Below, piece by piece: positions 1 to 53,911 of a stretch of DNA of 53,911 nt. The first letter of the stretch is position 1. Each line of letters opens with the position of its first letter. The notes under the pieces are model-generated. The model had not been told where the DNA came from, did no database searches, and saw nothing but the letters and a program-made list of their open reading frames with translations. Position numbers and translations under genes: made by a program. This DNA comes from Chloroflexota bacterium (GTDB lineage: Bacteria > Chloroflexota > Limnocylindria > P2-11E). The stretch spans positions 1 to 53,911 of the forward strand of contig JAGWSB010000004.1 in NCBI GenBank assembly GCA_028876375.1, in the 5' to 3' direction.

Positions 1-66
1 CTCGCAGGCGGCGGTCAGGAGCGCGGCCGCGGCGATCGCGGCGAGGGGGCGGATGAAGATGCGCAT
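1..66 (-). CDS. Lipoprotein, N-terminal 22 residues only (cut by window edge)
   Basis: Reading leftward from an ATG at 66, the 22 codons inside the window encode a short basic start (MRIFIRP), an alanine/leucine-rich hydrophobic stretch and a lipobox-like end (LLTAAC) with the modifiable Cys at residue 21. A GAGGAGAG ribosome site lies about 5 nt upstream. This is the pattern of a lipoprotein signal peptide. It is divergent from the importer operon that begins at 195, so it may be another solute-binding lipoprotein, but the mature part is outside the window and the function cannot be told. Confidence 0.6.
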   Translation of the reverse strand, partial: MRIFIRPLAAIAAAALLTAACE

Positions 67-178
67 GCTTCTCTCCTCACTCCACCCCTCAGGCGCGAGG
101 CAGGATACGTCCCGGCGCCGGCCACCGGCGATCGACATCGGACAGACTTAGCCGACTGGCGTAGCGGCGTGATCCGGC

Positions 179-184
179 TACAGT
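179..184 (+). promoter_or_regulatory. Candidate -10 hexamer (TACAGT) for the liv operon
   Basis: TACAGT fits the TANNNT pattern and ends 10 nt before the ATG at 195, which would give an almost leaderless transcript. No clear -35 was recognised in the 67-178 stretch. Confidence 0.3.
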
Positions 185-194
185 GGCGGCGGGG

Positions 195-1439
195 ATGAGA
201 CTTCTGCCGTTTGCGTCCCTGCCTGTCGCTGTCGCTCTTGTCGCGGCATGCGCGCCCGGCGCCGCGCCGGGCGGTGCTCCCGGCGGCGCTCAGACGGGCG
301 AGGACATCGTCATCGGCAGCCCGATGTCGCTCACCGGCTCCACCTCGAACGAGGGCAACCTCTCGAAGCAGGGGTACGACATGTGGCTCAGCTGGATCAA
401 CGACCAGGGCGGCATCACGGTCGGTGGCGTCAAGCACAAGGTGCAGATCAAGTACGAGGACGACCAGAGCAAGCCCGACCTCTCCGCCCAGCTCATGCAG
501 AAGCTGATCACGGAGGAGAAAGCGCAGTTCATCCTCGGCCCCTACGGAAGCCCGGCGACGGCATCCGACGCCGTGATCGCCGAGAAGAATCAGATCCCGA
601 TGGTCGAGGCGAACGGCGCCGCGCAGGCCATCTTCAACAAGGGATACAAGTACACCTTCGGCGTCCTCTCGCCCGCGAACAAGTACCTGACGGGCGTGAT
701 CGACATGGCGGCGACCCTTTCGCCCAAGCCGACGACGATCGCGATGCTTTCCGCGGACGACAACTTCTCCGTCGAGGTCGCGCAGGGCGTCGCGGACTAC
801 GCGGCGACCAAGGGGATGAAGGTCGCGTTCGACCAGAAGTACCCGAACGGGTCGACCGACGTCTCGAGCCTCGTCGCACAAGCGAAGGCGGCGAACCCGG
901 ACATCCTGATGAACTCCGGCCACCTCGCGGAGGCGATCGCGATCAACAAAGCGGCCAAGGACCTCGGGGTCAACGCCAAGATCCTCGCCTACTCGGTCGG
1001 GCCGTCGACCCCCCAGTTCATCAAGGCGCTCGGCAAGGATGCCGACTACGTGTACGACGGCTCGCAGTGGACCCCGCAGGTGAAGTACACGCCGGCCTTC
1101 TACCTCGGCGAGGCGGACTACGTGAAGGCGTACAAGACGATGTTCAAGACACAGGACGACCCCGACTACCACGTCGCCGAGTCGACCGCGGCGTGCCTAG
1201 CGCTCCAGAAGGCGATCGAGAACGCCGGGTCGCTCGATGCGCAGAAGGTGCGCGACGCGCTCGCGAAGCTCGACGTCACGACCTTCTTCGGTCAGATCAA
1301 GTTCGACAGCCGCGGCCTCAACATCTACAAGCCCATGGTCGTGGAGCAGATCCAGAATGGCCAGCACCACACGGTGTTCCCGCAGGACGTCGCGGACACC
1401 AAGCCCCAATACCCCACGCCTCCCTGGGCCCAGCGCTAG
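195..1439 (+). CDS. livJ: Branched-chain amino acid-type ABC transporter substrate-binding lipoprotein
   Basis: About 414 residues of the LivJ/LivK periplasmic-binding family (type I fold). The N-terminus is a lipoprotein signal with lipobox LVAAC and Cys19 when translation starts at ATG 195; an in-frame GTG at 183 adds four residues. The mature part begins with the family's typical opening (IVIGSPMSLTGS) followed by a GYDMWLSWIN-like helix and continues with the alternating two-lobe pattern (ILGPYGSPAT, IAMLSADDNFS). It is the first gene of a five-gene importer operon and is expected to be anchored outside the membrane and deliver ligand to LivH/LivM. The true ligand could be amino acids, amides or aromatic acids; the sequence alone does not say. 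Confidence 0.9.
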   Translation: MRLLPFASLPVAVALVAACAPGAAPGGAPGGAQTGEDIVIGSPMSLTGSTSNEGNLSKQGYDMWLSWINDQGGITVGGVKHKVQIKYEDDQSKPDLSAQLMQKLITEEKAQFILGPYGSPATASDAVIAEKNQIPMVEANGAAQAIFNKGYKYTFGVLSPANKYLTGVIDMAATLSPKPTTIAMLSADDNFSVEVAQGVADYAATKGMKVAFDQKYPNGSTDVSSLVAQAKAANPDILMNSGHLAEAIAINKAAKDLGVNAKILAYSVGPSTPQFIKALGKDADYVYDGSQWTPQVKYTPAFYLGEADYVKAYKTMFKTQDDPDYHVAESTAACLALQKAIENAGSLDAQKVRDALAKLDVTTFFGQIKFDSRGLNIYKPMVVEQIQNGQHHTVFPQDVADTKPQYPTPPWAQR

Positions 1440-1481
1440 CCCCTCCCCGCGCGCTCCCCGTGACCGCGGCGTGACGCATCC

Positions 1482-2345
1482 ATGAGCCTGCTCGCGCAGC
1501 AGCTCGTCCTGGCGATCCTCCTCGGCGGCGTGTACGTCGCCGTCGCCATCGGCTTCAGCCTGGTATGGGGGATCCTCAACATCATCAACCTCAGCCACGG
1601 CGCCTTCATCGTCGTCGGCGCGTACATCACGTGGACCCTCTTCGGACGGCTCGGCCTCGACCCATTCCTCTCACTGCCGATCGATGCCGCGGCGCTGTTC
1701 GCGCTCGGCTACCTCCTCCAGCGAGGGCTGATCAACCGCGTCATCCGCGCTCCCGTCTTCTTCACGCTCCTCCTCACTTTCGGGGTCAATCTCGCGATCG
1801 TGAATCTGCTCCTCGCCGTCTTCACCTCGGACTTCCGGTCGGTGACGCCGCCGTACGCGGGGAGCGGCATCGTCCTCGGCCCCGTCGTGATCCCCTCTAT
1901 CCGACTCGCCGCGTTCGCGATAGCGCTCCTCCTCGCGGCGCTGCTCTCGCTTCTCATGCGGCGGACGAGGATCGGGGCCGCCATCCAGGCCGTGGCATCG
2001 GACCGTGACGCCGCCCAGCTCGTCGGGATCGACCTCCGTCATACCTATGCCCTGACGTACGGGATCGGCGCCGCGTGCGCCGGCGTCGCCGGCGGTCTCC
2101 TCAGCACCGTGCAGGCGATCTCGCCGACCGCTGGGGAGCCTTACACGCTGCAGGCGTTCGTCGTCGTCGTCCTCGGCGGCCTCGGCAGCGTGACGGCGAC
2201 CGTCGTCGGCGGTCTCCTCTTCGGGCTCATCGAGGTCTTCGGACAGTCCGCGCCGGGCCTCGGCGCGGGATACGCGAACGCGATCGCGTTCGCGGTCCTC
2301 GTCATCGTGCTCATCGTCCGTCCGCAGGGGCTTCTCGGGCGATGA
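1482..2345 (+). CDS. livH: Branched-chain amino acid-type ABC transporter permease (LivH)
   Basis: 287 residues, very hydrophobic with about eight membrane segments. It opens with the LivH pattern: LAILLGGVYVAVAIGFSLVWG followed by NIINLSHGAF, and ends with the family's VVVLGGLGSVTATVVGG and RPQGLLGR signatures. It starts 42 nt after the binding-protein gene, and its TGA overlaps the ATG of livM (ATGA). It forms one half of the membrane channel with LivM. Confidence 0.92.
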   Translation: MSLLAQQLVLAILLGGVYVAVAIGFSLVWGILNIINLSHGAFIVVGAYITWTLFGRLGLDPFLSLPIDAAALFALGYLLQRGLINRVIRAPVFFTLLLTFGVNLAIVNLLLAVFTSDFRSVTPPYAGSGIVLGPVVIPSIRLAAFAIALLLAALLSLLMRRTRIGAAIQAVASDRDAAQLVGIDLRHTYALTYGIGAACAGVAGGLLSTVQAISPTAGEPYTLQAFVVVVLGGLGSVTATVVGGLLFGLIEVFGQSAPGLGAGYANAIAFAVLVIVLIVRPQGLLGR

Positions 2346-3337
2346 GAAGCCGGGTGCTCGGCGTCGTCACCGTCGCGGCGGTGGCCCTCTTCACGCTGCT
2401 GCCTCTCACCACGACGGACCCGGCGCGGGCGATGGGACTCCCGGCGCTCCTCGACCGATCCCAGCTGCGCGGGCTCACGACGATCTCCATGTTCGTCGTG
2501 CTGACGTCGGCGTGGAACATCATCGGTGGGCTCGCCGGCTATCCGTCATTCGGCAACGTCGCGTTCTTCGGCCTGGGCGCCTACGCGACGGCGCTGCTGA
2601 CGGACCCCGACCACGGACATCTGCCCCTGGGCGTCGGGCTGCTCGCGTCGCCCCTCGTCCCGGCCGTCGTGGCCCTCGTCGTCGGCTTTCCGCTGCTGAG
2701 GCTGCGCGGCCACTACTTCTCGATCGCGACGCTGGGGACCGCGATCGCGTTCGGCGAGGTCATCAACAACATGGACTTCCTCGGCGGGGCGACGGGGCTC
2801 TTCCCGCCCATCATCCGGAGCGATCTGCTCTTCTACTACCTCATGTTCGGCGCCGCGGCGCTGACGGTGGGCGTGACGTGGTGGATCATGCGGAGCCGCC
2901 TCGGCCATGGCCTCGTCGCGATCCGAGAGAACGAGGAGGCGGCGGCCGTGCTCGGGGTCGACACGACGCGCTACAAGATCATCGCCTTCGTGGTCGCCGC
3001 CGCGCTGACCGGGCTGGCCGGCGGGGTCTTCGCCGGGTGGAACAGCTTCGTCAACCGCGACAACGTCTTCCCCGTCGACTACAGCGTCCAGATGATCCTC
3101 ATGGCCGTGATCGGCGGGTCCGGCACGATCAGCGGGCCGGTCGTGGGCGCCGTCGGCCTGGAGGCCCTGATACAGCTCCTCGCCGGAGGCAGCGGCGTCT
3201 ACACCCAGATCCTGCTCGGGGTGCTCCTCGCCGTGACCGTGATCTTCCTGCCGCGCGGGGTCATCGACTTCGTCATCGGCCGCAGCCGTCTCACCCTCGC
3301 GCACTTCCGCCGGTCGCTGCGCCAGACGAGCGTATGA
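2342..3337 (+). CDS. livM: Branched-chain amino acid-type ABC transporter permease (LivM)
   Basis: 331 residues with around nine membrane helices. Diagnostic LivM patterns are present: WNIIGGLAGYPSFGNVAFFGLGAY near residue 60, LRGHYFSIATLG near 120, RENEEAAAVLGVD near 200 and MAVIGGSGTISGPVVGA near 255. The ATG at 2342 overlaps the livH stop, and the gene's own TGA overlaps the ATG of livG, so the pair is translationally coupled. The role is the second transmembrane subunit of the importer. Confidence 0.92.
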   Translation: MRSRVLGVVTVAAVALFTLLPLTTTDPARAMGLPALLDRSQLRGLTTISMFVVLTSAWNIIGGLAGYPSFGNVAFFGLGAYATALLTDPDHGHLPLGVGLLASPLVPAVVALVVGFPLLRLRGHYFSIATLGTAIAFGEVINNMDFLGGATGLFPPIIRSDLLFYYLMFGAAALTVGVTWWIMRSRLGHGLVAIRENEEAAAVLGVDTTRYKIIAFVVAAALTGLAGGVFAGWNSFVNRDNVFPVDYSVQMILMAVIGGSGTISGPVVGAVGLEALIQLLAGGSGVYTQILLGVLLAVTVIFLPRGVIDFVIGRSRLTLAHFRRSLRQTSV

Positions 3338-4101
3338 GCGCGCCGCTGCTCGCGTTGAGCGCGGTCACGAAGCGCTTCGGCGGCGTGACCGCCCTCGACC
3401 ACGTCTCCTTCGACCTCGCCGAGGGCGAGCTCGTCGGCCTCATCGGACCGAACGGCGCGGGCAAGACGACCCTCCTCAACTGCCTCAGCCGCCTCTACCG
3501 GCTCGACGGCGGGAGCATCCGCTTCTCCGGGATGGACATAGCGAAGCTCGGCCGCCATGAGGTCGCTCGCCTCGGGGTCGGGCGCACCTTCCAGGTAGTG
3601 CGTCCCTTCCGTTCCATGACGGCGCGCGAGAACGTCGCCATCGGCGCGCTCTTCGGGAGCGACCGCGCCCGGCTTCCGCCGCGGGAAGCCTTCCGCGTCG
3701 CGGACGAGGTCATCGACCTCGTCGGTCTCGGCGGGCGCGGGCATCTCCTCGTCGACGAGCTGACCGTGCCGGACCGCCGCCATCTCGAGGTGGCGCGCGC
3801 GCTCGCGACGCGACCGCGACTGCTGCTCCTCGACGAGGTCATGGCCGGGCTCAACCCGTCGGAGGTCGCGGAGGCGCTCGAGGTCGTGAAGCGCATCCAC
3901 GCGAGCGGCATCGCCATCCTCGTGATCGAGCACGTCATGCAGGTGATCGTCGGGATCTGCCCGCGGGTCGTCGTGCTCCACTTCGGCAAGGTGCTCCTCG
4001 AGGGCGATCCCTCCACCGTGCTGAAGGACCCACGCGTCGTCGAGGCCTACCTCGGCGAGCGCTACGCGCGCCGGGTCCGGGGGTCGCGCGGCGATGGCTG
4101 A
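3334..4101 (+). CDS. livG: ABC transporter ATP-binding protein (LivG)
   Basis: 255 residues. Walker A is GPNGAGKTT at residues 38-46 and Walker B with its glutamate is LLLLDEVMAG around 163-172. The expected signature segment reads LTVPDRRHLEVARAL, lacking the LSGGQ glycines; comparable degenerate signatures are known in a subset of LivG proteins, whose partner LivF carries the consensus signature. The ATG at 3334 overlaps the livM stop, and the 3' end overlaps livF by 8 nt. It energises import together with LivF on the cytoplasmic face. Confidence 0.92.
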   Translation: MSAPLLALSAVTKRFGGVTALDHVSFDLAEGELVGLIGPNGAGKTTLLNCLSRLYRLDGGSIRFSGMDIAKLGRHEVARLGVGRTFQVVRPFRSMTARENVAIGALFGSDRARLPPREAFRVADEVIDLVGLGGRGHLLVDELTVPDRRHLEVARALATRPRLLLLDEVMAGLNPSEVAEALEVVKRIHASGIAILVIEHVMQVIVGICPRVVVLHFGKVLLEGDPSTVLKDPRVVEAYLGERYARRVRGSRGDG

Positions 4102-4807
4102 GCCGCTCTTTTCCGTCCGCGGGGTCAAGGCCGGATACGGCGAGACCCTCGTGCTCCACGGCGTCGACCTCGACGTCGATACCGGCGAGCTCATCGCGCT
4201 CATCGGCGCGAACGGCGCGGGGAAGTCGACGCTCCTCGGCACCCTGTCCGGGCTCGTGCCTCCGGCGGCCGGGAGCGTTCGCCTCGCCGGGCGCGAGCTC
4301 GCGGGCGCGCGGCCCGAGGCGATCGTCGCCGCCGGGCTCGCGCACGTCCCGCAGGGGCGCCGCCTCTTCGGCGGGCTCACCGTGGAGCGGAACCTGCTGC
4401 TCGGCGCGTATCTGCGCCGCGACGCCGAGGTGCGCGCCGACGTCGAGCGCGTCGTCGGGTACTTCCCGGCGCTGCGCGACAAGCTCGGCCGTGACGCGGC
4501 CACGCTGTCGGGCGGGGAGCAGCAGATGGTCGCGATCGCGCGAGGCCTGATGGCTCGTCCCAAGGTCCTGATGATCGACGAGCCGTCGCTCGGCCTGGCG
4601 CCGAACCTCGTCGACCGCGTCATCGACGTCTGCGCCGAGATCAACAGGGCGGGAACGGCGATCCTGCTCGTCGAGCAGGACGTTCTCGTCGCCCTCGATT
4701 TCGCGCGGCGCGGATACGTCCTCGAGACGGGACGCATCGTGCTGACGGGCATGGCGGCCGAGCTGCGCAACGACGACCGCGTGCGTAAGGCGTACCTGGG
4801 GGTCTAG
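4094..4807 (+). CDS. livF: ABC transporter ATP-binding protein (LivF)
   Basis: 237 residues. Walker A is GANGAGKST near 36-44, the signature LSGGEQQ is near 138-144 and Walker B VLMIDEPSLGLAP follows near 157-169. The PQGRRLFGGLTVERNLLLGA segment is typical of LivF. It is the last gene of the importer operon and its TAG overlaps the stop codon of the convergent thioesterase gene by three bases. Confidence 0.92.
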   Translation: MAEPLFSVRGVKAGYGETLVLHGVDLDVDTGELIALIGANGAGKSTLLGTLSGLVPPAAGSVRLAGRELAGARPEAIVAAGLAHVPQGRRLFGGLTVERNLLLGAYLRRDAEVRADVERVVGYFPALRDKLGRDAATLSGGEQQMVAIARGLMARPKVLMIDEPSLGLAPNLVDRVIDVCAEINRAGTAILLVEQDVLVALDFARRGYVLETGRIVLTGMAAELRNDDRVRKAYLGV

Positions 4808-5289
4808 CCGGCGCGGCGCGGCCTCTGCCTGCGGAGCTCGCGGCGCACCTTCGCCGCGGCGAGCCTTCGGCGCTCGTCGTCGGTCTCCGGCTCGAGCGGC
4901 GGGATGGGCGCGGGACGGCCCTCGCCGTCGATGGCGACGAACACGAGGTACGCGCTCGCGACGTGGACGACCTTCCCGGTCATCGTGTTCTCCGCCTCGA
5001 CGCGCACGCCGACCTCCATGCTCGTCCGGCCCACCTCGTTGACCCCCGCGCGCGCGGTGACGAGGTCGCCGACGTACACCGGCGCGAGGAAGGAGAGCTC
5101 GTCGATGCGCGCGGTCACGACGCGCGAGCGCGCGTGGCGCGCGGCCGCCGCGCCGGCGGCCTCGTCGATGAGCTTCATGATCTCGCCGCCGTGGACGTTG
5201 CCCCAGGGGTTCGCGTCGGAGGGGAGCATCGACTTGGCCATCACGGTGCGCGACGCAGAGGACGGCCGGGCGGCGAGCTGGTCGGTCAC
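4804..5289 (-). CDS. Acyl-CoA thioesterase, hotdog fold (YciA/ACOT-like)
   Basis: 161 residues of the single-hotdog acyl-CoA hydrolase family. The key family segment is NPWGNVHGGEIMKLIDEAAG (residues about 26-45) followed by the strand FLAPVYVGDLVTARAGV. Such enzymes hydrolyse acyl-CoA thioesters in the cytoplasm. The start is GTG at 5289; an in-frame ATG about 16 codons downstream (MAKSMLPSD) is also possible. A TACGCT hexamer lies 8 nt upstream of the GTG with no ribosome site, so the mRNA may be leaderless. The gene is divergent from the dCTP deaminase-like gene, 42 nt away. Confidence 0.85.
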   Translation of the reverse strand: MTDQLAARPSSASRTVMAKSMLPSDANPWGNVHGGEIMKLIDEAAGAAAARHARSRVVTARIDELSFLAPVYVGDLVTARAGVNEVGRTSMEVGVRVEAENTMTGKVVHVASAYLVFVAIDGEGRPAPIPPLEPETDDERRRLAAAKVRRELRRQRPRRAG

Positions 5290-5331
5290 CGTCCCCGAGC
5301 GTACGCCGGACGTCGGCTAGGCTGCGCGGCG
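5290..5331. promoter_or_regulatory. Overlapping divergent leaderless-type promoters
   Basis: The 42 nt between the two divergent start codons hold a TACGCT hexamer (minus strand, 5303-5298) 8 nt before the thioesterase GTG and a TAGGCT hexamer (plus strand, 5318-5323) 8 nt before the dCTP deaminase ATG. No Shine-Dalgarno site is seen for either gene. Confidence 0.4.
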
Positions 5332-5841
5332 ATGTCCGTCCTGTCGCGCGAGGAGCTCCGCGCCGCGCTGGCCGGCCATCCGCCGCTCGTCGAGGACGTC
5401 GACGTCGCGACGCAGCTCCAGCCGAACGGGGTCGACCTCCGCGCCGAGCGGATCCAGAAGCTGACGTCGCCGGCGCTCCTCGGCGTCGCCGACTCCATCC
5501 GCGAGCCGGCGGGGCGCGAGGACCTGAAGGCGGACGGCGACGGGTGGTGGGATCTCCATCAGGGCGCCTACGTCATCACCTACCGCGAGAAGGTGAACCT
5601 TCCGGCGGACCTCACCGCGCTCGTCTTCCCGCGCTCGAGCCTGCTCCGATCGGGCGTGACGCTGTACGGCGCCGTGTGGGACGCGGGCTACTCCGGCCGC
5701 GGCGAGGGCCTTCTCGCCGTCCTCAACGCGCGTGGCTATCGCCTCCAACGCGGCGCGCGCGTCGCGCAGCTCGTCTTCTTCCGCCTGTCCTCGGCCACGC
5801 AGAGCGGCTATGCCGGGCGCTACCAGGGAGAGAACGCCTAA
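5332..5841 (+). CDS. dcd: dCTP deaminase / dUTPase family protein
   Basis: 169 residues of the trimeric DCD/DUT nucleotide-handling family. Visible motifs are QPNGVDLRAE near residue 26, VFPRSSLLRSGVTL near 96-109, AVWDAGYSGRGEG near 111-123 and the C-terminal YAGRYQGEN tail that closes the active site in this family. It should act on dCTP or dUTP to keep dUTP low and feed dUMP synthesis. Which of the two activities applies cannot be decided by eye. The stop overlaps the stop of the convergent oxidoreductase by 4 nt. Confidence 0.8.
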   Translation: MSVLSREELRAALAGHPPLVEDVDVATQLQPNGVDLRAERIQKLTSPALLGVADSIREPAGREDLKADGDGWWDLHQGAYVITYREKVNLPADLTALVFPRSSLLRSGVTLYGAVWDAGYSGRGEGLLAVLNARGYRLQRGARVAQLVFFRLSSATQSGYAGRYQGENA

Positions 5842-6776
5842 GCCAGCGCCGGGACGACCTTCTCGGCGAACACGCGCAGGCACTCGCGGTCGTAGCCGTA
5901 GGGGAACACCGGGATCACGTACGCGACGCCGAGGCGCGCGAAGGCTCGCAGCGCTTCGGCGACCTCTTCCGGCGTCCCGACCGGGTGGCCGGCGCGGCGC
6001 GCGAGCCACTCCGCCGGGCTGATCTTCGCGCGGGCGGCGACGTCGCGGACGATCTCATCGAGGCGCGAGCGCGTCTCCGCGACGAGCACGGGACCGAAGT
6101 GGCTCCGGAGGATCGTCGCCGGATCGCGCTTCTCGCGCGCGCACGCGCGGTCGAGGCCGGCCATCGCGCTCGCGTAGCCGGCGGCTGTCGGGAAGCCGCC
6201 GACGTTGACGGCGTCGGCGTACCGCGCGACGAGCCGCAGCATCTGCGGCTTGGCGCCCGCGATCCACATCGGGAGCGGGCGCTGCACCGGCTTCGGCGAG
6301 CACTGCGCCGCGTCGATGCGGTAGTGGGCGCCGTGGTACGTCGCCTTGTCCTCCGTCCACATGCGGCGGCAGATCTCGATCGTGTCGGCGAGCTGGTCGA
6401 CGCGGACGCCGGGGGCGGGGAAGTCGTACCCGTACGCGCGGTACTCGAGCTCCTTCCATCCCGCGCCGATCCCGAAGTCGAGGCGCCCGCCCGACAGGAC
6501 ATCGACGCCGGCGGCGATCTTCGCCAAGAGCGCGGGATTCCGGTACGACTGGCAGGTGACGAGCGTTCCGAGGCGGATGCTCGTCGTGACCTGCGTGAGC
6601 GCGGCGAGGAGCGTCCAGGCTTCGAGGCAGCCGGTCGCGGCCGACGCGTCGTTCAGGAAGAGATGATCCGAGACCCAGACCGTCTCCGCGCCGAGTCGCT
6701 CCGCGTCGCGAGCGATCTCGCGCACCTCGTCGAAGGTGAACCCGAACTGCGGCTCGATCTGGATCCCGAAGCGCAT
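5838..6776 (-). CDS. LLM class F420-dependent oxidoreductase
   Basis: 312 residues of the luciferase-like monooxygenase superfamily, F420-type branch. It begins MRFGIQIEPQFGFTFDEV, has the VWVSDHLFLN segment near residue 35, IRLGTLVTCQSYRNPALLAK near 87-106 and the GRLDFGIGAGWKELEYRAYG segment near 116-135 that marks the flavin/F420 pocket. The protein is expected to be a cytoplasmic hydride-transfer enzyme; the substrate is unknown. A TACGCT hexamer sits 7 nt before the ATG and no ribosome site is visible, implying a leaderless transcript. Confidence 0.88.
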   Translation of the reverse strand: MRFGIQIEPQFGFTFDEVREIARDAERLGAETVWVSDHLFLNDASAATGCLEAWTLLAALTQVTTSIRLGTLVTCQSYRNPALLAKIAAGVDVLSGGRLDFGIGAGWKELEYRAYGYDFPAPGVRVDQLADTIEICRRMWTEDKATYHGAHYRIDAAQCSPKPVQRPLPMWIAGAKPQMLRLVARYADAVNVGGFPTAAGYASAMAGLDRACAREKRDPATILRSHFGPVLVAETRSRLDEIVRDVAARAKISPAEWLARRAGHPVGTPEEVAEALRAFARLGVAYVIPVFPYGYDRECLRVFAEKVVPALA

Positions 6777-6783
6777 GCCCGGG

Positions 6784-6801
6784 AGCGTAGACGGATATCG
6801 T
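6784..6801. promoter_or_regulatory. Divergent -10 hexamers between LLM oxidoreductase and MFS gene
   Basis: On the minus strand TACGCT (6789-6784) lies 7 nt before the oxidoreductase ATG; on the plus strand TATCGT (6796-6801) lies 10 nt before the MFS GTG at 6812. Both fit TANNNT. Confidence 0.35.
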
Positions 6802-6811
6802 TCGCGCGTCC

Positions 6812-8029
6812 GTGAAAGACGGAGGCCTGCGGCAGGCCGCTCTTCTCGGCGCCGTCCTCCTTCTCGTGCTGCTGCCGTCCAACGTGCCGGCGGGCGTCGT
6901 GCCGCTGCTGCAGCAGGAATGGTCGACGAGCGCGGCGCTCATGGGCGCGGTCGTCGGCGCGTACCAGCTCGGCTACGCCGTCGCCGTGCTCGTCGTCCTC
7001 CCGCTCACCGACCGCTTCTCCGCGCGGCGCGTCGTCCTCGCGTCCGTCGTGATCACGCTCGCCGCGAGCCTCGCCTTCGCGCTGCTCGCGCGCGATCCCG
7101 TCACGGCGATCGTCCTGCGCGTCATCGCCGGCGCGGGCCTCGCCGGCGCGTACATGCCCGGCGTGCGCATCGTCGCCGCCGCGGCCGATCCCGCGCGACG
7201 CGGACGCGCGGTCGGCCTCTACGTGTCGGCGTTCTATCTCGGCAGCTCGCTCTCGCTCCTGTTCACCGGCATCCTCCTCGGCCCGGTGGGCTGGCGCGGC
7301 GCGGCGCTCGCGCTCGCGTCCGCGACCGCGCTCGCGCTGGTCGTCACGCTCGCGACGCCGATCGCGACGGAGCGGCCCGCGGGCCGCGCACGCCTCGATC
7401 CGAGCGTCGTCCGCGAGCCGCGCCTGCTCGGCGCCGTCGTCGCTTACGCCGGCCACACCTGGGAGCTGTACGCGGCGCGCGGCTGGCTCGCGGCGTTCTT
7501 CGCCGTCGTGCTCGCCGCGCGCACCGGCTCTCCGCTCGAAGCCTCCGCGGTCGGGAGCCAGTGGGCGGCCGGCATGCTCGCCCTCGGCGTGCTCGGCGTG
7601 TCGCTGGGCGGGCTCGTCTCGGACCGCGCCGGCCGGCACGCGTCCGCGGCCGTCTTCGCGCTCGCGAGCGGCGTCCTCTCGATCGTGCTCGGGACGCTCG
7701 GCGCGGCGCCGTGGCCGGTCGTCGTCGCCGTCGGCTGCCTCCTCGGCCTTCTCATCTCGGCCGACTCAGCGATCTACTCGACGCTGGTGACCGAGACGGT
7801 GCCCGCCGAGCGGCTCGGATCGGCGCAGGCGATCCAGGCCTCCATCGGATTCCTCGCCGCGAGCGCGGCGCCGGCCGCGGCGGGGCTCGCGACGGACGTC
7901 GGGCTCGGCTGGCCGGGCGTGTTCGCGACTGCGGGCGCGGCGAGCATCCTCGCCGCCGTCGTCATGGCCGCTCAGATCCCGGGCAGGTCGAGGCCCTTCC
8001 GGCGCGCGAGGTCGAGCGCCTCCACGTAG
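6812..8029 (+). CDS. MFS transporter
   Basis: 405 residues with twelve predicted membrane helices. The loop between helices 2 and 3 carries the major-facilitator motif ([11 protein letters not shown] near residue 66) and a second copy starts the C-terminal half ([13 protein letters not shown] near 269). The start is GTG at 6812. The last 58 nt overlap the convergent hutU gene, so the C-terminal arginine/serine tail is written on the opposite strand of hutU codons. The nearby hut genes do not prove a shared substrate. Confidence 0.85.
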
Positions 8030-9621
8030 CCCGCGTCGGCGTGGCGCATGACGCCGGTGCCCGGATCCGTCGTGAGGACGCGCCGCAGCTTTTCGCGCCC
8101 GAGCGGCGTCCCGTCGGCGACGGCGACCATGCCCGCGTGCAGCGAATAGCCGATGCCGACGCCGCCGCCGTGGTGCACGGACACCCACGTCGCGCCGGCG
8201 GCCGTGTTGACGAGCGCGTTGAGGATGGGCCAGTCCGCGATGGCGTCGCTGCCGTCGCGCATGCCCTCCGTCTCGCGGAACGGCGAGGCGACCGATCCCG
8301 AGTCGAGGTGGTCGCGGCCGATGACCATCGGCGCCGCGACCTTCCCCTTCTCGACGAGCTCGTCCATCGCGACGCCGAGCTCGGCGCGCTCGCCGTAGCC
8401 GAGCCAGCACACCCGGGCGGGCAGGCCCTGGAACGGGACGCGCTCGCGCGCGAGACGGATCCAGCGCACCAGGACGTCGTCGTGCGGGAAGAGCTCGAGC
8501 ACGAGGTCGTCGGTGCGCGCGATGTCTGCCGTGCTCCCGGACAGGGCGACCCAACGGAACGGTCCGCGGCCTTCGGCGAGCATCGGACGCAGGTACTCGA
8601 CGACGAAGCCGGGGTAGGCGAAGGCGTCCGCGAAGCCGCCCCGCTGCGCCATCGCGCGCAGGTTGTTGCCGTAGTCGAACGCGACCGCGCCGCGGCGCGC
8701 GAGAGCGACGATGGCCTCGCAGTGCCGCGCCATGCTCTCGAGCGAGCGGCGCACGTACGCGTCGGGGTCCGCGCGGCGGACGGGCTCGGGGTCCTCGACG
8801 CCGGCCGGGACGTATCCGTCGAGGGGGTCGTGCGCGCTCGTCTGGTCGGTCACGACGTCGACCGCGACCTTCCGGCGCACGATCTCCGGCAGCGCCTCGG
8901 CGGCGTTGGCCACGACCGCGATCGAGCGCGCGACGCGCGCGCGGCGGTAGCGCTCCACGCGCGCGAGCGCGTCGTCGAGCGAGGACGCGACCTCGTCGAC
9001 GAAGCCCTGCCGTCGCCGCCGCTCGACGCGCCGCGGGTCGACCTCGACGACGAGCGCCACGCCTTCGTTCATCGTGACGGCCATGGGCTGCGCGCCGCCC
9101 ATGCCCCCGAGGCCGGCGGTGACGACGAGGCGGCCGGCCAGCGTGCCGCCGAAGTGACGGCGCGCCACGGCGGCGAACGTCTCGTACGTGCCCTGGAGGA
9201 TGCCCTGGGTCCCGATGTAGATCCAGGAACCCGCGGTCATCTGCCCGTACATCGTCAGCCCCAGAGACTCGAGGCGGTGGAACTCGTCCCACGTCGCCCA
9301 GTGCGGGACCAGGAGCGCGTTCGCGATGAGCACGCGCGGCGCCCACTCATGCGTGCGGAAGACCCCGACGGGCTTCCCCGACTGCACCAGCAGCGTCTCG
9401 TCGGAGCGCAGGCGGCGCAGTGTGGCGAGGATGCGATCGAACGCGTCCCATGAACGCGCGGCGCGCCCCGTCCCGCCGTAGACGACGAGGTCCTCCGGCC
9501 GCTCGGCCACCTCGGGATCGAGGTTGTTCTGGATCATGCGGAACGCCGCCTCCTGCGGCCAGGCGGCGCAGTGCAGCTCGCTGCCGCGCGGGGCACGGAC
9601 CGCGCGGGGAACGGCGGTCAC
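7972..9621 (-). CDS. hutU: Urocanate hydratase
   Basis: 549 residues, the normal length for HutU, which converts urocanate to imidazolone propionate in histidine breakdown. The N-terminal part has [19 protein letters not shown], the NAD-binding centre reads [20 protein letters not shown], and the conserved catalytic-region cysteine is present in [12 protein letters not shown]. It lies 25 nt downstream of hutH in the same operon. The start is GTG at 9621. Genes for imidazolonepropionase and later steps are not in the window. Confidence 0.95.
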
Positions 9622-9646
9622 GGCGCCATTGTCGTCCCGCGCCCGG

Positions 9647-11176
9647 CTACTCGGCCGGGACCGACCTCTGCCGCACCGCGGCGGCGAGCACGTCGCGCGC
9701 GATCACGTCCGAGAGCGCGGCGATCTCCGGCGCGAGGGGGCGGTCCTCGTCGAGGGTGGGCGAGCCCTCGCGGATGAGGGCGCGCACCGTCTCGAGCGGC
9801 GCGGACGTCCGCATGCCGAGGAGGTCGAGGCCCTGCGCGGCACAGAGCGCCTCGATGGCGAGGATGTCGCGCACGTTGCGGACGACGGCCGCGAGCTTCT
9901 GCGCGGCGTGGACCCCCATGCTCACGTGGTCCTCCATCCCCGCGGACGTCGGGACCGACTGCATCGACGCGGGCAGCGCGCGCAGGCGATCCTCCGCTAC
10001 GAGGGCGGCGGCGGTGTACTGGGCGACCATGAACCCCGAGCTCGCTCCCGGGCGGCGCGTGAGGAACGGAGGCAGCCCCGAGGTGTGCCCGTTCGTCATG
10101 CGGTCGATGCGCGCTTCGGAGATCTCCCCCAGCTGCCCGACGGCGATGGTCGCGAGGTCGAGCGCGATCGAGACGGGCTGGCCGTGGAAGTTGCCGCCGG
10201 AGAGGACGCGCCCGTCCTCGGGGAAGACGAGCGGATTGTCCGTGACGGAGTCGATCTCGCGCTCGAGGACGCTCCGAACGTAGCCGAGGGCGTCGCGCGT
10301 GGCGCCGTGGACCTGCGGGATGCAGCGGATCGAGTACGGATCCTGGACGCGAGGGTCCCCGGTGCGGTGCGACTCGCGGATGGCGCTGCCCTCGACCAGC
10401 GCGCGCAGCGTCCGCGCGACGCTCTTCTGGCCGGGATGCGGGCGCGCCTCGTGGATCCGGGCGTCCCAGGCCTGATCCGTCGCGCGGAGGGCCTCCGCCG
10501 AGAGCGCCGCGATGATGTCGGCGGCCTCCGCGACGACCTCGGCGTCGTGCAGCGCGAGGCAGCCGATCGCCGTCATCACCTGCGTCCCGTTGATGAGGGC
10601 CAGGCCCTCCTTCGGCCCGAGCTGGATCGGCTTGAGGCCGGCGTGCTTCAGCGCCTCGGCCGCGGGCTTTCGCTTGCCGTCGTGGAACGCCTCGCCCTCG
10701 CCGATGAGGACGAGCGCCATGTGCGCGAGCGGCGCGAGGTCACCCGACGCGCCGACGCTCCCGTACATCGGCATGACCGGATGCACGCCGCGCCCGAGCA
10801 TGTCGACGAGGAGCTCCAGCGTCTCCTTGCGGACGCCCGACCTCCCCGCCGCGAGCGTGTTCGCCCGCAGCAGCATCGTCGCGCGCACGACGTCGACGGG
10901 GAGCGGGTCGCCCACGCCGACGGCGTGGCTGCGCACGAGGTCGCGCTGCAGCGTGCGCAGGTCCGCGGCGGGTATCTTCACCGTCGAGAGGTCGCCGAAG
11001 CCGGTGTTGATGCCGTAGATCGGCTCGTCGCCCCTGGCCAGCTCCTCGACGAGCTTTGCCGCCGCCTGGACCCTACCCTCGGCGCGGCGCTCGATGGCGA
11101 TGGCGACGTTCCCGCGCGCGACGCCGACGATCTCGGCGATCGTCAGATCCTGACCGGTGATGCGGATGGTGGTCAG
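9647..11176 (-). CDS. hutH: Histidine ammonia-lyase, probable CTG start
   Basis: HutH deaminates histidine to urocanate. The Ala-Ser-Gly triad that forms the MIO cofactor is present in [15 protein letters not shown], together with [12 protein letters not shown] and QDPYSIRC. Homology clearly extends upstream to [19 protein letters not shown], but no ATG, GTG or TTG exists there: the first in-frame GTG (10981) would remove the conserved GINTGFG region. The only plausible initiator is CTG at 11176, giving 509 residues, the usual family size. Two codons further upstream lies the amber stop of the carbonic anhydrase gene, in the same frame. No strong ribosome site is visible, so expression may rely on termination-reinitiation. 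Confidence 0.9.
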
Positions 11177-11182
11177 GGGAGA

Positions 11183-11728
11183 CTACCGGGGGACTGCGCC
11201 CCCCGAGGACCCCCCGGGGACGCTCGTCCTGTACTCGGCGCTCATCTCCCGGTAGTGCTCCGACGCCGCATGCGTCCACCGCGAATCCTCGGGCCGCACG
11301 TCACGCGCGACACGGGCAGGCACGCCGACGACCATCTTCCGCTCGCCGACCTCCATGCCGGCGGGGAACACCGCGCCGGCGCCGACGAGACTTCCGCTTC
11401 CGACCTTGTTGAACCCGGTGAGGACGGACGCCGTCCCGATGAGGACGTTGTCGCCCACGACGCTCGAATGGACGATCGCGCCGTGTCCGATGGTGCAGTT
11501 CGCACCGATGATGGTGGGCGCGCCGTGATCGGTGTGGATGACGGAGTTGTCCTGGACGTTCGTCCCCGAGCCGATCCGCACGTACGACGTATCCGCGCGG
11601 ACCGTCACCCCGAACCAGATCGACGCGCCCGACGCGATCTCGACGTCGCCGATGATGCTCGCCGTCGGCGCGACCCACGCGTCGTCGGCGACCTTCGGCA
11701 TCTTCCCTTGATACGGATAGAGAGGCAC
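11183..11728 (-). CDS. Gamma-class carbonic anhydrase-like hexapeptide-repeat protein
   Basis: 181 residues from GTG 11728, beginning VPLYPYQGKMPKVADDAWVAP, the usual start of gamma-CA/YrdA/PaaY proteins. The left-handed beta-helix repeats are clear (ASIIGDVEIASGASIWFG, IGSGTNVQDNS, IGHGAIVHSSVVGDNVLIG), and the three histidines expected to bind metal occur in VIHTDHG and IGHGAIVH. A TACCAT hexamer 7 nt upstream of the GTG suggests a leaderless transcript. It heads the hut operon here, which is unusual; CO2 hydration is possible but many relatives have no measured activity. Confidence 0.85.
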   Translation of the reverse strand: MPLYPYQGKMPKVADDAWVAPTASIIGDVEIASGASIWFGVTVRADTSYVRIGSGTNVQDNSVIHTDHGAPTIIGANCTIGHGAIVHSSVVGDNVLIGTASVLTGFNKVGSGSLVGAGAVFPAGMEVGERKMVVGVPARVARDVRPEDSRWTHAASEHYREMSAEYRTSVPGGSSGGAVPR

Positions 11729-11735
11729 CGCGAGA

Positions 11736-12866
<1,131 letters not shown>

Positions 12867-13548
12867 CGACCTCGGCGACGCCGGCGTCCAGGAGCTTCTT
12901 CCGCAGCCGCCCGACGTGCACGTCGACGAGGCGCGTGTCGCTGCCCGGCTCGTAGCCCCACACCGTCGTCAGCAGGTCGTCGCGCGTGAAGACGCGGCCC
13001 GGCTCGCCGGCGAGCGTGCGCAGCAGCTTGAACTCCGTCGGCGTGAGCGCGATGTGCCGCTCGCCCGCGATCGCCTGCACGCTGGCGAGGTCGACGACGA
13101 AGCGCCCGAACCGGAGCTGCGATCGCCCGTCGCCCAGCGGAGCGTGCCCGCGGCGCAGCAGCGCACCGACGCGCGCGAGGAGCTCGTCGTTGTCGAACGG
13201 CTTCCCGACGTAGTCGTCGGCTCCGATGCGCAGACCGACGACACGGTCGGGCGCGTCGCGCTTCGCCGAGAGGAAGAGGACGGGCACGTCGCTCTCGCGG
13301 CGCAGCTGCAGGCAGAGGCTGATGCCGTCGACGCTCGGCATGAGCACGTCGAGGATGACGAGGTCGGGCTGGACCGCGGTGAACGTCTCGATCGCCTTGC
13401 GCGAGTCCGTCACGAGGCGGGCCTCGTAGCCCTCCTCGCGGAGGAGCTCGCAGACCGCGGCGGCGATGGCCTCGTCATCGTCGACGACGAGGACCTTGGC
13501 CAGGGTCGTCGTTCGGTCGGGGCCTGTCGGCTGCGTCTCGATCATGCA

Positions 13549-13572
13549 ACGGAGCCGTGAAGCAGGCTCCGT
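13549..13572. terminator. 8-bp perfect inverted repeat between dksA-like and regulator genes
   Basis: ACGGAGCC (13549-13556) and GGCTCCGT (13565-13572) are exact complements around an 8-nt loop. It lies after the dksA-like gene on the minus strand and directly before the regulator start, so it may be a terminator for the first or an operator for the second. There is no T run. Confidence 0.4.
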
Positions 13573-13601
13573 GCCGATCCAACGGCCGCCGGCTCAGCGC
13601 C

Positions 13602-13961
13602 CTACTTACGCTCCTCTTTGTTCGCGTCGGAGACGCAGTAGGCCGTGTCGGGGATGGCCTCCAGGCGCTCCTCGGGGATGGGCCCGCCGCACACGACGCA
13701 GCGTCCGTAGGCGCCGTCGTCCATGCGCCGGAGCGCGTCCTGGATGCGCCCGATGCGCGCCTCGATCAGCCGCTGCTGCGTCAGGTCGAGCTCGCGCGAC
13801 TCCGTCTCCGTCGCCGCGTCAGCGGGGTGCTGGTCGCGCAGCGACAGCTCTCCGCCGCTCTCCTGCTGGCCGATCGCGATGCGCTCGCGGACCAGGGCGA
13901 GAGAGCTCTCGGCGTCGCCGAGATCGTGCTCCAGCCGGCGGCGCTGTGCGGCCATCTCCAT
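13602..13961 (-). CDS. DksA/TraR-family zinc-finger-like protein with altered finger
   Basis: 119 residues. The N-terminal two thirds form a coiled coil rich in Glu/Arg; the C-terminal part has the DksA finger (YGRCVVCGGPIPEERLEAIP). Three of the four metal-ligand positions are cysteine (Cys88, Cys91, Cys109) but the fourth is Asp112 (YCVSD in place of YCxxC). DksA-type proteins enter the RNA polymerase secondary channel and adjust transcription under stress. The start is ATG 13961 or 13955. It is divergent from the VIT1-like gene. Confidence 0.82.
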   Translation of the reverse strand: MEMAAQRRRLEHDLGDAESSLALVRERIAIGQQESGGELSLRDQHPADAATETESRELDLTQQRLIEARIGRIQDALRRMDDGAYGRCVVCGGPIPEERLEAIPDTAYCVSDANKEERK

Positions 13962-13981
13962 CGCTCACAATGGTGCCACCG

Positions 13982-14776
13982 ATGGCGACGCCCGCTCCTG
14001 CCCATCCGACGGATCACGGCCGTGCCGACCAGCCCTATCTCGACCGCGATTGGCTGGCGGCGCATCTTCAAGAGGAGAGACGCAGCGCGGACCTCCTCGG
14101 CGAGACGCGCGAGGCGCTCTTCGGCGCGCAGGACGGCATCGTCAGCATCTTGACGGTCGTCAGCACGCTGAGCGGCGCGACGTCCGACCACCACGTCGTG
14201 CTGCTCGGGGGCATCGCGACGACGATCGCCGAGATCTTCTCCATGGCGGCGGGCGAGTACATGGGATCGCGCTCGCAGCATCAGGTGTTCGAGGCGCAGA
14301 TCGCGCGGGAGCGCAAGGAGGTCGAGGAGCGCCCGGGTGAATCGCAGGCCGAGGTGGCGTTCATGCTCGAGGAGGAGGGCCTGCAGCGCGACCAGGCCGA
14401 GCGCGTCGCCGGCGTCCTCGCGACGAACAAGGACGTCCTCCTGCGGACGATGGTGGAGAAGGAGCTCGGGCTCTCGGCGGAGCCCGACGCCCACGCGCTG
14501 CGCGGCGCGCTCGTGCTGTCGGGCGCGCTCGGCGTCGCCGCGATGGTGCCGCTCCTGCCATACGTCTTCCTCGGCGTCCACACCGCGCTCCTCGTGTCGA
14601 TCGGCGGCTCCGCCCTGGTGCTGTTCCTCCTCGGCGTCGCGAAGTCGCGTTTCGTCGAGGCCGGCGGGATCCGCTCGGGCCTCGAGATCGTGCTCCTCGC
14701 CGCCGTCGCCGGCGGCGCGGGCTATCTCTTCGGCACCCTCCTCCCGGCCATCGTCAGGGCCGCGCCCGTCCCCTGA
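13982..14776 (+). CDS. VIT1/CCC1-family transporter
   Basis: 264 residues from ATG 13982 (an in-frame ATG at 13970 would add four). The family signature is clear: GETREALFGAQDGIVSIL, GGIATTIAEIFSMAAGEYMG, a central charged helical region (EAQIARERKEVEERP) and three C-terminal membrane segments. Relatives move Fe2+ or Mn2+ into vacuoles or out of the bacterial cytoplasm, with the charged region acting as a metal-binding domain. About five membrane helices are expected. Confidence 0.88.
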   Translation: MATPAPAHPTDHGRADQPYLDRDWLAAHLQEERRSADLLGETREALFGAQDGIVSILTVVSTLSGATSDHHVVLLGGIATTIAEIFSMAAGEYMGSRSQHQVFEAQIARERKEVEERPGESQAEVAFMLEEEGLQRDQAERVAGVLATNKDVLLRTMVEKELGLSAEPDAHALRGALVLSGALGVAAMVPLLPYVFLGVHTALLVSIGGSALVLFLLGVAKSRFVEAGGIRSGLEIVLLAAVAGGAGYLFGTLLPAIVRAAPVP

Positions 14777-14980
14777 TCGCGGGCGCGCCTCCGGCAGCTC
14801 CATCGAGGGCGCGCACGCGAGCGCGACGGGGCTCCGGTACGACGGCGGACGGGTCACCCGCAACATGGCCGACCAGGTGTCCGGGCAGGACCTCCTCGTT
14901 CCCGCGGTGCCGCAGTACCGCCCGCCGACGACGTAACGGCGCGACGCGCCTGGTCGTGACCGTGCCTCTAGCCTGAGGCG
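14777..14980. other. 204-bp spacer with a coding-like fragment
   Basis: No complete gene is convincing. One plus-strand frame is open from inside the preceding gene to a TAA at 14934-14936, with strongly G/C third positions; its only internal start is ATG 14865 (23 codons). It could be the remnant of a lost gene end. A -10-like TAGCCT lies at 14969-14974. Confidence 0.25.
14969..14974 (+). promoter_or_regulatory. -10 hexamer (TAGCCT) for the LigD-type ligase
   Basis: TAGCCT ends 6 nt before the GTG at 14981. No ribosome site is visible, which fits leaderless initiation. Confidence 0.4.
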
Positions 14981-16000
14981 GTGCCGGGGCCGCACGTCCC
15001 CTTCCCGCCGCAAGAGGCCGAGCTCGTCGAGGAGATCCCTCTCGGCGAGAAGTGGCAGTACGAGCCGAAGTGGGACGGCTTCCGCGGCGTGCTCGAGAAC
15101 GACGGCGGCGAGCTCGCGCTGTGGAGCCGGAACGGCCGGCCGCTCCTGCGCTACTTCCCCGAGCTGCGGCCGCTCGGCGACCTTCTCCCGCCGCACTCCG
15201 CCCTCGACGGCGAGATCGTCATCGAGCGCGAGGGGCGGCTCGACTTCGACGCGATGCAGCTGCGGCTCCACCCGGCGGAGAGCCGCATCCGCAAGCTCGC
15301 CGCGGAGACGCCCTCGACGTACATCGCCTTCGACGTCCTGCTGTGGGCGGGTGACCCGATCCACGCGCGGCCGCTGCGCGAGCGCCGTGCCGCGTTGCTC
15401 GCGAAGGCGAAGGGCTTCCGCATCTCCCCGGCGTCGACGGACGTCGCGCAGGCGCGCGCGTGGCTCGCGCGTCTCGAGACGCTCGGCCTCGACGGCGTGA
15501 TCGCGAAGCGCCTGGACCTGGCGTACATGCCGGGCTCGCGCGAGGCGGTGCGGAAGGTGAAGAAGCACAAGACCGCGGACTGCGTGATCGTCGGCTACCG
15601 CACGAACGGCACGCGCATCGCGGTCCTCAACCTCGGGCTGTACCGGCCGGACGGGACGCTCGACTTCGCGGGGCACACCTCCGGGATCGCGGGTCCGTTG
15701 CAGCAGCGGCTGCAGGAGATGCTGCCGCCGCTCCGCGTCGAGGAGGAGACGACGACCGGACGCCACCCCGGCGGCGAGAGCCGCTGGTCGCGCGGGCGCG
15801 ACCTCGAGTGGACGCCGGTGCGCCCGGAGGTCGTGTGCGAGGTGCGTTACGACAAGGTCGAGGAGGACCGCTTCCGCCACGGCACGCGCTTCCTGCGCTT
15901 CCGGCCGGACAAGGATCCGAAGGACTGCACCTGGGAGCAGGTGCGCCCGCGCCGCCGCCGCGGCGACCCGACGCTCGAGGATCTGCTGGTGACCGCCTAG
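14981..16000 (+). CDS. ligD: ATP-dependent DNA ligase, LigD ligase-domain type
   Basis: 339 residues. Nucleotidyltransferase motif I with the adenylated lysine is YEPKWDGFR (Lys30); motif III is IAFDVLLW, motif IV LDGVIAKR, and motif V VRKVKKHKTADCVIVGY. A C-terminal OB-fold follows. It seals DNA nicks using ATP, and its sequence type is that of the LigD ligase used in non-homologous end joining. It is a stand-alone ligase; the polymerase module is a separate convergent gene whose stop overlaps this one by 4 nt. No Ku gene is in the window. Confidence 0.92.
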   Translation: MPGPHVPFPPQEAELVEEIPLGEKWQYEPKWDGFRGVLENDGGELALWSRNGRPLLRYFPELRPLGDLLPPHSALDGEIVIEREGRLDFDAMQLRLHPAESRIRKLAAETPSTYIAFDVLLWAGDPIHARPLRERRAALLAKAKGFRISPASTDVAQARAWLARLETLGLDGVIAKRLDLAYMPGSREAVRKVKKHKTADCVIVGYRTNGTRIAVLNLGLYRPDGTLDFAGHTSGIAGPLQQRLQEMLPPLRVEEETTTGRHPGGESRWSRGRDLEWTPVRPEVVCEVRYDKVEEDRFRHGTRFLRFRPDKDPKDCTWEQVRPRRRRGDPTLEDLLVTA

Positions 16001-16980
16001 TCGCGCCCCTCGCGCCTCTTCTTCTCTTCGTACTCCTTCCGCCAGTCGCGCGGCGGACCCGTGCGCGTCCGCGGCTTCGGGCCCTTCCCCGGCGGCTTGA
16101 TCCCGAGCTTCTCGAAGAGCGGCGCGATGCTGCGCTTGGCGCTCCACATGTCCGCGGTGAGATCTCCCGATCGGCGCACGCGCTCACGCATCGTCGTCAG
16201 CGTGAAGTCGGCGGGATCGACGTCCGCGACCTCGCGCCAGCGCAGAGGAGCGGAGCAGCGCGCGTCGCTGGTCGGGCGTACCGAATAGGCGGAAGCGATG
16301 GTCCGGTCGCGCGCGTTCTGGCCGTAGTCGACGAAGACGCCGGTCCGCTGGCGCACGGCCCACGTCGTCGTCGCGATCGTCGGCACCCTCTTCTCGACCT
16401 CTTTCGCCATCGCCTTGGCGAAGCGCCGCACTTCGGGGAACTCGAGGTCTCGCTCGATGGGGGCGAGGATGTGCATGCCCGTCGCGCCGGAGGTCTTGGG
16501 ATAGCTCGCGAGCCCCAGCTCGTCCATCACGTCCTTCACGACGAGGGCGATCTCGCGAACGTGCGGCCACTGACCCTCCGCGCTCGGATCGAGGTCGATG
16601 AGGAGGTAGTCGGGGCGCTCCACGTCGTCGATGCGCGAGTGCCAGGTGTGGATCTCGATGCAGCCGAGGTTGGCGAGCCAGGCGAGCGACGCGGGGCTGT
16701 CCAGGACCGGGAAGTCCGCGTTGCGCCCGCTCGGGAAGTGGATGCGGAAGGTCTCGAGCCAGGCCGGGTGCGGGACCGGCACGCGCTTCTGGTAGAAGAA
16801 GTCGCCGTCGACGCCGTTGGGGTAGCGCTTCATCTGCGCCGGGCGCTTGCGGACGTGGGGCAGGACGGCGTCCGCGAGATCGACGTAGTACTCGATCAGG
16901 TCGCCCTTGGTGAGCGCGCGGGCGGGGAAGAAGACCTTGTCCTGATTCGTGAGCGCGACGTCGTGACCGCCGATGCGCAT
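15997..16980 (-). CDS. ligD: LigD-type primase/polymerase (AEP superfamily)
   Basis: 327 residues matching the LigD polymerase domain: ALTNQDKVFFPARALTKGDLIEYY at the start, metal-binding motif I in LLIDLDPSA, motif II KTSGATGMHILAP and motif III in VFVDYGQNAR. These enzymes fill gaps with ribo- or deoxynucleotides at double-strand breaks. The C-terminus is a lysine/arginine-rich tail. Polymerase and ligase being separate genes facing each other differs from the fused mycobacterial LigD. Confidence 0.92.
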   Translation of the reverse strand: MRIGGHDVALTNQDKVFFPARALTKGDLIEYYVDLADAVLPHVRKRPAQMKRYPNGVDGDFFYQKRVPVPHPAWLETFRIHFPSGRNADFPVLDSPASLAWLANLGCIEIHTWHSRIDDVERPDYLLIDLDPSAEGQWPHVREIALVVKDVMDELGLASYPKTSGATGMHILAPIERDLEFPEVRRFAKAMAKEVEKRVPTIATTTWAVRQRTGVFVDYGQNARDRTIASAYSVRPTSDARCSAPLRWREVADVDPADFTLTTMRERVRRSGDLTADMWSAKRSIAPLFEKLGIKPPGKGPKPRTRTGPPRDWRKEYEEKKRREGRD

Positions 16981-17001
16981 CCACGCAGTATCGGCGGCGC
17001 C

Positions 17002-17373
17002 CTACTGGACGTGCGCTTGGTGCGAGACCCCCTCGATGGTCCGCAGCAGCCCGTCGAACTCGAACGGCTTGTGCACGACCGCGTCGGCGCCACGGATGTG
17101 ATGGCGACCGGGCGGGATCGCGGCGGAGACCACGATCACCGGGATGCTCCGCGTCGCGGCGTTCGCGCGCATGTGCCGCAGCAGCGTGTAGCCGTCGACG
17201 TCCGGGAGCATCAGGTCGAGCAGGACGACGTCGGGCTCGCGCCGCAGCATGTCGACCGCTTCGTGCGCGTCGCGGGCGAGGAGGACCTCGTACCCCTCCG
17301 CCGCGAGGAAGCTCTGGTAGAGGTACGACAGGTCCGGGTCGTCCTCGATCGCGAGTATCCGTAGCGCGCTCAT
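17002..17373 (-). CDS. Stand-alone response regulator receiver protein
   Basis: 123 residues consisting only of a CheY-like receiver. Acidic pocket EDD at 10-12, phospho-acceptor Asp53 in VLLDLMLPDVDG, Thr/Ser position in VIVVSA and Lys102 in VHKPFEF. With no output domain it probably works through protein contacts. Its kinase is not nearby. The leader contains a small GCGGC-ATGAA-GCCGC hairpin. Confidence 0.9.
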   Translation of the reverse strand: MSALRILAIEDDPDLSYLYQSFLAAEGYEVLLARDAHEAVDMLRREPDVVLLDLMLPDVDGYTLLRHMRANAATRSIPVIVVSAAIPPGRHHIRGADAVVHKPFEFDGLLRTIEGVSHQAHVQ

Positions 17374-17406
17374 GAGGCGGCTTCATGCCGCACTATCGGT
17401 GCCGCG

Positions 17407-18312
17407 CTAGCGGCAGGCTCGGAGCAGCTCCTCGACCCGATCGAGCGGCGGACGCTGCGGATCGGCGGACAAGGGCTGGACGCACACGTGATCCGCGCCG
17501 TTCCGTCGATGCGTCAAAACGCGGTCAACGATCCGTTCGAGCGGGCCCCAGGCGACGATCGCGTCGACGAGGCGGTCGCTCGGCGTCGCGATCTCTTCAT
17601 CCGACCAACCGAGCCGCCGCAGGTTGTTCGCGTAGTTGTCGAGCCGCGTGTAGCCGGACATGTGCGCCCGCGCGGTCTCCCGCGCGCGAGCGGGATCCGT
17701 CTCGAAGACGACCGCTTGCTCGACCGCGAGCACCGGGCCCTCGCCCAGGGTCTTGCGCGCGAGCGCGGTGTGCTCGACGGGGACGAAGTACGGGTGTGCG
17801 CCCGCGGCGCGTTCGCGCGCCAGCCGCAGCATCTGCGGCCCGAGCGCGGCGAGGACCCGCGGCGGCATCTGTGCCGGCTCGGGGCCGACGTACCGCGCGG
17901 CGTCCATCGCGTCGAGGTACTCGCGCATGCGTCCGATCGGCTTGTCGTACGTGCCGCCGGTGCGCCGGCGCACGACCGGGGCGTGGCTGATGCCGAGGCC
18001 GAGGACGAACCGGCCGGGGAACGCGTCGCCGAGGGCGCGCGCGCCGTTCTGCATCGCGACCGCGTCGCGGGCCCAGATGTTCGCGATGCCCGTCGCGAGG
18101 GGGATGCGCTCGGTCCACGAGAGCACCAGGGTGGCGTGGGCGAAGATGTCCTTGCTCATCCCGGTCTCGGCGATCCACAGCGCGCCCGCGCCCATCGCTT
18201 CGATGCGCCGCGCCGCGTCCCGCGCGTCGGCGCTGGTCATGCGATCGAGGGCGGACGTCCAGACGCCGACCGGGCCGATCCGCTCCGCGACCGCGCGTCC
18301 GGGATGCGCCAC
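17407..18312 (-). CDS. LLM class F420-dependent oxidoreductase (TIGR03620-like)
   Basis: 301 residues from GTG 18312. Typical segments are GPVGVWTSALDRMTSADA near the start, LWIAETGMSKDIFAHATLVL, IANIWARDAVAMQNGARALG and FVLGLGISHAP. The family uses coenzyme F420 for hydride transfer; the substrate is unknown. A TACGCT hexamer lies 6 nt before the GTG, the same hexamer as in front of the other LLM gene (6776) and the thioesterase gene. A longer start at 18348 is possible but would pass through this hexamer. Confidence 0.85.
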   Translation of the reverse strand: MAHPGRAVAERIGPVGVWTSALDRMTSADARDAARRIEAMGAGALWIAETGMSKDIFAHATLVLSWTERIPLATGIANIWARDAVAMQNGARALGDAFPGRFVLGLGISHAPVVRRRTGGTYDKPIGRMREYLDAMDAARYVGPEPAQMPPRVLAALGPQMLRLARERAAGAHPYFVPVEHTALARKTLGEGPVLAVEQAVVFETDPARARETARAHMSGYTRLDNYANNLRRLGWSDEEIATPSDRLVDAIVAWGPLERIVDRVLTHRRNGADHVCVQPLSADPQRPPLDRVEELLRACR

Positions 18313-18318
18313 GCCGGA

Positions 18319-18324
18319 AGCGTA
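18319..18324 (-). promoter_or_regulatory. -10 hexamer (TACGCT) for the second LLM oxidoreductase
   Basis: TACGCT on the minus strand ends 6 nt before the GTG at 18312, with no ribosome site. Confidence 0.4.
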
Positions 18325-18383
18325 TCCACCGCCGCGCAAAGAACGCACGTTCTACGAGCGCGCCGGGCTCGCAGCCGGAAGGG

Positions 18384-18665
18384 CTAGCGGCGGACGGTGT
18401 GGCCCCGCAGCGGGTCGAGCGCCTTGGCCCAGTCGACGAGACGGTCGATCGGCACGCCTCCGGTCGCGGTCCACTCGTGCCGATCGTCGTCGACCATTCC
18501 GTCGCAGTAGGCCCAGCGGCCGCGGTAGACGGTCAGCCCGCCGCGTCCGCCGCGCGACGGCGCCTCGCGATGCGCCACCCTCTCGCAGACCCAGTGCACC
18601 ACCGCGTCGGTGGGTCGCACGTGCGCGGCGCTCTCGTCGTGCCATAGCGGAGGCTGCACGCGCAT
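18384..18665 (-). CDS. Small conserved-looking protein of unknown function
   Basis: 93 residues from ATG 18665, whose A is shared with the TGA of the preceding small gene (TGATG), so the two are translationally coupled. It is rich in Asp, Arg, His and Trp (LWHDESAAHVRPTDAVVHWV, GRWAYCDGMVDDDRHEW). No motif is recognised. It has no membrane segment and is probably cytoplasmic. Confidence 0.55.
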   Translation of the reverse strand: MRVQPPLWHDESAAHVRPTDAVVHWVCERVAHREAPSRGGRGGLTVYRGRWAYCDGMVDDDRHEWTATGGVPIDRLVDWAKALDPLRGHTVRR

Positions 18666-18883
18666 CACTCCCTCCACAGCGAGCCCTGCGCCGGCTCGTC
18701 GTGCTCGGGCCAGAACGGATCGTCCGACAGCTTCACCGCGGTCTTCACGCGCGCCGGGTCGACGCGCACGCGGCCCTGCGGACCCTCGAGCTCGGCCGTG
18801 AGGATCCCCCCGCTATCGGCCCAGCAATGAACGAGGTCGCCCTCCGGCGTCCGGTACGTCCCCAGATCGACGGTCGTGTTCAT
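18665..18883 (-). CDS. Small protein of unknown function
   Basis: 72 residues from ATG 18883 with a good upstream purine site (GGGGGAG). The sequence (MNTTVDLGTYRTPEGDLVHC, then AELEGPQGRVRVDPARVKTA) looks like a small beta-rich fold. It is the first gene of a two-gene unit. No family is recognised. Confidence 0.55.
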   Translation of the reverse strand: MNTTVDLGTYRTPEGDLVHCWADSGGILTAELEGPQGRVRVDPARVKTAVKLSDDPFWPEHDEPAQGSLWRE

Positions 18884-19081
18884 CGACCTGCTCCCCCGTG
18901 CGCGGACCGTCGTCCGCCCGATGCCGCGACTGCAAGTCTGACACCGAGCAGGACACCCAGGGCCCTCTCGCTCGGCGCCGATCGATCGTGCCGCGAGCGT
19001 TCCGCGAGTGTCACGCGTGAAGCGGTGTCGAGGCAAGAGGAAGGATGCGCGTGCGCGCGCGAGCGGCCGCCGAGGGAGCGG

Positions 19082-20002
19082 TCAGACCGCGTGCTGCGCG
19101 AGCGGCCGCGGCAGCGGCTCCTCCTTCTTGACGCGCTCGGCCGCGCGACCGATGAGCACCGCGCAGTGCGCGCCGGAGAGCACCTTGTCCGCGGTCGTCC
19201 CCTGTAGGAAGCCCTCCCCGATCCCTGTCCCGCGCGATCCCAGGACGATGAGATCCGCGCCCAGGCCCCTCGCGCGCTCGAGGATCCGGTCGGCGACGTC
19301 GCCGCGCTCGACGACGATGTGCGTCGTCCAGAGGGGCGGGAGCTGGCAGGCCGCGACGTGGAGCAGGTCCTGCGCGCGCGTCAGGTCGACGCGCGCGTCG
19401 GGCAGGACGTGCATGAGCACGACGTTGGTATCGCGGGGCAGCGGGAGGACGGCGAGCGTGGCGATCGCGGCACGGGAGTCGGGCGAGCCGTCGACGGCGA
19501 CGAGCACCCGCCGCGGCGCATGGCGGCGCTCGCGTACTACGAGGACGGGCAGCGGCGACGAGCGCGCCAGGCTGCGCGCGGTGCTTCCGAGGATCGCGCC
19601 GGCGATGAGCCCGCGCCCGCGCGATCCGAGGACGATGAGCTCCGAGCGCGTCGCGACGGCAGTGGTGAGGATCGCCCGTGCGGGCGAGCCTGCGCCGACG
19701 TGGACGTCCGCGTGGATGCCGCGCGCGCCGAGGTGCCGCGCCGCGAGGTCGGCGATCTCCGCGGCGGCGGTCTCCTCGACCAGCGGTGAGATCCCGCCGT
19801 CGCCGCCCAAAGCCGCCGGGCGAAGCGGGACCACGGTGAGCACGGTCACGGTGTCCGTCTCACGGCGGTGCGGCATGTCGCAGAGCATCTCGAGGGCGAC
19901 GTCCGCGGCGGCCGAGCCGTCCGTGGCAAAGAGGATCCGGATAGTGCCGCTCCTTTTCCTGCTTCTGGCTTCATCGAGGGTGTGGCCCGGTCCGTCGGTC
20001 AC
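19082..20002 (-). CDS. Universal stress protein, tandem UspA domains; start uncertain
   Basis: Two UspA domains in a row: the first starts IRILFATDGSAAADVAL and ends with the ATP-binding pattern VLGSRGRGLIAGAILGSTARSLA; the second starts RRVLVAVDGSPDS and ends VLGSRGTGIGEGFLQG. The protein is likely an ATP-binding cytoplasmic stress protein. The expected start would be equivalent to the MRILFATDGS of the paralogue at 35594, but here that codon is ATC (19942-19940), with a perfect AGGAG 7 nt upstream. The nearest in-frame standard codon is GTG at 20002, used for these coordinates, which adds 20 residues. It is divergent from Hsp20. Confidence 0.85.
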   Translation of the reverse strand: MTDGPGHTLDEARSRKRSGTIRILFATDGSAAADVALEMLCDMPHRRETDTVTVLTVVPLRPAALGGDGGISPLVEETAAAEIADLAARHLGARGIHADVHVGAGSPARAILTTAVATRSELIVLGSRGRGLIAGAILGSTARSLARSSPLPVLVVRERRHAPRRVLVAVDGSPDSRAAIATLAVLPLPRDTNVVLMHVLPDARVDLTRAQDLLHVAACQLPPLWTTHIVVERGDVADRILERARGLGADLIVLGSRGTGIGEGFLQGTTADKVLSGAHCAVLIGRAAERVKKEEPLPRPLAQHAV

Positions 20003-20125
20003 GCTAGGGGCATACGGACGCACATCGGATGGCGGAGCGCGGTCGTCGGCTGGGCCGATCGCGTGTGCGTGCGCGCAGGTCGCTGGCCGCGCGGTCTCCG
20101 TCCGGTCGCTTCCCGTTACCCGAAA

Positions 20126-20140
20126 GGCTCTATGGCCCGA
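20126..20140 (+). promoter_or_regulatory. Candidate shared stress-regulon site upstream of hsp20
   Basis: GGCTCTATGGCCCGA lies 38 nt before the hsp20 ATG. A nearly identical GGCTCATGGCCCGA lies upstream of the UspA gene at 23625. Both have the right half of the DosR box (GGCCC). Confidence 0.3.
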
Positions 20141-20178
20141 GACGGCCCTGGCTAGCGTCGGACCCCGGAGGTGGAGCC

Positions 20179-20616
20179 ATGACACTCGCTCGCTGGACCC
20201 CGCTACGCGACCTCATGTCCATGCGAGAGGCGATGGACAAGCTATTCGACGAGAGCCTCATCCCGCCGGCGTTCCTCACGATGGAGCACCGGACCTTCCC
20301 GGTCGACCTGTACGAGACCGCGGAGACGTACACGCTGAAGGCGTCCCTTCCGGGCATGGACCCGCTCAAGATCGGCGTCGAGGCGATGTCCGATGCGGTC
20401 ACCGTGAAGGGTGAGCTGGTCGAGGAGAAGGAGGAGAAGAAGGGTGCCGTCGTACGCCAGGAGCGCCGGTATGGGCGCTTCGAGCGCACCATCGGGCTGC
20501 CCGTGGCGATCGATCCGGCCAAGGTCGAGGCCACGTACGAGCACGGCGTGCTCACGCTCGTAATGCCGAAGTCACAGGTCGTGCGCCCGAAGAGCATCGA
20601 GGTGAAGGTCCGCTAG
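20179..20616 (+). CDS. hsp20: Small heat-shock protein Hsp20 (alpha-crystallin family)
   Basis: 145 residues. A short N-terminal arm (WTPLRDLMSMREAMDKLFDE) precedes the alpha-crystallin domain (FPVDLYETAETYTLKASLPG through YGRFERTIGLPVAID and EHGVLTLVMPK), with a short C-terminal tail. It is an ATP-independent chaperone. The ATG follows GGAGGTGGAG. The gene is divergent from a UspA gene; Hsp20 (HspX) and Usp proteins are classic members of DosR-type dormancy regulons. Confidence 0.93.
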   Translation: MTLARWTPLRDLMSMREAMDKLFDESLIPPAFLTMEHRTFPVDLYETAETYTLKASLPGMDPLKIGVEAMSDAVTVKGELVEEKEEKKGAVVRQERRYGRFERTIGLPVAIDPAKVEATYEHGVLTLVMPKSQVVRPKSIEVKVR

Positions 20617-20623
20617 GACCAAA

Positions 20624-20642
20624 GTCACGGGGCGGTCGTGAC
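20624..20642 (+). terminator. Candidate terminator hairpin after hsp20
   Basis: GTCACG (20624-20629) and CGTGAC (20637-20642) pair perfectly around a 7-nt loop, 8 nt after the hsp20 stop. No T run follows. Confidence 0.35.
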
Positions 20643-20707
20643 CGGCCGGGCCGGGGATGATGCCAAGGACCCTCTGCATGCCCCCGGCCCGCCCCCACGA
20701 TGGGGGC

Positions 20708-21025
20708 ATGTCGGAGACGCCGAGCTGGCTCGACGGTCTGGTCGGTAACGTCCGCTGCGCCGCTTGCGGCCGTCTCTACGCCCGGAGCGACCTGCGGCCG
20801 GTCGGGCAACGCGACCAGCACTGGTTCGTCCGCTGCACCTGCAGCGCGTGCGGGAGCCAGGGCATCGCGGTCGTGATGGTGCAGGCCGCCGTGGTCCCCG
20901 CCCCAGCCGCGCCGACCCGTCCGGCCATCACCGTCGACGACGTGCTGAGCGCCCACGAGCTCCTCCGCGACTACAGCGGCAACGTGGACGGCCTCTTCGG
21001 CGCCGGGAGCTCGCGCACCCGCTAA
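20708..21025 (+). CDS. Small zinc-ribbon-like protein of unknown function
   Basis: 105 residues from ATG 20708. Residues 17-48 carry CAAC and CTCSAC (Cys17, Cys20, Cys43, Cys45, Cys48), the pattern of a small zinc-binding ribbon. The C-terminal half (AITVDDVLSAHELLRDYSGN) resembles a helical tail. It is likely cytoplasmic. The function is unknown; proteins like this are often regulatory or adaptor proteins. Confidence 0.65.
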   Translation: MSETPSWLDGLVGNVRCAACGRLYARSDLRPVGQRDQHWFVRCTCSACGSQGIAVVMVQAAVVPAPAAPTRPAITVDDVLSAHELLRDYSGNVDGLFGAGSSRTR

Positions 21026-21060
21026 AGGCGCGGCCCCGCACCGCGACGCATCATCGGCGC

Positions 21061-22047
21061 GTGCGCGCGATGGTCCTCGGTAGGGCCGGGACCCCGCTGG
21101 CGCCCCGCGAGCTCGCGGAGCCGCGCCCTGGCCCGGGCGAGATCCTCATCGCGGTGAGCGCCTGCGGCGTGTGCCGCACCGACCTGCATATCCGCGACGG
21201 CGAGCTGCCGCGCCCGTCGCTGCCGCTCGTGCCGGGGCACCAGGTCGTCGGTCGCGTCGTCGCCCGCGGCGACGAGGCGCGGCGCTTCGCGCCGGGCGTG
21301 CGCGTCGGCGTGCCGTGGCTGGGCGGGACCGACGGCAGCTGCGCGTACTGCCGGGGCGGACGGGAGAATCTCTGCCCCGGCGCCGTCTTCACCGGCTACA
21401 CGCGCGACGGTGGCTTCGCCGAGCTGTGCACCGCGAACGAGCGCTTCTGCTTCCCGCTCCCCGACGCGCTCGACGACGCGCACTCGGCGCCGCTCCTGTG
21501 CGCCGGCCTCATCGGCTACCGCGCGCTGCGGCTCGCCGGCGACGCGCCGCGCCTCGGCCTCTACGGCTACGGCTCCTCGGCGCACCTCGTCGCGCAGGTC
21601 GCGCGCGACCAGCCGCGCCGCATCTTCGCGTTCACCCGTCCGGGCGACGACGCCGGACAGCGCTTCGCCCGCGACACCGGATGCGACTGGGCCGGCGGAT
21701 CGGACGAGCGGCCGCCCGAGCCGCTCGACGCGGCCATCGTGTTCGCGCCTGTCGGCGCGCTCGTGCCGGCCGCGCTCCGCGCGCTCGCGCCGGGCGGCGT
21801 CGTCGTGTGCGCGGGGATCCGCATGAGCGACATCCCGTCGTTCCCCTACGAGCTGCTCTGGGAGGAGCGTCACATCCGATCGGTCGCGAACCTCACCCGC
21901 CGCGATGGCGAGGAGTTCCTCCCGCTCGCGGCGCGCCTCGGCCTGCGGCCGACCGTCGAGGTGTTCCCGCTCGCCGACGCGGAGGCCGCTCTCGCGGCGC
22001 TCCGCGCCGGCCGCATCACCGGATCGGCGGTGCTCCGCGTCAGCTGA
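21061..22047 (+). CDS. Zinc-dependent alcohol dehydrogenase family protein
   Basis: About 328 residues from GTG 21061 (ATG 21070 also possible) in the MDR superfamily. The catalytic zinc segment is SACGVCRTDLH, the GHE motif is GHQVVGRV, and the structural lobe reads GSCAYCRGGRENLC with three of the usual four cysteines (the first is Asp). A Rossmann segment (LGLYGYGSSAHLVAQVA) follows. It should be an NAD(P)-dependent alcohol/aldehyde oxidoreductase. Its stop overlaps the convergent membrane-protein gene by 8 nt. Confidence 0.88.
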   Translation: MRAMVLGRAGTPLAPRELAEPRPGPGEILIAVSACGVCRTDLHIRDGELPRPSLPLVPGHQVVGRVVARGDEARRFAPGVRVGVPWLGGTDGSCAYCRGGRENLCPGAVFTGYTRDGGFAELCTANERFCFPLPDALDDAHSAPLLCAGLIGYRALRLAGDAPRLGLYGYGSSAHLVAQVARDQPRRIFAFTRPGDDAGQRFARDTGCDWAGGSDERPPEPLDAAIVFAPVGALVPAALRALAPGGVVVCAGIRMSDIPSFPYELLWEERHIRSVANLTRRDGEEFLPLAARLGLRPTVEVFPLADAEAALAALRAGRITGSAVLRVS

Positions 22048-22729
22048 TGCTGAGCATCGGGCCGGGCCGCACGCGCGGCGTCGCCACCCGCGCGCCGCGC
22101 GCCATGCGGAGCAGGTAGAAGAGCCAGATCGGGGTCGTCACGATCCCGCCCGTGAGCGCGTCCGCGATGCCGGGCACGAATACGTCGTCCGTATGCGGGA
22201 TCAGCCAGATGGACAGCGCTTGGTACACGCCGACGGGGAGAAGAACGATGGCCGAGAGCCCGAACACGAACGTGCCGAGCACGACGTAGGCGCGGTGGAG
22301 GGCCGACGTGTCGTCGTCGCCGCCGACCGCGCGCCGCCCGAGCTTGTGGCCGACGTAGAACAGCAGCCCGAACAGGCCCGTCGTCAGGCCGCCGATGAGG
22401 TCACCGGAGAGCCGCTGCTCGCTTTGATGCTGGTACTGCAGCGCCAGCTGTGCCGGCTCGGGGCACTGTCCCGGCGGGCAGGGTGTCACCAGCGGGGGAC
22501 GGCCGTAGGCCGTCTCGAGGCCGAAGGCGTTCCCCATGCCCCACGCCAGGAGCAGCGAGACGCCGACGGTGACCGTGATCACGCCGGCCAGAGAGGCGAG
22601 GTAGAGGTACAGGCGCAGCAGGCTCTGACCGGACAGGTCGACGCCCACCAGGTCGCGCCGGAAGATGAGCAGGAGCGCGAGGATGACCGTGCAGGTCACG
22701 CCGACCGCGACGAGGATGCCGATCGTCAT
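22040..22729 (-). CDS. Integral membrane protein of unknown function
   Basis: 229 residues with about five hydrophobic segments (VAVGVTCTVILALLLIF; LYLYLASLAGVITVTVGVSL; LIGGLTTGLFGLLFYVG; AYVVLGTFVFGLSAIVLLPV; GIVTTPIWLFYLL). An extracytoplasmic loop contains CPPGQCPEP, possibly a disulfide or metal site. The layout is reminiscent of DUF5671-type membrane proteins, but I cannot confirm that. The ATG at 22729 overlaps the stop of the upstream UspA gene (ATGA), so the two are coupled. Confidence 0.75.
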   Translation of the reverse strand: MTIGILVAVGVTCTVILALLLIFRRDLVGVDLSGQSLLRLYLYLASLAGVITVTVGVSLLLAWGMGNAFGLETAYGRPPLVTPCPPGQCPEPAQLALQYQHQSEQRLSGDLIGGLTTGLFGLLFYVGHKLGRRAVGGDDDTSALHRAYVVLGTFVFGLSAIVLLPVGVYQALSIWLIPHTDDVFVPGIADALTGGIVTTPIWLFYLLRMARGARVATPRVRPGPMLSIS

Positions 22730-23625
22730 GTGGACCACCTCCTGGAGGCTGTTCCCCGGACGACGAGGACCGAAGTGGGTGCGTGGGTGAGCACGCCGCG
22801 CGCGACGCTTCCGAGCGCGAGGCGGGCGAGGCCGGTGCGGCCGCGCGTGCCGACGACGATGAGGTCGGCGCCGGCGAGCCGCGCGCCGTCGATGATCGAG
22901 CTCACCGGCCCGCCGTCCATCGTGAGCGGCGTCGCCGAGAGCCCGCGCGCGGATAGGCGACGCGCGGCCTCTCGCGCGACTCGCTCGTGCGCCGCGCGCA
23001 TCTCGTCGATCATCTCCTGGTACGCGTCGGCGTCGACGGCACCCGTGCCGAACGGGTCGAGCATCGACGCGACCGTCGCGAGGTTGGCGACGCTCACCAC
23101 CGTCACGGCCGGCGCCGCCAGGAACGGCCACGTCGCGATGACCTCCTCGGCTTCGCGCGCGCAGTCGGATCCGTCCACGGCGAGGACCACGCCGCGGAGC
23201 GTGCTCGTCCGCGCGACCAGGACCGGGCACGGCGCGTGGTCGACGACCTCGGCCGAGACCGATCCGAGCAGCGCGGTGGCGATGGGACCGCGCCCGCGGC
23301 TGCCGACGACGATGACGTCGGCTTCCGTGCGGCACGCCTCTTCGACGATCGCGCTCGCGGGCCGGCCGAAGAGCAGCGTCGTCGCGATCTCGCGGCCGGG
23401 AGCGCGCAGCGCCTGCTGCGCGTCGGAGAGCTCGAGGTCGATGCCCTCGCGGATCCGCTCGTAGAGCGTCTCGTAGCGCGAGGCGTGCTCGTCGAGCATG
23501 CCGTCGATCGTCGGCGCGACGGCGAGGACCTGGATGCGGCTGGGCACGGGCCAGGCGATGGATGCGATGAGGGACTGCGCGCGAAGGGCGTCCGGCGACG
23601 CGTCGGTCGCGAAGAGGACCTTCAT
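22726..23625 (-). CDS. Universal stress protein, tandem UspA domains
   Basis: 299 residues: domain 1 starts MKVLFATDASPDALRAQSLI and ends with VVGSRGRGPIATALLGSVS; domain 2 starts GVVLAVDGSDCAREAEEV and ends with VVGTRGRTGLARLALGSVA. The Gly-rich ATP-binding loop pattern (G-2x-G-9x-G-S/T) is kept in both. It is the first gene of a two-gene unit with a membrane protein. Upstream lies a site (23671-23684) nearly identical to one before hsp20. Confidence 0.9.
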   Translation of the reverse strand: MKVLFATDASPDALRAQSLIASIAWPVPSRIQVLAVAPTIDGMLDEHASRYETLYERIREGIDLELSDAQQALRAPGREIATTLLFGRPASAIVEEACRTEADVIVVGSRGRGPIATALLGSVSAEVVDHAPCPVLVARTSTLRGVVLAVDGSDCAREAEEVIATWPFLAAPAVTVVSVANLATVASMLDPFGTGAVDADAYQEMIDEMRAAHERVAREAARRLSARGLSATPLTMDGGPVSSIIDGARLAGADLIVVGTRGRTGLARLALGSVARGVLTHAPTSVLVVRGTASRRWST

Positions 23626-23670
23626 GCCGCGGATGCTCGCCCCGGGCGCCTCGCGCTCCGAGGGGCATTC

Positions 23671-23684
23671 GGCTCATGGCCCGA
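23671..23684. promoter_or_regulatory. Candidate shared stress-regulon site upstream of UspA
   Basis: GGCTCATGGCCCGA differs from the hsp20 upstream site GGCTCTATGGCCCGA only by one missing T. It lies 45 nt before the UspA start on the other strand. Confidence 0.3.
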
Positions 23685-23699
23685 TGGGATCGGCGACAC

Positions 23700-23733
23700 C
23701 GTTCGGGGGGTCGACCGACGGTACCGCCGAACG
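23700..23733. repeat. 7-bp inverted repeat in the UspA / GyrI-like divergent region
   Basis: CGTTCGG (23700-23706) and CCGAACG (23727-23733) are exact complements with a 20-nt interval. It may be an operator between the two divergent genes. Confidence 0.3.
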
Positions 23734-23841
23734 GCCCTAGGTGCGGTCGCGGCGCGCTCGCACCATCGGAGCGTGACCCTCATCGCGCGCTCGGCCCTTC
23801 GTCGCGGCCCTCGCCCCGCTCGTGCGCGTCCCGCGCTCCCC

Positions 23842-24453
23842 ATGCCCCGCGAGCTGCTCGACGCGACGAGCGAGGCCGACATCGTCAGCATCCCCGCGCG
23901 CTCGGTGATCGCGATCGACGGCGAAGGCGAGCCCGGGAGCGAGCGGTTCCAGCGGGCGCTGCGCGCGGCGTACGGCATCGCGGTCACGCTCAAGCTCGCG
24001 CGCAAGCGCGAGCGGCGCGACGACTTCGCGATCGGCCCGCTCGAGGGACGCTGGTGGTCGGATCAGATCCTCCCGTGCTCGCTCGCGCCGCGCCACGCCT
24101 GGCGCTGGACGCTCCGCATGGCCGTCCCGCGCGACGTCACCAAGAGGGACCTCTCCCGCGCGGTCGCGGCGGTGACGGCGAAGCGCGGAGGAGCGCTCGA
24201 GAAGAGCGAGGACGCGCGGCGCGTGCGCCTCGATCGCCTTCCGCGGCAGCGCGTCGGCCGCATCCTGCACGTCGGCCCGTACGCGACGGAGAGCGCGAGC
24301 CTGGCGAAGGTGCGTGACGAGATCGAGCGCCACGGACTGTCGTGCGCCGACCGTCACGCGGAGGTCTATCTCGGCGACCCGCGTCGCGCTCGGCCGGACC
24401 GCCTGCGTACCGTTCTTCTCCGCGAGCTCGCGGAGGAAGGCCCTCCGTCCTAG
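23842..24453 (+). CDS. GyrI-like small-molecule-binding domain protein
   Basis: 203 residues from ATG 23842 (a GTG at 23774 would add 22 residues). The pattern follows stand-alone GyrI-like proteins: VIAIDGEGEPGSERFQRALR, AYGIAVTLKL, PLEGRWWSDQ, AWRWTLRMAVP, GRILHVGPYATE and the terminal HAEVYLGDPRRARPDRLRTV. Such proteins bind small hydrophobic or cationic molecules through conserved aromatic and Glu residues; some act in drug resistance or as hydrolases. The physiological ligand is unknown. Confidence 0.85.
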   Translation: MPRELLDATSEADIVSIPARSVIAIDGEGEPGSERFQRALRAAYGIAVTLKLARKRERRDDFAIGPLEGRWWSDQILPCSLAPRHAWRWTLRMAVPRDVTKRDLSRAVAAVTAKRGGALEKSEDARRVRLDRLPRQRVGRILHVGPYATESASLAKVRDEIERHGLSCADRHAEVYLGDPRRARPDRLRTVLLRELAEEGPPS

Positions 24454-24479
24454 CGACCGGATCCGGGGAGGCGATCCTC

Positions 24480-24719
24480 ATGGGCATCGACGTCAAGATC
24501 CACTTCGTCTGCGTGCGCGGGTCCCATCACCGCCATGCGAGCGTAGCGGTGGGCTTGTGCGAGCACCTCGGCTGCCCCGCGTTCTGCCCCGCCGGCGACG
24601 TCGGCGAGCACGACTGGGTGGTGACGTCGACCGACCTCGCGACGCTCGCGCGACTCGGCTACGTCGTGAGCCGTGATCCGGCGGAGCGCGACGAGGGGCA
24701 GGTCCTGATCAAGGTGTGA
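24480..24719 (+). CDS. Small Cys/His-rich protein of unknown function
   Basis: 79 residues from ATG 24480, with GGGGAGG about 8 nt upstream. The N-terminal half carries CVRGSHHRHAS and LCEHLGCPAFC, enough Cys and His to suggest metal binding, followed by a helix and a final strand (GQVLIKV). No family is recognised. Gene-like codon use and the good ribosome site support it. Confidence 0.55.
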   Translation: MGIDVKIHFVCVRGSHHRHASVAVGLCEHLGCPAFCPAGDVGEHDWVVTSTDLATLARLGYVVSRDPAERDEGQVLIKV

Positions 24720-24723
24720 CGTC

Positions 24724-24744
24724 GCGACGCCGCTGGGGCGTCGC
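24724..24744. terminator. Hairpin 1 between convergent genes
   Basis: GCGACGCC (24724-24731) pairs exactly with GGCGTCGC (24737-24744) around a 5-nt loop, just after the stop of the small Cys/His-rich gene. It is GC-rich with no T run and could work in both directions. Confidence 0.45.
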
Positions 24745-24774
24745 CGCGATGGGGAGCGCGAGCGCGCGACCCAC

Positions 24775-24792
24775 CGAAGGGGCCTCCCTTCG
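24775..24792. terminator. Hairpin 2 between convergent genes
   Basis: CGAAGGG (24775-24781) pairs exactly with CCCTTCG (24786-24792) around a GCCT loop, directly beside the stop of the leftward YbaK-like gene. Confidence 0.45.
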
Positions 24793-25296
24793 CTACACCG
24801 GCATGGGTGCGACGCCGAGGTCGGCGAGGCGCGGCTTCTCGATCCGCGCGAAGTCCTCGTAGCGCATGCTCATCGTCGTCGTGTGCGTCCCCAGGCGGAA
24901 CGAGATCAGCTCGTTCTTCGCGAGCGTGTCGTCCATCACGGCGGAGAGCCCGTACAGATGCCCGAACGGCGGCATCGCGCCCGCGTCGCAATCCGCGAAG
25001 CGCCCCGCGAACTCGTCTTCGCTCGCGAGCCGGACGTGCTTCGCCTGGATGACGGCGCGCAGCCTTTCGAAGCTGAGCTTCTCCGACGCCGGCAGGACGA
25101 CCATGCGCATCTCGCCGTCGGCGACGACCATGACCACCTTCGCGAAGGCGCGCCCCTTCACGTGCTCGGTCCCCGCGACCTCCTGGGCCGTGAACGCGAG
25201 CGGGTGCTCGCGCACCTCGAACTCGACGTTGCTCTCGCGTAGATAGGCCTCGATCCGCTCCCTGCACTTCACGTCCGGCACCTCCGCGTATCGCAT
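24793..25296 (-). CDS. YbaK/ProX-family aminoacyl-tRNA deacylase
   Basis: 167 residues of the YbaK/EbsC/ProX editing family, which hydrolyse mischarged tRNA. Family features are EHPLAFTAQEVAGTEHVKGR, AKVVMVVADGEMRMVVLPAS with the nearby lysine (SEKLSF), and DCDAGAMPPFGHLYGLSAVMDD, followed by GTHTTTMSMRYEDF. It should be a small cytoplasmic trans-editing enzyme. Ribosome binding is not obvious. Confidence 0.88.
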   Translation of the reverse strand: MRYAEVPDVKCRERIEAYLRESNVEFEVREHPLAFTAQEVAGTEHVKGRAFAKVVMVVADGEMRMVVLPASEKLSFERLRAVIQAKHVRLASEDEFAGRFADCDAGAMPPFGHLYGLSAVMDDTLAKNELISFRLGTHTTTMSMRYEDFARIEKPRLADLGVAPMPV

Positions 25297-25849
25297 CCGG
25301 AGGCCGACGCTAGGAGGCGCGGAAGCGCGCCGTCACGGCTGTACGGACGATCGTGGGGGCGTCCTTGCGCACGTGGCGTGAGGCCGTACGCGATCGGGGC
25401 ATGCAAAGCCCCGAGCGATCCGCGTCCGCTTCGGGATGGTGTCTGGACCTTCCCATCCCGTTCGGTGGGACCGACCCTTCGTGCCGCCACGTCGGGTCGT
25501 TCTTGATGCCGTCCCCAAGGCCGATCGCTTTGATGGGATCTCCGTTCGATCGGTCTCTCTGCGGATCCCTCGGGAGCAGCGTCACCGTATCCGCGCCTCG
25601 CCTGCCACGACAGGTCGGAGGGGACCTTTCCCGCGCGACCAACGTCCCGCGTCGTCGGTGCGGAGCGATCGGGCCAGCCGCAGAACGTCGCCCTGACGTG
25701 CGACGGACGGTCGCCGATCACGTGTCCGGCGGGCCTAGGACGGGCATGGGCGGCGGCACAGGCTCGTCCTCGATCGCCGGCGGGGAGACCACGAAGGTCA
25801 CGGGGGAGCCGAGCGCTCGCCGTGCCGCCCGCGGCTCGGAGGTGACGAG
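25297..25849. promoter_or_regulatory. 553-bp gene-free control region before the UspA-GT operon
   Basis: No credible gene is seen; open frames here have poor codon use. It holds a perfect inverted repeat TCGGGGC-7 nt-GCCCCGA (25394-25414) and two DosR-box-like stretches, TGGACCTTCCCATC (25444-25457) and GGGACCTTTCCC (25621-25632). The long spacer and the repeated GGACCTT core suggest a stress-controlled promoter for the operon beginning at 25850. Confidence 0.4.
25394..25414. repeat. Perfect 7-bp inverted repeat
   Basis: TCGGGGC (25394-25400) and GCCCCGA (25408-25414) flank ATGCAAA; GATC occurs just outside each arm. With no T run it looks more like an operator than a terminator. Confidence 0.4.
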
Positions 25850-26743
25850 GTGAAGGTGCTGCTCGCGACGGATGGGATGCCGTGCTCCCGGCCGGCCGAG
25901 GACCTCGTCGCGACCATCCTCTGGCCGCGCGGCAGCGCGATCGACGTCATGACGGCCGTGCGTCCCCTCGAGACCCCCGGCGCGATCGCGCCCGCGATGC
26001 GCGGCGCGATGCTGCGCACGTCGAAGCTGCCGGCGGAGGAGCACCTGCGGAAGCTGGCGGAGCGCATCGCGGCGCCCGGGCGTGTCGTGCGCACGGTCGC
26101 CGCGATCGGGCGGCCGGCGACCGCCATCGTCGAGGAGGCCGACCGCCTGCGGTGCGACCTTCTCGTCATGGGCAGCCGCGGACGCGGCACGTTCGCGTCG
26201 TCGCTCCTCGGATCGGTCGCCGCCGAGGTCGCGTTCCACGCCCCGTGTCCGGTGCTCGTCGCGCGCACCGCCCGCTGGGGGCGTGTCCTGTTCGCCGAGG
26301 ACGGATCGGCCGAGGCCAGCGGGGCCGCCGCGCTCCTCGCGACGTGGCCCATCTTCCAGGGACTGACGACGCGCGTCGTCAGCGTGGCGCCCATCGACGG
26401 CGGCCTGTCGGTCCCCGTCCCGGCGGGACCGGTCCGTCACGCGAACGCGAGCGAGCCGTTCGCGACCGCCGTCGACGCGGTGCGGACGGCATGGGCGGAT
26501 CTCGCGCGCGACCGTGCGCTCGAGCTCGAGCGGAGCGGGCTGCACGCGCGCGAGGACCCGCAGGTCGGCGACCCCGCCCGCGAGATCGTGAACGCGGCGG
26601 TGCGCTCGGAGACCGACGTCATCGTCATGGGCTCGCGCGGCAGGACCGGCCTCGAGCGGCTGCTCCTCGGGAGCGTCGCGCGGAACGTCCTCACCCACGC
26701 GCCGTGCTCGGTGCTCGTCGTGCGCCACGGGGTGGTGAGCTGA
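25850..26743 (+). CDS. Universal stress protein, tandem UspA domains
   Basis: 297 residues starting at GTG 25850 behind GGAGGTGACGAG. Domain 1 starts MKVLLATDGMPCSRPAEDLV and ends VMGSRGRGTFASSLLGSVA; domain 2 starts GRVLFAEDGSAEASGAA and ends VMGSRGRTGLERLLLGSVA. It opens an operon with a hemerythrin-like protein, a glycosyltransferase and a GH130 enzyme; its TGA shares an A with the next ATG. Confidence 0.9.
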   Translation: MKVLLATDGMPCSRPAEDLVATILWPRGSAIDVMTAVRPLETPGAIAPAMRGAMLRTSKLPAEEHLRKLAERIAAPGRVVRTVAAIGRPATAIVEEADRLRCDLLVMGSRGRGTFASSLLGSVAAEVAFHAPCPVLVARTARWGRVLFAEDGSAEASGAAALLATWPIFQGLTTRVVSVAPIDGGLSVPVPAGPVRHANASEPFATAVDAVRTAWADLARDRALELERSGLHAREDPQVGDPAREIVNAAVRSETDVIVMGSRGRTGLERLLLGSVARNVLTHAPCSVLVVRHGVVS

Positions 26744-27201
26744 TGGGCACGTCGACGACGACGCGCCCCGCCGCCGCACGCGCTCGGGGCGGATGCCTCA
26801 GCGACGAGCTCTGCGCCGAGCACAAGGAGCTCGCGCGTCAGCTCGAGCTCTTCGACGCGGTCGCCGAGAAGACGGAGGCGGCGTCGACGACCGTGCTGCG
26901 ACGGGAGGTCGACCGCGCGTACGTCCTCCTCTCCGAGCGGCTCCTGCCGCATGCTCGGGCCGAGCACGAGCTCCGCACGCGGCTGGCGTCGCGCGACCAC
27001 CGTCACATCCGCGAGGCGGAGGACCGGCGCGAGGTCGAGCGCCTCACGGCACGGCTCGCGGAGCGTCGCGCGGCGCTCGCGCGGATCGGCGACGCGGCCA
27101 CCCGGCGCGAGATCCGGCACCTCCTCTACGAGATCCACGCGCTCACGCGCCTCCACTTCGCCGACGAGCTCCTCTCTCATCGGGACGACGAGGGCCGCTG
27201 A
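26743..27201 (+). CDS. Hemerythrin-like HHE-domain protein
   Basis: 152 residues, helical. Candidate di-iron ligands are spaced as in bacterial HHE domains: His27 in CAEHKELARQLELF, HARAEHELRTRL near residue 71, HRHIREAEDR near 86, and the last helix EIHALTRLHFADELLSH. These proteins bind O2, NO or iron. The ATG overlaps the UspA stop (TGATG). The assignment rests on ligand spacing rather than strong identity. Confidence 0.65.
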   Translation: MGTSTTTRPAAARARGGCLSDELCAEHKELARQLELFDAVAEKTEAASTTVLRREVDRAYVLLSERLLPHARAEHELRTRLASRDHRHIREAEDRREVERLTARLAERRAALARIGDAATRREIRHLLYEIHALTRLHFADELLSHRDDEGR

Positions 27202-27202
27202 C

Positions 27203-28366
27203 CTGGACGTCGCGTTCGTCGGCAGCTACGTGCCGCGGCGCTGCGGCATCGCCACGTTCACCGCCGACACGGTCGCCGCGGTACGCGCGGCGGACGCGTC
27301 GGCGCGGTGCTCCGTCATCGCCATCGACGAGCCGGGCGCGCGCCGCCCGTACGGCGAGGCGGTCGTCGGTCGCATCGTCCAGGGCGAAGCGGCCTCGTAC
27401 CGCGCCGCCGCCGCGGCGATCAACGCGTCGGGCGTCGACGTCGTCAACGTCCAGCACGAGTTCGGGCTGTACGGCGTCCACCGCGGCGGCGTCTTCGTGG
27501 ACCACCTCGTCGCGTTCCTGCGAGAGCTGCGCCGCCCGGTCGTCACGACGCTCCACACGGTCCTCACGCACCCGGAGGATCGGATGCGGGACAGCGTCCG
27601 CGAGATCGTCGCGCTCAGCACCGAGACCGTCGTCATGGTCGGGACGGCGGCGGACCTCCTGCGCGACACGTACGGGATCACCGGGCGCGTCCATGTGATC
27701 CCCCACGGGACGCCCGCGGTGGGCAGCTTCGGCCGGCCGCGGTCGAAAGAGGAGCTCGGCCTGGGCGGACGCACCGTCCTCTGCACGTTCGGCCTGGTCG
27801 ATCGCCGCAAGGGCCTCGAGTACGCGATAGCGGCGCTGCCGCGCGTCGTCGCGCGGCACCCCGACGCGCTGTACCTCGTCGTCGGGCAGACCCACCCCGA
27901 CGTCGTCCGCCGCGAGGGCGAGTGGTACCGCGAGCGCCTGCGCGAGCTCATGAGCCGCCTCGAGCTCTCCGAACACGTGCGCTTCGTCGACCGCTACCTG
28001 ACGCAGCGCGAGATCGTCGACCACCTCGCCGCGACGGACGTTTACGTGACGCCGTACCTCGACCCCGACCAGATCACGAGCGGGACGCTCGCGTACGCCA
28101 TGGGCGCGGGGAAGGCGATCGTGTCGACGCCGTACCTGCACGCGCGCGAGGCGCTCGCCGACGGCCGCGGCTTGCTCGTGCCGTTCCGCAGCGCGGAGGC
28201 CATCGGCGACGCGGTCAATGCGCTCCTCGCCGATGACGATTGGCGCGAGAGCGTCGGGCGCGGGGTCGCGGCGTACAGCGCCGGCACGGCATGGCCCATC
28301 GTCGGCGCGCTCGTTCTCGACCTTCTGCGCTCCGTCGCGGCGTCGTCGGCGCTGACCCCGGCGTGA
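27203..28366 (+). CDS. GT4-type glycosyltransferase, probable CTG start
   Basis: About 387 residues. The expected N-terminus (LDVAFVGSYVPRRCGIATFT) starts at a CTG at 27203, one base after the hemerythrin stop and about 9 nt after GACGAGG. No ATG, GTG or TTG occurs in this frame until 26951, which would run 84 codons inside the hemerythrin gene. The GT-B fold is clear: VNVQHEFGLYG and LHTVLTHPE in the N-lobe, VIPHGTP, then TFGLVDRRKGLEYAI and the acidic nucleotide-sugar region PYLDPDQITSGTLAYAMGAG. It probably builds a mannose- or glucose-based oligosaccharide together with the GH130 gene. Confidence 0.85.
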   Translation: MDVAFVGSYVPRRCGIATFTADTVAAVRAADASARCSVIAIDEPGARRPYGEAVVGRIVQGEAASYRAAAAAINASGVDVVNVQHEFGLYGVHRGGVFVDHLVAFLRELRRPVVTTLHTVLTHPEDRMRDSVREIVALSTETVVMVGTAADLLRDTYGITGRVHVIPHGTPAVGSFGRPRSKEELGLGGRTVLCTFGLVDRRKGLEYAIAALPRVVARHPDALYLVVGQTHPDVVRREGEWYRERLRELMSRLELSEHVRFVDRYLTQREIVDHLAATDVYVTPYLDPDQITSGTLAYAMGAGKAIVSTPYLHAREALADGRGLLVPFRSAEAIGDAVNALLADDDWRESVGRGVAAYSAGTAWPIVGALVLDLLRSVAASSALTPA

Positions 28367-29562
28367 AGCTCGCGGCGCGCGTCGGGCGAGGGCCGCTCAT
28401 CCGGCCCGCCGACGTCCTGCCCTCGCTCCCCGAGCTGGAGGTCGTCTCCGTGTTCAATCCCGCCGCGGCGCGCGTCGGCGACGAGATCGTCCTCCTCCTC
28501 CGCGTCAGCGAGCGACCGCGGTCCGACGTGGCGCCGCCCGCGGGCGCCGTCACGCTCGAGCTGGGCGGGCCGCGCCTCGTCGCGCGGCCACTCCCGCCCG
28601 GTCTGCGCGCGGAAGACGTCGTCGGCATGACCTTCCTCGACGTCCAAGCGCGGCCGCCGCGCGTCGCGGTCGGCTACGTCCGGCGCGACACGCCCGGCCT
28701 CGACCTCAGCGATCGACGGACCATCCGCTTCAAGGGCGGCGTGTCGCTCACCGGCAGCGAGGACTACCTCTCGCAGATGTCGCACCTCCGCGTCGCGCGC
28801 AGCCGGGACGGCGTCCACTTCTCCGTCGACCGCGGTCCCGCGCTCACGCCGTCGTACCTGCTCGAGGAGTACGGCATCGAGGACCCGCGCGCCGCGCGGA
28901 TCGACGGCGCGTGGCACGTCACCTACGTCTCGGTGAGCCGGCTCGGCATCACGACGAGCCTCGCGACGACGCGCGACTTCGTGGCCTTCGAGCGCCGCGG
29001 CGTCGTCCTCCACCCCGACCAGAAGGACGTCGTGCTGTTCCCCGAGCGCTTCGGCGGCCGCTACGCCGCTCTCACGCGGCCGATGCCGCAGTCGTTCGCG
29101 CGCGTCTTCGGCATCTGGATCGCGTTCTCGACCGACCTCGTCTCGTGGGGCGACCACCGCCCGCTCGCGCTTCCGCGCCCCGGGTGCTGGGACTCGGCCC
29201 GCACCGGCGCGGGCAGCGTTCCTTTCCGCACGCCGCGCGGGTGGCTCGAGCTGTACCACGGCGTCGACCACGATTCGCGCTATGCGATGGGCGCGCTCCT
29301 TCTCGACGGCGCGGACCCGCGCCGGGTCATCGCGCGGTCGCCGGAGCCGATCCTCGTCCCGCAGGAGCCTTTCGAGCGCGAGGGCGTGAACGCGGACACG
29401 ATCTTCGCCTGCGGGCACGTTCCGCTCGACGACCACGGCGGGAAGGTGCGCGTGTACTACGGCGCGGCCGATTCGGTCGTCGGCGCCGCCGACGTCGACG
29501 TCACCGCGGTCCTGGCGCACCTCGAGCCGGTCCCCGACGCCGAGCAGCTCGCGCTGTGCTAG
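28363..29562 (+). CDS. GH130-family glycoside phosphorylase/hydrolase
   Basis: 399 residues from GTG 28363, overlapping the glycosyltransferase stop (GTGA). The five-bladed propeller motifs of GH130 are visible: VVSVFNPAAARVGDEIVLLL, MSHLRVARSRDGVHF, YGIEDPRAARIDG, QKDVVLFPERFGGRYAALTRP (DKDVVLFPE-type motif), GAGSVPFRTPRGWLELYHGVD and VYYGAADSVVG. Members phosphorolyse beta-mannosyl linkages or hydrolyse related mannosides. Pairing with a glycosyltransferase suggests making and recycling of a manno-oligosaccharide. Confidence 0.9.
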   Translation: MKLAARVGRGPLIRPADVLPSLPELEVVSVFNPAAARVGDEIVLLLRVSERPRSDVAPPAGAVTLELGGPRLVARPLPPGLRAEDVVGMTFLDVQARPPRVAVGYVRRDTPGLDLSDRRTIRFKGGVSLTGSEDYLSQMSHLRVARSRDGVHFSVDRGPALTPSYLLEEYGIEDPRAARIDGAWHVTYVSVSRLGITTSLATTRDFVAFERRGVVLHPDQKDVVLFPERFGGRYAALTRPMPQSFARVFGIWIAFSTDLVSWGDHRPLALPRPGCWDSARTGAGSVPFRTPRGWLELYHGVDHDSRYAMGALLLDGADPRRVIARSPEPILVPQEPFEREGVNADTIFACGHVPLDDHGGKVRVYYGAADSVVGAADVDVTAVLAHLEPVPDAEQLALC

Positions 29563-29627
29563 CCGCCGTGCTGCGCCAGCTCGCGCGCTCGTCCCCTACT
29601 GCATCGCGCGGCGTGGCGGCGGAGCCG

Positions 29628-32057
29628 CTAGTGAGCCGATCCGTCGGTGCGCAGCGCCGCCCGCGCGTGCTCGGCGAGGCGCGTCGCGTACTCCTCGAGC
29701 CGCGCGCGCACGCGCGCGTGGATCGTGCCGGCGGGATACGTGCCGTCCGCCTGGAGGACGCCGGCGGGCACGCCGGTGAGCAGCTCGATCCCCTCGTCGA
29801 CGTCGTCGATGGCCCAGACGTGGAAGCGGCCCGCGGCGACCGCGGCGACGACCTCGTCGTCGAGCATGAGGTGGCGCATGTTCGTCCGCGGGACGACGAC
29901 GCCCTGATCGCCGCTGAGACCGGCCGCTTTGCAGACGGCGAAGTGCCCCTCGATCTTCTCGTTGACGCCGCCGATGGCCTGGACGACGCCGCGCTGGTCG
30001 ACGGATCCGGTGACCGCGATCCCCTGGCGGATGGGGGCGTCGGCGAGGCTCGAGAGGATGGCGTAGAGCTCCGCGCTCGAGGCGCTGTCGCCCTCGACGC
30101 CCGAGTAGCTCTGCTCGAAGGTGAGCCGCGCGGAGAGCGCGAGCGGATGTGAGCCGCCGTACTTGCCGAGAAGGTATCCCGCGAGGATGAGCACGCCCTT
30201 GCTGTGCGTCGGCCCCGAGAGCTCGACCTCGCGCTCGATGTCGACGACGCCGTCGAGGCCCGGTCCGGTGCGTGCCGTGATACGCGACGGCCGCGCGAAC
30301 GCGTAGTCGATGAGGTCGAACACCGAAAGTCCGTTCACCTGCCCGGCGACCGCCGCGGTCGTCTCCACGCGGATCGTGCCCTCCTCGATCATCCGCTGCA
30401 GCTCCTGTTCGAGGAGGTCGCTGCGGTGGCGGCGTGCCGCGACGGCCGCGCTCACGTCCTCGGCGCGCACAGTGGCCGCGCCGGCGCGCTTTGCGACGAC
30501 GGCGGCCTCGACGACGATGTCCTCGATCTGGCTGAAGCGCGCCGCGAGGCGCGAGCGGTGCGACACGAGCCGCGCGCCCTCTTCGACGATCCGCGCCACG
30601 GCCGCGGCCGAGAACGCGATGAGCTTGCGCTCCTTCACCGTCTTGGCGATGAACGCGGCGTACGTCCGCAGGCCTTCGGGGGTGCGGTCCATGAACGGCG
30701 TGAATTCGGCCTTGATCTTGAACAGCTTCGCGAACTCTTCGTCGAAGCGGCGGAGGAGCGAGTACGTGAGGAGGTCCCCGATGATCACCACGCGCGCGCG
30801 GAGCGGGACGGGCGCGGGCTTGAGCGTCGCGGTCGGGACGCCGAGGAGCTGGTCGATGGGGTTCTCGATGCGCACCTCGCGGTCGCGGAGGGCGCGCTTC
30901 AGCCCCTCGTACGAGTACGGGCTGGTGAGGAGGTCACGGGCCTGGATCACGAGGAAGCCGCCGTTGGCGCGGTGGAGCGCGCCCGGCCGGATGTAGCGGA
31001 AGTCGGTCTGCATCACCCCGAGCGTGGCGCGGTAGTCGACGCGGCCGACGAGGTTCGCGTACGTCGGGTTGGGCTCGGACACGACGGGAGCGCCGTCGCT
31101 CGCGTCGCTCGCGACGAGCACGTTCGCGCCGTAGCGCGTCCACGCGCGCGGTCCGGCGAAGATCTGCTGCGCCTCGGCGTCGTCCGCCTGGCGGAACTCG
31201 TCGAGGTGCTCGACGATGTCCTCGCGGATCGCGTCGAGGTGGCGCACGATGGCCGGCTGCTTCTCGTACTTCGCGCGCAGAGCGTCGATGACGTGCCCGA
31301 CGGCGAAGAGCGCCACCTCACGGTCGACGGCGTGGACGGCCTCGTGCGCCTCGCGGTCGAGCTGCCGCAGCGTCCGCACCGCGCCGTCGACCTTGTCGCG
31401 CAGCTCCGCCGAGGCCGATGCGATGCGCATCTTCCGTTCGTCCGACAGCAGCGCGAACGCGTCCGGCCCGATCGGCTTGCCGTCGACGAGCGGGACGGTG
31501 AGGATCCCCATCGGCGTCTGCTCGATCCCGAAGCCGAGCGCGTTCGCCTGCCGCTTGAGGTCCTCGACGAGGGCGTCCCGCGTCTCGGAGACCTTGCGCA
31601 GGCCCTCCGCCTTGCGGCGCTCGTACTCCGGGCCGTCGAAGAGCTTCGGGATGTCGGTGCGGCAGCGCGCGATGAGCTCGTCGAGGTCGGCGGCGAGCTC
31701 GCGGCCCTTCCCGGCCGGCAGCTCCACGGCGATGGGACGGTACGGATCATCGAAGCTGTGGAGGTAGCACCAGTCGGAGGCCGCCGGCCGCGCGGCGGCG
31801 GCCCGGCCGAGGAGGTCGAGGACCGCGGTGTTCCGTCCGGTCCCGGCCGGGCCCGCCACGTACACGTTGTGGTCGGGGTCGTCGATGTCCAGGCCGAGCT
31901 CGATCGCGTCGATGGCGCGCTGCTGGCCCCTGACCCCCTCGAGCGGCGGAACGTCGTCGGTCGAGCGGAAGCCGAGCGCGGCGGGGTCGCAGCGCCAGCG
32001 CAGGTCGTCCGGCCGGAGCGGCACCGGAGCCGACGAGACCGGGAGCGCGATGCTCAT
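29628..32057 (-). CDS. Lon-like ATP-dependent protease (AAA_32 + Lon S16 domain)
   Basis: 809 residues. Domain order: an N-terminal AAA_32-type segment with an altered Walker A (GPAGTGRNT, Arg75 in place of Lys, as is common in this family), a long insertion with coiled-coil character (residues about 140-290), the second ATPase part (HRANGGFLVIQARDLLTSP, LLGVPTATLKP, RVVIIGDLLTY) and the C-terminal S16 protease. The Ser-Lys dyad is Ser658 in EGDSASSAELYA and Lys701 in GGVNEKIEGHF, 43 residues apart as in E. coli Lon. Its ATG overlaps the stop of a 33-codon ORF. It is a cytoplasmic quality-control protease in an operon with UspA and a P-type ATPase. Confidence 0.92.
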   Translation of the reverse strand: MSIALPVSSAPVPLRPDDLRWRCDPAALGFRSTDDVPPLEGVRGQQRAIDAIELGLDIDDPDHNVYVAGPAGTGRNTAVLDLLGRAAAARPAASDWCYLHSFDDPYRPIAVELPAGKGRELAADLDELIARCRTDIPKLFDGPEYERRKAEGLRKVSETRDALVEDLKRQANALGFGIEQTPMGILTVPLVDGKPIGPDAFALLSDERKMRIASASAELRDKVDGAVRTLRQLDREAHEAVHAVDREVALFAVGHVIDALRAKYEKQPAIVRHLDAIREDIVEHLDEFRQADDAEAQQIFAGPRAWTRYGANVLVASDASDGAPVVSEPNPTYANLVGRVDYRATLGVMQTDFRYIRPGALHRANGGFLVIQARDLLTSPYSYEGLKRALRDREVRIENPIDQLLGVPTATLKPAPVPLRARVVIIGDLLTYSLLRRFDEEFAKLFKIKAEFTPFMDRTPEGLRTYAAFIAKTVKERKLIAFSAAAVARIVEEGARLVSHRSRLAARFSQIEDIVVEAAVVAKRAGAATVRAEDVSAAVAARRHRSDLLEQELQRMIEEGTIRVETTAAVAGQVNGLSVFDLIDYAFARPSRITARTGPGLDGVVDIEREVELSGPTHSKGVLILAGYLLGKYGGSHPLALSARLTFEQSYSGVEGDSASSAELYAILSSLADAPIRQGIAVTGSVDQRGVVQAIGGVNEKIEGHFAVCKAAGLSGDQGVVVPRTNMRHLMLDDEVVAAVAAGRFHVWAIDDVDEGIELLTGVPAGVLQADGTYPAGTIHARVRARLEEYATRLAEHARAALRTDGSAH

Positions 32058-32155
32058 CGACCGGACCGTACGTCGCGCCGCCGCGGCGGACGTTGGCCGA
32101 AGGGCACCTCGCCGCGGATGATCCGGCGCCCCGCCTCGGGCCCATCGGCGGTCAT
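32054..32155 (-). CDS. 33-residue ORF coupled to both neighbours
   Basis: Begins at ATG 32155, overlapping the P-type ATPase stop (ATGA), and ends in TGA overlapping the Lon-like ATG (ATGA). The peptide starts MTADGPEAGRRIIRGEVPFG and ends in an Arg-rich tail. Such exact double coupling with no spare base is typical of a real gene or of a coupling ORF that passes ribosomes to the protease gene. No homologue is recognised. Confidence 0.5.
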   Translation of the reverse strand: MTADGPEAGRRIIRGEVPFGQRPPRRRDVRSGR

Positions 32156-34662
32156 GCGATGAGCCCGCCCATCACGCGCCGCTTCACCACCTCGACGACG
32201 CCGAGGTAGGTGAGGGCCGCGGCCGCGAGGAAAGCGAAGTAGGCCGCGGGCAGCGCGACGAACCCGAGGACCGCCGCGGCCGGCGTGAACGGCAGGACGA
32301 TCCCGGCCGCCACGACGCCGACGGCGCTGACGGCGAGGGGCAGGCTGGGCCGGCTGCGCCACGGATCGCCGGCGGTACGGATGACGAAGATGACGAGGGT
32401 CTGCGTCGCCAGCGATTCGACGAACCAGCCGGTCTGGAAGAGCGGCGGCGAGGCATCGAGAAAGGTGAGCAGGACGACGAAGGTGAGGAGGTCGTAGGCC
32501 GAGCTGATGGGCCCGATGAGGATCATGAAGCGCTGGATCATGCGGATGTCCCAGCGCCGCGGCTTTCGCGTGAAGGTCACGTCGACGTTGTCGGTGGGGA
32601 TGGTGATCTGCGCCAGGTCGTAGAGGAAGTTGTTGAGGAGGATCTGGCGGGGGAGCATCGGCAGGAACGGCAGGAACACCGAGGCGGCGGCCATGCTGAG
32701 CATGTTCCCGAAGTTCGAGCTCGTGCCCATGAGCAGGTACTTCACGACGTTGCCGAAGGCCTTGCGCCCGTCGATCACGCCCTCGTGGATGACGTCGAGC
32801 CGACCTTCGTGGAGGATCACCGACGCGGCGTCGCGCGCGACGTCGACGCCGTCCGTCACCGAGACGCCCACGTCGGCGATGTGGAGCGACGGCGCGTCGT
32901 TCACGCCGTCACCGAGGTATCCGACGACGTGCCCGCGTCGCTTCAGGGCGAGGAGGATGCGGCTCTTCTGCTCCGGCGAGACGCGCGCGAAGACGGCCGT
33001 GCGCTCCGCGAGCGCGCCGAGCGCGGCGTCGCTCACGCGCGCGAGGTCGCTGCCGAGGACGATCGCGCCGGGATCCATCCCGATCGCCTCGCAGACGTGG
33101 CGCGCGACGCGCTCGTTGTCCCCCGTCAGCACCTTGAACTCGATCCCGTCGCGGCGCAGGGATGCGAGCACGGCGCCGACGCCCTCGAGCGGCGGATCGA
33201 GGAAGGCGACGAATCCCGCGAGCGACAGGGCCGTCTCGTCCTCCGGTCCGTAGCGCGCTTGCAGCGGCACGGGCCGCGCCGCGACGGCGAGCACGCGGCA
33301 GCCATCGCCGCTCAGCCGCTCGAACACCGCCAGCGCGCGGGCGCGCTCCGACGCGCCGAGCGGCGCGTCTCCCTCGCCCGCCGACGTGCAGACCTCGAGC
33401 ACGCCTTCGGGAGCGCCCTTCGTCACGAGGAGGCGCTGCGCGCCGCGCGCGACGATCACCGAGAGGCGCCGGCGCACGAAGTCGAACGGGACCTCGTCCA
33501 CCTTCGTCCACCCCGCCTCCGCCGCCTCGCGGTCGAGGATGGCCGCGTCGAGGGGGCTGCGCACGCCGGTCTGGAACGCGCTGTTGAGCGCGGCGAGGCG
33601 CAACGCGTCGCGGCTCGGGTCCCCGAACGGGCCGAGCGAGCGGTCCACGCGCATCTCGCCCGTCGTCAGCGTGTTCGTCTTGTCGCTGCAGAGGATGTCC
33701 ATGCTTCCGAAGTTCTCGATCGCGGAGAGGTCCTTGACGATGACGCCGCGCTTGGCCATGCGGAGCGCGCCCGCGCCGAGCGTGACCGTCGTGATCATCG
33801 GCAGGAACTCCGGCGTGAGCCCGACCGCGAGCGCGATGCCGAAGAGCAGTGACTCGAAGGGGTCGTGCCGCGCGACGATCCCGACGAGCACGACGAAGAG
33901 GACGAGGAAGAAGATCGTCCGCATGATGAGAAGCCCGAAGAGCCGTGCGCCGCGCTCGAACTCCGTCTCGGGCGGTCGCGCCGCGAGCTGGCGAGACACG
34001 TCGCCGAAGATCGTCCCTCTTCCGGTGCGCACGACGACGGCCGTCGCCGTGCCGCTGAGGACGGAGGTCCCGAGGAACACCATGTCCTCGCGCTCCGCGA
34101 GGGGCACGTCCGGAGGCGCGTCCGGCCTCGCCTCTTTCTCTACCGGCAGCGACTCGCCCGTGAGGGCCGCCTGCTGTACGTGGAGATCGCGCTCGTCGAG
34201 GATCCGCGCGTCGGCGGGGACGAGGTCCCCGGCGCCGAGCCGGATGACGTCGCCCGGGACGAGGTCGCGCTGCGGGACCTCGGACCATGCCCCGTCGCGC
34301 AGCACCGTGGCCGTGGGAGCGACGAGGCCGCGCAGCTCCTCGGCGGCGCGCTCGGACCGATAGGTCTGCACCAGCGTGAGCGCGCCGCTGAGCACGACCA
34401 TCGAGGCGATGATCGTCGCGTTCGCGGCGTCGCCGAGGGCCGCGGAGACGACGCACGCGGCGAGGAGGATGAGCACGAGCGGGCTCGCCGCGAAAGCGAG
34501 CATGCGCCGGGCGAGCTGTGACGCCGGTCGTGCGATCGGCTCGTTCGGGCCGACGCGGCGCAGGCGCCCCGACGCCTCCGCCTCGCCGAGCCCGCCCGCG
34601 CCGGTCGCGAGCGCGCCGAGCAGATCGCCGACGCTCAGCCGGTCGAGGTCGCCGGCGGTCAC
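32152..34662 (-). CDS. mgtA: P-type ATPase, Mg2+-importing type (MgtA-like)
   Basis: 836 residues with about ten membrane helices. Features in order: VLRDGAWSEVPQRDLVPGDV and ALTGESLPVEK (actuator domain), GIALAVGLTPEFLPMI (Mg-type helix 4), the phosphorylation loop CSDKTNTLTTGEM with Asp327, VLTGDNERVARHVCEA and GDGVNDAPSLHIADVG, then SSNFGNMLSMAAASVFLPFLP and NNFLYDL typical of MgtA/MgtB. The consensus DKTGTLT has Asn330 instead of Gly. It starts with GTG overlapping the UspA stop (GTGA). Usp next to a P-type ATPase also occurs in the M. tuberculosis DosR regulon (Rv1996-ctpF). Confidence 0.92.
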   Translation of the reverse strand: MTAGDLDRLSVGDLLGALATGAGGLGEAEASGRLRRVGPNEPIARPASQLARRMLAFAASPLVLILLAACVVSAALGDAANATIIASMVVLSGALTLVQTYRSERAAEELRGLVAPTATVLRDGAWSEVPQRDLVPGDVIRLGAGDLVPADARILDERDLHVQQAALTGESLPVEKEARPDAPPDVPLAEREDMVFLGTSVLSGTATAVVVRTGRGTIFGDVSRQLAARPPETEFERGARLFGLLIMRTIFFLVLFVVLVGIVARHDPFESLLFGIALAVGLTPEFLPMITTVTLGAGALRMAKRGVIVKDLSAIENFGSMDILCSDKTNTLTTGEMRVDRSLGPFGDPSRDALRLAALNSAFQTGVRSPLDAAILDREAAEAGWTKVDEVPFDFVRRRLSVIVARGAQRLLVTKGAPEGVLEVCTSAGEGDAPLGASERARALAVFERLSGDGCRVLAVAARPVPLQARYGPEDETALSLAGFVAFLDPPLEGVGAVLASLRRDGIEFKVLTGDNERVARHVCEAIGMDPGAIVLGSDLARVSDAALGALAERTAVFARVSPEQKSRILLALKRRGHVVGYLGDGVNDAPSLHIADVGVSVTDGVDVARDAASVILHEGRLDVIHEGVIDGRKAFGNVVKYLLMGTSSNFGNMLSMAAASVFLPFLPMLPRQILLNNFLYDLAQITIPTDNVDVTFTRKPRRWDIRMIQRFMILIGPISSAYDLLTFVVLLTFLDASPPLFQTGWFVESLATQTLVIFVIRTAGDPWRSRPSLPLAVSAVGVVAAGIVLPFTPAAAVLGFVALPAAYFAFLAAAALTYLGVVEVVKRRVMGGLIA

Positions 34663-35594
34663 GCCACCCCGGCCGGCACTCCTTCGCGCCGCGGCCTCGC
34701 TTTCGCGCTCACGCGCTCCGGCGCGCGAGCGACGAGGACCGCGCAGTGCGCGTTCTCCAGCAGCTCGTCGGTCGTGCTCCCCTGGAGGAAGCCCTCGCCG
34801 CGCAGCGAGCGCCCGCGGGCGCCGATCACGACGAGGTCGCTGCCGCTGCCCGCGGCGACCTCGAGGATCCGCTCCGCGGGACGTCCGCGTTCGAGCTCCA
34901 TGCGCACCTGCACTCCCTCCGGGAGCAGCTTCCCCGCGCGCGACAGGATGTCGAGCGCGTCCTCGCGGTCGCAGCGCTCGACCGTCGCCTGCAGCTGCTC
35001 GGCCGACGCGTCGCCGTGCGCCGTGGGCGTCGCGCGCTCCGGAAGGACGTGGAGCAGCGTGACCTCGAGATGCTTGGGAAGGGGGAGCGCCGCGAGCGTG
35101 CGGACCGCGACGTACGCGTCATCGGATCCGTCCGCCGCGACGAGGATGCGGCGCGGCGCCTCGCGGCGCTCGCGAGCGACGAGCACGGGGATCGGTGAAT
35201 GCCGCGACACCGCTCGCGCGGTGCTCCCGAGCACCAGCGCGGCGATCCTCCCCAGCCCGCGCGAGCCCATGACGATCACGCCGGCGCCCTCGGACCGCGC
35301 CACCTCGATGATGGTCTGGGCGACGGAGCCTTCATCGATGCGCGCCTTCGTCGGCACGCCCTTGGCGCCGACCTTCTCGCGGACCGTGCTCGCGAGCCGG
35401 CGCGCGGCCGCGGTCTCCTCCTCCGCGATCTCCGCGAAGTACATGCCCGTGCCGTCGATGCCGACCCCGGTGTAGCTGTGGACCGGCACCGCGAGGACCG
35501 TGACGTGATCGGAAGCGCGCAGCGGGAGCGCGAGGAGCATGTCGAGGGCGACGTCCGCCGTGGCGGACCCGTCGGTCGCGAACAGGATGCGCAT
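34659..35594 (-). CDS. Universal stress protein, tandem UspA domains
   Basis: 311 residues from ATG 35594 behind AAGGAGG. Domain 1 starts MRILFATDGSATADVALDML and ends VMGSRGLGRIAALVLGSTA; domain 2 starts RRILVAADGSDDAYVAV and ends VIGARGRSLRGEGFLQGS. It is close in layout to the UspA at 19082-20002. It is the third gene of a six-ORF leftward operon. Confidence 0.9.
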   Translation of the reverse strand: MRILFATDGSATADVALDMLLALPLRASDHVTVLAVPVHSYTGVGIDGTGMYFAEIAEEETAAARRLASTVREKVGAKGVPTKARIDEGSVAQTIIEVARSEGAGVIVMGSRGLGRIAALVLGSTARAVSRHSPIPVLVARERREAPRRILVAADGSDDAYVAVRTLAALPLPKHLEVTLLHVLPERATPTAHGDASAEQLQATVERCDREDALDILSRAGKLLPEGVQVRMELERGRPAERILEVAAGSGSDLVVIGARGRSLRGEGFLQGSTTDELLENAHCAVLVARAPERVSAKARPRREGVPAGVA

Positions 35595-35606
35595 ATCAGG
35601 GCCTCC

Positions 35607-35774
35607 TTAGCTGGTCGCGGGTGCCGCGGACCTCCGTGGGACGCCCGCTGGTGTCGGCCCATTCCCCCCGCCAACGCACGCGTGAACGACGTTCAAGAGA
35701 CCACCGGCGAGCAGCAGTCCGAAGCCGACGATGTTCGCGCGGTGGATCCGTCTGGCGACGCCCTGCGGCGTCAT
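35607..35774 (-). CDS. Small single-span membrane protein (55 aa)
   Basis: ATG 35774 overlaps the stop of the upstream 44-residue ORF (ATGA). The peptide starts MTPQGVARRIHRANIVGFGL, has one hydrophobic helix (about residues 14-35) and a Gly/Pro/Ala-rich tail. It ends 12 nt before the UspA start. Likely a small inner-membrane protein; function unknown. Confidence 0.45.
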   Translation of the reverse strand: MTPQGVARRIHRANIVGFGLLLAGGLLNVVHACVGGGNGPTPAGVPRRSAAPATS

Positions 35775-35905
35775 GCCCGCCGGGAGAAGCGGCTGCCGCT
35801 GGCGCGGAGGAAGAGTCGCGCGGTGAAGCGGCCGATCGCCGCCGCGCCGACGCTCAGCCCCGCCAGGAGGACCACCCAGCCCATGAGGCTCCAATCGAGC
35901 GGCAC
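35771..35905 (-). CDS. Small single-span membrane protein (44 aa)
   Basis: From GTG 35905 (or an internal ATG eight codons later, preceded by GGAG). It has one hydrophobic helix, MGWVVLLAGLSVGAAAIG, followed by a basic amphipathic tail. Its TGA overlaps the ATG of the next tiny ORF. As the first ORF after the DosR-like site, it may be translated at the head of the stress operon. Confidence 0.45.
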   Translation of the reverse strand: MPLDWSLMGWVVLLAGLSVGAAAIGRFTARLFLRASGSRFSRRA

Positions 35906-35941
35906 GTGGGGATGGTCGGTCGCGGAGGCTCGGAGGAGACA

Positions 35942-35955
35942 GGGCCGAAGGTCCC
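35942..35955 (-). promoter_or_regulatory. DosR-box-like palindrome ahead of the UspA/P-ATPase/Lon operon
   Basis: Read on the minus strand this is GGGACCTTCGGCCC; the mycobacterial DosR core is GGGACTTTNGGCCC, so only position 6 differs. It lies 36 nt upstream of the first ORF of the operon and about 160 nt before doxX on the other strand. A DosR-like regulator pair is encoded 3 kb away. Confidence 0.5.
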
Positions 35956-36075
35956 CCGGGCGCTGGTCGAGAGGGCCCCCGCGGACTGGGGTCGGGTCCC
36001 GCCACTTCGGGCCTCGGGGCTCTGTCGCAGGGGTACTCCGACGCGCGAAAGTCCTCCCCGGACGGGCTCACCAGA

Positions 36076-36085
36076 GGGACCGCCC
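36076..36085 (+). promoter_or_regulatory. GGGAC-type element before doxX
   Basis: GGGACCGCCC lies 31 nt before the doxX ATG. A closely similar GGGACGGCCC precedes the PCYCGC-protein gene (46378-46387). It is short and could be chance. Confidence 0.2.
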
Positions 36086-36116
36086 AGAGCGCAGGATCAC
36101 GAGAGGAGTGATCTCG

Positions 36117-36689
36117 ATGGCACGAGTGACCGTCGTCCAGGAACCCCCCTTCTCCCGCTTCGTCTTCAACGACACGCGCATGGCGCCGGTCTGGCTCCTC
36201 GCCCGCCTCTACGTCGGGTGGGCGTGGCTGGACGCGGGCCTGCACAAGCTCCAGGACCCCGCCTGGACCGTCACCGGGACGGCCCTCAAGGCGTTCTGGA
36301 CCAGCGCGGTGAAGCTGCCGCCCGACGTTCCGAGGGCGGCCATCACGTACGACTGGTACCGCAGCTTCCTTCGGTTCCTGCTCGACGCGGGAACGTACAC
36401 GTGGTTCGCGAAGCTCGTCGCGTTCGGCGAGTTCATGGTCGGCCTCGCGCTGATGATCGGGTTCTTCACCGGCTTCGCGGCGCTCGTCGGCGCGTTCATG
36501 AACATGAACTTCATGCTCGCGGGCAGCTCGAGCACCAACCCCGTGCTGCTCGTGATCGCCGTGCTGATCCTCATGGCCTGGAAGGTCGCGGGGATCATCG
36601 GCGTGGACCGCGTGCTGCTCCCGGCCCTGGGGACGCCCTGGAGGCCGGTGCAGGCTCCGAAGCTGAGGACCGTTCACGCGACAACGTGA
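36117..36689 (+). CDS. DoxX-family membrane protein
   Basis: 190 residues, about four membrane helices. The DoxX pattern is clear: LLARLYVGWAWLDAGLHKLQ near the start, WFAKLVAFGEFMVGLALMIG in the middle and NMNFMLAGSSSTNPVLLVIA toward the end. DoxX/DoxD proteins interact with quinone or other membrane redox partners (thiosulfate:quinone oxidoreductase in archaea). GAGAGGAG precedes the ATG. The next ORF overlaps its stop (GTGA). Confidence 0.88.
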   Translation: MARVTVVQEPPFSRFVFNDTRMAPVWLLARLYVGWAWLDAGLHKLQDPAWTVTGTALKAFWTSAVKLPPDVPRAAITYDWYRSFLRFLLDAGTYTWFAKLVAFGEFMVGLALMIGFFTGFAALVGAFMNMNFMLAGSSSTNPVLLVIAVLILMAWKVAGIIGVDRVLLPALGTPWRPVQAPKLRTVHATT

Positions 36690-37075
36690 CCCCATCCCCT
36701 CCTCCTCGCGCTGGTGACGAGAGGGGCGATCCCCACCGCCCCTCCCGTCACCGTTCTCCTCGGGCGGTGGTCATCGCCCACGATCCGCAGATCCGCGAAG
36801 GCTGGGCGCGCTCGCTCGAGGCGACCGGCATGCAGGTGGCGCGGTGCCCCGGGCCGTCCCCGACGTGTCCCCTCGTCCGCGGCGAGGACCACTGCGCGCT
36901 GCTCGACGAGAGCGGCCTCGCCCTGTACCACGAGGGCGTCCTCGGCCCCGACCTCGTCGCGAGGCTCAGCGCGGCGCACACGAGCGCGATGGCCGTGGCG
37001 ACGAAGGATCGCCATCGCGCCGACGGCGGGCACGAGCCGGCCATGTCCCACGTCATCGCCTCCCCGGCCCCCTAG
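36686..37075 (+). CDS. Unknown protein with a receiver-like stretch
   Basis: 129 residues from GTG 36686, overlapping the doxX stop (GTGA); an internal GTG at 36767 is an alternative. Residues from about 27 (AVVIAHDPQIREGWARSLEATG) resemble the first helix of a response-regulator receiver but lack the acidic pair. Three cysteines lie in CPGPSPTCPLVRGEDHC. Function unknown; coupling to doxX suggests a shared redox role. Confidence 0.5.
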   Translation: MTPSPPPRAGDERGDPHRPSRHRSPRAVVIAHDPQIREGWARSLEATGMQVARCPGPSPTCPLVRGEDHCALLDESGLALYHEGVLGPDLVARLSAAHTSAMAVATKDRHRADGGHEPAMSHVIASPAP

Positions 37076-37148
37076 AGCCGCGCAGCGCCTTCGCGCCGAT
37101 CCCTCACCCCGGGGCCCGGCCGCCGACGGGCGGTGAGACCATTAGCGC

Positions 37149-38591
37149 GTGATGGAAAGGGAGAGACGGGTGATCCCGCGCCGCATCGAGATCGCGGCGC
37201 TGGTCCTGCCGTCCGCGCTCTTCGCCGGCCTCGCCCTCGTGGACTTCGCCCTCCTCGAGCCCTACCTGCCGCCCGGCATCTCGCACCTCGTGTTCTTCGC
37301 GCTCGGCGTCGCCGGCGTCGCGGCCTTCTCCTACGTCATCTTCGACCGCATCCGTGACCTCCAGATGCGCGAGATCGAGCAGCGGCGTCGGCAGGCGGAG
37401 CTCGCGGACGCGCTCGACCGCCGGGGGCGGCAGCTCCAGGCGCTGAACGAGGCCGGCCTCACCCTGTCCGCCGAGCTCGAGAGCGCGTCGGTGCTGCAGA
37501 AGATCGTCGACCTCGCGCGCGTCGTCGGCGGGTCGAGATACGCGGCGCTCGGCATGTTCAACGAGAACGGCGAGGTCGTGCAGTTCCTCACCTCGGGCAT
37601 CTCCCCGGAGGGGCGCACGAAGATCGGCCCGCTCCCGCGCGGCCGCGGGCTCCTCGGGCTCCTCCAGGACGAGCAGCGCCCCATCCGGCTGCGGTCGATC
37701 GCCGACCATCCGGCGTCGGTCGGGTTCCCTCCGAACCATCCGCCCATGGCGAGCTTCCTCGGTGTGCCCATCCTGTGGCGCGGCCGTTCGGTCGGGAACC
37801 TCTATCTCACGGAGAAGATCGGCGCCGAGGAGTTCTCCAGCGAGGACGAAGAGGCGCTGCTGACGCTGGCCGCCCAGGCGGCGATCGCGATCGAGAACGC
37901 GCGGCTCTACGAGCAGGTCGGACGCATCTCCGTTCTCGAGGAGCGGCAACGCATCGGGATGGATCTCCACGACGGCGCGATGCAGTCGCTGTACGGCGTG
38001 GGCCTCCTCCTCGAGGATGCCGCGGAGCGCACGCCGACGGGCGAGGCGCGCAGCCCCATCGACCGCGCGGTCGAGCTCCTCAACGGCACCATCGCCGACA
38101 TGCGCCGCTACGTGATGGGTCTGCGCCCCATCCGAGGCGCGGAGCGTCCGCTCTCCGAGTCGCTGCCGACGCTCGCCAAGGCGGTCGGCGACCAGGCCCG
38201 GCTCGACGTGCGCGTCGACGTCGACCCCGACGCGGAGCGCGACCTCGACCCCGAGCAGCGCGAGGCGATGTTCTACGTCGCCGCGGACGCGCTCACGAAC
38301 GTCGCGCGCCACGCGCGCGCCACGCGCGCGAACATCCGATTCCTGCGCCGTGACGGATCGGCGGTGCTCGAGGTCCAGGACGACGGCGTCGGGTTCGATC
38401 CGGCCGTCCGCGCGCCCGGACTCGGGCTCCGCAACATGCGCGAGCGGGCGTTCGTCGCGGGCGGGCGCTTCGAGGTGGGATCCGTCCCCGGCACCGGCAC
38501 GACCGTGCGGCTCGAGCTGCCGCTCGAGGGCCCCGAGGCGGCCGTCGGCACGGCCCGGATGCGCACGGGCGAGAATACGAGCGTCAGATGA
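37149..38591 (+). CDS. GAF-domain sensor histidine kinase, DosS/DevS-like
   Basis: 480 residues: two N-terminal membrane helices (15-35 and 46-65), a linker coiled coil, one GAF domain (about 105-252), HisKA_3 with phospho-acceptor His274 (ERQRIGMDLHDGAMQSL) and an ATPase domain (AADALTNVARHARA, DDGVGFD, GLGLRNMRERA). The GAF core (IADHPASVGFPPNHPPM, then NLYLTEK) is strikingly like GAF-A of M. tuberculosis DosS, where the haem ligand His149 lies in the HHPPM segment; the equivalent His197 is kept here. It likely senses O2, NO or redox state and phosphorylates the regulator gene that overlaps its 3' end. Unlike DosS it has one GAF and a membrane anchor. Confidence 0.88.
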   Translation: MMERERRVIPRRIEIAALVLPSALFAGLALVDFALLEPYLPPGISHLVFFALGVAGVAAFSYVIFDRIRDLQMREIEQRRRQAELADALDRRGRQLQALNEAGLTLSAELESASVLQKIVDLARVVGGSRYAALGMFNENGEVVQFLTSGISPEGRTKIGPLPRGRGLLGLLQDEQRPIRLRSIADHPASVGFPPNHPPMASFLGVPILWRGRSVGNLYLTEKIGAEEFSSEDEEALLTLAAQAAIAIENARLYEQVGRISVLEERQRIGMDLHDGAMQSLYGVGLLLEDAAERTPTGEARSPIDRAVELLNGTIADMRRYVMGLRPIRGAERPLSESLPTLAKAVGDQARLDVRVDVDPDAERDLDPEQREAMFYVAADALTNVARHARATRANIRFLRRDGSAVLEVQDDGVGFDPAVRAPGLGLRNMRERAFVAGGRFEVGSVPGTGTTVRLELPLEGPEAAVGTARMRTGENTSVR

Positions 38592-39238
38592 GCGAGGAGA
38601 AGCCGATCCGGGTCCTGGTCGTCGACGACCACGAGGTCGTGCGCGAAGGTCTGCGCACGCTCATCGGCAAGCAGAAGGGCATGACCATCGTCGGCGAGGC
38701 CGCCTCGGCGAAGGAAGCGATCGAGACCGCGGCGCGCGCCCGTCCCGACGTCATCGTCATGGACGTCCGGCTCCCCGACGGCAGCGGCATCGAGGCCTGC
38801 CGCGCGATCCGCGAGGCGCGCCCGGGGACCGGCGTGATCATGCTCACCTCGTACGCCGACGACGATGCGCTCTTCGCCGCGATCCTCGCGGGCGCCGCCG
38901 GCTACCTGCTCAAGGACGCGAAGGGGAACACGGTCGTCGAGGCGATCACCGCGGTCGCCGAGGGCCGCTCGCTCCTCGACCCGACCGTCACCGGCAAGGT
39001 CCTCGAGCGCGTGCGCAAGGGCCCCGAGGAGGACCCCGGCCTCGCGTCGCTCACCGACCAGGAGCGCAAGGTGCTCGAGCACGTCGCCGAGGGGAAGACC
39101 AACCGCGAGATCGGCGAGATCATGTTCCTGTCTGAAAAGACCGTGAAGAACTACGTCAGCCGCATCTTGGACAAGCTCGGCCTCGCGCGCCGGGCCGAGG
39201 CGGCGGCGTACATGGCGAAGCGCCGGCCCAAGTACTAG
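38588..39238 (+). CDS. NarL-family response regulator, DosR/DevR-like
   Basis: 216 residues. Receiver: VVDDHEVVREGLRTL, phospho-acceptor Asp59 in VIVMDVRLPDGSGIEACR, ILAGAAGYLLKD. LuxR-type HTH: SLTDQERKVLEHVAEGKTNR and the recognition helix SEKTVKNYVSRIL. The resemblance to M. tuberculosis DosR covers the whole length, including LPDGxGIExCR, GRSLLD, LTDQER and EKTVKNYVSR, whose Lys and Asn residues contact DNA in DosR. The ATG overlaps the kinase stop (ATGA), so the two form one unit. Confidence 0.9.
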   Translation: MSEEKPIRVLVVDDHEVVREGLRTLIGKQKGMTIVGEAASAKEAIETAARARPDVIVMDVRLPDGSGIEACRAIREARPGTGVIMLTSYADDDALFAAILAGAAGYLLKDAKGNTVVEAITAVAEGRSLLDPTVTGKVLERVRKGPEEDPGLASLTDQERKVLEHVAEGKTNREIGEIMFLSEKTVKNYVSRILDKLGLARRAEAAAYMAKRRPKY

Positions 39239-39273
39239 GCCCCGCGACGGCGGCCTTCTCGAGCGCGCCACCT

Positions 39274-39307
39274 GGGACGAACAGCCCTACCCGGTCCCAA
39301 GGGTCCC
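39274..39307. promoter_or_regulatory. Two DosR-box-like sites before the second regulator gene
   Basis: GGGACGAACAGCCC (39274-39287) matches the DosR core at 10 of 14 positions. GGTCCCAAGGGTCCC (39293-39307, reverse GGGACCCTTGGGACC) follows immediately. Together they suggest that the regulator at 39368 is itself controlled by a DosR-like protein. Confidence 0.35.
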
Positions 39308-39367
39308 TTCGAACAGGGGCCGCTCGGTAGTGTCCGGTCCGCACCTCCGGACGCCACTCTGCGGAAC

Positions 39368-40066
39368 ATGCAGACGGCAACAACGCAATCACCTGTCCAG
39401 TCAACGTCGACCTCTGAGGTCAAGCGGCCCGTGCGCATCCTCCTCTGCGACGACCACGAGGTCGTGCGCGAGGGGCTGCGGACCCTCTTGGCCGGCCGGT
39501 CGGACATGCGTGTGGTCGCCGAGGCGGGCACCGCGGCGGACGCCATCGAGGCGGCCGCGCGAGAGACGCCGGACGTCGTGATCATGGACGTCCGCCTCCC
39601 CGACGGGAGCGGGGTCGAGGCCTGCCGCGCCATCCGTGAGATCCTTCCGGCGACGCGCGTGATCATGCTCACGTCGTACCCCGACGACGAGGCGCTCTAC
39701 GCCTCGATCGTGGCCGGCGCCTCCGGCTACCTCCTCAAGCAGACGCGCGCACGCGCGCTCGTCGAGGCCATCGAGACCGTGTCGCGGGGCCGCGCCCTGC
39801 TCGATCCGGACGTCACCGCGCGCGTCCTCGAGCGCGTCCGCAAGGGCCGCGCCGACGAGGACCCCGCGCTGGGGGCGCTGACCGACCAGGAGCGCCGCGT
39901 GCTCGAGCAGCTCGCCACCGGCAAGACGAACCGCGAGATCGGCGAGGCGCTGTTCCTCTCCGAGAAGACGGTGAAGAACTACGTCAGCCGGATCCTCGAG
40001 AAGCTCGGCCTGCACCGCCGCGCCGAGGCCGCCGCGTTCGCCGCGCGCCGAGGGATGAGCTCCTAG
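39368..40066 (+). CDS. NarL-family response regulator, second DosR-like paralogue
   Basis: 232 residues with a 20-residue Thr/Ser-rich N-terminal extension. Receiver with CDDHEVVREGLRTL, Asp74 in VIMDVRLPDGSGVEACR, and YLLKQTR, where the first regulator has YLLKDAK. HTH: LTDQERRVLEQLATGKTNRE and SEKTVKNYVSRILEKLG, identical in the recognition helix to the first. The two regulators likely share the same DNA target. It has its own spacer with two candidate boxes, so it may be separately induced. Confidence 0.9.
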   Translation: MQTATTQSPVQSTSTSEVKRPVRILLCDDHEVVREGLRTLLAGRSDMRVVAEAGTAADAIEAAARETPDVVIMDVRLPDGSGVEACRAIREILPATRVIMLTSYPDDEALYASIVAGASGYLLKQTRARALVEAIETVSRGRALLDPDVTARVLERVRKGRADEDPALGALTDQERRVLEQLATGKTNREIGEALFLSEKTVKNYVSRILEKLGLHRRAEAAAFAARRGMSS

Positions 40067-40365
40067 CGGACCTCGCGTAGCCCATCCGGTCGAGCGTGCT
40101 TCGTCGCACCGCCGTGTGCGGTGCGTGATGCGTCCGGCCTAGACGTCATGCCGTCCGGCCTCATCGGCCTGCCGTACATCCCGAGCCCGATCGCGCGGGA
40201 TGCATCTGATCGGCCCACGTGCCCGTGCCGGACGGCATCGACGATGTCCCGACAGTCCCCACGGCGAGTCGCCACATGTCCCTGCTCACTGTCCCATCCG
40301 TACCGCCCGGAACGATCCGAATGCCGCTTCAGCGACGAGGGGCCTAGGCCGGATGCTCCGACCGT
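40067..40365. promoter_or_regulatory. 299-bp control region before the ferredoxin-NrfD operon
   Basis: No gene is seen. It contains, in order: a terminator-like hairpin (40105-40125), a direct repeat GTCCGGCCT at 40132-40140 and 40153-40161 (21 bp apart, two helical turns), a 12-bp perfect inverted pair ATGCCGTCCGGC (40148-40159) / GCCGGACGGCAT (40227-40238), and a GGGGCCTAGGCC palindrome just before the start codon. This points to a multi-site operator. Confidence 0.4.
40105..40125 (+). terminator. Terminator-like hairpin after the second DosR-like regulator
   Basis: CGCACCGC (40105-40112) pairs exactly with GCGGTGCG (40118-40125) around CGTGT. It starts 38 nt after the stop; no T run. Confidence 0.45.
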
Positions 40366-41157
40366 ATGGCGGATCAGGCGAAGTCCACCGGACCACGCGA
40401 AGCATCCCGTCGTCGTCTACTGAGTGCCTTTGTAGCCGGTGGGGTGGGTCTTGCGGCTGTCCCGCTGGTGCCGATCGCCTTCCCGCAAGCGGAAGCCGCG
40501 ACGCCTCCGAAGAAGAAGCGGCAGTGGGCGATGGTCATCGACCTTCGCCGCTGCGACGGCTGCAAGAAGTGCACCGAGGCGTGCCAGACCACGCACGATC
40601 TGCCTCAGACCTTCGAGTGGATCAAGGTCTTCGAGGTCCAGGACAAGCAGGGCGGCTCGTACTTCATGCCGCGTCCGTGCATGCACTGCGAGAACGCGCC
40701 GTGCCTCCGCGTCTGCCCCGTCGCCGCGACTTTCAAGACGGACGAGGGCGTCATCCTCGTCGACCAGAGCCGCTGCATCGGCTGCCGCATGTGCATGGCG
40801 GCATGCCCCTACGGCGCGCGCTACTTCAACTTCGCTGACCCGCCGAAGCCCCCGAGCCCGTTCGCGCAGCCGACGCCCGAGCATCCCGTCCCGCAGATCA
40901 AGGGCACCGTCGGCAAGTGCATGCTGTGCGTCCACAACACCGTCGACGGCAAGCTCCCCGCGTGCGTCAGCGCGTGCGGGATGCAGGCGCTGTGGATCGG
41001 CGACCTCGTCGAGGACGTCGCGACGAACGGGACCGACACCGTCCGCTTGTCGTCGCTCCTCAAGGACAACGACGCCTTCCGCTACAAGGAAGAGCTCGGC
41101 ACGAGCCCGCGCGTCTATTACATCGCCGGCCACGGCCAGGCGCTGCAGGGCGCGTGA
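40366..41157 (+). CDS. Tat-exported 4x[4Fe-4S] ferredoxin-like oxidoreductase subunit
   Basis: 263 residues. The N-terminus has a twin-arginine signal (EASRRRLLSAFVAGGVG...AEA), so the protein is exported folded. Four iron-sulfur binding blocks follow: CDGCKKCTEAC, CMHCENAPCLRVCP, CIGCRMCMAACPYG and CMLC...CVSACG, in the DmsB/NrfC/PsrB arrangement. It should carry electrons between a membrane quinone site (NrfD, next gene) and a periplasmic partner. The stop overlaps the NrfD start (TGATG). No catalytic molybdopterin or multihaem subunit is next to it. Confidence 0.93.
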   Translation: MADQAKSTGPREASRRRLLSAFVAGGVGLAAVPLVPIAFPQAEAATPPKKKRQWAMVIDLRRCDGCKKCTEACQTTHDLPQTFEWIKVFEVQDKQGGSYFMPRPCMHCENAPCLRVCPVAATFKTDEGVILVDQSRCIGCRMCMAACPYGARYFNFADPPKPPSPFAQPTPEHPVPQIKGTVGKCMLCVHNTVDGKLPACVSACGMQALWIGDLVEDVATNGTDTVRLSSLLKDNDAFRYKEELGTSPRVYYIAGHGQALQGA

Positions 41158-42524
41158 TGGATCGACGGACGCGCGGCCTCTACATCGAGCGCGCCGTTTG
41201 GCCCATCGGCCGCGGCGACCGCAACTTCTGGATCGCCGTCGCCGTGCTCGGCGCTGTCGTCGCCGCGGGCGTCTACGCCTGGATCTACCAAGTCCAGCGC
41301 GGGCTGTGGGTGACCGGCCTCAACCAGAAGGTCTCGTGGGGCTTCTACATCATCAACTGCGTCTTCTTCATCGGCATCAGCTACGGCGGCGCGATGACGA
41401 GCGCGATCCTCCGGCTGACGAACGCCAAGTGGCGCGCCCCGCTCACGAGGATCGCGGAGGCGACGGCGGTCGCGGCTCTCCTGGTCGGGGCGGTCTACCC
41501 GATCGTCGACCTCGGCCGCCCCGACCGCTTCGTCAACATCATCCGCTACGCCCAGATCGGATCCCCGATCGTGTGGGACGTCACCGCGATCACGACGTAC
41601 ATGATCGCCAGCTTCGTATTTCTCTACCTGCCGCTCATCCCCGACCTGGCCGTCGCGCGTGAGGCGCTCAGCCTGTCGCACCGCCGGGAAGCGAAGCTCC
41701 TCGCGCCCGTCTACCGCTTCCTCTCCCTCGGCTGGCGCGGGCGCCCCGCGCAGGAGCGTGCGCTCGCACGCGGGGTCGGGATCATGGCCGTGCTCATCAT
41801 CCCGCTCGCGGTCTCCGTGCACTCCGTGCTCGCGTGGCTCTTCGCCGTGACCGTCCGCGCCGAGTGGCACAGCACGATCTTCGCGCCGCTCTTCGTCCTC
41901 GGGGCGATGTTCTCGGGGGTCGCGGCCGTGATCGTCGTCATCGCGGCCTTCCGCAAGGTCTACGGCCTGCAGCGGTTCATCGAGGCGAAGCACTTCCGGT
42001 ACCTGTCGTATCTGCTCATCGCCCTCGGCGCCGCCTACATCTACTTCATGGTCAGCGAGTACATCACCGACGGGTACGTCTTCGAGGAGTCGACGACGCC
42101 GGTCATGGAAGCGCTCTTCACCGGCCCGTTCGCCATCGCGTTCTGGGCCTTCAGCATCGGCGGGCTGCTGCTCCCCATCGTCATCGCCGCTCTGCCGGGC
42201 CGCTTCCCGATCGCCCGCGCCGTCGGAGCGTCGGGCCTGGTCATCGCCGGGATGTGGCTGAAGCGCTTCCTCATCGTCGTGCCCGGCATGGCCGAGCCGA
42301 TCATGCCGTGGGACTGGGGCCGCTACTCACCCTCGTGGGTGGAGGTCACGATCACGCTCGGATCGGCGGCGGCGATCCCGCTCATGCTCATCCTCTTCTT
42401 CCGCTTCTTCCCGGTCATGTCGGTCCACGAGCTCGACGAGGTCGAGGGCCGCTACGAGCCGGCGCACGCGCCCCTCGCTCCCGGATACGCACCGCTGTAC
42501 GCGGGTGGAGGCGGAGATGACTAG
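41157..42524 (+). CDS. nrfD: NrfD/PsrC-type integral membrane quinone oxidoreductase subunit
   Basis: 455 residues with nine or ten membrane helices. Family segments include VSWGFYIINCVFFIGISYGG, LVGAVYPIVDLGRPDRF, VWDVTAITTYMIASFVFLYL, PLAVSVHSVLAWLF and WHSTIFAPLFVLGAMFSG. NrfD proteins oxidise or reduce menaquinone and pass electrons to the ferredoxin-like subunit. It is coupled to the ferredoxin gene upstream and overlaps the next gene by 8 nt. Confidence 0.93.
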   Translation: MDRRTRGLYIERAVWPIGRGDRNFWIAVAVLGAVVAAGVYAWIYQVQRGLWVTGLNQKVSWGFYIINCVFFIGISYGGAMTSAILRLTNAKWRAPLTRIAEATAVAALLVGAVYPIVDLGRPDRFVNIIRYAQIGSPIVWDVTAITTYMIASFVFLYLPLIPDLAVAREALSLSHRREAKLLAPVYRFLSLGWRGRPAQERALARGVGIMAVLIIPLAVSVHSVLAWLFAVTVRAEWHSTIFAPLFVLGAMFSGVAAVIVVIAAFRKVYGLQRFIEAKHFRYLSYLLIALGAAYIYFMVSEYITDGYVFEESTTPVMEALFTGPFAIAFWAFSIGGLLLPIVIAALPGRFPIARAVGASGLVIAGMWLKRFLIVVPGMAEPIMPWDWGRYSPSWVEVTITLGSAAAIPLMLILFFRFFPVMSVHELDEVEGRYEPAHAPLAPGYAPLYAGGGGDD

Positions 42525-43203
42525 GGGCCTGCGCGTCCTCATCGCGGTACTCGCCCTCGTGGCCGCGACGGTGGTCCTCCAGCTCGACCTCCGGGGGCTG
42601 CTCCCAGGGCAAGTGCGCCTCGAGGCACCCAACACCATGCTCATGTCACCGCCGTCGAGCGGTCAGGGCGCGCCCGGTGGCGTGAGCGCTCAGCGTCCGG
42701 CCGCCGCGGCGGCGCCGAACGCCGCGCGCGTGCAGCTCCGGACGAGCGCGGCGGCCAGCGCGCCCGACGGGTACGTGCTGGCGGCGAGCGTCGCTACACC
42801 GGACGGGCGCCCCGCCGCGGGAGCGACCGTGACCTTCTACGAGGTGGTCGACCTCCTCGGCTCCCGCGAGATGCTCATCGACTCGGCGACGAGCGATGGA
42901 CGAGGGAACGCGTCCGTGGTGTACCTCCCCGCGCGCGCCGGCAGCCACGAGATCGTCGCGCGCTCGACCGGGATCGCCAAGGCGGCGTCGGGCGAGGCCC
43001 GTTCGACCCTCGAGGCGACCGTCACCGCCAAGGCGTATGCGCCAGAGACGCCCTCGATCTCGGCGTTCTACAACGCGGTGCCCTACGGGGTCGGTCTGGT
43101 CGTCCTCGCGGTCTGGCTCCTCATCGCGTTCGCGCTCCTCGGCACGGCTCGCGGCGTCGTTCGCGGCGCACGCAGAGAAGAAGAGAAGGGGGTCATCGCA
43201 TGA
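42517..43203 (+). CDS. Bitopic membrane protein with an Ig-like extracytoplasmic domain
   Basis: 228 residues. Helix near 5-25 (VLIAVLALVAATVVLQLDL), an Ala/Pro-rich linker, a beta-sandwich-like region around 75-160 (YVLAASVATPDGRPAAGATV, TSDGRGNASVVYLPARAGSH) and a second helix near 187-212. The middle resembles bacterial Ig-like or carboxypeptidase-regulatory domains. Overlap with nrfD and the following lipoprotein gene (ATGA) says it belongs to the respiratory complex, perhaps as a periplasmic scaffold. Confidence 0.75.
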   Translation: MTRGLRVLIAVLALVAATVVLQLDLRGLLPGQVRLEAPNTMLMSPPSSGQGAPGGVSAQRPAAAAAPNAARVQLRTSAAASAPDGYVLAASVATPDGRPAAGATVTFYEVVDLLGSREMLIDSATSDGRGNASVVYLPARAGSHEIVARSTGIAKAASGEARSTLEATVTAKAYAPETPSISAFYNAVPYGVGLVVLAVWLLIAFALLGTARGVVRGARREEEKGVIA

Positions 43204-43820
43204 CCAAGCTGGTCCTCCGCGTCCTCGCGTCCGGCGTCGCGCTCGTCCTGGTCGCGGCGTCCTGCGGTGCATCGACCGGCGAAGGCGCACCCGCGGCACC
43301 CGCGGCGAGCGCAGCCCCGGCGACGCAGGCGCAGGCTGCGACCGCCGCGGCACCCGCCCAGCCCCAGTTCCTCGTCGTGATGGGCGACACGATCCGCGGG
43401 AACCTCGGCCTCAACAAGACCGAGATACTCACGACCGCACCCGGCATCCACTGCACCCAGCAGAACCGCTTCCCGCAGGGGGGCCGCATCGTCTGGCGAA
43501 TGAAGGTCATGGACCCTGCGACGGGCAAGTACATGGACAACAAGCAGATCGCGTCGTTCACGATCACCTACCCCGACGGTAAGACCGACAAGCTCGCGTA
43601 CGGCGGACACGGCGGGACCAAGGAGAAGCCGGCCGACATGCTCTGGGCCGTTGGCTACACGGTCCCGAACGACTACCCGACCGGGCTCTTCCCGGTGAAG
43701 ATCGTCGCGACGGATCTCGAGGGACGCACCGGCACCTTCGACCAGTTCAAGGTCGACATCGCGCAGCTCACGATCGTCCCGAAGGGCATGGACTACCCCG
43801 AGAGCCACGAAGCGAAGTAG
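43200..43820 (+). CDS. Lipoprotein of the ferredoxin-NrfD operon
   Basis: 206 residues with a lipoprotein signal (LVLVAASC, Cys near 21) and an Ala/Pro/Gln-rich linker. The mature domain (FLVVMGDTIRGNLGLNKTE, CTQQNRFPQGGRIVWRMKV, YTVPNDYPTGLFPVKIVATD) is beta-rich and Ig-like. The ATG overlaps the previous stop (ATGA). It is probably displayed outside the membrane close to the exported ferredoxin. No catalytic motif is seen. Confidence 0.8.
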   Translation: MTKLVLRVLASGVALVLVAASCGASTGEGAPAAPAASAAPATQAQAATAAAPAQPQFLVVMGDTIRGNLGLNKTEILTTAPGIHCTQQNRFPQGGRIVWRMKVMDPATGKYMDNKQIASFTITYPDGKTDKLAYGGHGGTKEKPADMLWAVGYTVPNDYPTGLFPVKIVATDLEGRTGTFDQFKVDIAQLTIVPKGMDYPESHEAK

Positions 43821-43845
43821 GCGAGCGGCCACGCGTTGAGGAGCA

Positions 43846-43879
43846 GGGGGCGTCGTGGTCAGGGGACCGCGACGCCCCC
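43846..43879 (+). ncRNA. 15-bp RNA hairpin between the two lipoprotein genes
   Basis: GGGGGCGTCGTGGTC (43846-43860) and GACCGCGACGCCCCC (43865-43879) pair with one G-U over 15 bp around an AGGG loop. No T run follows and the next ribosome site (AAAGGA) lies about 6 nt downstream, so it may trim, stabilise or attenuate the operon mRNA rather than end it. Confidence 0.5.
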
Positions 43880-43898
43880 ATGCGAAAGGAATGCATCG

Positions 43899-45404
43899 AT
43901 GCGACTGACAAGGATCCTTGCGCTCAACGCGCTCGTCGGAGCGGCGCTGGTGGGCGCGGCCTGCGGCCAGTCCGGACCGAGCGCCTCGCGGTCACCCGCG
44001 ACGGCGCAGCCGTCCAAGGCCGCCGGCCCGGCGACGGCGGCGCCCGGCGCCGCGGCGTCCCAGCAGGCCATGGACGTCACCGGCAAGTTCACGCTCCAGC
44101 CCGCGCACGGCCCGTGGGACACCAAGGTGACCGCGACCGCCGTGGGGCTCAAGCCGGCGACCGCGTACGACCTCGTGTGGACCGGCGCCAAGGTGCAGTG
44201 GAAGCTCTCGGATGACCGGAGCAAGTACCTCGGACGCGACTACACGACGACGAAGCAGGTGCTGCGGACGATCACGACCGATGCGGCCGGCTCCTTCGTC
44301 GCCACGTTCCCCGTCCCGCAGGGCTTCGGCTATGGGCACGACGTCCAGGTGGTCGACAAGGAGAACGTGATCCGGAACAAGAGCCTCTTCGACGTCGACA
44401 TGGTGACGACCATCACTCCGACCAGCGGACCGGTCGGCACGCCGATCACCGTCGAGGTCAAGGGCATCGGCTACCAGTCGTACCAGAACAGCTTCCAGCT
44501 CGACTACGACAACGCGTACACGGGATGGATCTCGTCCGTCACGACGGACGGCTACGCGAAGCTCGTCATCCCCGCGACCGGCGGGGTGGGCGCGCACTAC
44601 ATCACGATCGGGCACAGCGAGTTCGGCGCGCCGTATCTCAACCCGCAGCAGCAGCCCGTCGTCGCGTCGCGCCCCTTCCCGCACATCGCGTTCACCATCA
44701 CTCCCGGCGACGGCGTCGTCCCGCCTCCGGCGGCGCAGCAGGGCTTGCCGCAGATGGCCGCGAGGCCGGTGGACAAGGGCATCTGGACGTCACCCGCGGG
44801 CGCGACGGTCGGCACGCCCGCGACGCTCGAGGCGAAGGCGCTGCCCGCCGGCAGCGACGTGGAGATCCTCTGGACGACGCAGGTCGGGAACCGCTCGGTG
44901 ACGGGATTCGAGGAGCGCACGAGCACGCTCGGCAAGACGCGCACCGACGCGAACGGCGCCTTCAGCTGGTCCTTCGCGGTCCCCGACGACCTCGGCGGGT
45001 ACCACACCGTCAGCGCGAAGATCGGCGATGCCGTCGTCGCGAAGACGCAGCTCTACATCCTCGCGAGCGCACTTCCGCTCAACGTCGACCGCGGTCCATC
45101 AGGCACGACGACGACGGTGCATCTCAAGGGTGTCGGCTGGACGGAGACCGAGCAGATCTACCACCTCGTGTACGACAACGCGTTCGCGGGATACACCTGC
45201 GCGTTCCAGAGCAAGGGCGACATCACGGTGAACCTCACCGTGTCCGGCGCTCCGGGGTGGCACTTCATCGACATGTACCCGGGGATCTTCCAGGGCACCG
45301 AGACGCGGCCCGCCAACTACAAGATGCCGCAGCTCACCGCGCTCGACGACCACCCCGGTGAGAAGCTTCCGGTCTTCCGCTTCGCCTTCTTCGTGACGCA
45401 ATGA
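43899..45404 (+). CDS. Large lipoprotein with duplicated A-B-A-B Ig-like domains
   Basis: 501 residues; lipobox LVGAAC. After a Ser/Ala/Pro linker two domain types alternate: A1 (about 62-165, HGPWDTKVTATAVGLKPATA), B1 (about 172-255, SGPVGTPITVEVKGIGYQSY with QLDYDNAYTGW), A2 (about 298-385, GATVGTPATLEAKALPAGSD) and B2 (about 390-480, RGPSGTTTTVHLKGVGWTET with HLVYDNAFAGY). B1 and B2 are clear duplicates. It is the last gene of the operon and probably a surface adhesin-like or electron-transfer scaffold. The function is unknown. Confidence 0.8.
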   Translation: MRLTRILALNALVGAALVGAACGQSGPSASRSPATAQPSKAAGPATAAPGAAASQQAMDVTGKFTLQPAHGPWDTKVTATAVGLKPATAYDLVWTGAKVQWKLSDDRSKYLGRDYTTTKQVLRTITTDAAGSFVATFPVPQGFGYGHDVQVVDKENVIRNKSLFDVDMVTTITPTSGPVGTPITVEVKGIGYQSYQNSFQLDYDNAYTGWISSVTTDGYAKLVIPATGGVGAHYITIGHSEFGAPYLNPQQQPVVASRPFPHIAFTITPGDGVVPPPAAQQGLPQMAARPVDKGIWTSPAGATVGTPATLEAKALPAGSDVEILWTTQVGNRSVTGFEERTSTLGKTRTDANGAFSWSFAVPDDLGGYHTVSAKIGDAVVAKTQLYILASALPLNVDRGPSGTTTTVHLKGVGWTETEQIYHLVYDNAFAGYTCAFQSKGDITVNLTVSGAPGWHFIDMYPGIFQGTETRPANYKMPQLTALDDHPGEKLPVFRFAFFVTQ

Positions 45405-45411
45405 AAAGGAG

Positions 45412-45444
45412 CCGGTCCGCGCTCGAGCGAGGGGCGCGGATCGG
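45412..45444 (+). terminator. Hairpin terminator after the ferredoxin-NrfD operon
   Basis: CCGGTCCGCGC (45412-45422) pairs with GCGCGGATCGG (45434-45444), 11 bp with one G-U, starting 8 nt after the stop codon. No T run. Confidence 0.5.
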
Positions 45445-45576
45445 CACCACCCTTTCGCGTGGGACCGCTCCGCCGATGTGCCCGATCGCAGGGGCCGTAT
45501 GCAGGATGCCCTCGGGCCTGATAGCGCTACCGAGCACGCCGACCGCCGCGTACCGTCGGTCGCCGGAGGAATAGAG

Positions 45577-46221
45577 GTGGCAGTACACGTTCCGGCGCTT
45601 CCGCGTCCCGACGTCTGGCACCGGCGCTTCGGCCCGACGCTGGCGCTCCTCCTCGTGCTCGTTCCCTTCGCCGCCATCCTCACGGTGGCCGCGCTCTCGG
45701 CGGCGCCCGCGGACGAGACCGACGTCGCGGTCACCCTCAACGACACCGCCGCGCTCGTCGACTCCCATGCCGAGGCGATGCTCACCGTGGGGCAGCGCAT
45801 CACCGCCGCGGCGCAGGCGTCGAGCGCTTCCGACCGCCTCTCGTGGATCGCCTACGGGCAGCACATGGTCTCGGACGGCAAGGACCTGCAGGGCCTGGCT
45901 TCGCGCATGCGAGACGACGCCGTCGTCGCCGCGGAGGACCCGCTGCACAGCGGACGCAACGTCGCCGTCAGCGCGCTGCAAGCGCGCTGGGAGCAGCTGA
46001 AGGCCGACGGCCAGACGACGGCGACGCACGGTCGCGTCATGCAATCGATCACTCAGGACATGGCGCCCGCCATCTCGAGCGGCATCGTCAGCGCCGCGGA
46101 CGCGAAGAAGCTCCAGGACGCATCGACCGGGATGGTCGACGCGGGCGAGCGCATCGTGAGCGCGGCGAACGTCCTCCTCGCGTCGACGGATCAGATGCAG
46201 CGCTGGATGGGCAACCCCTAG
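45577..46221 (+). CDS. Membrane-anchored helical protein of unknown function
   Basis: 214 residues from GTG 45577 behind GGAGGA. One membrane helix (about 20-42, PTLALLLVLVPFAAILTVAA) is followed by an alpha-helical, Ala/Asp/Ser-rich outer domain (residues 45-214) of regular heptad-like pattern, similar in look to four-helix sensor or scaffold domains. No cysteines or kinase parts are present. An upstream start at 45478 is less likely because it lacks a ribosome site. Confidence 0.65.
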   Translation: MAVHVPALPRPDVWHRRFGPTLALLLVLVPFAAILTVAALSAAPADETDVAVTLNDTAALVDSHAEAMLTVGQRITAAAQASSASDRLSWIAYGQHMVSDGKDLQGLASRMRDDAVVAAEDPLHSGRNVAVSALQARWEQLKADGQTTATHGRVMQSITQDMAPAISSGIVSAADAKKLQDASTGMVDAGERIVSAANVLLASTDQMQRWMGNP

Positions 46222-46424
46222 AGCATCCCCAGCGCCGCGGCATCACTCCGCGAACGAGCTGACGAGGCGTTTGCCTCGCCCGGCCGACCGACGGCGGGCC
46301 CGGCGTGTCCCGCCACGTCCCGAACGTAGGAGGGCAGCCCGCGGCGCCACAGAGCCCGAACGACCCCGGGTAGGGGGCGGGACGGCCCTGGGGGACCGAC
46401 GATCCGAGCGCGGACTATCCGCCC
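46222..46424. promoter_or_regulatory. 203-bp spacer before the PCYCGC gene
   Basis: After a short hairpin (46263-46278) the region is GC-rich with no gene. Near the start codon lie GGGTAGGGGGCGGGACGGCCC (ending at 46387) and TATCCG (46414-46419), the latter 5 nt before the GTG at 46425, compatible with a near-leaderless start. Confidence 0.3.
46263..46278 (+). terminator. Short hairpin after the helical membrane protein
   Basis: CGAGGC (46263-46268) pairs with GCCTCG (46273-46278) around GTTT, 42 nt after the stop. Confidence 0.35.
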
Positions 46425-46892
46425 GTGCGCCGCCGCGCTTTCCTCTTCCTCGGGGCGAGCTCCCTCTCCACGGCCTGCATCCGCGCGTTGCGCACCCCCA
46501 CCGCATGGCAGTCGCAGTCGGCGCCGCCGGCGTCGAAGATGGCCGCCAACCCCAGCGCCGGGATGTGGCCGGACGCGCTGGGGGCGACGCCGGCGGCGAC
46601 GCAGGAGGCGTACAAGTGGGCCGCCGTGAACCGGGCCACTCTCCGCTACATCCCCTGCTACTGCGGCTGCGCGGGTATCGGCCACAAGGACAACTTCGAC
46701 TGCTACGTCAGCGAGATCCGCGACGGCGGCTGGCTGGTGCTCTCCGACCACGCCCTGGGCTGACGCACATGCGTGGACATCACGCGTGACGTGATGACGA
46801 GCCTCCCGACGCAGAGCCTCAAGGACATCCGAGCCGCCATCGATGCCAAGTACTCCGGCGTCGGGCGCGGGACGCCCACCATCCTCCCTTAG
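46425..46892 (+). CDS. PCYCGC-family lipoprotein, candidate selenoprotein (in-frame UGA = Sec113)
   Basis: 155 residues if UGA at 46761-46763 is read as selenocysteine; 112 if read as stop. The signal region has a lipobox-like LSTAC. The family motif PCYCGC (Cys78, 80, 82) is followed by AGIGHKDNFDCYVSE. After the UGA the same frame continues with RTCVDITRDVMTSLPTQSLK, DIRAAIDAKYSG and GTPTILP, ending at TAG 46890. In PCYCGC proteins this C-terminal part is a known continuation (HAxGCxxCVDI...IRxxIDxKY), and the UGA sits at the first Cys of that CxxC, giving U-R-T-C. A perfect 7-bp hairpin with loop CGUGA follows at 46778-46796. GTG start. Alternatives are a recent nonsense mutation or a sequencing error. 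The protein is expected outside the membrane and metal- or redox-active. Confidence 0.7.
46778..46796 (+). promoter_or_regulatory. Candidate bacterial SECIS hairpin
   Basis: CATCACG (46778-46784) and CGTGATG (46790-46796) pair over 7 bp with a five-base loop CGTGA. The loop begins 22 nt after the UGA and has G at its second position followed by U, as in the E. coli SelB-binding loop. Distance and loop fit the usual limits for bacterial SECIS elements. Confidence 0.5.
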
Positions 46893-46904
46893 GAAGGCGC
46901 TCAC

Positions 46905-46999
46905 TAAAGGTGTCCCAAAAGGTCCGGGCCGGAAGGCCCATAGGGTTGCGCCGTAGGTCCCTGTTCGCCGCCAAGCGGCGCCGACACTGTTCGGACAAG
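46905..46999 (+). promoter_or_regulatory. Possible structured leader before the REC-wHTH-PAS gene
   Basis: Contains GGGCC-GGAA-GGCCC (46926-46939, a GNRA-capped hairpin), CGCCGC-CAA-GCGGCG nearer the start codon, and outer GTGTC/GACAC segments that could enclose both. It also holds GTCCCAAAAGGTCCG, which on the reverse strand reads CGGACCTTTTGGGAC, like the DosR-type boxes elsewhere. No known riboswitch is recognised. Confidence 0.3.
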
Positions 47000-48073
47000 A
47001 TGGCCGCGCAGCACGACGGTGGACCGGTCCTGGTCGCTGAGGACGATCTCGAGCTCCTCGGCAAGCTCCGCGAGGCGCTACGCGCCGAAGACCTTCTCGT
47101 CGTCGCCTCCCGCAGCGTGCGCGCCGCGGTCGAGGCCGGCGCGTTCCACCGCCCCGCCGTCGTCGTCGTCGACCTCGGCATGGACGGCGGCCGCGGCTGG
47201 GAGCTGCTCCACGCCATGGGCAGCCGCCCCGGCACCGCGGTGCTCGCGCTCGACCGGCGCGGCGACCAGCTGGTGCGGCGTGGCGCGTTCTCCGCGGGTG
47301 CCGCCGACGTCGCCGGGCCACCGCTCGATGCGGCCGAGATCGCGGCGCGCGCGCGGTCGCTGTACCGCCGCGAACGCGGCGACGGCGACCCGGGTCCGGT
47401 GCTCCGACACCGCGACCTCGTGCTCGACGTTCCGCTCCACGAGGTGCGCGTCGGCGGTCGGCCGACCACGCTCACGCCGCAGCAGTTCGCCATCCTCCGC
47501 GCGCTCCTCGAGGCCCGCGGGGCAACGCTGCACCGCTCCCAGCTGCTCGCGCGCATCGCGGCCGTCGACGACGAGCCGCCCTCGGAGCGCGCGGTCGACC
47601 TCCACGTCTCGCGTCTGCGCCGCCGCCTCGGAGTGGGCAAGGACCACCACCGCTACATCGAGGCGGTGTACGGCATCGGCTACCGCTTGGCCGCGACGGA
47701 TGCGCCTGCCGCGCTCCCGTCCGACGTCGCGAACAGCGTTCTCGACGCGGTGACCGAAGGCGTCCTGGTGGTCGATCCGAGCATGCGCATCCGGGCCGCC
47801 AATCGCGCCGCGATGCGCACGCTCGAGCGCGAGGATCTGGTCGGCAGGCCGTGCGAAGAGGTCATGGGCTGCCGCACGCCGGAGGGGAACACGATCACCG
47901 GTCCGACGTGTCTCGGACGCGCCGTCCTCGCCGGAGGCGGAGCGATCCCGCGCGTGCCGATGTGCGTGCGATCGAACGGCTCCTTCATCGACGTCGACCT
48001 CTCGCACACCGCCGTGCACGTCGACGGCGGCAACACCCTGTTGGCCATCGAGGTCCGGCACAAGCCCGACTGA
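47000..48073 (+). CDS. REC - winged helix - PAS regulator with degenerate receiver
   Basis: 357 residues from ATG 47000. Residues 10-125 form a receiver (LVAEDDLELLGKLREAL; Asp in VVVVDLGMDGG) but the usual Lys-Pro after the last strand is absent (ADVAGPP). Next is an OmpR-type winged helix (TTLTPQQFAILRALLEARGA, VDLHVSRLRRRLG, YGIGYRL). The C-terminal third is a PAS domain (SVLDAVTEGVLVVDPSMRIR) with cysteines in PCEEVMGCRTPEG and GPTCLGRAVL. A PAS domain after the DNA-binding domain is unusual and suggests direct redox or ligand sensing. It follows the PCYCGC gene by 107 nt. Confidence 0.85.
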   Translation: MAAQHDGGPVLVAEDDLELLGKLREALRAEDLLVVASRSVRAAVEAGAFHRPAVVVVDLGMDGGRGWELLHAMGSRPGTAVLALDRRGDQLVRRGAFSAGAADVAGPPLDAAEIAARARSLYRRERGDGDPGPVLRHRDLVLDVPLHEVRVGGRPTTLTPQQFAILRALLEARGATLHRSQLLARIAAVDDEPPSERAVDLHVSRLRRRLGVGKDHHRYIEAVYGIGYRLAATDAPAALPSDVANSVLDAVTEGVLVVDPSMRIRAANRAAMRTLEREDLVGRPCEEVMGCRTPEGNTITGPTCLGRAVLAGGGAIPRVPMCVRSNGSFIDVDLSHTAVHVDGGNTLLAIEVRHKPD

Positions 48074-48097
48074 CATCGAACGGACGATCTTCGTCCG

Positions 48098-48103
48098 TAC
48101 GGT
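48098..48103 (+). promoter_or_regulatory. -10 hexamer (TACGGT) for the benzoyl-CoA reductase operon
   Basis: TACGGT ends 6 nt before ATG 48110 with no ribosome site. ACGGACGATCTTCGTCCGT just before it is an inverted repeat (ACGGACGA / TCGTCCGT around TCT), a possible operator. Confidence 0.45.
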
Positions 48104-48109
48104 GCGCGC

Positions 48110-48544
48110 ATGGCCGCATCCGGTACCCAGCTCCGACCGAGATCGCTGACCGTCGCTGACGCGGAAGCACTGGCCGCGCTTTCGCTGAAGCTGGGCGGAA
48201 GCGAGACGGTCGCGCAGTGGGTGGCCTTCTTCGGGCGTCCCCACGCCATCGCCGTCGGGTCGATCGCCGACGGCCACATCGTCGGGTACGCCGCCGGAGA
48301 GGTCCGCACCGGGTTCGGCCTGCCGAAGCCGGTCGCCTGGGTCGAGGCGTTCGGGATCGATCTCGAATACCGCGGCGCAGGTCTGGGCCGCACCCTCCTC
48401 GGCGAGCTCCTCCGTCGAGCCGCCACGCTCGGTGCGGCCCACATCTACACGCTCGTGCCCGTGCACGACCGCGTTCTCGCGCCCTTCTTCCGGCAGCTCG
48501 GCTTCCGCGACGAACCGCTCAGTTGTTTGGGGTGTTCGCTATGA
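48110..48544 (+). CDS. GNAT-family acetyltransferase heading the benzoyl-CoA reductase operon
   Basis: 144 residues. The acetyl-CoA binding motif A is VEAFGIDLEYRGAGLGRTLL (R/Q-x-x-G-x-G/A type) near residue 79-98, followed by the helix LGELLRRAATLGAAHIYTLV and the final FFRQLGFRDEPL. Its stop overlaps the ATG of the next gene (ATGA), so it is made together with the reductase subunits. It may acetylate a protein lysine, for instance to tune acyl-CoA enzymes; the substrate is unknown. Confidence 0.85.
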   Translation: MAASGTQLRPRSLTVADAEALAALSLKLGGSETVAQWVAFFGRPHAIAVGSIADGHIVGYAAGEVRTGFGLPKPVAWVEAFGIDLEYRGAGLGRTLLGELLRRAATLGAAHIYTLVPVHDRVLAPFFRQLGFRDEPLSCLGCSL

Positions 48545-49701
48545 CGATGACCTTCGAGAGCTACCGCGACGTCATCGAGGATCGTGAGTACCCGACCGTG
48601 CGCGAGTGGCGCGATCGGACCGGCGGCAAGGTGATCGGGTGCTTCCCCGTGTACGCGCCCGTCGAGGTGCCGTACAGCCTGGGGATGCTCCCGATCGGCC
48701 TCTTCGGCGGCGGCAACCGCGTGGAGATCGCCAACGCCGACTCACGGTTCCAGTCGTTCATCTGCTCGATCGTGAAGAGCACGCTCGAGCTCGGCTTCAT
48801 CGGCAAGCTCGACGTCCTCGACGGCCTGATGTTCCACTCCATCTGCGACCCGGCCCGGAACCTGGCGAGCGTGATGGGGCGGAACTTCCCGCAGCGGCCG
48901 GCGGTGTTCGTCCACCTGCCGCAGAACTTCCAGTCCCCCTTGGCCGCGCAGTACATGGCGACCGAGCTGCGGCGCGCCGCGGACGAGCTCGGCGCGATCG
49001 CCGGCCGCAAGGCCCGCGACGAGGACCTCGCCGCGGCGATCGTGGCGTACGACAAGGTGCGCGAGCTCCAGCGGCGCCTCTACGCTCTCCGCAGCTCCTC
49101 GCCGGAGCGCATCTCGACGAGCGAGCTGTACACGCTCTCGCGCCTCGCGACCCTCATGGATCCCAAGGACGTCGCCCCCATCCTCGAGGCGGCGCTCGCC
49201 GGCGCGATCAAGAGGACGGAGCGCCCCAAGGACCGCATCCGCGTCGTCCTCGCCGGATCCTTCTGCGAGCAGCCACCGCTCGAGCTCATCGAGAGCCTCG
49301 AGCAGGCCGGCTGCTACATCGTCGACGACGACTTCCTGCTCGGTTGGCGCACGCAGCGTCACCCGATCGAGGTGAACGGCGATCCTTTCCTCGCGCTCGG
49401 GAACGCGTACGTGAACGATTCACACCACCTGAGCCCCAAGCACGACCTGCGCAAGCCGCGAGCGGCGGGGCTCATCGAGAGCGCCAAGGCGAACCGCGCG
49501 GACGCGGTCATCTTCCTCGGCGCGAAGTTCTGCGAGCCCGGCCTGTTCGACTACGCGCTCTATCGGAAGGCACTCGAGACGAGCTCGATCCCGCATCTCA
49601 TGCTCGAGTTCGAAGAGAAGATGTGGCTGTACGACCGCATCCGCAGCGAGGTCGAGACGTTCGTCGAGTCGATGCTGTTTGCGGAGGCGAAAGCGTCATG
49701 A
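48541..49701 (+). CDS. bcrC: Benzoyl-CoA reductase subunit C-type (HgdA/BcrC/BadD family)
   Basis: 386 residues, the size of BcrC/BadD. Family stretches are [65 protein letters not shown] and [20 protein letters not shown]. Conserved cysteines (in FICS, SICD and FCEQ) are candidate iron-sulfur ligands. With the next gene it should form the catalytic half that reduces the aromatic ring of benzoyl-CoA at low potential. Related 2-hydroxyacyl-CoA dehydratase subunits are the main alternative. Confidence 0.85.
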
Positions 49702-51029
49702 CGCCAGCAACGACCGCGACACCGACGAAGAAGCCCGCGGCGGACGCCAAGCCCGCCGCGCCGGCGATCAAGTACCAGGGCACCGTCCACGAGCTGCAGA
49801 AGCAGCTCATGAGCAAGTACTACGCGGACCTCACGAGCATCGCCGAGGGCGGCCCCGGGCGGAGCGCGCAGCTCCTCATCGCGGGCAACCCGGTCGAGGT
49901 CCTCCGCACGTTCGACATGATCCCCGTGTTCCCCGAGATCAACGCGCTCCAGCTCGCCGTGCGCAAGAACTCGCTCCCGCTCATCCAGAAGGCCGAGGAG
50001 CTCGGGTACTCCACCGACAACTGCGCCTACGTGAAGGCCGACATCGGCATGTGGGAGAACGGCGGCAAGACGCCGTTCGCCACCATCCCCAAGCCCGACG
50101 TCCTCGTCTGCAACTACGTCGGGTGCAACGTCTACCTCAACTGGTTCGAGCATCTCGCCGAGAAGGTCGGGTCGCCGGCCATCAACATCGACATCCCGTT
50201 CATGCGGACGAAGGACGGCCAGCCCGCGGAGGGCGACGTAGAGTACGTCGTCGCGCAGCTCAAGGAGCTCGTGAAGCTCCTCGAGAAGGTCACCGGGATG
50301 CCGTTCGACGAGGACAAGTTCGTCAAGATCGTGGAGCGCTCCTCGCGCGTCGGCCAGCTGTGGTCGCAGATCCGCGACCTCACGAAGAAGCGCCCGACGC
50401 CGTACGACGCGTACTTCGACTCGGTCACGATGATGGCGCCGCTCTACTGCCTCCGCGGCACGGAGGAGGCCGTCGACTTCTTCGAGCGGACGCTCGAGGA
50501 GATGACGGCGAAGGTCGAGCGCGGCGAAGGCGCGCTCCCCGACGGGGAGAAGTTCCGCATCGTCATCGAGGGCCCGCCGCCGTGGCCCTTCCTGCGCGTC
50601 TTCCGCGACATGTTCAGCCGCTGGGGCGCGGTCGCGGTCGCCTCGACGTACGCGACGGTCGGCGGCATCTGGGAGTTCGGGTTCCATCACGACCCCGCGC
50701 ACCCGTTCGAGAGCGTGGCCAAGCACATGATCGAGGCCAACCTCTGCAACCGCTCGATGCTCCAGCGGTACGACCAGATCTGGCGGTACGCGCAGGAGTG
50801 GAGCGCCGACGCGCTCGTCATCCACTCCGTCAAGAGCTGCCGCCTCTTCTCCGCGGGGCAGGGCGACATGCGCGAGCACTTCGTGCACGACCGCGACCTG
50901 CCGACGCTGCTCATCGAGTCGGACCTCGAGGACCCGCGCTACTTCTCGCAGGCGCAGCTGCGCAACCGCATCGACGCGTTCTTCGAGGCGCTGGAGCAGA
51001 GGCGCATCACCGGAGGGAAAGCGGCATGA
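49698..51029 (+). CDS. bcrB: Benzoyl-CoA reductase subunit B-type (HgdB/BcrB/BadE family)
   Basis: 443 residues with an Ala/Lys/Pro-rich N-terminal extension of about 25 residues. Family features: [76 protein letters not shown] and [33 protein letters not shown]. Cysteines in DNC, VCNYVGC and SCRLF are likely cluster ligands. The ATG overlaps the previous stop (ATGA) and its own stop overlaps the next ATG. Confidence 0.87.
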
Positions 51030-51838
51030 GCGAAGGGATGAGATACAGCGCGGGCGTCGACGTCGGGTCGACGCAGACCAAGGCGGTCATCCTCGACGAG
51101 ACGGGCGCCATCGTCGCGCGCGCCCTCACCGACACCGGGGCGTACCTCGTGCGCGCCGCGGAGCGCGCCTACGAGCAGGCGCTCCAGTCGGCGGGGGTCC
51201 ATCGCGAGCAGGTCGGCTACGTCATCGGCACCGGGTACGGCCGGTTCAACGTCGCGTTCGGCGACGCGCAGGTCACGGAGATCGGCTGTCACGCCAAGGG
51301 GGCGTGGTCGATCTTCCCGAACACGCGGACCGTCATCGACATCGGCGGCCAGGACACGAAGGCCATCGCCGTCTCCGACCGCGGCGAGGTGCTCGACTTC
51401 GCGATGAACGACAAGTGCGCCGCCGGGAGCGGGCGGTTCCTCACCAACTCGGCCGAAGCGTGCGGCATGGACGTGTCGCAGATGGGGGAGAAGTCCCTCA
51501 CCGCGAAGAATCCGGTGCGCCTGTCCACCGTGTGCACCGTCTTCGTCGAGTCGGACATCCTCTCGTACATGGCCCAGGGCAAGAAGATCGACGACATCCT
51601 CGCCGGCGTCCACTCCGCCATCGCGTCCCGCACCGTCGCCCTCGTGCGCCGCGTCGGCTCCAAGGAAGAGGTCACCTTCACCGGCGGCGTCTCGCGGAAC
51701 ATCGGCATGCGGCAGGCGATCGAGGAGAAGCTCGGCGTCAAGATCAACGCGAGCGGCGATTCCCACTACACGGGCGCCATCGGCGCCGCGGTCTTCGCGC
51801 TCGAGCGCATGAAGGCCGCGCCCGCCGCGGTGGCATAG
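51026..51838 (+). CDS. bcrA: Benzoyl-CoA reductase ATPase subunit A-type (BcrA/BadF/HgdC family)
   Basis: 270 residues of the BadF/BadG/BcrA/BcrD ATPase family (ASKHA fold). Nucleotide-binding segments are [24 protein letters not shown] and [12 protein letters not shown]; the subunit-bridging [4Fe-4S] cysteines are in [12 protein letters not shown] and [11 protein letters not shown]. It couples ATP hydrolysis to electron transfer into the reductase core. At 270 residues it is of the short (Bzd/HgdC-like) type rather than the 430-residue Thauera BcrA. Confidence 0.9.
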
Positions 51839-51847
51839 GAGGGCGGA

Positions 51848-52654
51848 ATGAGCCTCATCGCAGGGGTCGACATGGGAGCGCGCAGCGCCAAGGCGGTCGT
51901 CATCGACCGCAGCGGCGTCATGCGCGGGAACGCGATCGGCCGGATGCGTCCGGACTTCGAGGGCCTCGCGAGCGAGGTCGTCGACAAGGCGGTCGCCATG
52001 GCGGGGGCCAAGCGGAGCGACGTCGACTACGTCGCGACGACCGGCCTCGGCCGCTACAACGTGAGCTTCCGCGACATCCAGATCACCGACATCACGACCG
52101 TCGCGCGCGGCGCGGCGCACCTCTTCCCGAACACGCGCTGCGTCATCGACATCGGCGCCCAGAGCACGCGCGCGATCCGCATCCTCGAGGGCGGCCGGGT
52201 CAAGGAGTTCCGCTCCAACGACAAATGCGCCGCCGGCGCCGGCGGGTTCGCCGAGCGGACCGCGCGGTACCTCGAGGTCAAGCTCGACGACCTCGGCGCT
52301 CTCTCCGAGCACGCCGAGTCGGCGCAGGAGATCTCCTCGGTGTGCGCCGTCTTCGCCGAGTCCGAGATCATCAACCTCGTCACGGCGGGGCACTCCGTCG
52401 AGAACATCATCCGCGGCGTCCACAACTCGCTCGGCCAGCGCGCGCAGCAGCTGCTCAAGCGCGTCGGGATCGAGCCGGAGATCACGTTCGTCGGCGGGAT
52501 GGCGAAGCAGAGCGGCATGGTCAAGGCGCTCGAGGCGGCGCTCGGCATGCAGGTGAACGTCGCCGCCGACCCCGACCTCGTCGCGGCGCTCGGCGCCGCG
52601 CTCCTCGGCCTGCAGCGCTCGACGCGCGCCGGCGAGGAGAGGAGGGCCGCATGA
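51848..52654 (+). CDS. bcrD: Benzoyl-CoA reductase ATPase subunit D-type (BcrD/BadG family)
   Basis: 268 residues, paralogous to the gene before it: AGVDMGARSAKAVVIDRSG, TGLGRYNVSF, DIGAQSTRAIRI, NDKCAAGAGGFAE and SSVCAVFAESE. Two different ATPase subunits side by side are the hallmark of class I benzoyl-CoA reductase, whereas hydroxyacyl-CoA dehydratases use one homodimeric activator. It follows bcrA by 9 nt with GGAGGGCGG upstream, and its stop overlaps the next start (ATGA). Confidence 0.9.
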   Translation: MSLIAGVDMGARSAKAVVIDRSGVMRGNAIGRMRPDFEGLASEVVDKAVAMAGAKRSDVDYVATTGLGRYNVSFRDIQITDITTVARGAAHLFPNTRCVIDIGAQSTRAIRILEGGRVKEFRSNDKCAAGAGGFAERTARYLEVKLDDLGALSEHAESAQEISSVCAVFAESEIINLVTAGHSVENIIRGVHNSLGQRAQQLLKRVGIEPEITFVGGMAKQSGMVKALEAALGMQVNVAADPDLVAALGAALLGLQRSTRAGEERRAA

Positions 52655-53619
52655 GCGTCATCGCTCCGCGCGCGCCGAGCGAGCTCGGCTTCAAGGACGT
52701 CATCTACAAGAAGGACGGCTGGGTCGCGACGGTGATGATCGACCGTCCCGAGGCCTACAACTCGTACACCGTCTCGACCCTCAGGGAGATCGCGGAGGCG
52801 TTCAAGGACATCTCGCGCGACGACCACATCGCGGTCGGCGTCCTCACCGGGGCCGGGGACACGGCCTTCTGCACCGGCGGCGACGTCAAGGAGTACGCCT
52901 CCGAGTACACGCAGCGGCCGCGCGACTACTGGAAGTACATGACCTACTTCATCGACGCGATCGACGCGATCAAGAACTGCGGCAAGCCGACGATCGCGCG
53001 CGTCAACGGGATGGCCGTCGGCGGCGGCAACGAGATGAACTCCGCGTGCGACCTCGCCATCGCGGCCGAGCACGCGCGCTTCAAGCAGGTCGGCGTGCAG
53101 GTCGGGAGCGTCGCGGCCGGAGGCGCCACGCAGTGGCTGCCCATCATCATCGGGGACCGTCGCGCGCGCGAGATGCTCATGACCTGCGAGTTCATCGACG
53201 CCAAGACCGCCCTCGACTGGGGCCTCGTCAACCAGGTCGTGCCCAAGGAGCAGCTCGACGACGCGGTCGCCAAGCTCGCGGCGAAGCTCGTCGATACCTT
53301 CCCCGAGTGCATGCGCTACACGAAGACGCAGGCGAACTTCTGGAAGGACTTCGTGTGGTCGATGACCGGACCCCACGCGAAGGACTGGCTGTCGCTCCAC
53401 TTCGCGGCGCTCGAGCCGTACGAAGGAATGACGGCCTTCACCCAGAAGCGCAAGGCCGACCGCGTCGGGATCCGCGAGCGCGCGGCGTCCGGCGGATCGA
53501 GCGAGTTCGTCTGGGGCCCCAACGCCCGCACCTGCCCCAAGTGCAAGGCCGAGGGTCTTCCCGCGGCCTTCGCCTTCTGCGGCAAGTGCGGCGCCGCGCT
53601 TCCGGCGAACGGAGGGTGA
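52651..53619 (+). CDS. Crotonase-family BamA/Oah-like hydrolase with C-terminal zinc ribbon
   Basis: 322 residues. The enoyl-CoA hydratase core resembles 6-oxocyclohex-1-ene-1-carbonyl-CoA hydrolase: PEAYNSYTVSTLREIAEAF, GAGDTAFCTGGDVKEYASEY, TQRPRDYWKYM, NCGKPTIARVNGMAVGGGNE. This enzyme opens the ring in the benzoyl-CoA pathway; a dienoyl-CoA hydratase role is the alternative. Residues about 293-318 add CPKC and FCGKCG, a zinc ribbon not normally part of these enzymes, which may mediate partner binding. At about 265 residues the core is shorter than typical BamA. Confidence 0.82.
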   Translation: MSVIAPRAPSELGFKDVIYKKDGWVATVMIDRPEAYNSYTVSTLREIAEAFKDISRDDHIAVGVLTGAGDTAFCTGGDVKEYASEYTQRPRDYWKYMTYFIDAIDAIKNCGKPTIARVNGMAVGGGNEMNSACDLAIAAEHARFKQVGVQVGSVAAGGATQWLPIIIGDRRAREMLMTCEFIDAKTALDWGLVNQVVPKEQLDDAVAKLAAKLVDTFPECMRYTKTQANFWKDFVWSMTGPHAKDWLSLHFAALEPYEGMTAFTQKRKADRVGIRERAASGGSSEFVWGPNARTCPKCKAEGLPAAFAFCGKCGAALPANGG

Positions 53620-53623
53620 GGGC

Positions 53624-53911
53624 ATGACCCTCACCGCTCCGGCCCCCGTGGCCCAGCGTGAGCTGGAGGGCCGCGTCGCCATCGTCACCGGCGGGTCGAA
53701 GGGGATCGGTCAGGCCATCGTCCGGGAGCTCGCGGCGCGTGGAGCCGACATCGTCTTCACCTACCGCTCGGACGACGACGGGGCCCGCTCCACGATCGCC
53801 TCCGTCGACGGCGCGGGGCGGCGGGCCGTCGCCCAGCGGGCCGACATGCGGGAGGCGGGCGCCGCCGCGCACGTCGCGCAGGCGGCGAAGGACATCTTCG
53901 GCCGCCTCGAC
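53624..53911 (+). CDS. Short-chain dehydrogenase/reductase (3' end outside window)
   Basis: The first 96 residues are present. The NAD(P)-binding motif is VAIVTGGSKGIGQAIVREL, followed by GADIVFTYRSDDDGARS and DMREAGAAAHVAQAAKDIFG. The ATG lies 4 nt after the previous stop with GGAGGG upstream. In context it could oxidise the hydroxyl intermediate of the benzoyl-CoA pathway or a beta-oxidation intermediate. The catalytic Ser-Tyr-Lys residues are beyond the window. Confidence 0.88.
   Translation, partial: MTLTAPAPVAQRELEGRVAIVTGGSKGIGQAIVRELAARGADIVFTYRSDDDGARSTIASVDGAGRRAVAQRADMREAGAAAHVAQAAKDIFGRLD

Follow-up and report, generated by a model that had tools for sequence, protein, structure and literature searches.

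A PCYCGC-family gene of a Chloroflexota bacterium with a probable selenocysteine codon and a SECIS-type hairpin that may have reshaped the encoded protein

An open reading frame for a PCYCGC-family protein in a Chloroflexota bacterium is interrupted by a single UGA, which raises the question of whether this codon ends the protein or is decoded as selenocysteine. The frame lies in a stretch of 53,911 nucleotides, the whole of which is referred to here as the window. The following elements were considered:

46425..46892, + strand: candidate PCYCGC-family selenoprotein gene, 155 amino acids if the UGA is read through; GTG start assumed
46425..46478, + strand: signal peptide (RRRAFL..., Tat-like) with lipid-anchor Cys18, predicted from the sequence
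46653..46670, + strand: PCYCGC motif, residues 77 to 82; P77, C78, C80, G81, and C82 invariant in alignment A2
46761..46763, + strand: in-frame UGA, the predicted codon for selenocysteine U113; aligned with an invariant Cys and shared by 23 distinct genes
46770..46772, + strand: Cys116, second Cys of U-x-x-C; invariant in A2
46778..46796, + strand: SECIS-type hairpin whose stem has 7 bp in the window and a 6-bp core (46779-46784/46790-46795) and the loop CGUGA (46785-46789)

As the initial annotation had proposed, the frame is open on either side of the UGA, which is its only internal stop, and it terminates with a UAG codon. The read-through sequence has the layout V...C18...IPCYCGC...ALG-U113-RTC...P, with an additional Cys93 and a conserved helical tail following U113-R-T-C116. 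The signal peptide and Cys18 were predicted according to the motif rules for lipoproteins and for Tat signals, and C18 is nearly invariant (at least 90% of the 106 rows of A2). This alignment was not selected by the UGA column; it includes four UGA genes, in which the codon was entered as Cys, and leaves out the short matches P0013 to P0015, P0018, P0050, P0098, P0100, and P0118. Since C113 and C116 are invariant across the 106 rows, U-R-T-C stands for C-x-x-C, and the UGA thus occupies the first Cys of that motif, as had been claimed. Moreover, the Pfam scan of the read-through protein (P0001) up to an E value of 1 returned PF13798 as the sole family, at 82.4 bits against a cut-off of 25. The match covers profile positions 39 to 153 of 153 and crosses the UGA, so the part downstream of it is the normal continuation of PCYCGC proteins, and the conserved columns of the family include both the motif at P77-C82 and the downstream U113/C116 pair. 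Among the NCBIfam models, the only notable match was NF041379, "CYCXC family (seleno)protein," which spans U113 and scores 45 bits against a cut-off of 90.

The initial annotation had allowed for the possibility of a lone UGA among Cys-bearing relatives. Among the window's kin, 121 genomes including its own were searched and 18 contained a homologue. Exactly one internal TGA occurred in 9 of the 18, always at the window's column; three genomes of the same family carry Cys there. A named-genome collection, from which the best 80 of at least 584 relatives were kept, so that its Cys:UGA ratio is not a frequency, added UGA forms from one Gemmatimonadales, one Anaerolineae, and one Caldilineae genome. 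The search of 400 Chloroflexota genomes with the NF041379 profile gave matches in 36, none of the 400 reaching the cut-off of 90 bits, and contributed 10 additional UGA genes, from beyond the order to which the window belongs. In the search of 298 Gemmatimonadota genomes, PF13798 was detected in 43, and two of the six rows with a TGA, L066 (identical to L185) and L190, carry it at the window's column. After removal of 19 duplicate loci, 110 distinct genes were counted, 22 with UGA and 88 with Cys, and L190 raises the former to 23, drawn from Chloroflexota and Gemmatimonadota; the UGA genes share ancestry, and these counts are not independent events. The counting pattern accepted only Cys or UGA, and L034, L053, L116, and L122, which fall outside it and hence outside the 88, all have Cys at the site. 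In the homologues counted, this column holds either Cys or UGA, and 22 further distinct genes in two phyla, rather than this strain alone, carry the UGA.

Apart from the window's own entry, the 13 top-scoring database proteins (P0003 to P0015) include 12 that stop just before the UGA column, among them P0011, which is named in NCBI, and one full-length Cys protein (P0012). If the UGA encodes selenocysteine, those 12 entries are truncated.

Other internal stops met in the same searches were examined as possible recoding events. An in-frame TAG in 13 Gemmatimonadota rows, considered as a second recoding, was rejected, since in 13/13 it simply terminates a shorter protein, and the same holds for the TAA of L194 and the TGA of L195, L196, L197, and L209. 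They belong to a short Gemmatimonadota PF13798 form (L191 to L217), with the pattern CxCxC...H.SLL.CF...H...C-x-x-C, which ends soon after the CxxC half and whose stops account for the false internal TAG, TAA, and TGA codons in read-through searches.

The hairpin described in the initial annotation, CAUCACG-CGUGA-CGUGAUG, was found as claimed, with seven base pairs starting 14 nt past the UGA. In all 23 UGA genes the stem begins 14 to 15 nt after the codon and the inner five pairs occupy the same place. Bacterial SECIS elements have a G within the first two loop bases, and the loops of the UGA genes, CGTGA in 21 and CGGGA in 2, present it in 23/23. Among the 88 Cys genes, five pairs are possible in 7, by chance of coding and with loops CAGGA or CAAGA, and the loop CGTGA occurs in none.

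Changes on both sides of the stem are seen in L136, L127, and L190 (A-U to G-C) and, additionally, in L127 and L190 (G-C to C-G). For the 21 distinct rows, the share of paired cells is 97.6%, both-sided changes amount to five cells, and the covariation score stands at 0.182, the last two values being reached by 0 of 500 shuffles; in the 21 rows including L190, the number of both-sided pairs was matched by 42/500 shuffles and the pair types by 245/500. The RNAalifold consensus of a 22-row alignment coincides with the reported hairpin, and sliding the hairpin partner destroys most pairs. When folded alone, the window's 42-nt piece prefers another hairpin (z of -0.90, 35 of 200 shuffles being as good). 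Thermodynamic stability was consequently dropped as evidence, the lone fold being hardly more stable than the shuffles, and the alternative helix was rejected as well: across relatives 72.5% of its cells are paired, no better than shuffles, compared with 98.3% for the reported hairpin. Furthermore, with a covariance model that included the window's own sequence, the site scored 53.6 bits (E 6e-13); the runner-up in the genome, where 150 of 4797 first-look candidates were scored, reached 15.7 bits (E 0.16).

The hairpin also leaves a mark on the protein that it overlaps. The codon in the hairpin loop has a counterpart in the 88 Cys genes that specifies Gln in 63 cases and Arg in four (CGC three times, CGG once); in the UGA genes the loop codon is the Arg codon CGT in 21 of 22 and CGG in the other one, as well as in L190. 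Across the 11 neighbouring genes, CGT accounts for 18 of 253 Arg codons. A Cys relative from the window's family, L019, encodes the same ITRDV by means of CGC and GTC, which break a stem pair and change the loop, as expected where selection on the RNA is absent. From these counts we infer that the RNA element rewrote the protein, most Cys forms having Gln and all 23 Sec forms found having Arg, and in the simplest reading it would be the need for a G at the second loop base that fixed the Arg.

A lack of selB and of tRNA-Sec in the genome had been named in the initial annotation as an observation that would speak against selenocysteine. The source assembly (2.6 Mb, 134 contigs, 89.8% complete) was therefore searched for selA, selB, tRNA-Sec, and selD, and all four were found. 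The tRNA-Sec scores 75.5 bits (cut-off 47), with ARAGORN in agreement on the anticodon tca, and shares one contig with selB (344.8 bits) and selA (524.5 bits). The selD gene (337 bits) itself contains one in-frame TGA, in the context CAG-U-GAKLG, and is another selenoprotein gene of this genome, belonging to a well-known type (L014, C28:88193-89119). In a survey of 22 UGA-bearing genomes, to which the 23rd, G565, did not belong, selB was above the cut-off in 18 (the window's own, 6 of 8, and 11 of 13) and was not found in G001 (88% complete), G027 (76%), G235 (82%), and G467. It was also present in 30 of 34 relatives of the window whatever the codon, and its presence is thus permissive rather than specific.

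The coincidence of a UGA at a Cys column, a SECIS-type hairpin, and the Sec machinery strongly supports the selenoprotein gene that had been proposed, and we consider it very probable that the UGA is read as selenocysteine. In particular, the hairpin would signal insertion by SelB and tRNA-Sec, and the UGA would likely be read as U113 of U-x-x-C, giving a selenoprotein of 155 residues that is presumably exported and lipid anchored. A true stop at this codon would leave a protein of 112 residues devoid of the CxxC half, with the remainder as a relic. Even though gene callers end the gene there, as do the 12 database entries mentioned above, a relic would decay, whereas the 23 UGA genes retain the part after the UGA, in which the hairpin fixes third-codon positions, and the genome holds the Sec machinery; a true stop is accordingly improbable.

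Readthrough by other means, such as Trp suppression or a reassigned code, would also fit a frame open on both sides, but the column is invariantly Cys in A2, and such readthrough is at odds with the presence of the hairpin and the Sec machinery. Furthermore, 7 of the 11 neighbouring genes end in UGA as their normal stop, so the code is not reassigned, and we regard this explanation as very unlikely. As for a single wrong or mutated base in a TGC or TGT codon, introduced during sequencing or assembly or by local mutation, the fragmentation of the assembly could make it conceivable, but the same UGA and hairpin recur in 22 further distinct genes from other assemblies, which renders it barely credible. 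We thus retain selenocysteine as the preferred reading.

A quick tree of 111 sequences was computed after masking the Sec column and the residues encoded by the hairpin. It requires 8 changes between UGA and Cys, against a mean of 21.3 after shuffling, and places three Cys genes of the window's family among UGA genes. Repeated exchange of UGA and Cys is suggested, on a tree that is poorly resolved (13 of 108 inner branches starred, the starred branches forcing only one change).

The statement of the initial annotation that no selenoprotein had been described in this family does not stand. A 2026 review lists a "CYCXC family protein (hypothetical protein OS_HP4)" with PF13798, UxxC, and the accession MFC1881021.1 as "Predicted with high confidence" (PMC13188914), OS_HP4 is given as UxxC and credited to the 2007 Olavius symbiont paper (PMC9312934), and the very name of NF041379 includes the word (seleno)protein. 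In full-text literature searches, selenoprotein and PF13798 occurred together only in that review, and no match paired selenoprotein with PCYCGC. The window's protein resembles OS_HP4 and NF041379 in having PF13798 and one predicted Sec in a UxxC (PMC13188914, PMC9312934), and differs in lying below the equivalog cut-off; OS_HP4 by name was not among the listed matches of two protein searches. Since the conserved CxxC of the PF13798 alignments examined here is C113-C116, the only one conserved in the family, the published UxxC very probably corresponds to the same site.

The family is therefore already a predicted selenoprotein family in print, and the window's gene mainly widens its known range. 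The main text of the review contains no occurrence of Chloroflexi, Chloroflexota, or Gemmatimonadota, and the gene belongs to a subfamily and to phyla that are not mentioned there for the published family (PMC13188914). What is new is a protein under the NF041379 cut-off, nearest database entries that in 12 of 13 cases stop at the UGA, and an RNA element that coincides with a Gln-to-Arg change. Compared with Cys-form PCYCGC (lipo)proteins, such as Parageobacillus AOT13_14730, the window's protein shares the lipobox, the PCYCGC motif, and further conserved cysteines; the Cys forms differ in having Cys for the UGA in the 88 counted genes, Gln in 63 of these for the loop-encoded Arg, and no CGUGA loop.

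The function of PCYCGC (lipo)proteins has been described as unknown (PMC13068155). Of 71 Cys loci, among which one genome is counted twice, as L035 and L176, 58 have a gene for a CuA-type (COX2-like) cupredoxin directly downstream, as do 5 of the 22 UGA loci, a set to which L190 does not belong; for the downstream copy of L090, the CuA-type assignment is supported by Pfam. TlpA-like genes occur within 5.5 kb in 5 of the 22 UGA loci. The protein also shows a weak resemblance to the N-terminal domain of CcmH (PF03918; PDB 2kw0), which stayed weak with trimmed query regions chosen by hand; the best Foldseek match against the PDB has an E value of 4.5, and no sequence relative was found in the PDB up to an E value of 10. 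The neighbouring cupredoxin genes in relatives, together with the CcmH-like match, suggest a role in CuA upkeep, and we tentatively hold it possible that the protein is a periplasmic thiol/selenol reductase for the maintenance of CuA-type copper sites in respiratory proteins. The reductase activity would reside in U113 and C116, where a predicted helix begins, the cysteines of CYCGC may bind copper, and the CuA-type cysteines would be kept reduced or loaded in the way that TlpA/Sco serves cytochrome oxidase subunit II.

TlpA reduces ScoI and COX II (PMC6696091, PMC9145763). The likeness to the TlpA/Sco assembly system concerns the proposed job, in which CuA cysteines would be kept reduced or loaded with copper; the difference is that no thioredoxin-fold match is listed for the window's protein. 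NosZ was rejected as a general partner, being present in 8 of 23 UGA-bearing genomes and without a match in the window's own genome.

A job unrelated to CuA, for instance as a general envelope thiol reductase, in defence against peroxide or heavy metals, or in copper storage, has somewhat better than an even chance, with selenocysteine inserted all the same. It is favoured by the 17 of 22 UGA loci without an adjacent CuA gene, the window included (no CuA-type gene was found at 36001-53911), and by CopA-like matches, two of them weak, within 5.5 kb in 4 of the 22, whereas the downstream cupredoxin genes counted above argue against it. It is also possible to hypothesize, although we consider this rather unlikely, a selenium-dependent branch of CuA biogenesis, in which U-x-x-C PCYCGC lipoproteins of Chloroflexota and Gemmatimonadota would reduce, and perhaps metallate, the CuA cysteines of cytochrome-oxidase-type and NosZ-type proteins, with a SECIS requirement strict enough to have rewritten the adjacent protein.

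Further observations concern the surroundings of these genes. PCYCGC is fused to DUF1573 (PF07610) in P0130, P0146, P0149, and P0165, 50 of the 71 Cys loci have DUF1573-like genes no farther than 5.5 kb away, and DUF1573 is listed as a UGC selenoprotein family (PMC13188914). In the window, positions 40366-42524 encode Fe-S (Fer4_11) and NrfD membrane subunits, with no catalytic molybdoenzyme recognized by eye among the listed open reading frames. Positions 48553-52654, again by eye, hold subunits similar to benzoyl-CoA reductase or 2-hydroxyacyl-CoA dehydratase and two BadF-type activator ATPases, with an enoyl-CoA hydratase-like frame after them.

Thus, a predicted selenoprotein family that was named from a worm symbiont spans several Chloroflexota lineages and Gemmatimonadota, and most of the nearest database entries, by ending at the UGA, lack the likely active half of the protein. 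With one small protein occurring in a Sec and a Cys form, a clean natural comparison is available, and the family provides a testable link between the use of selenium and the upkeep of CuA in respiration, which in some hosts extends to the reduction of nitrous oxide.
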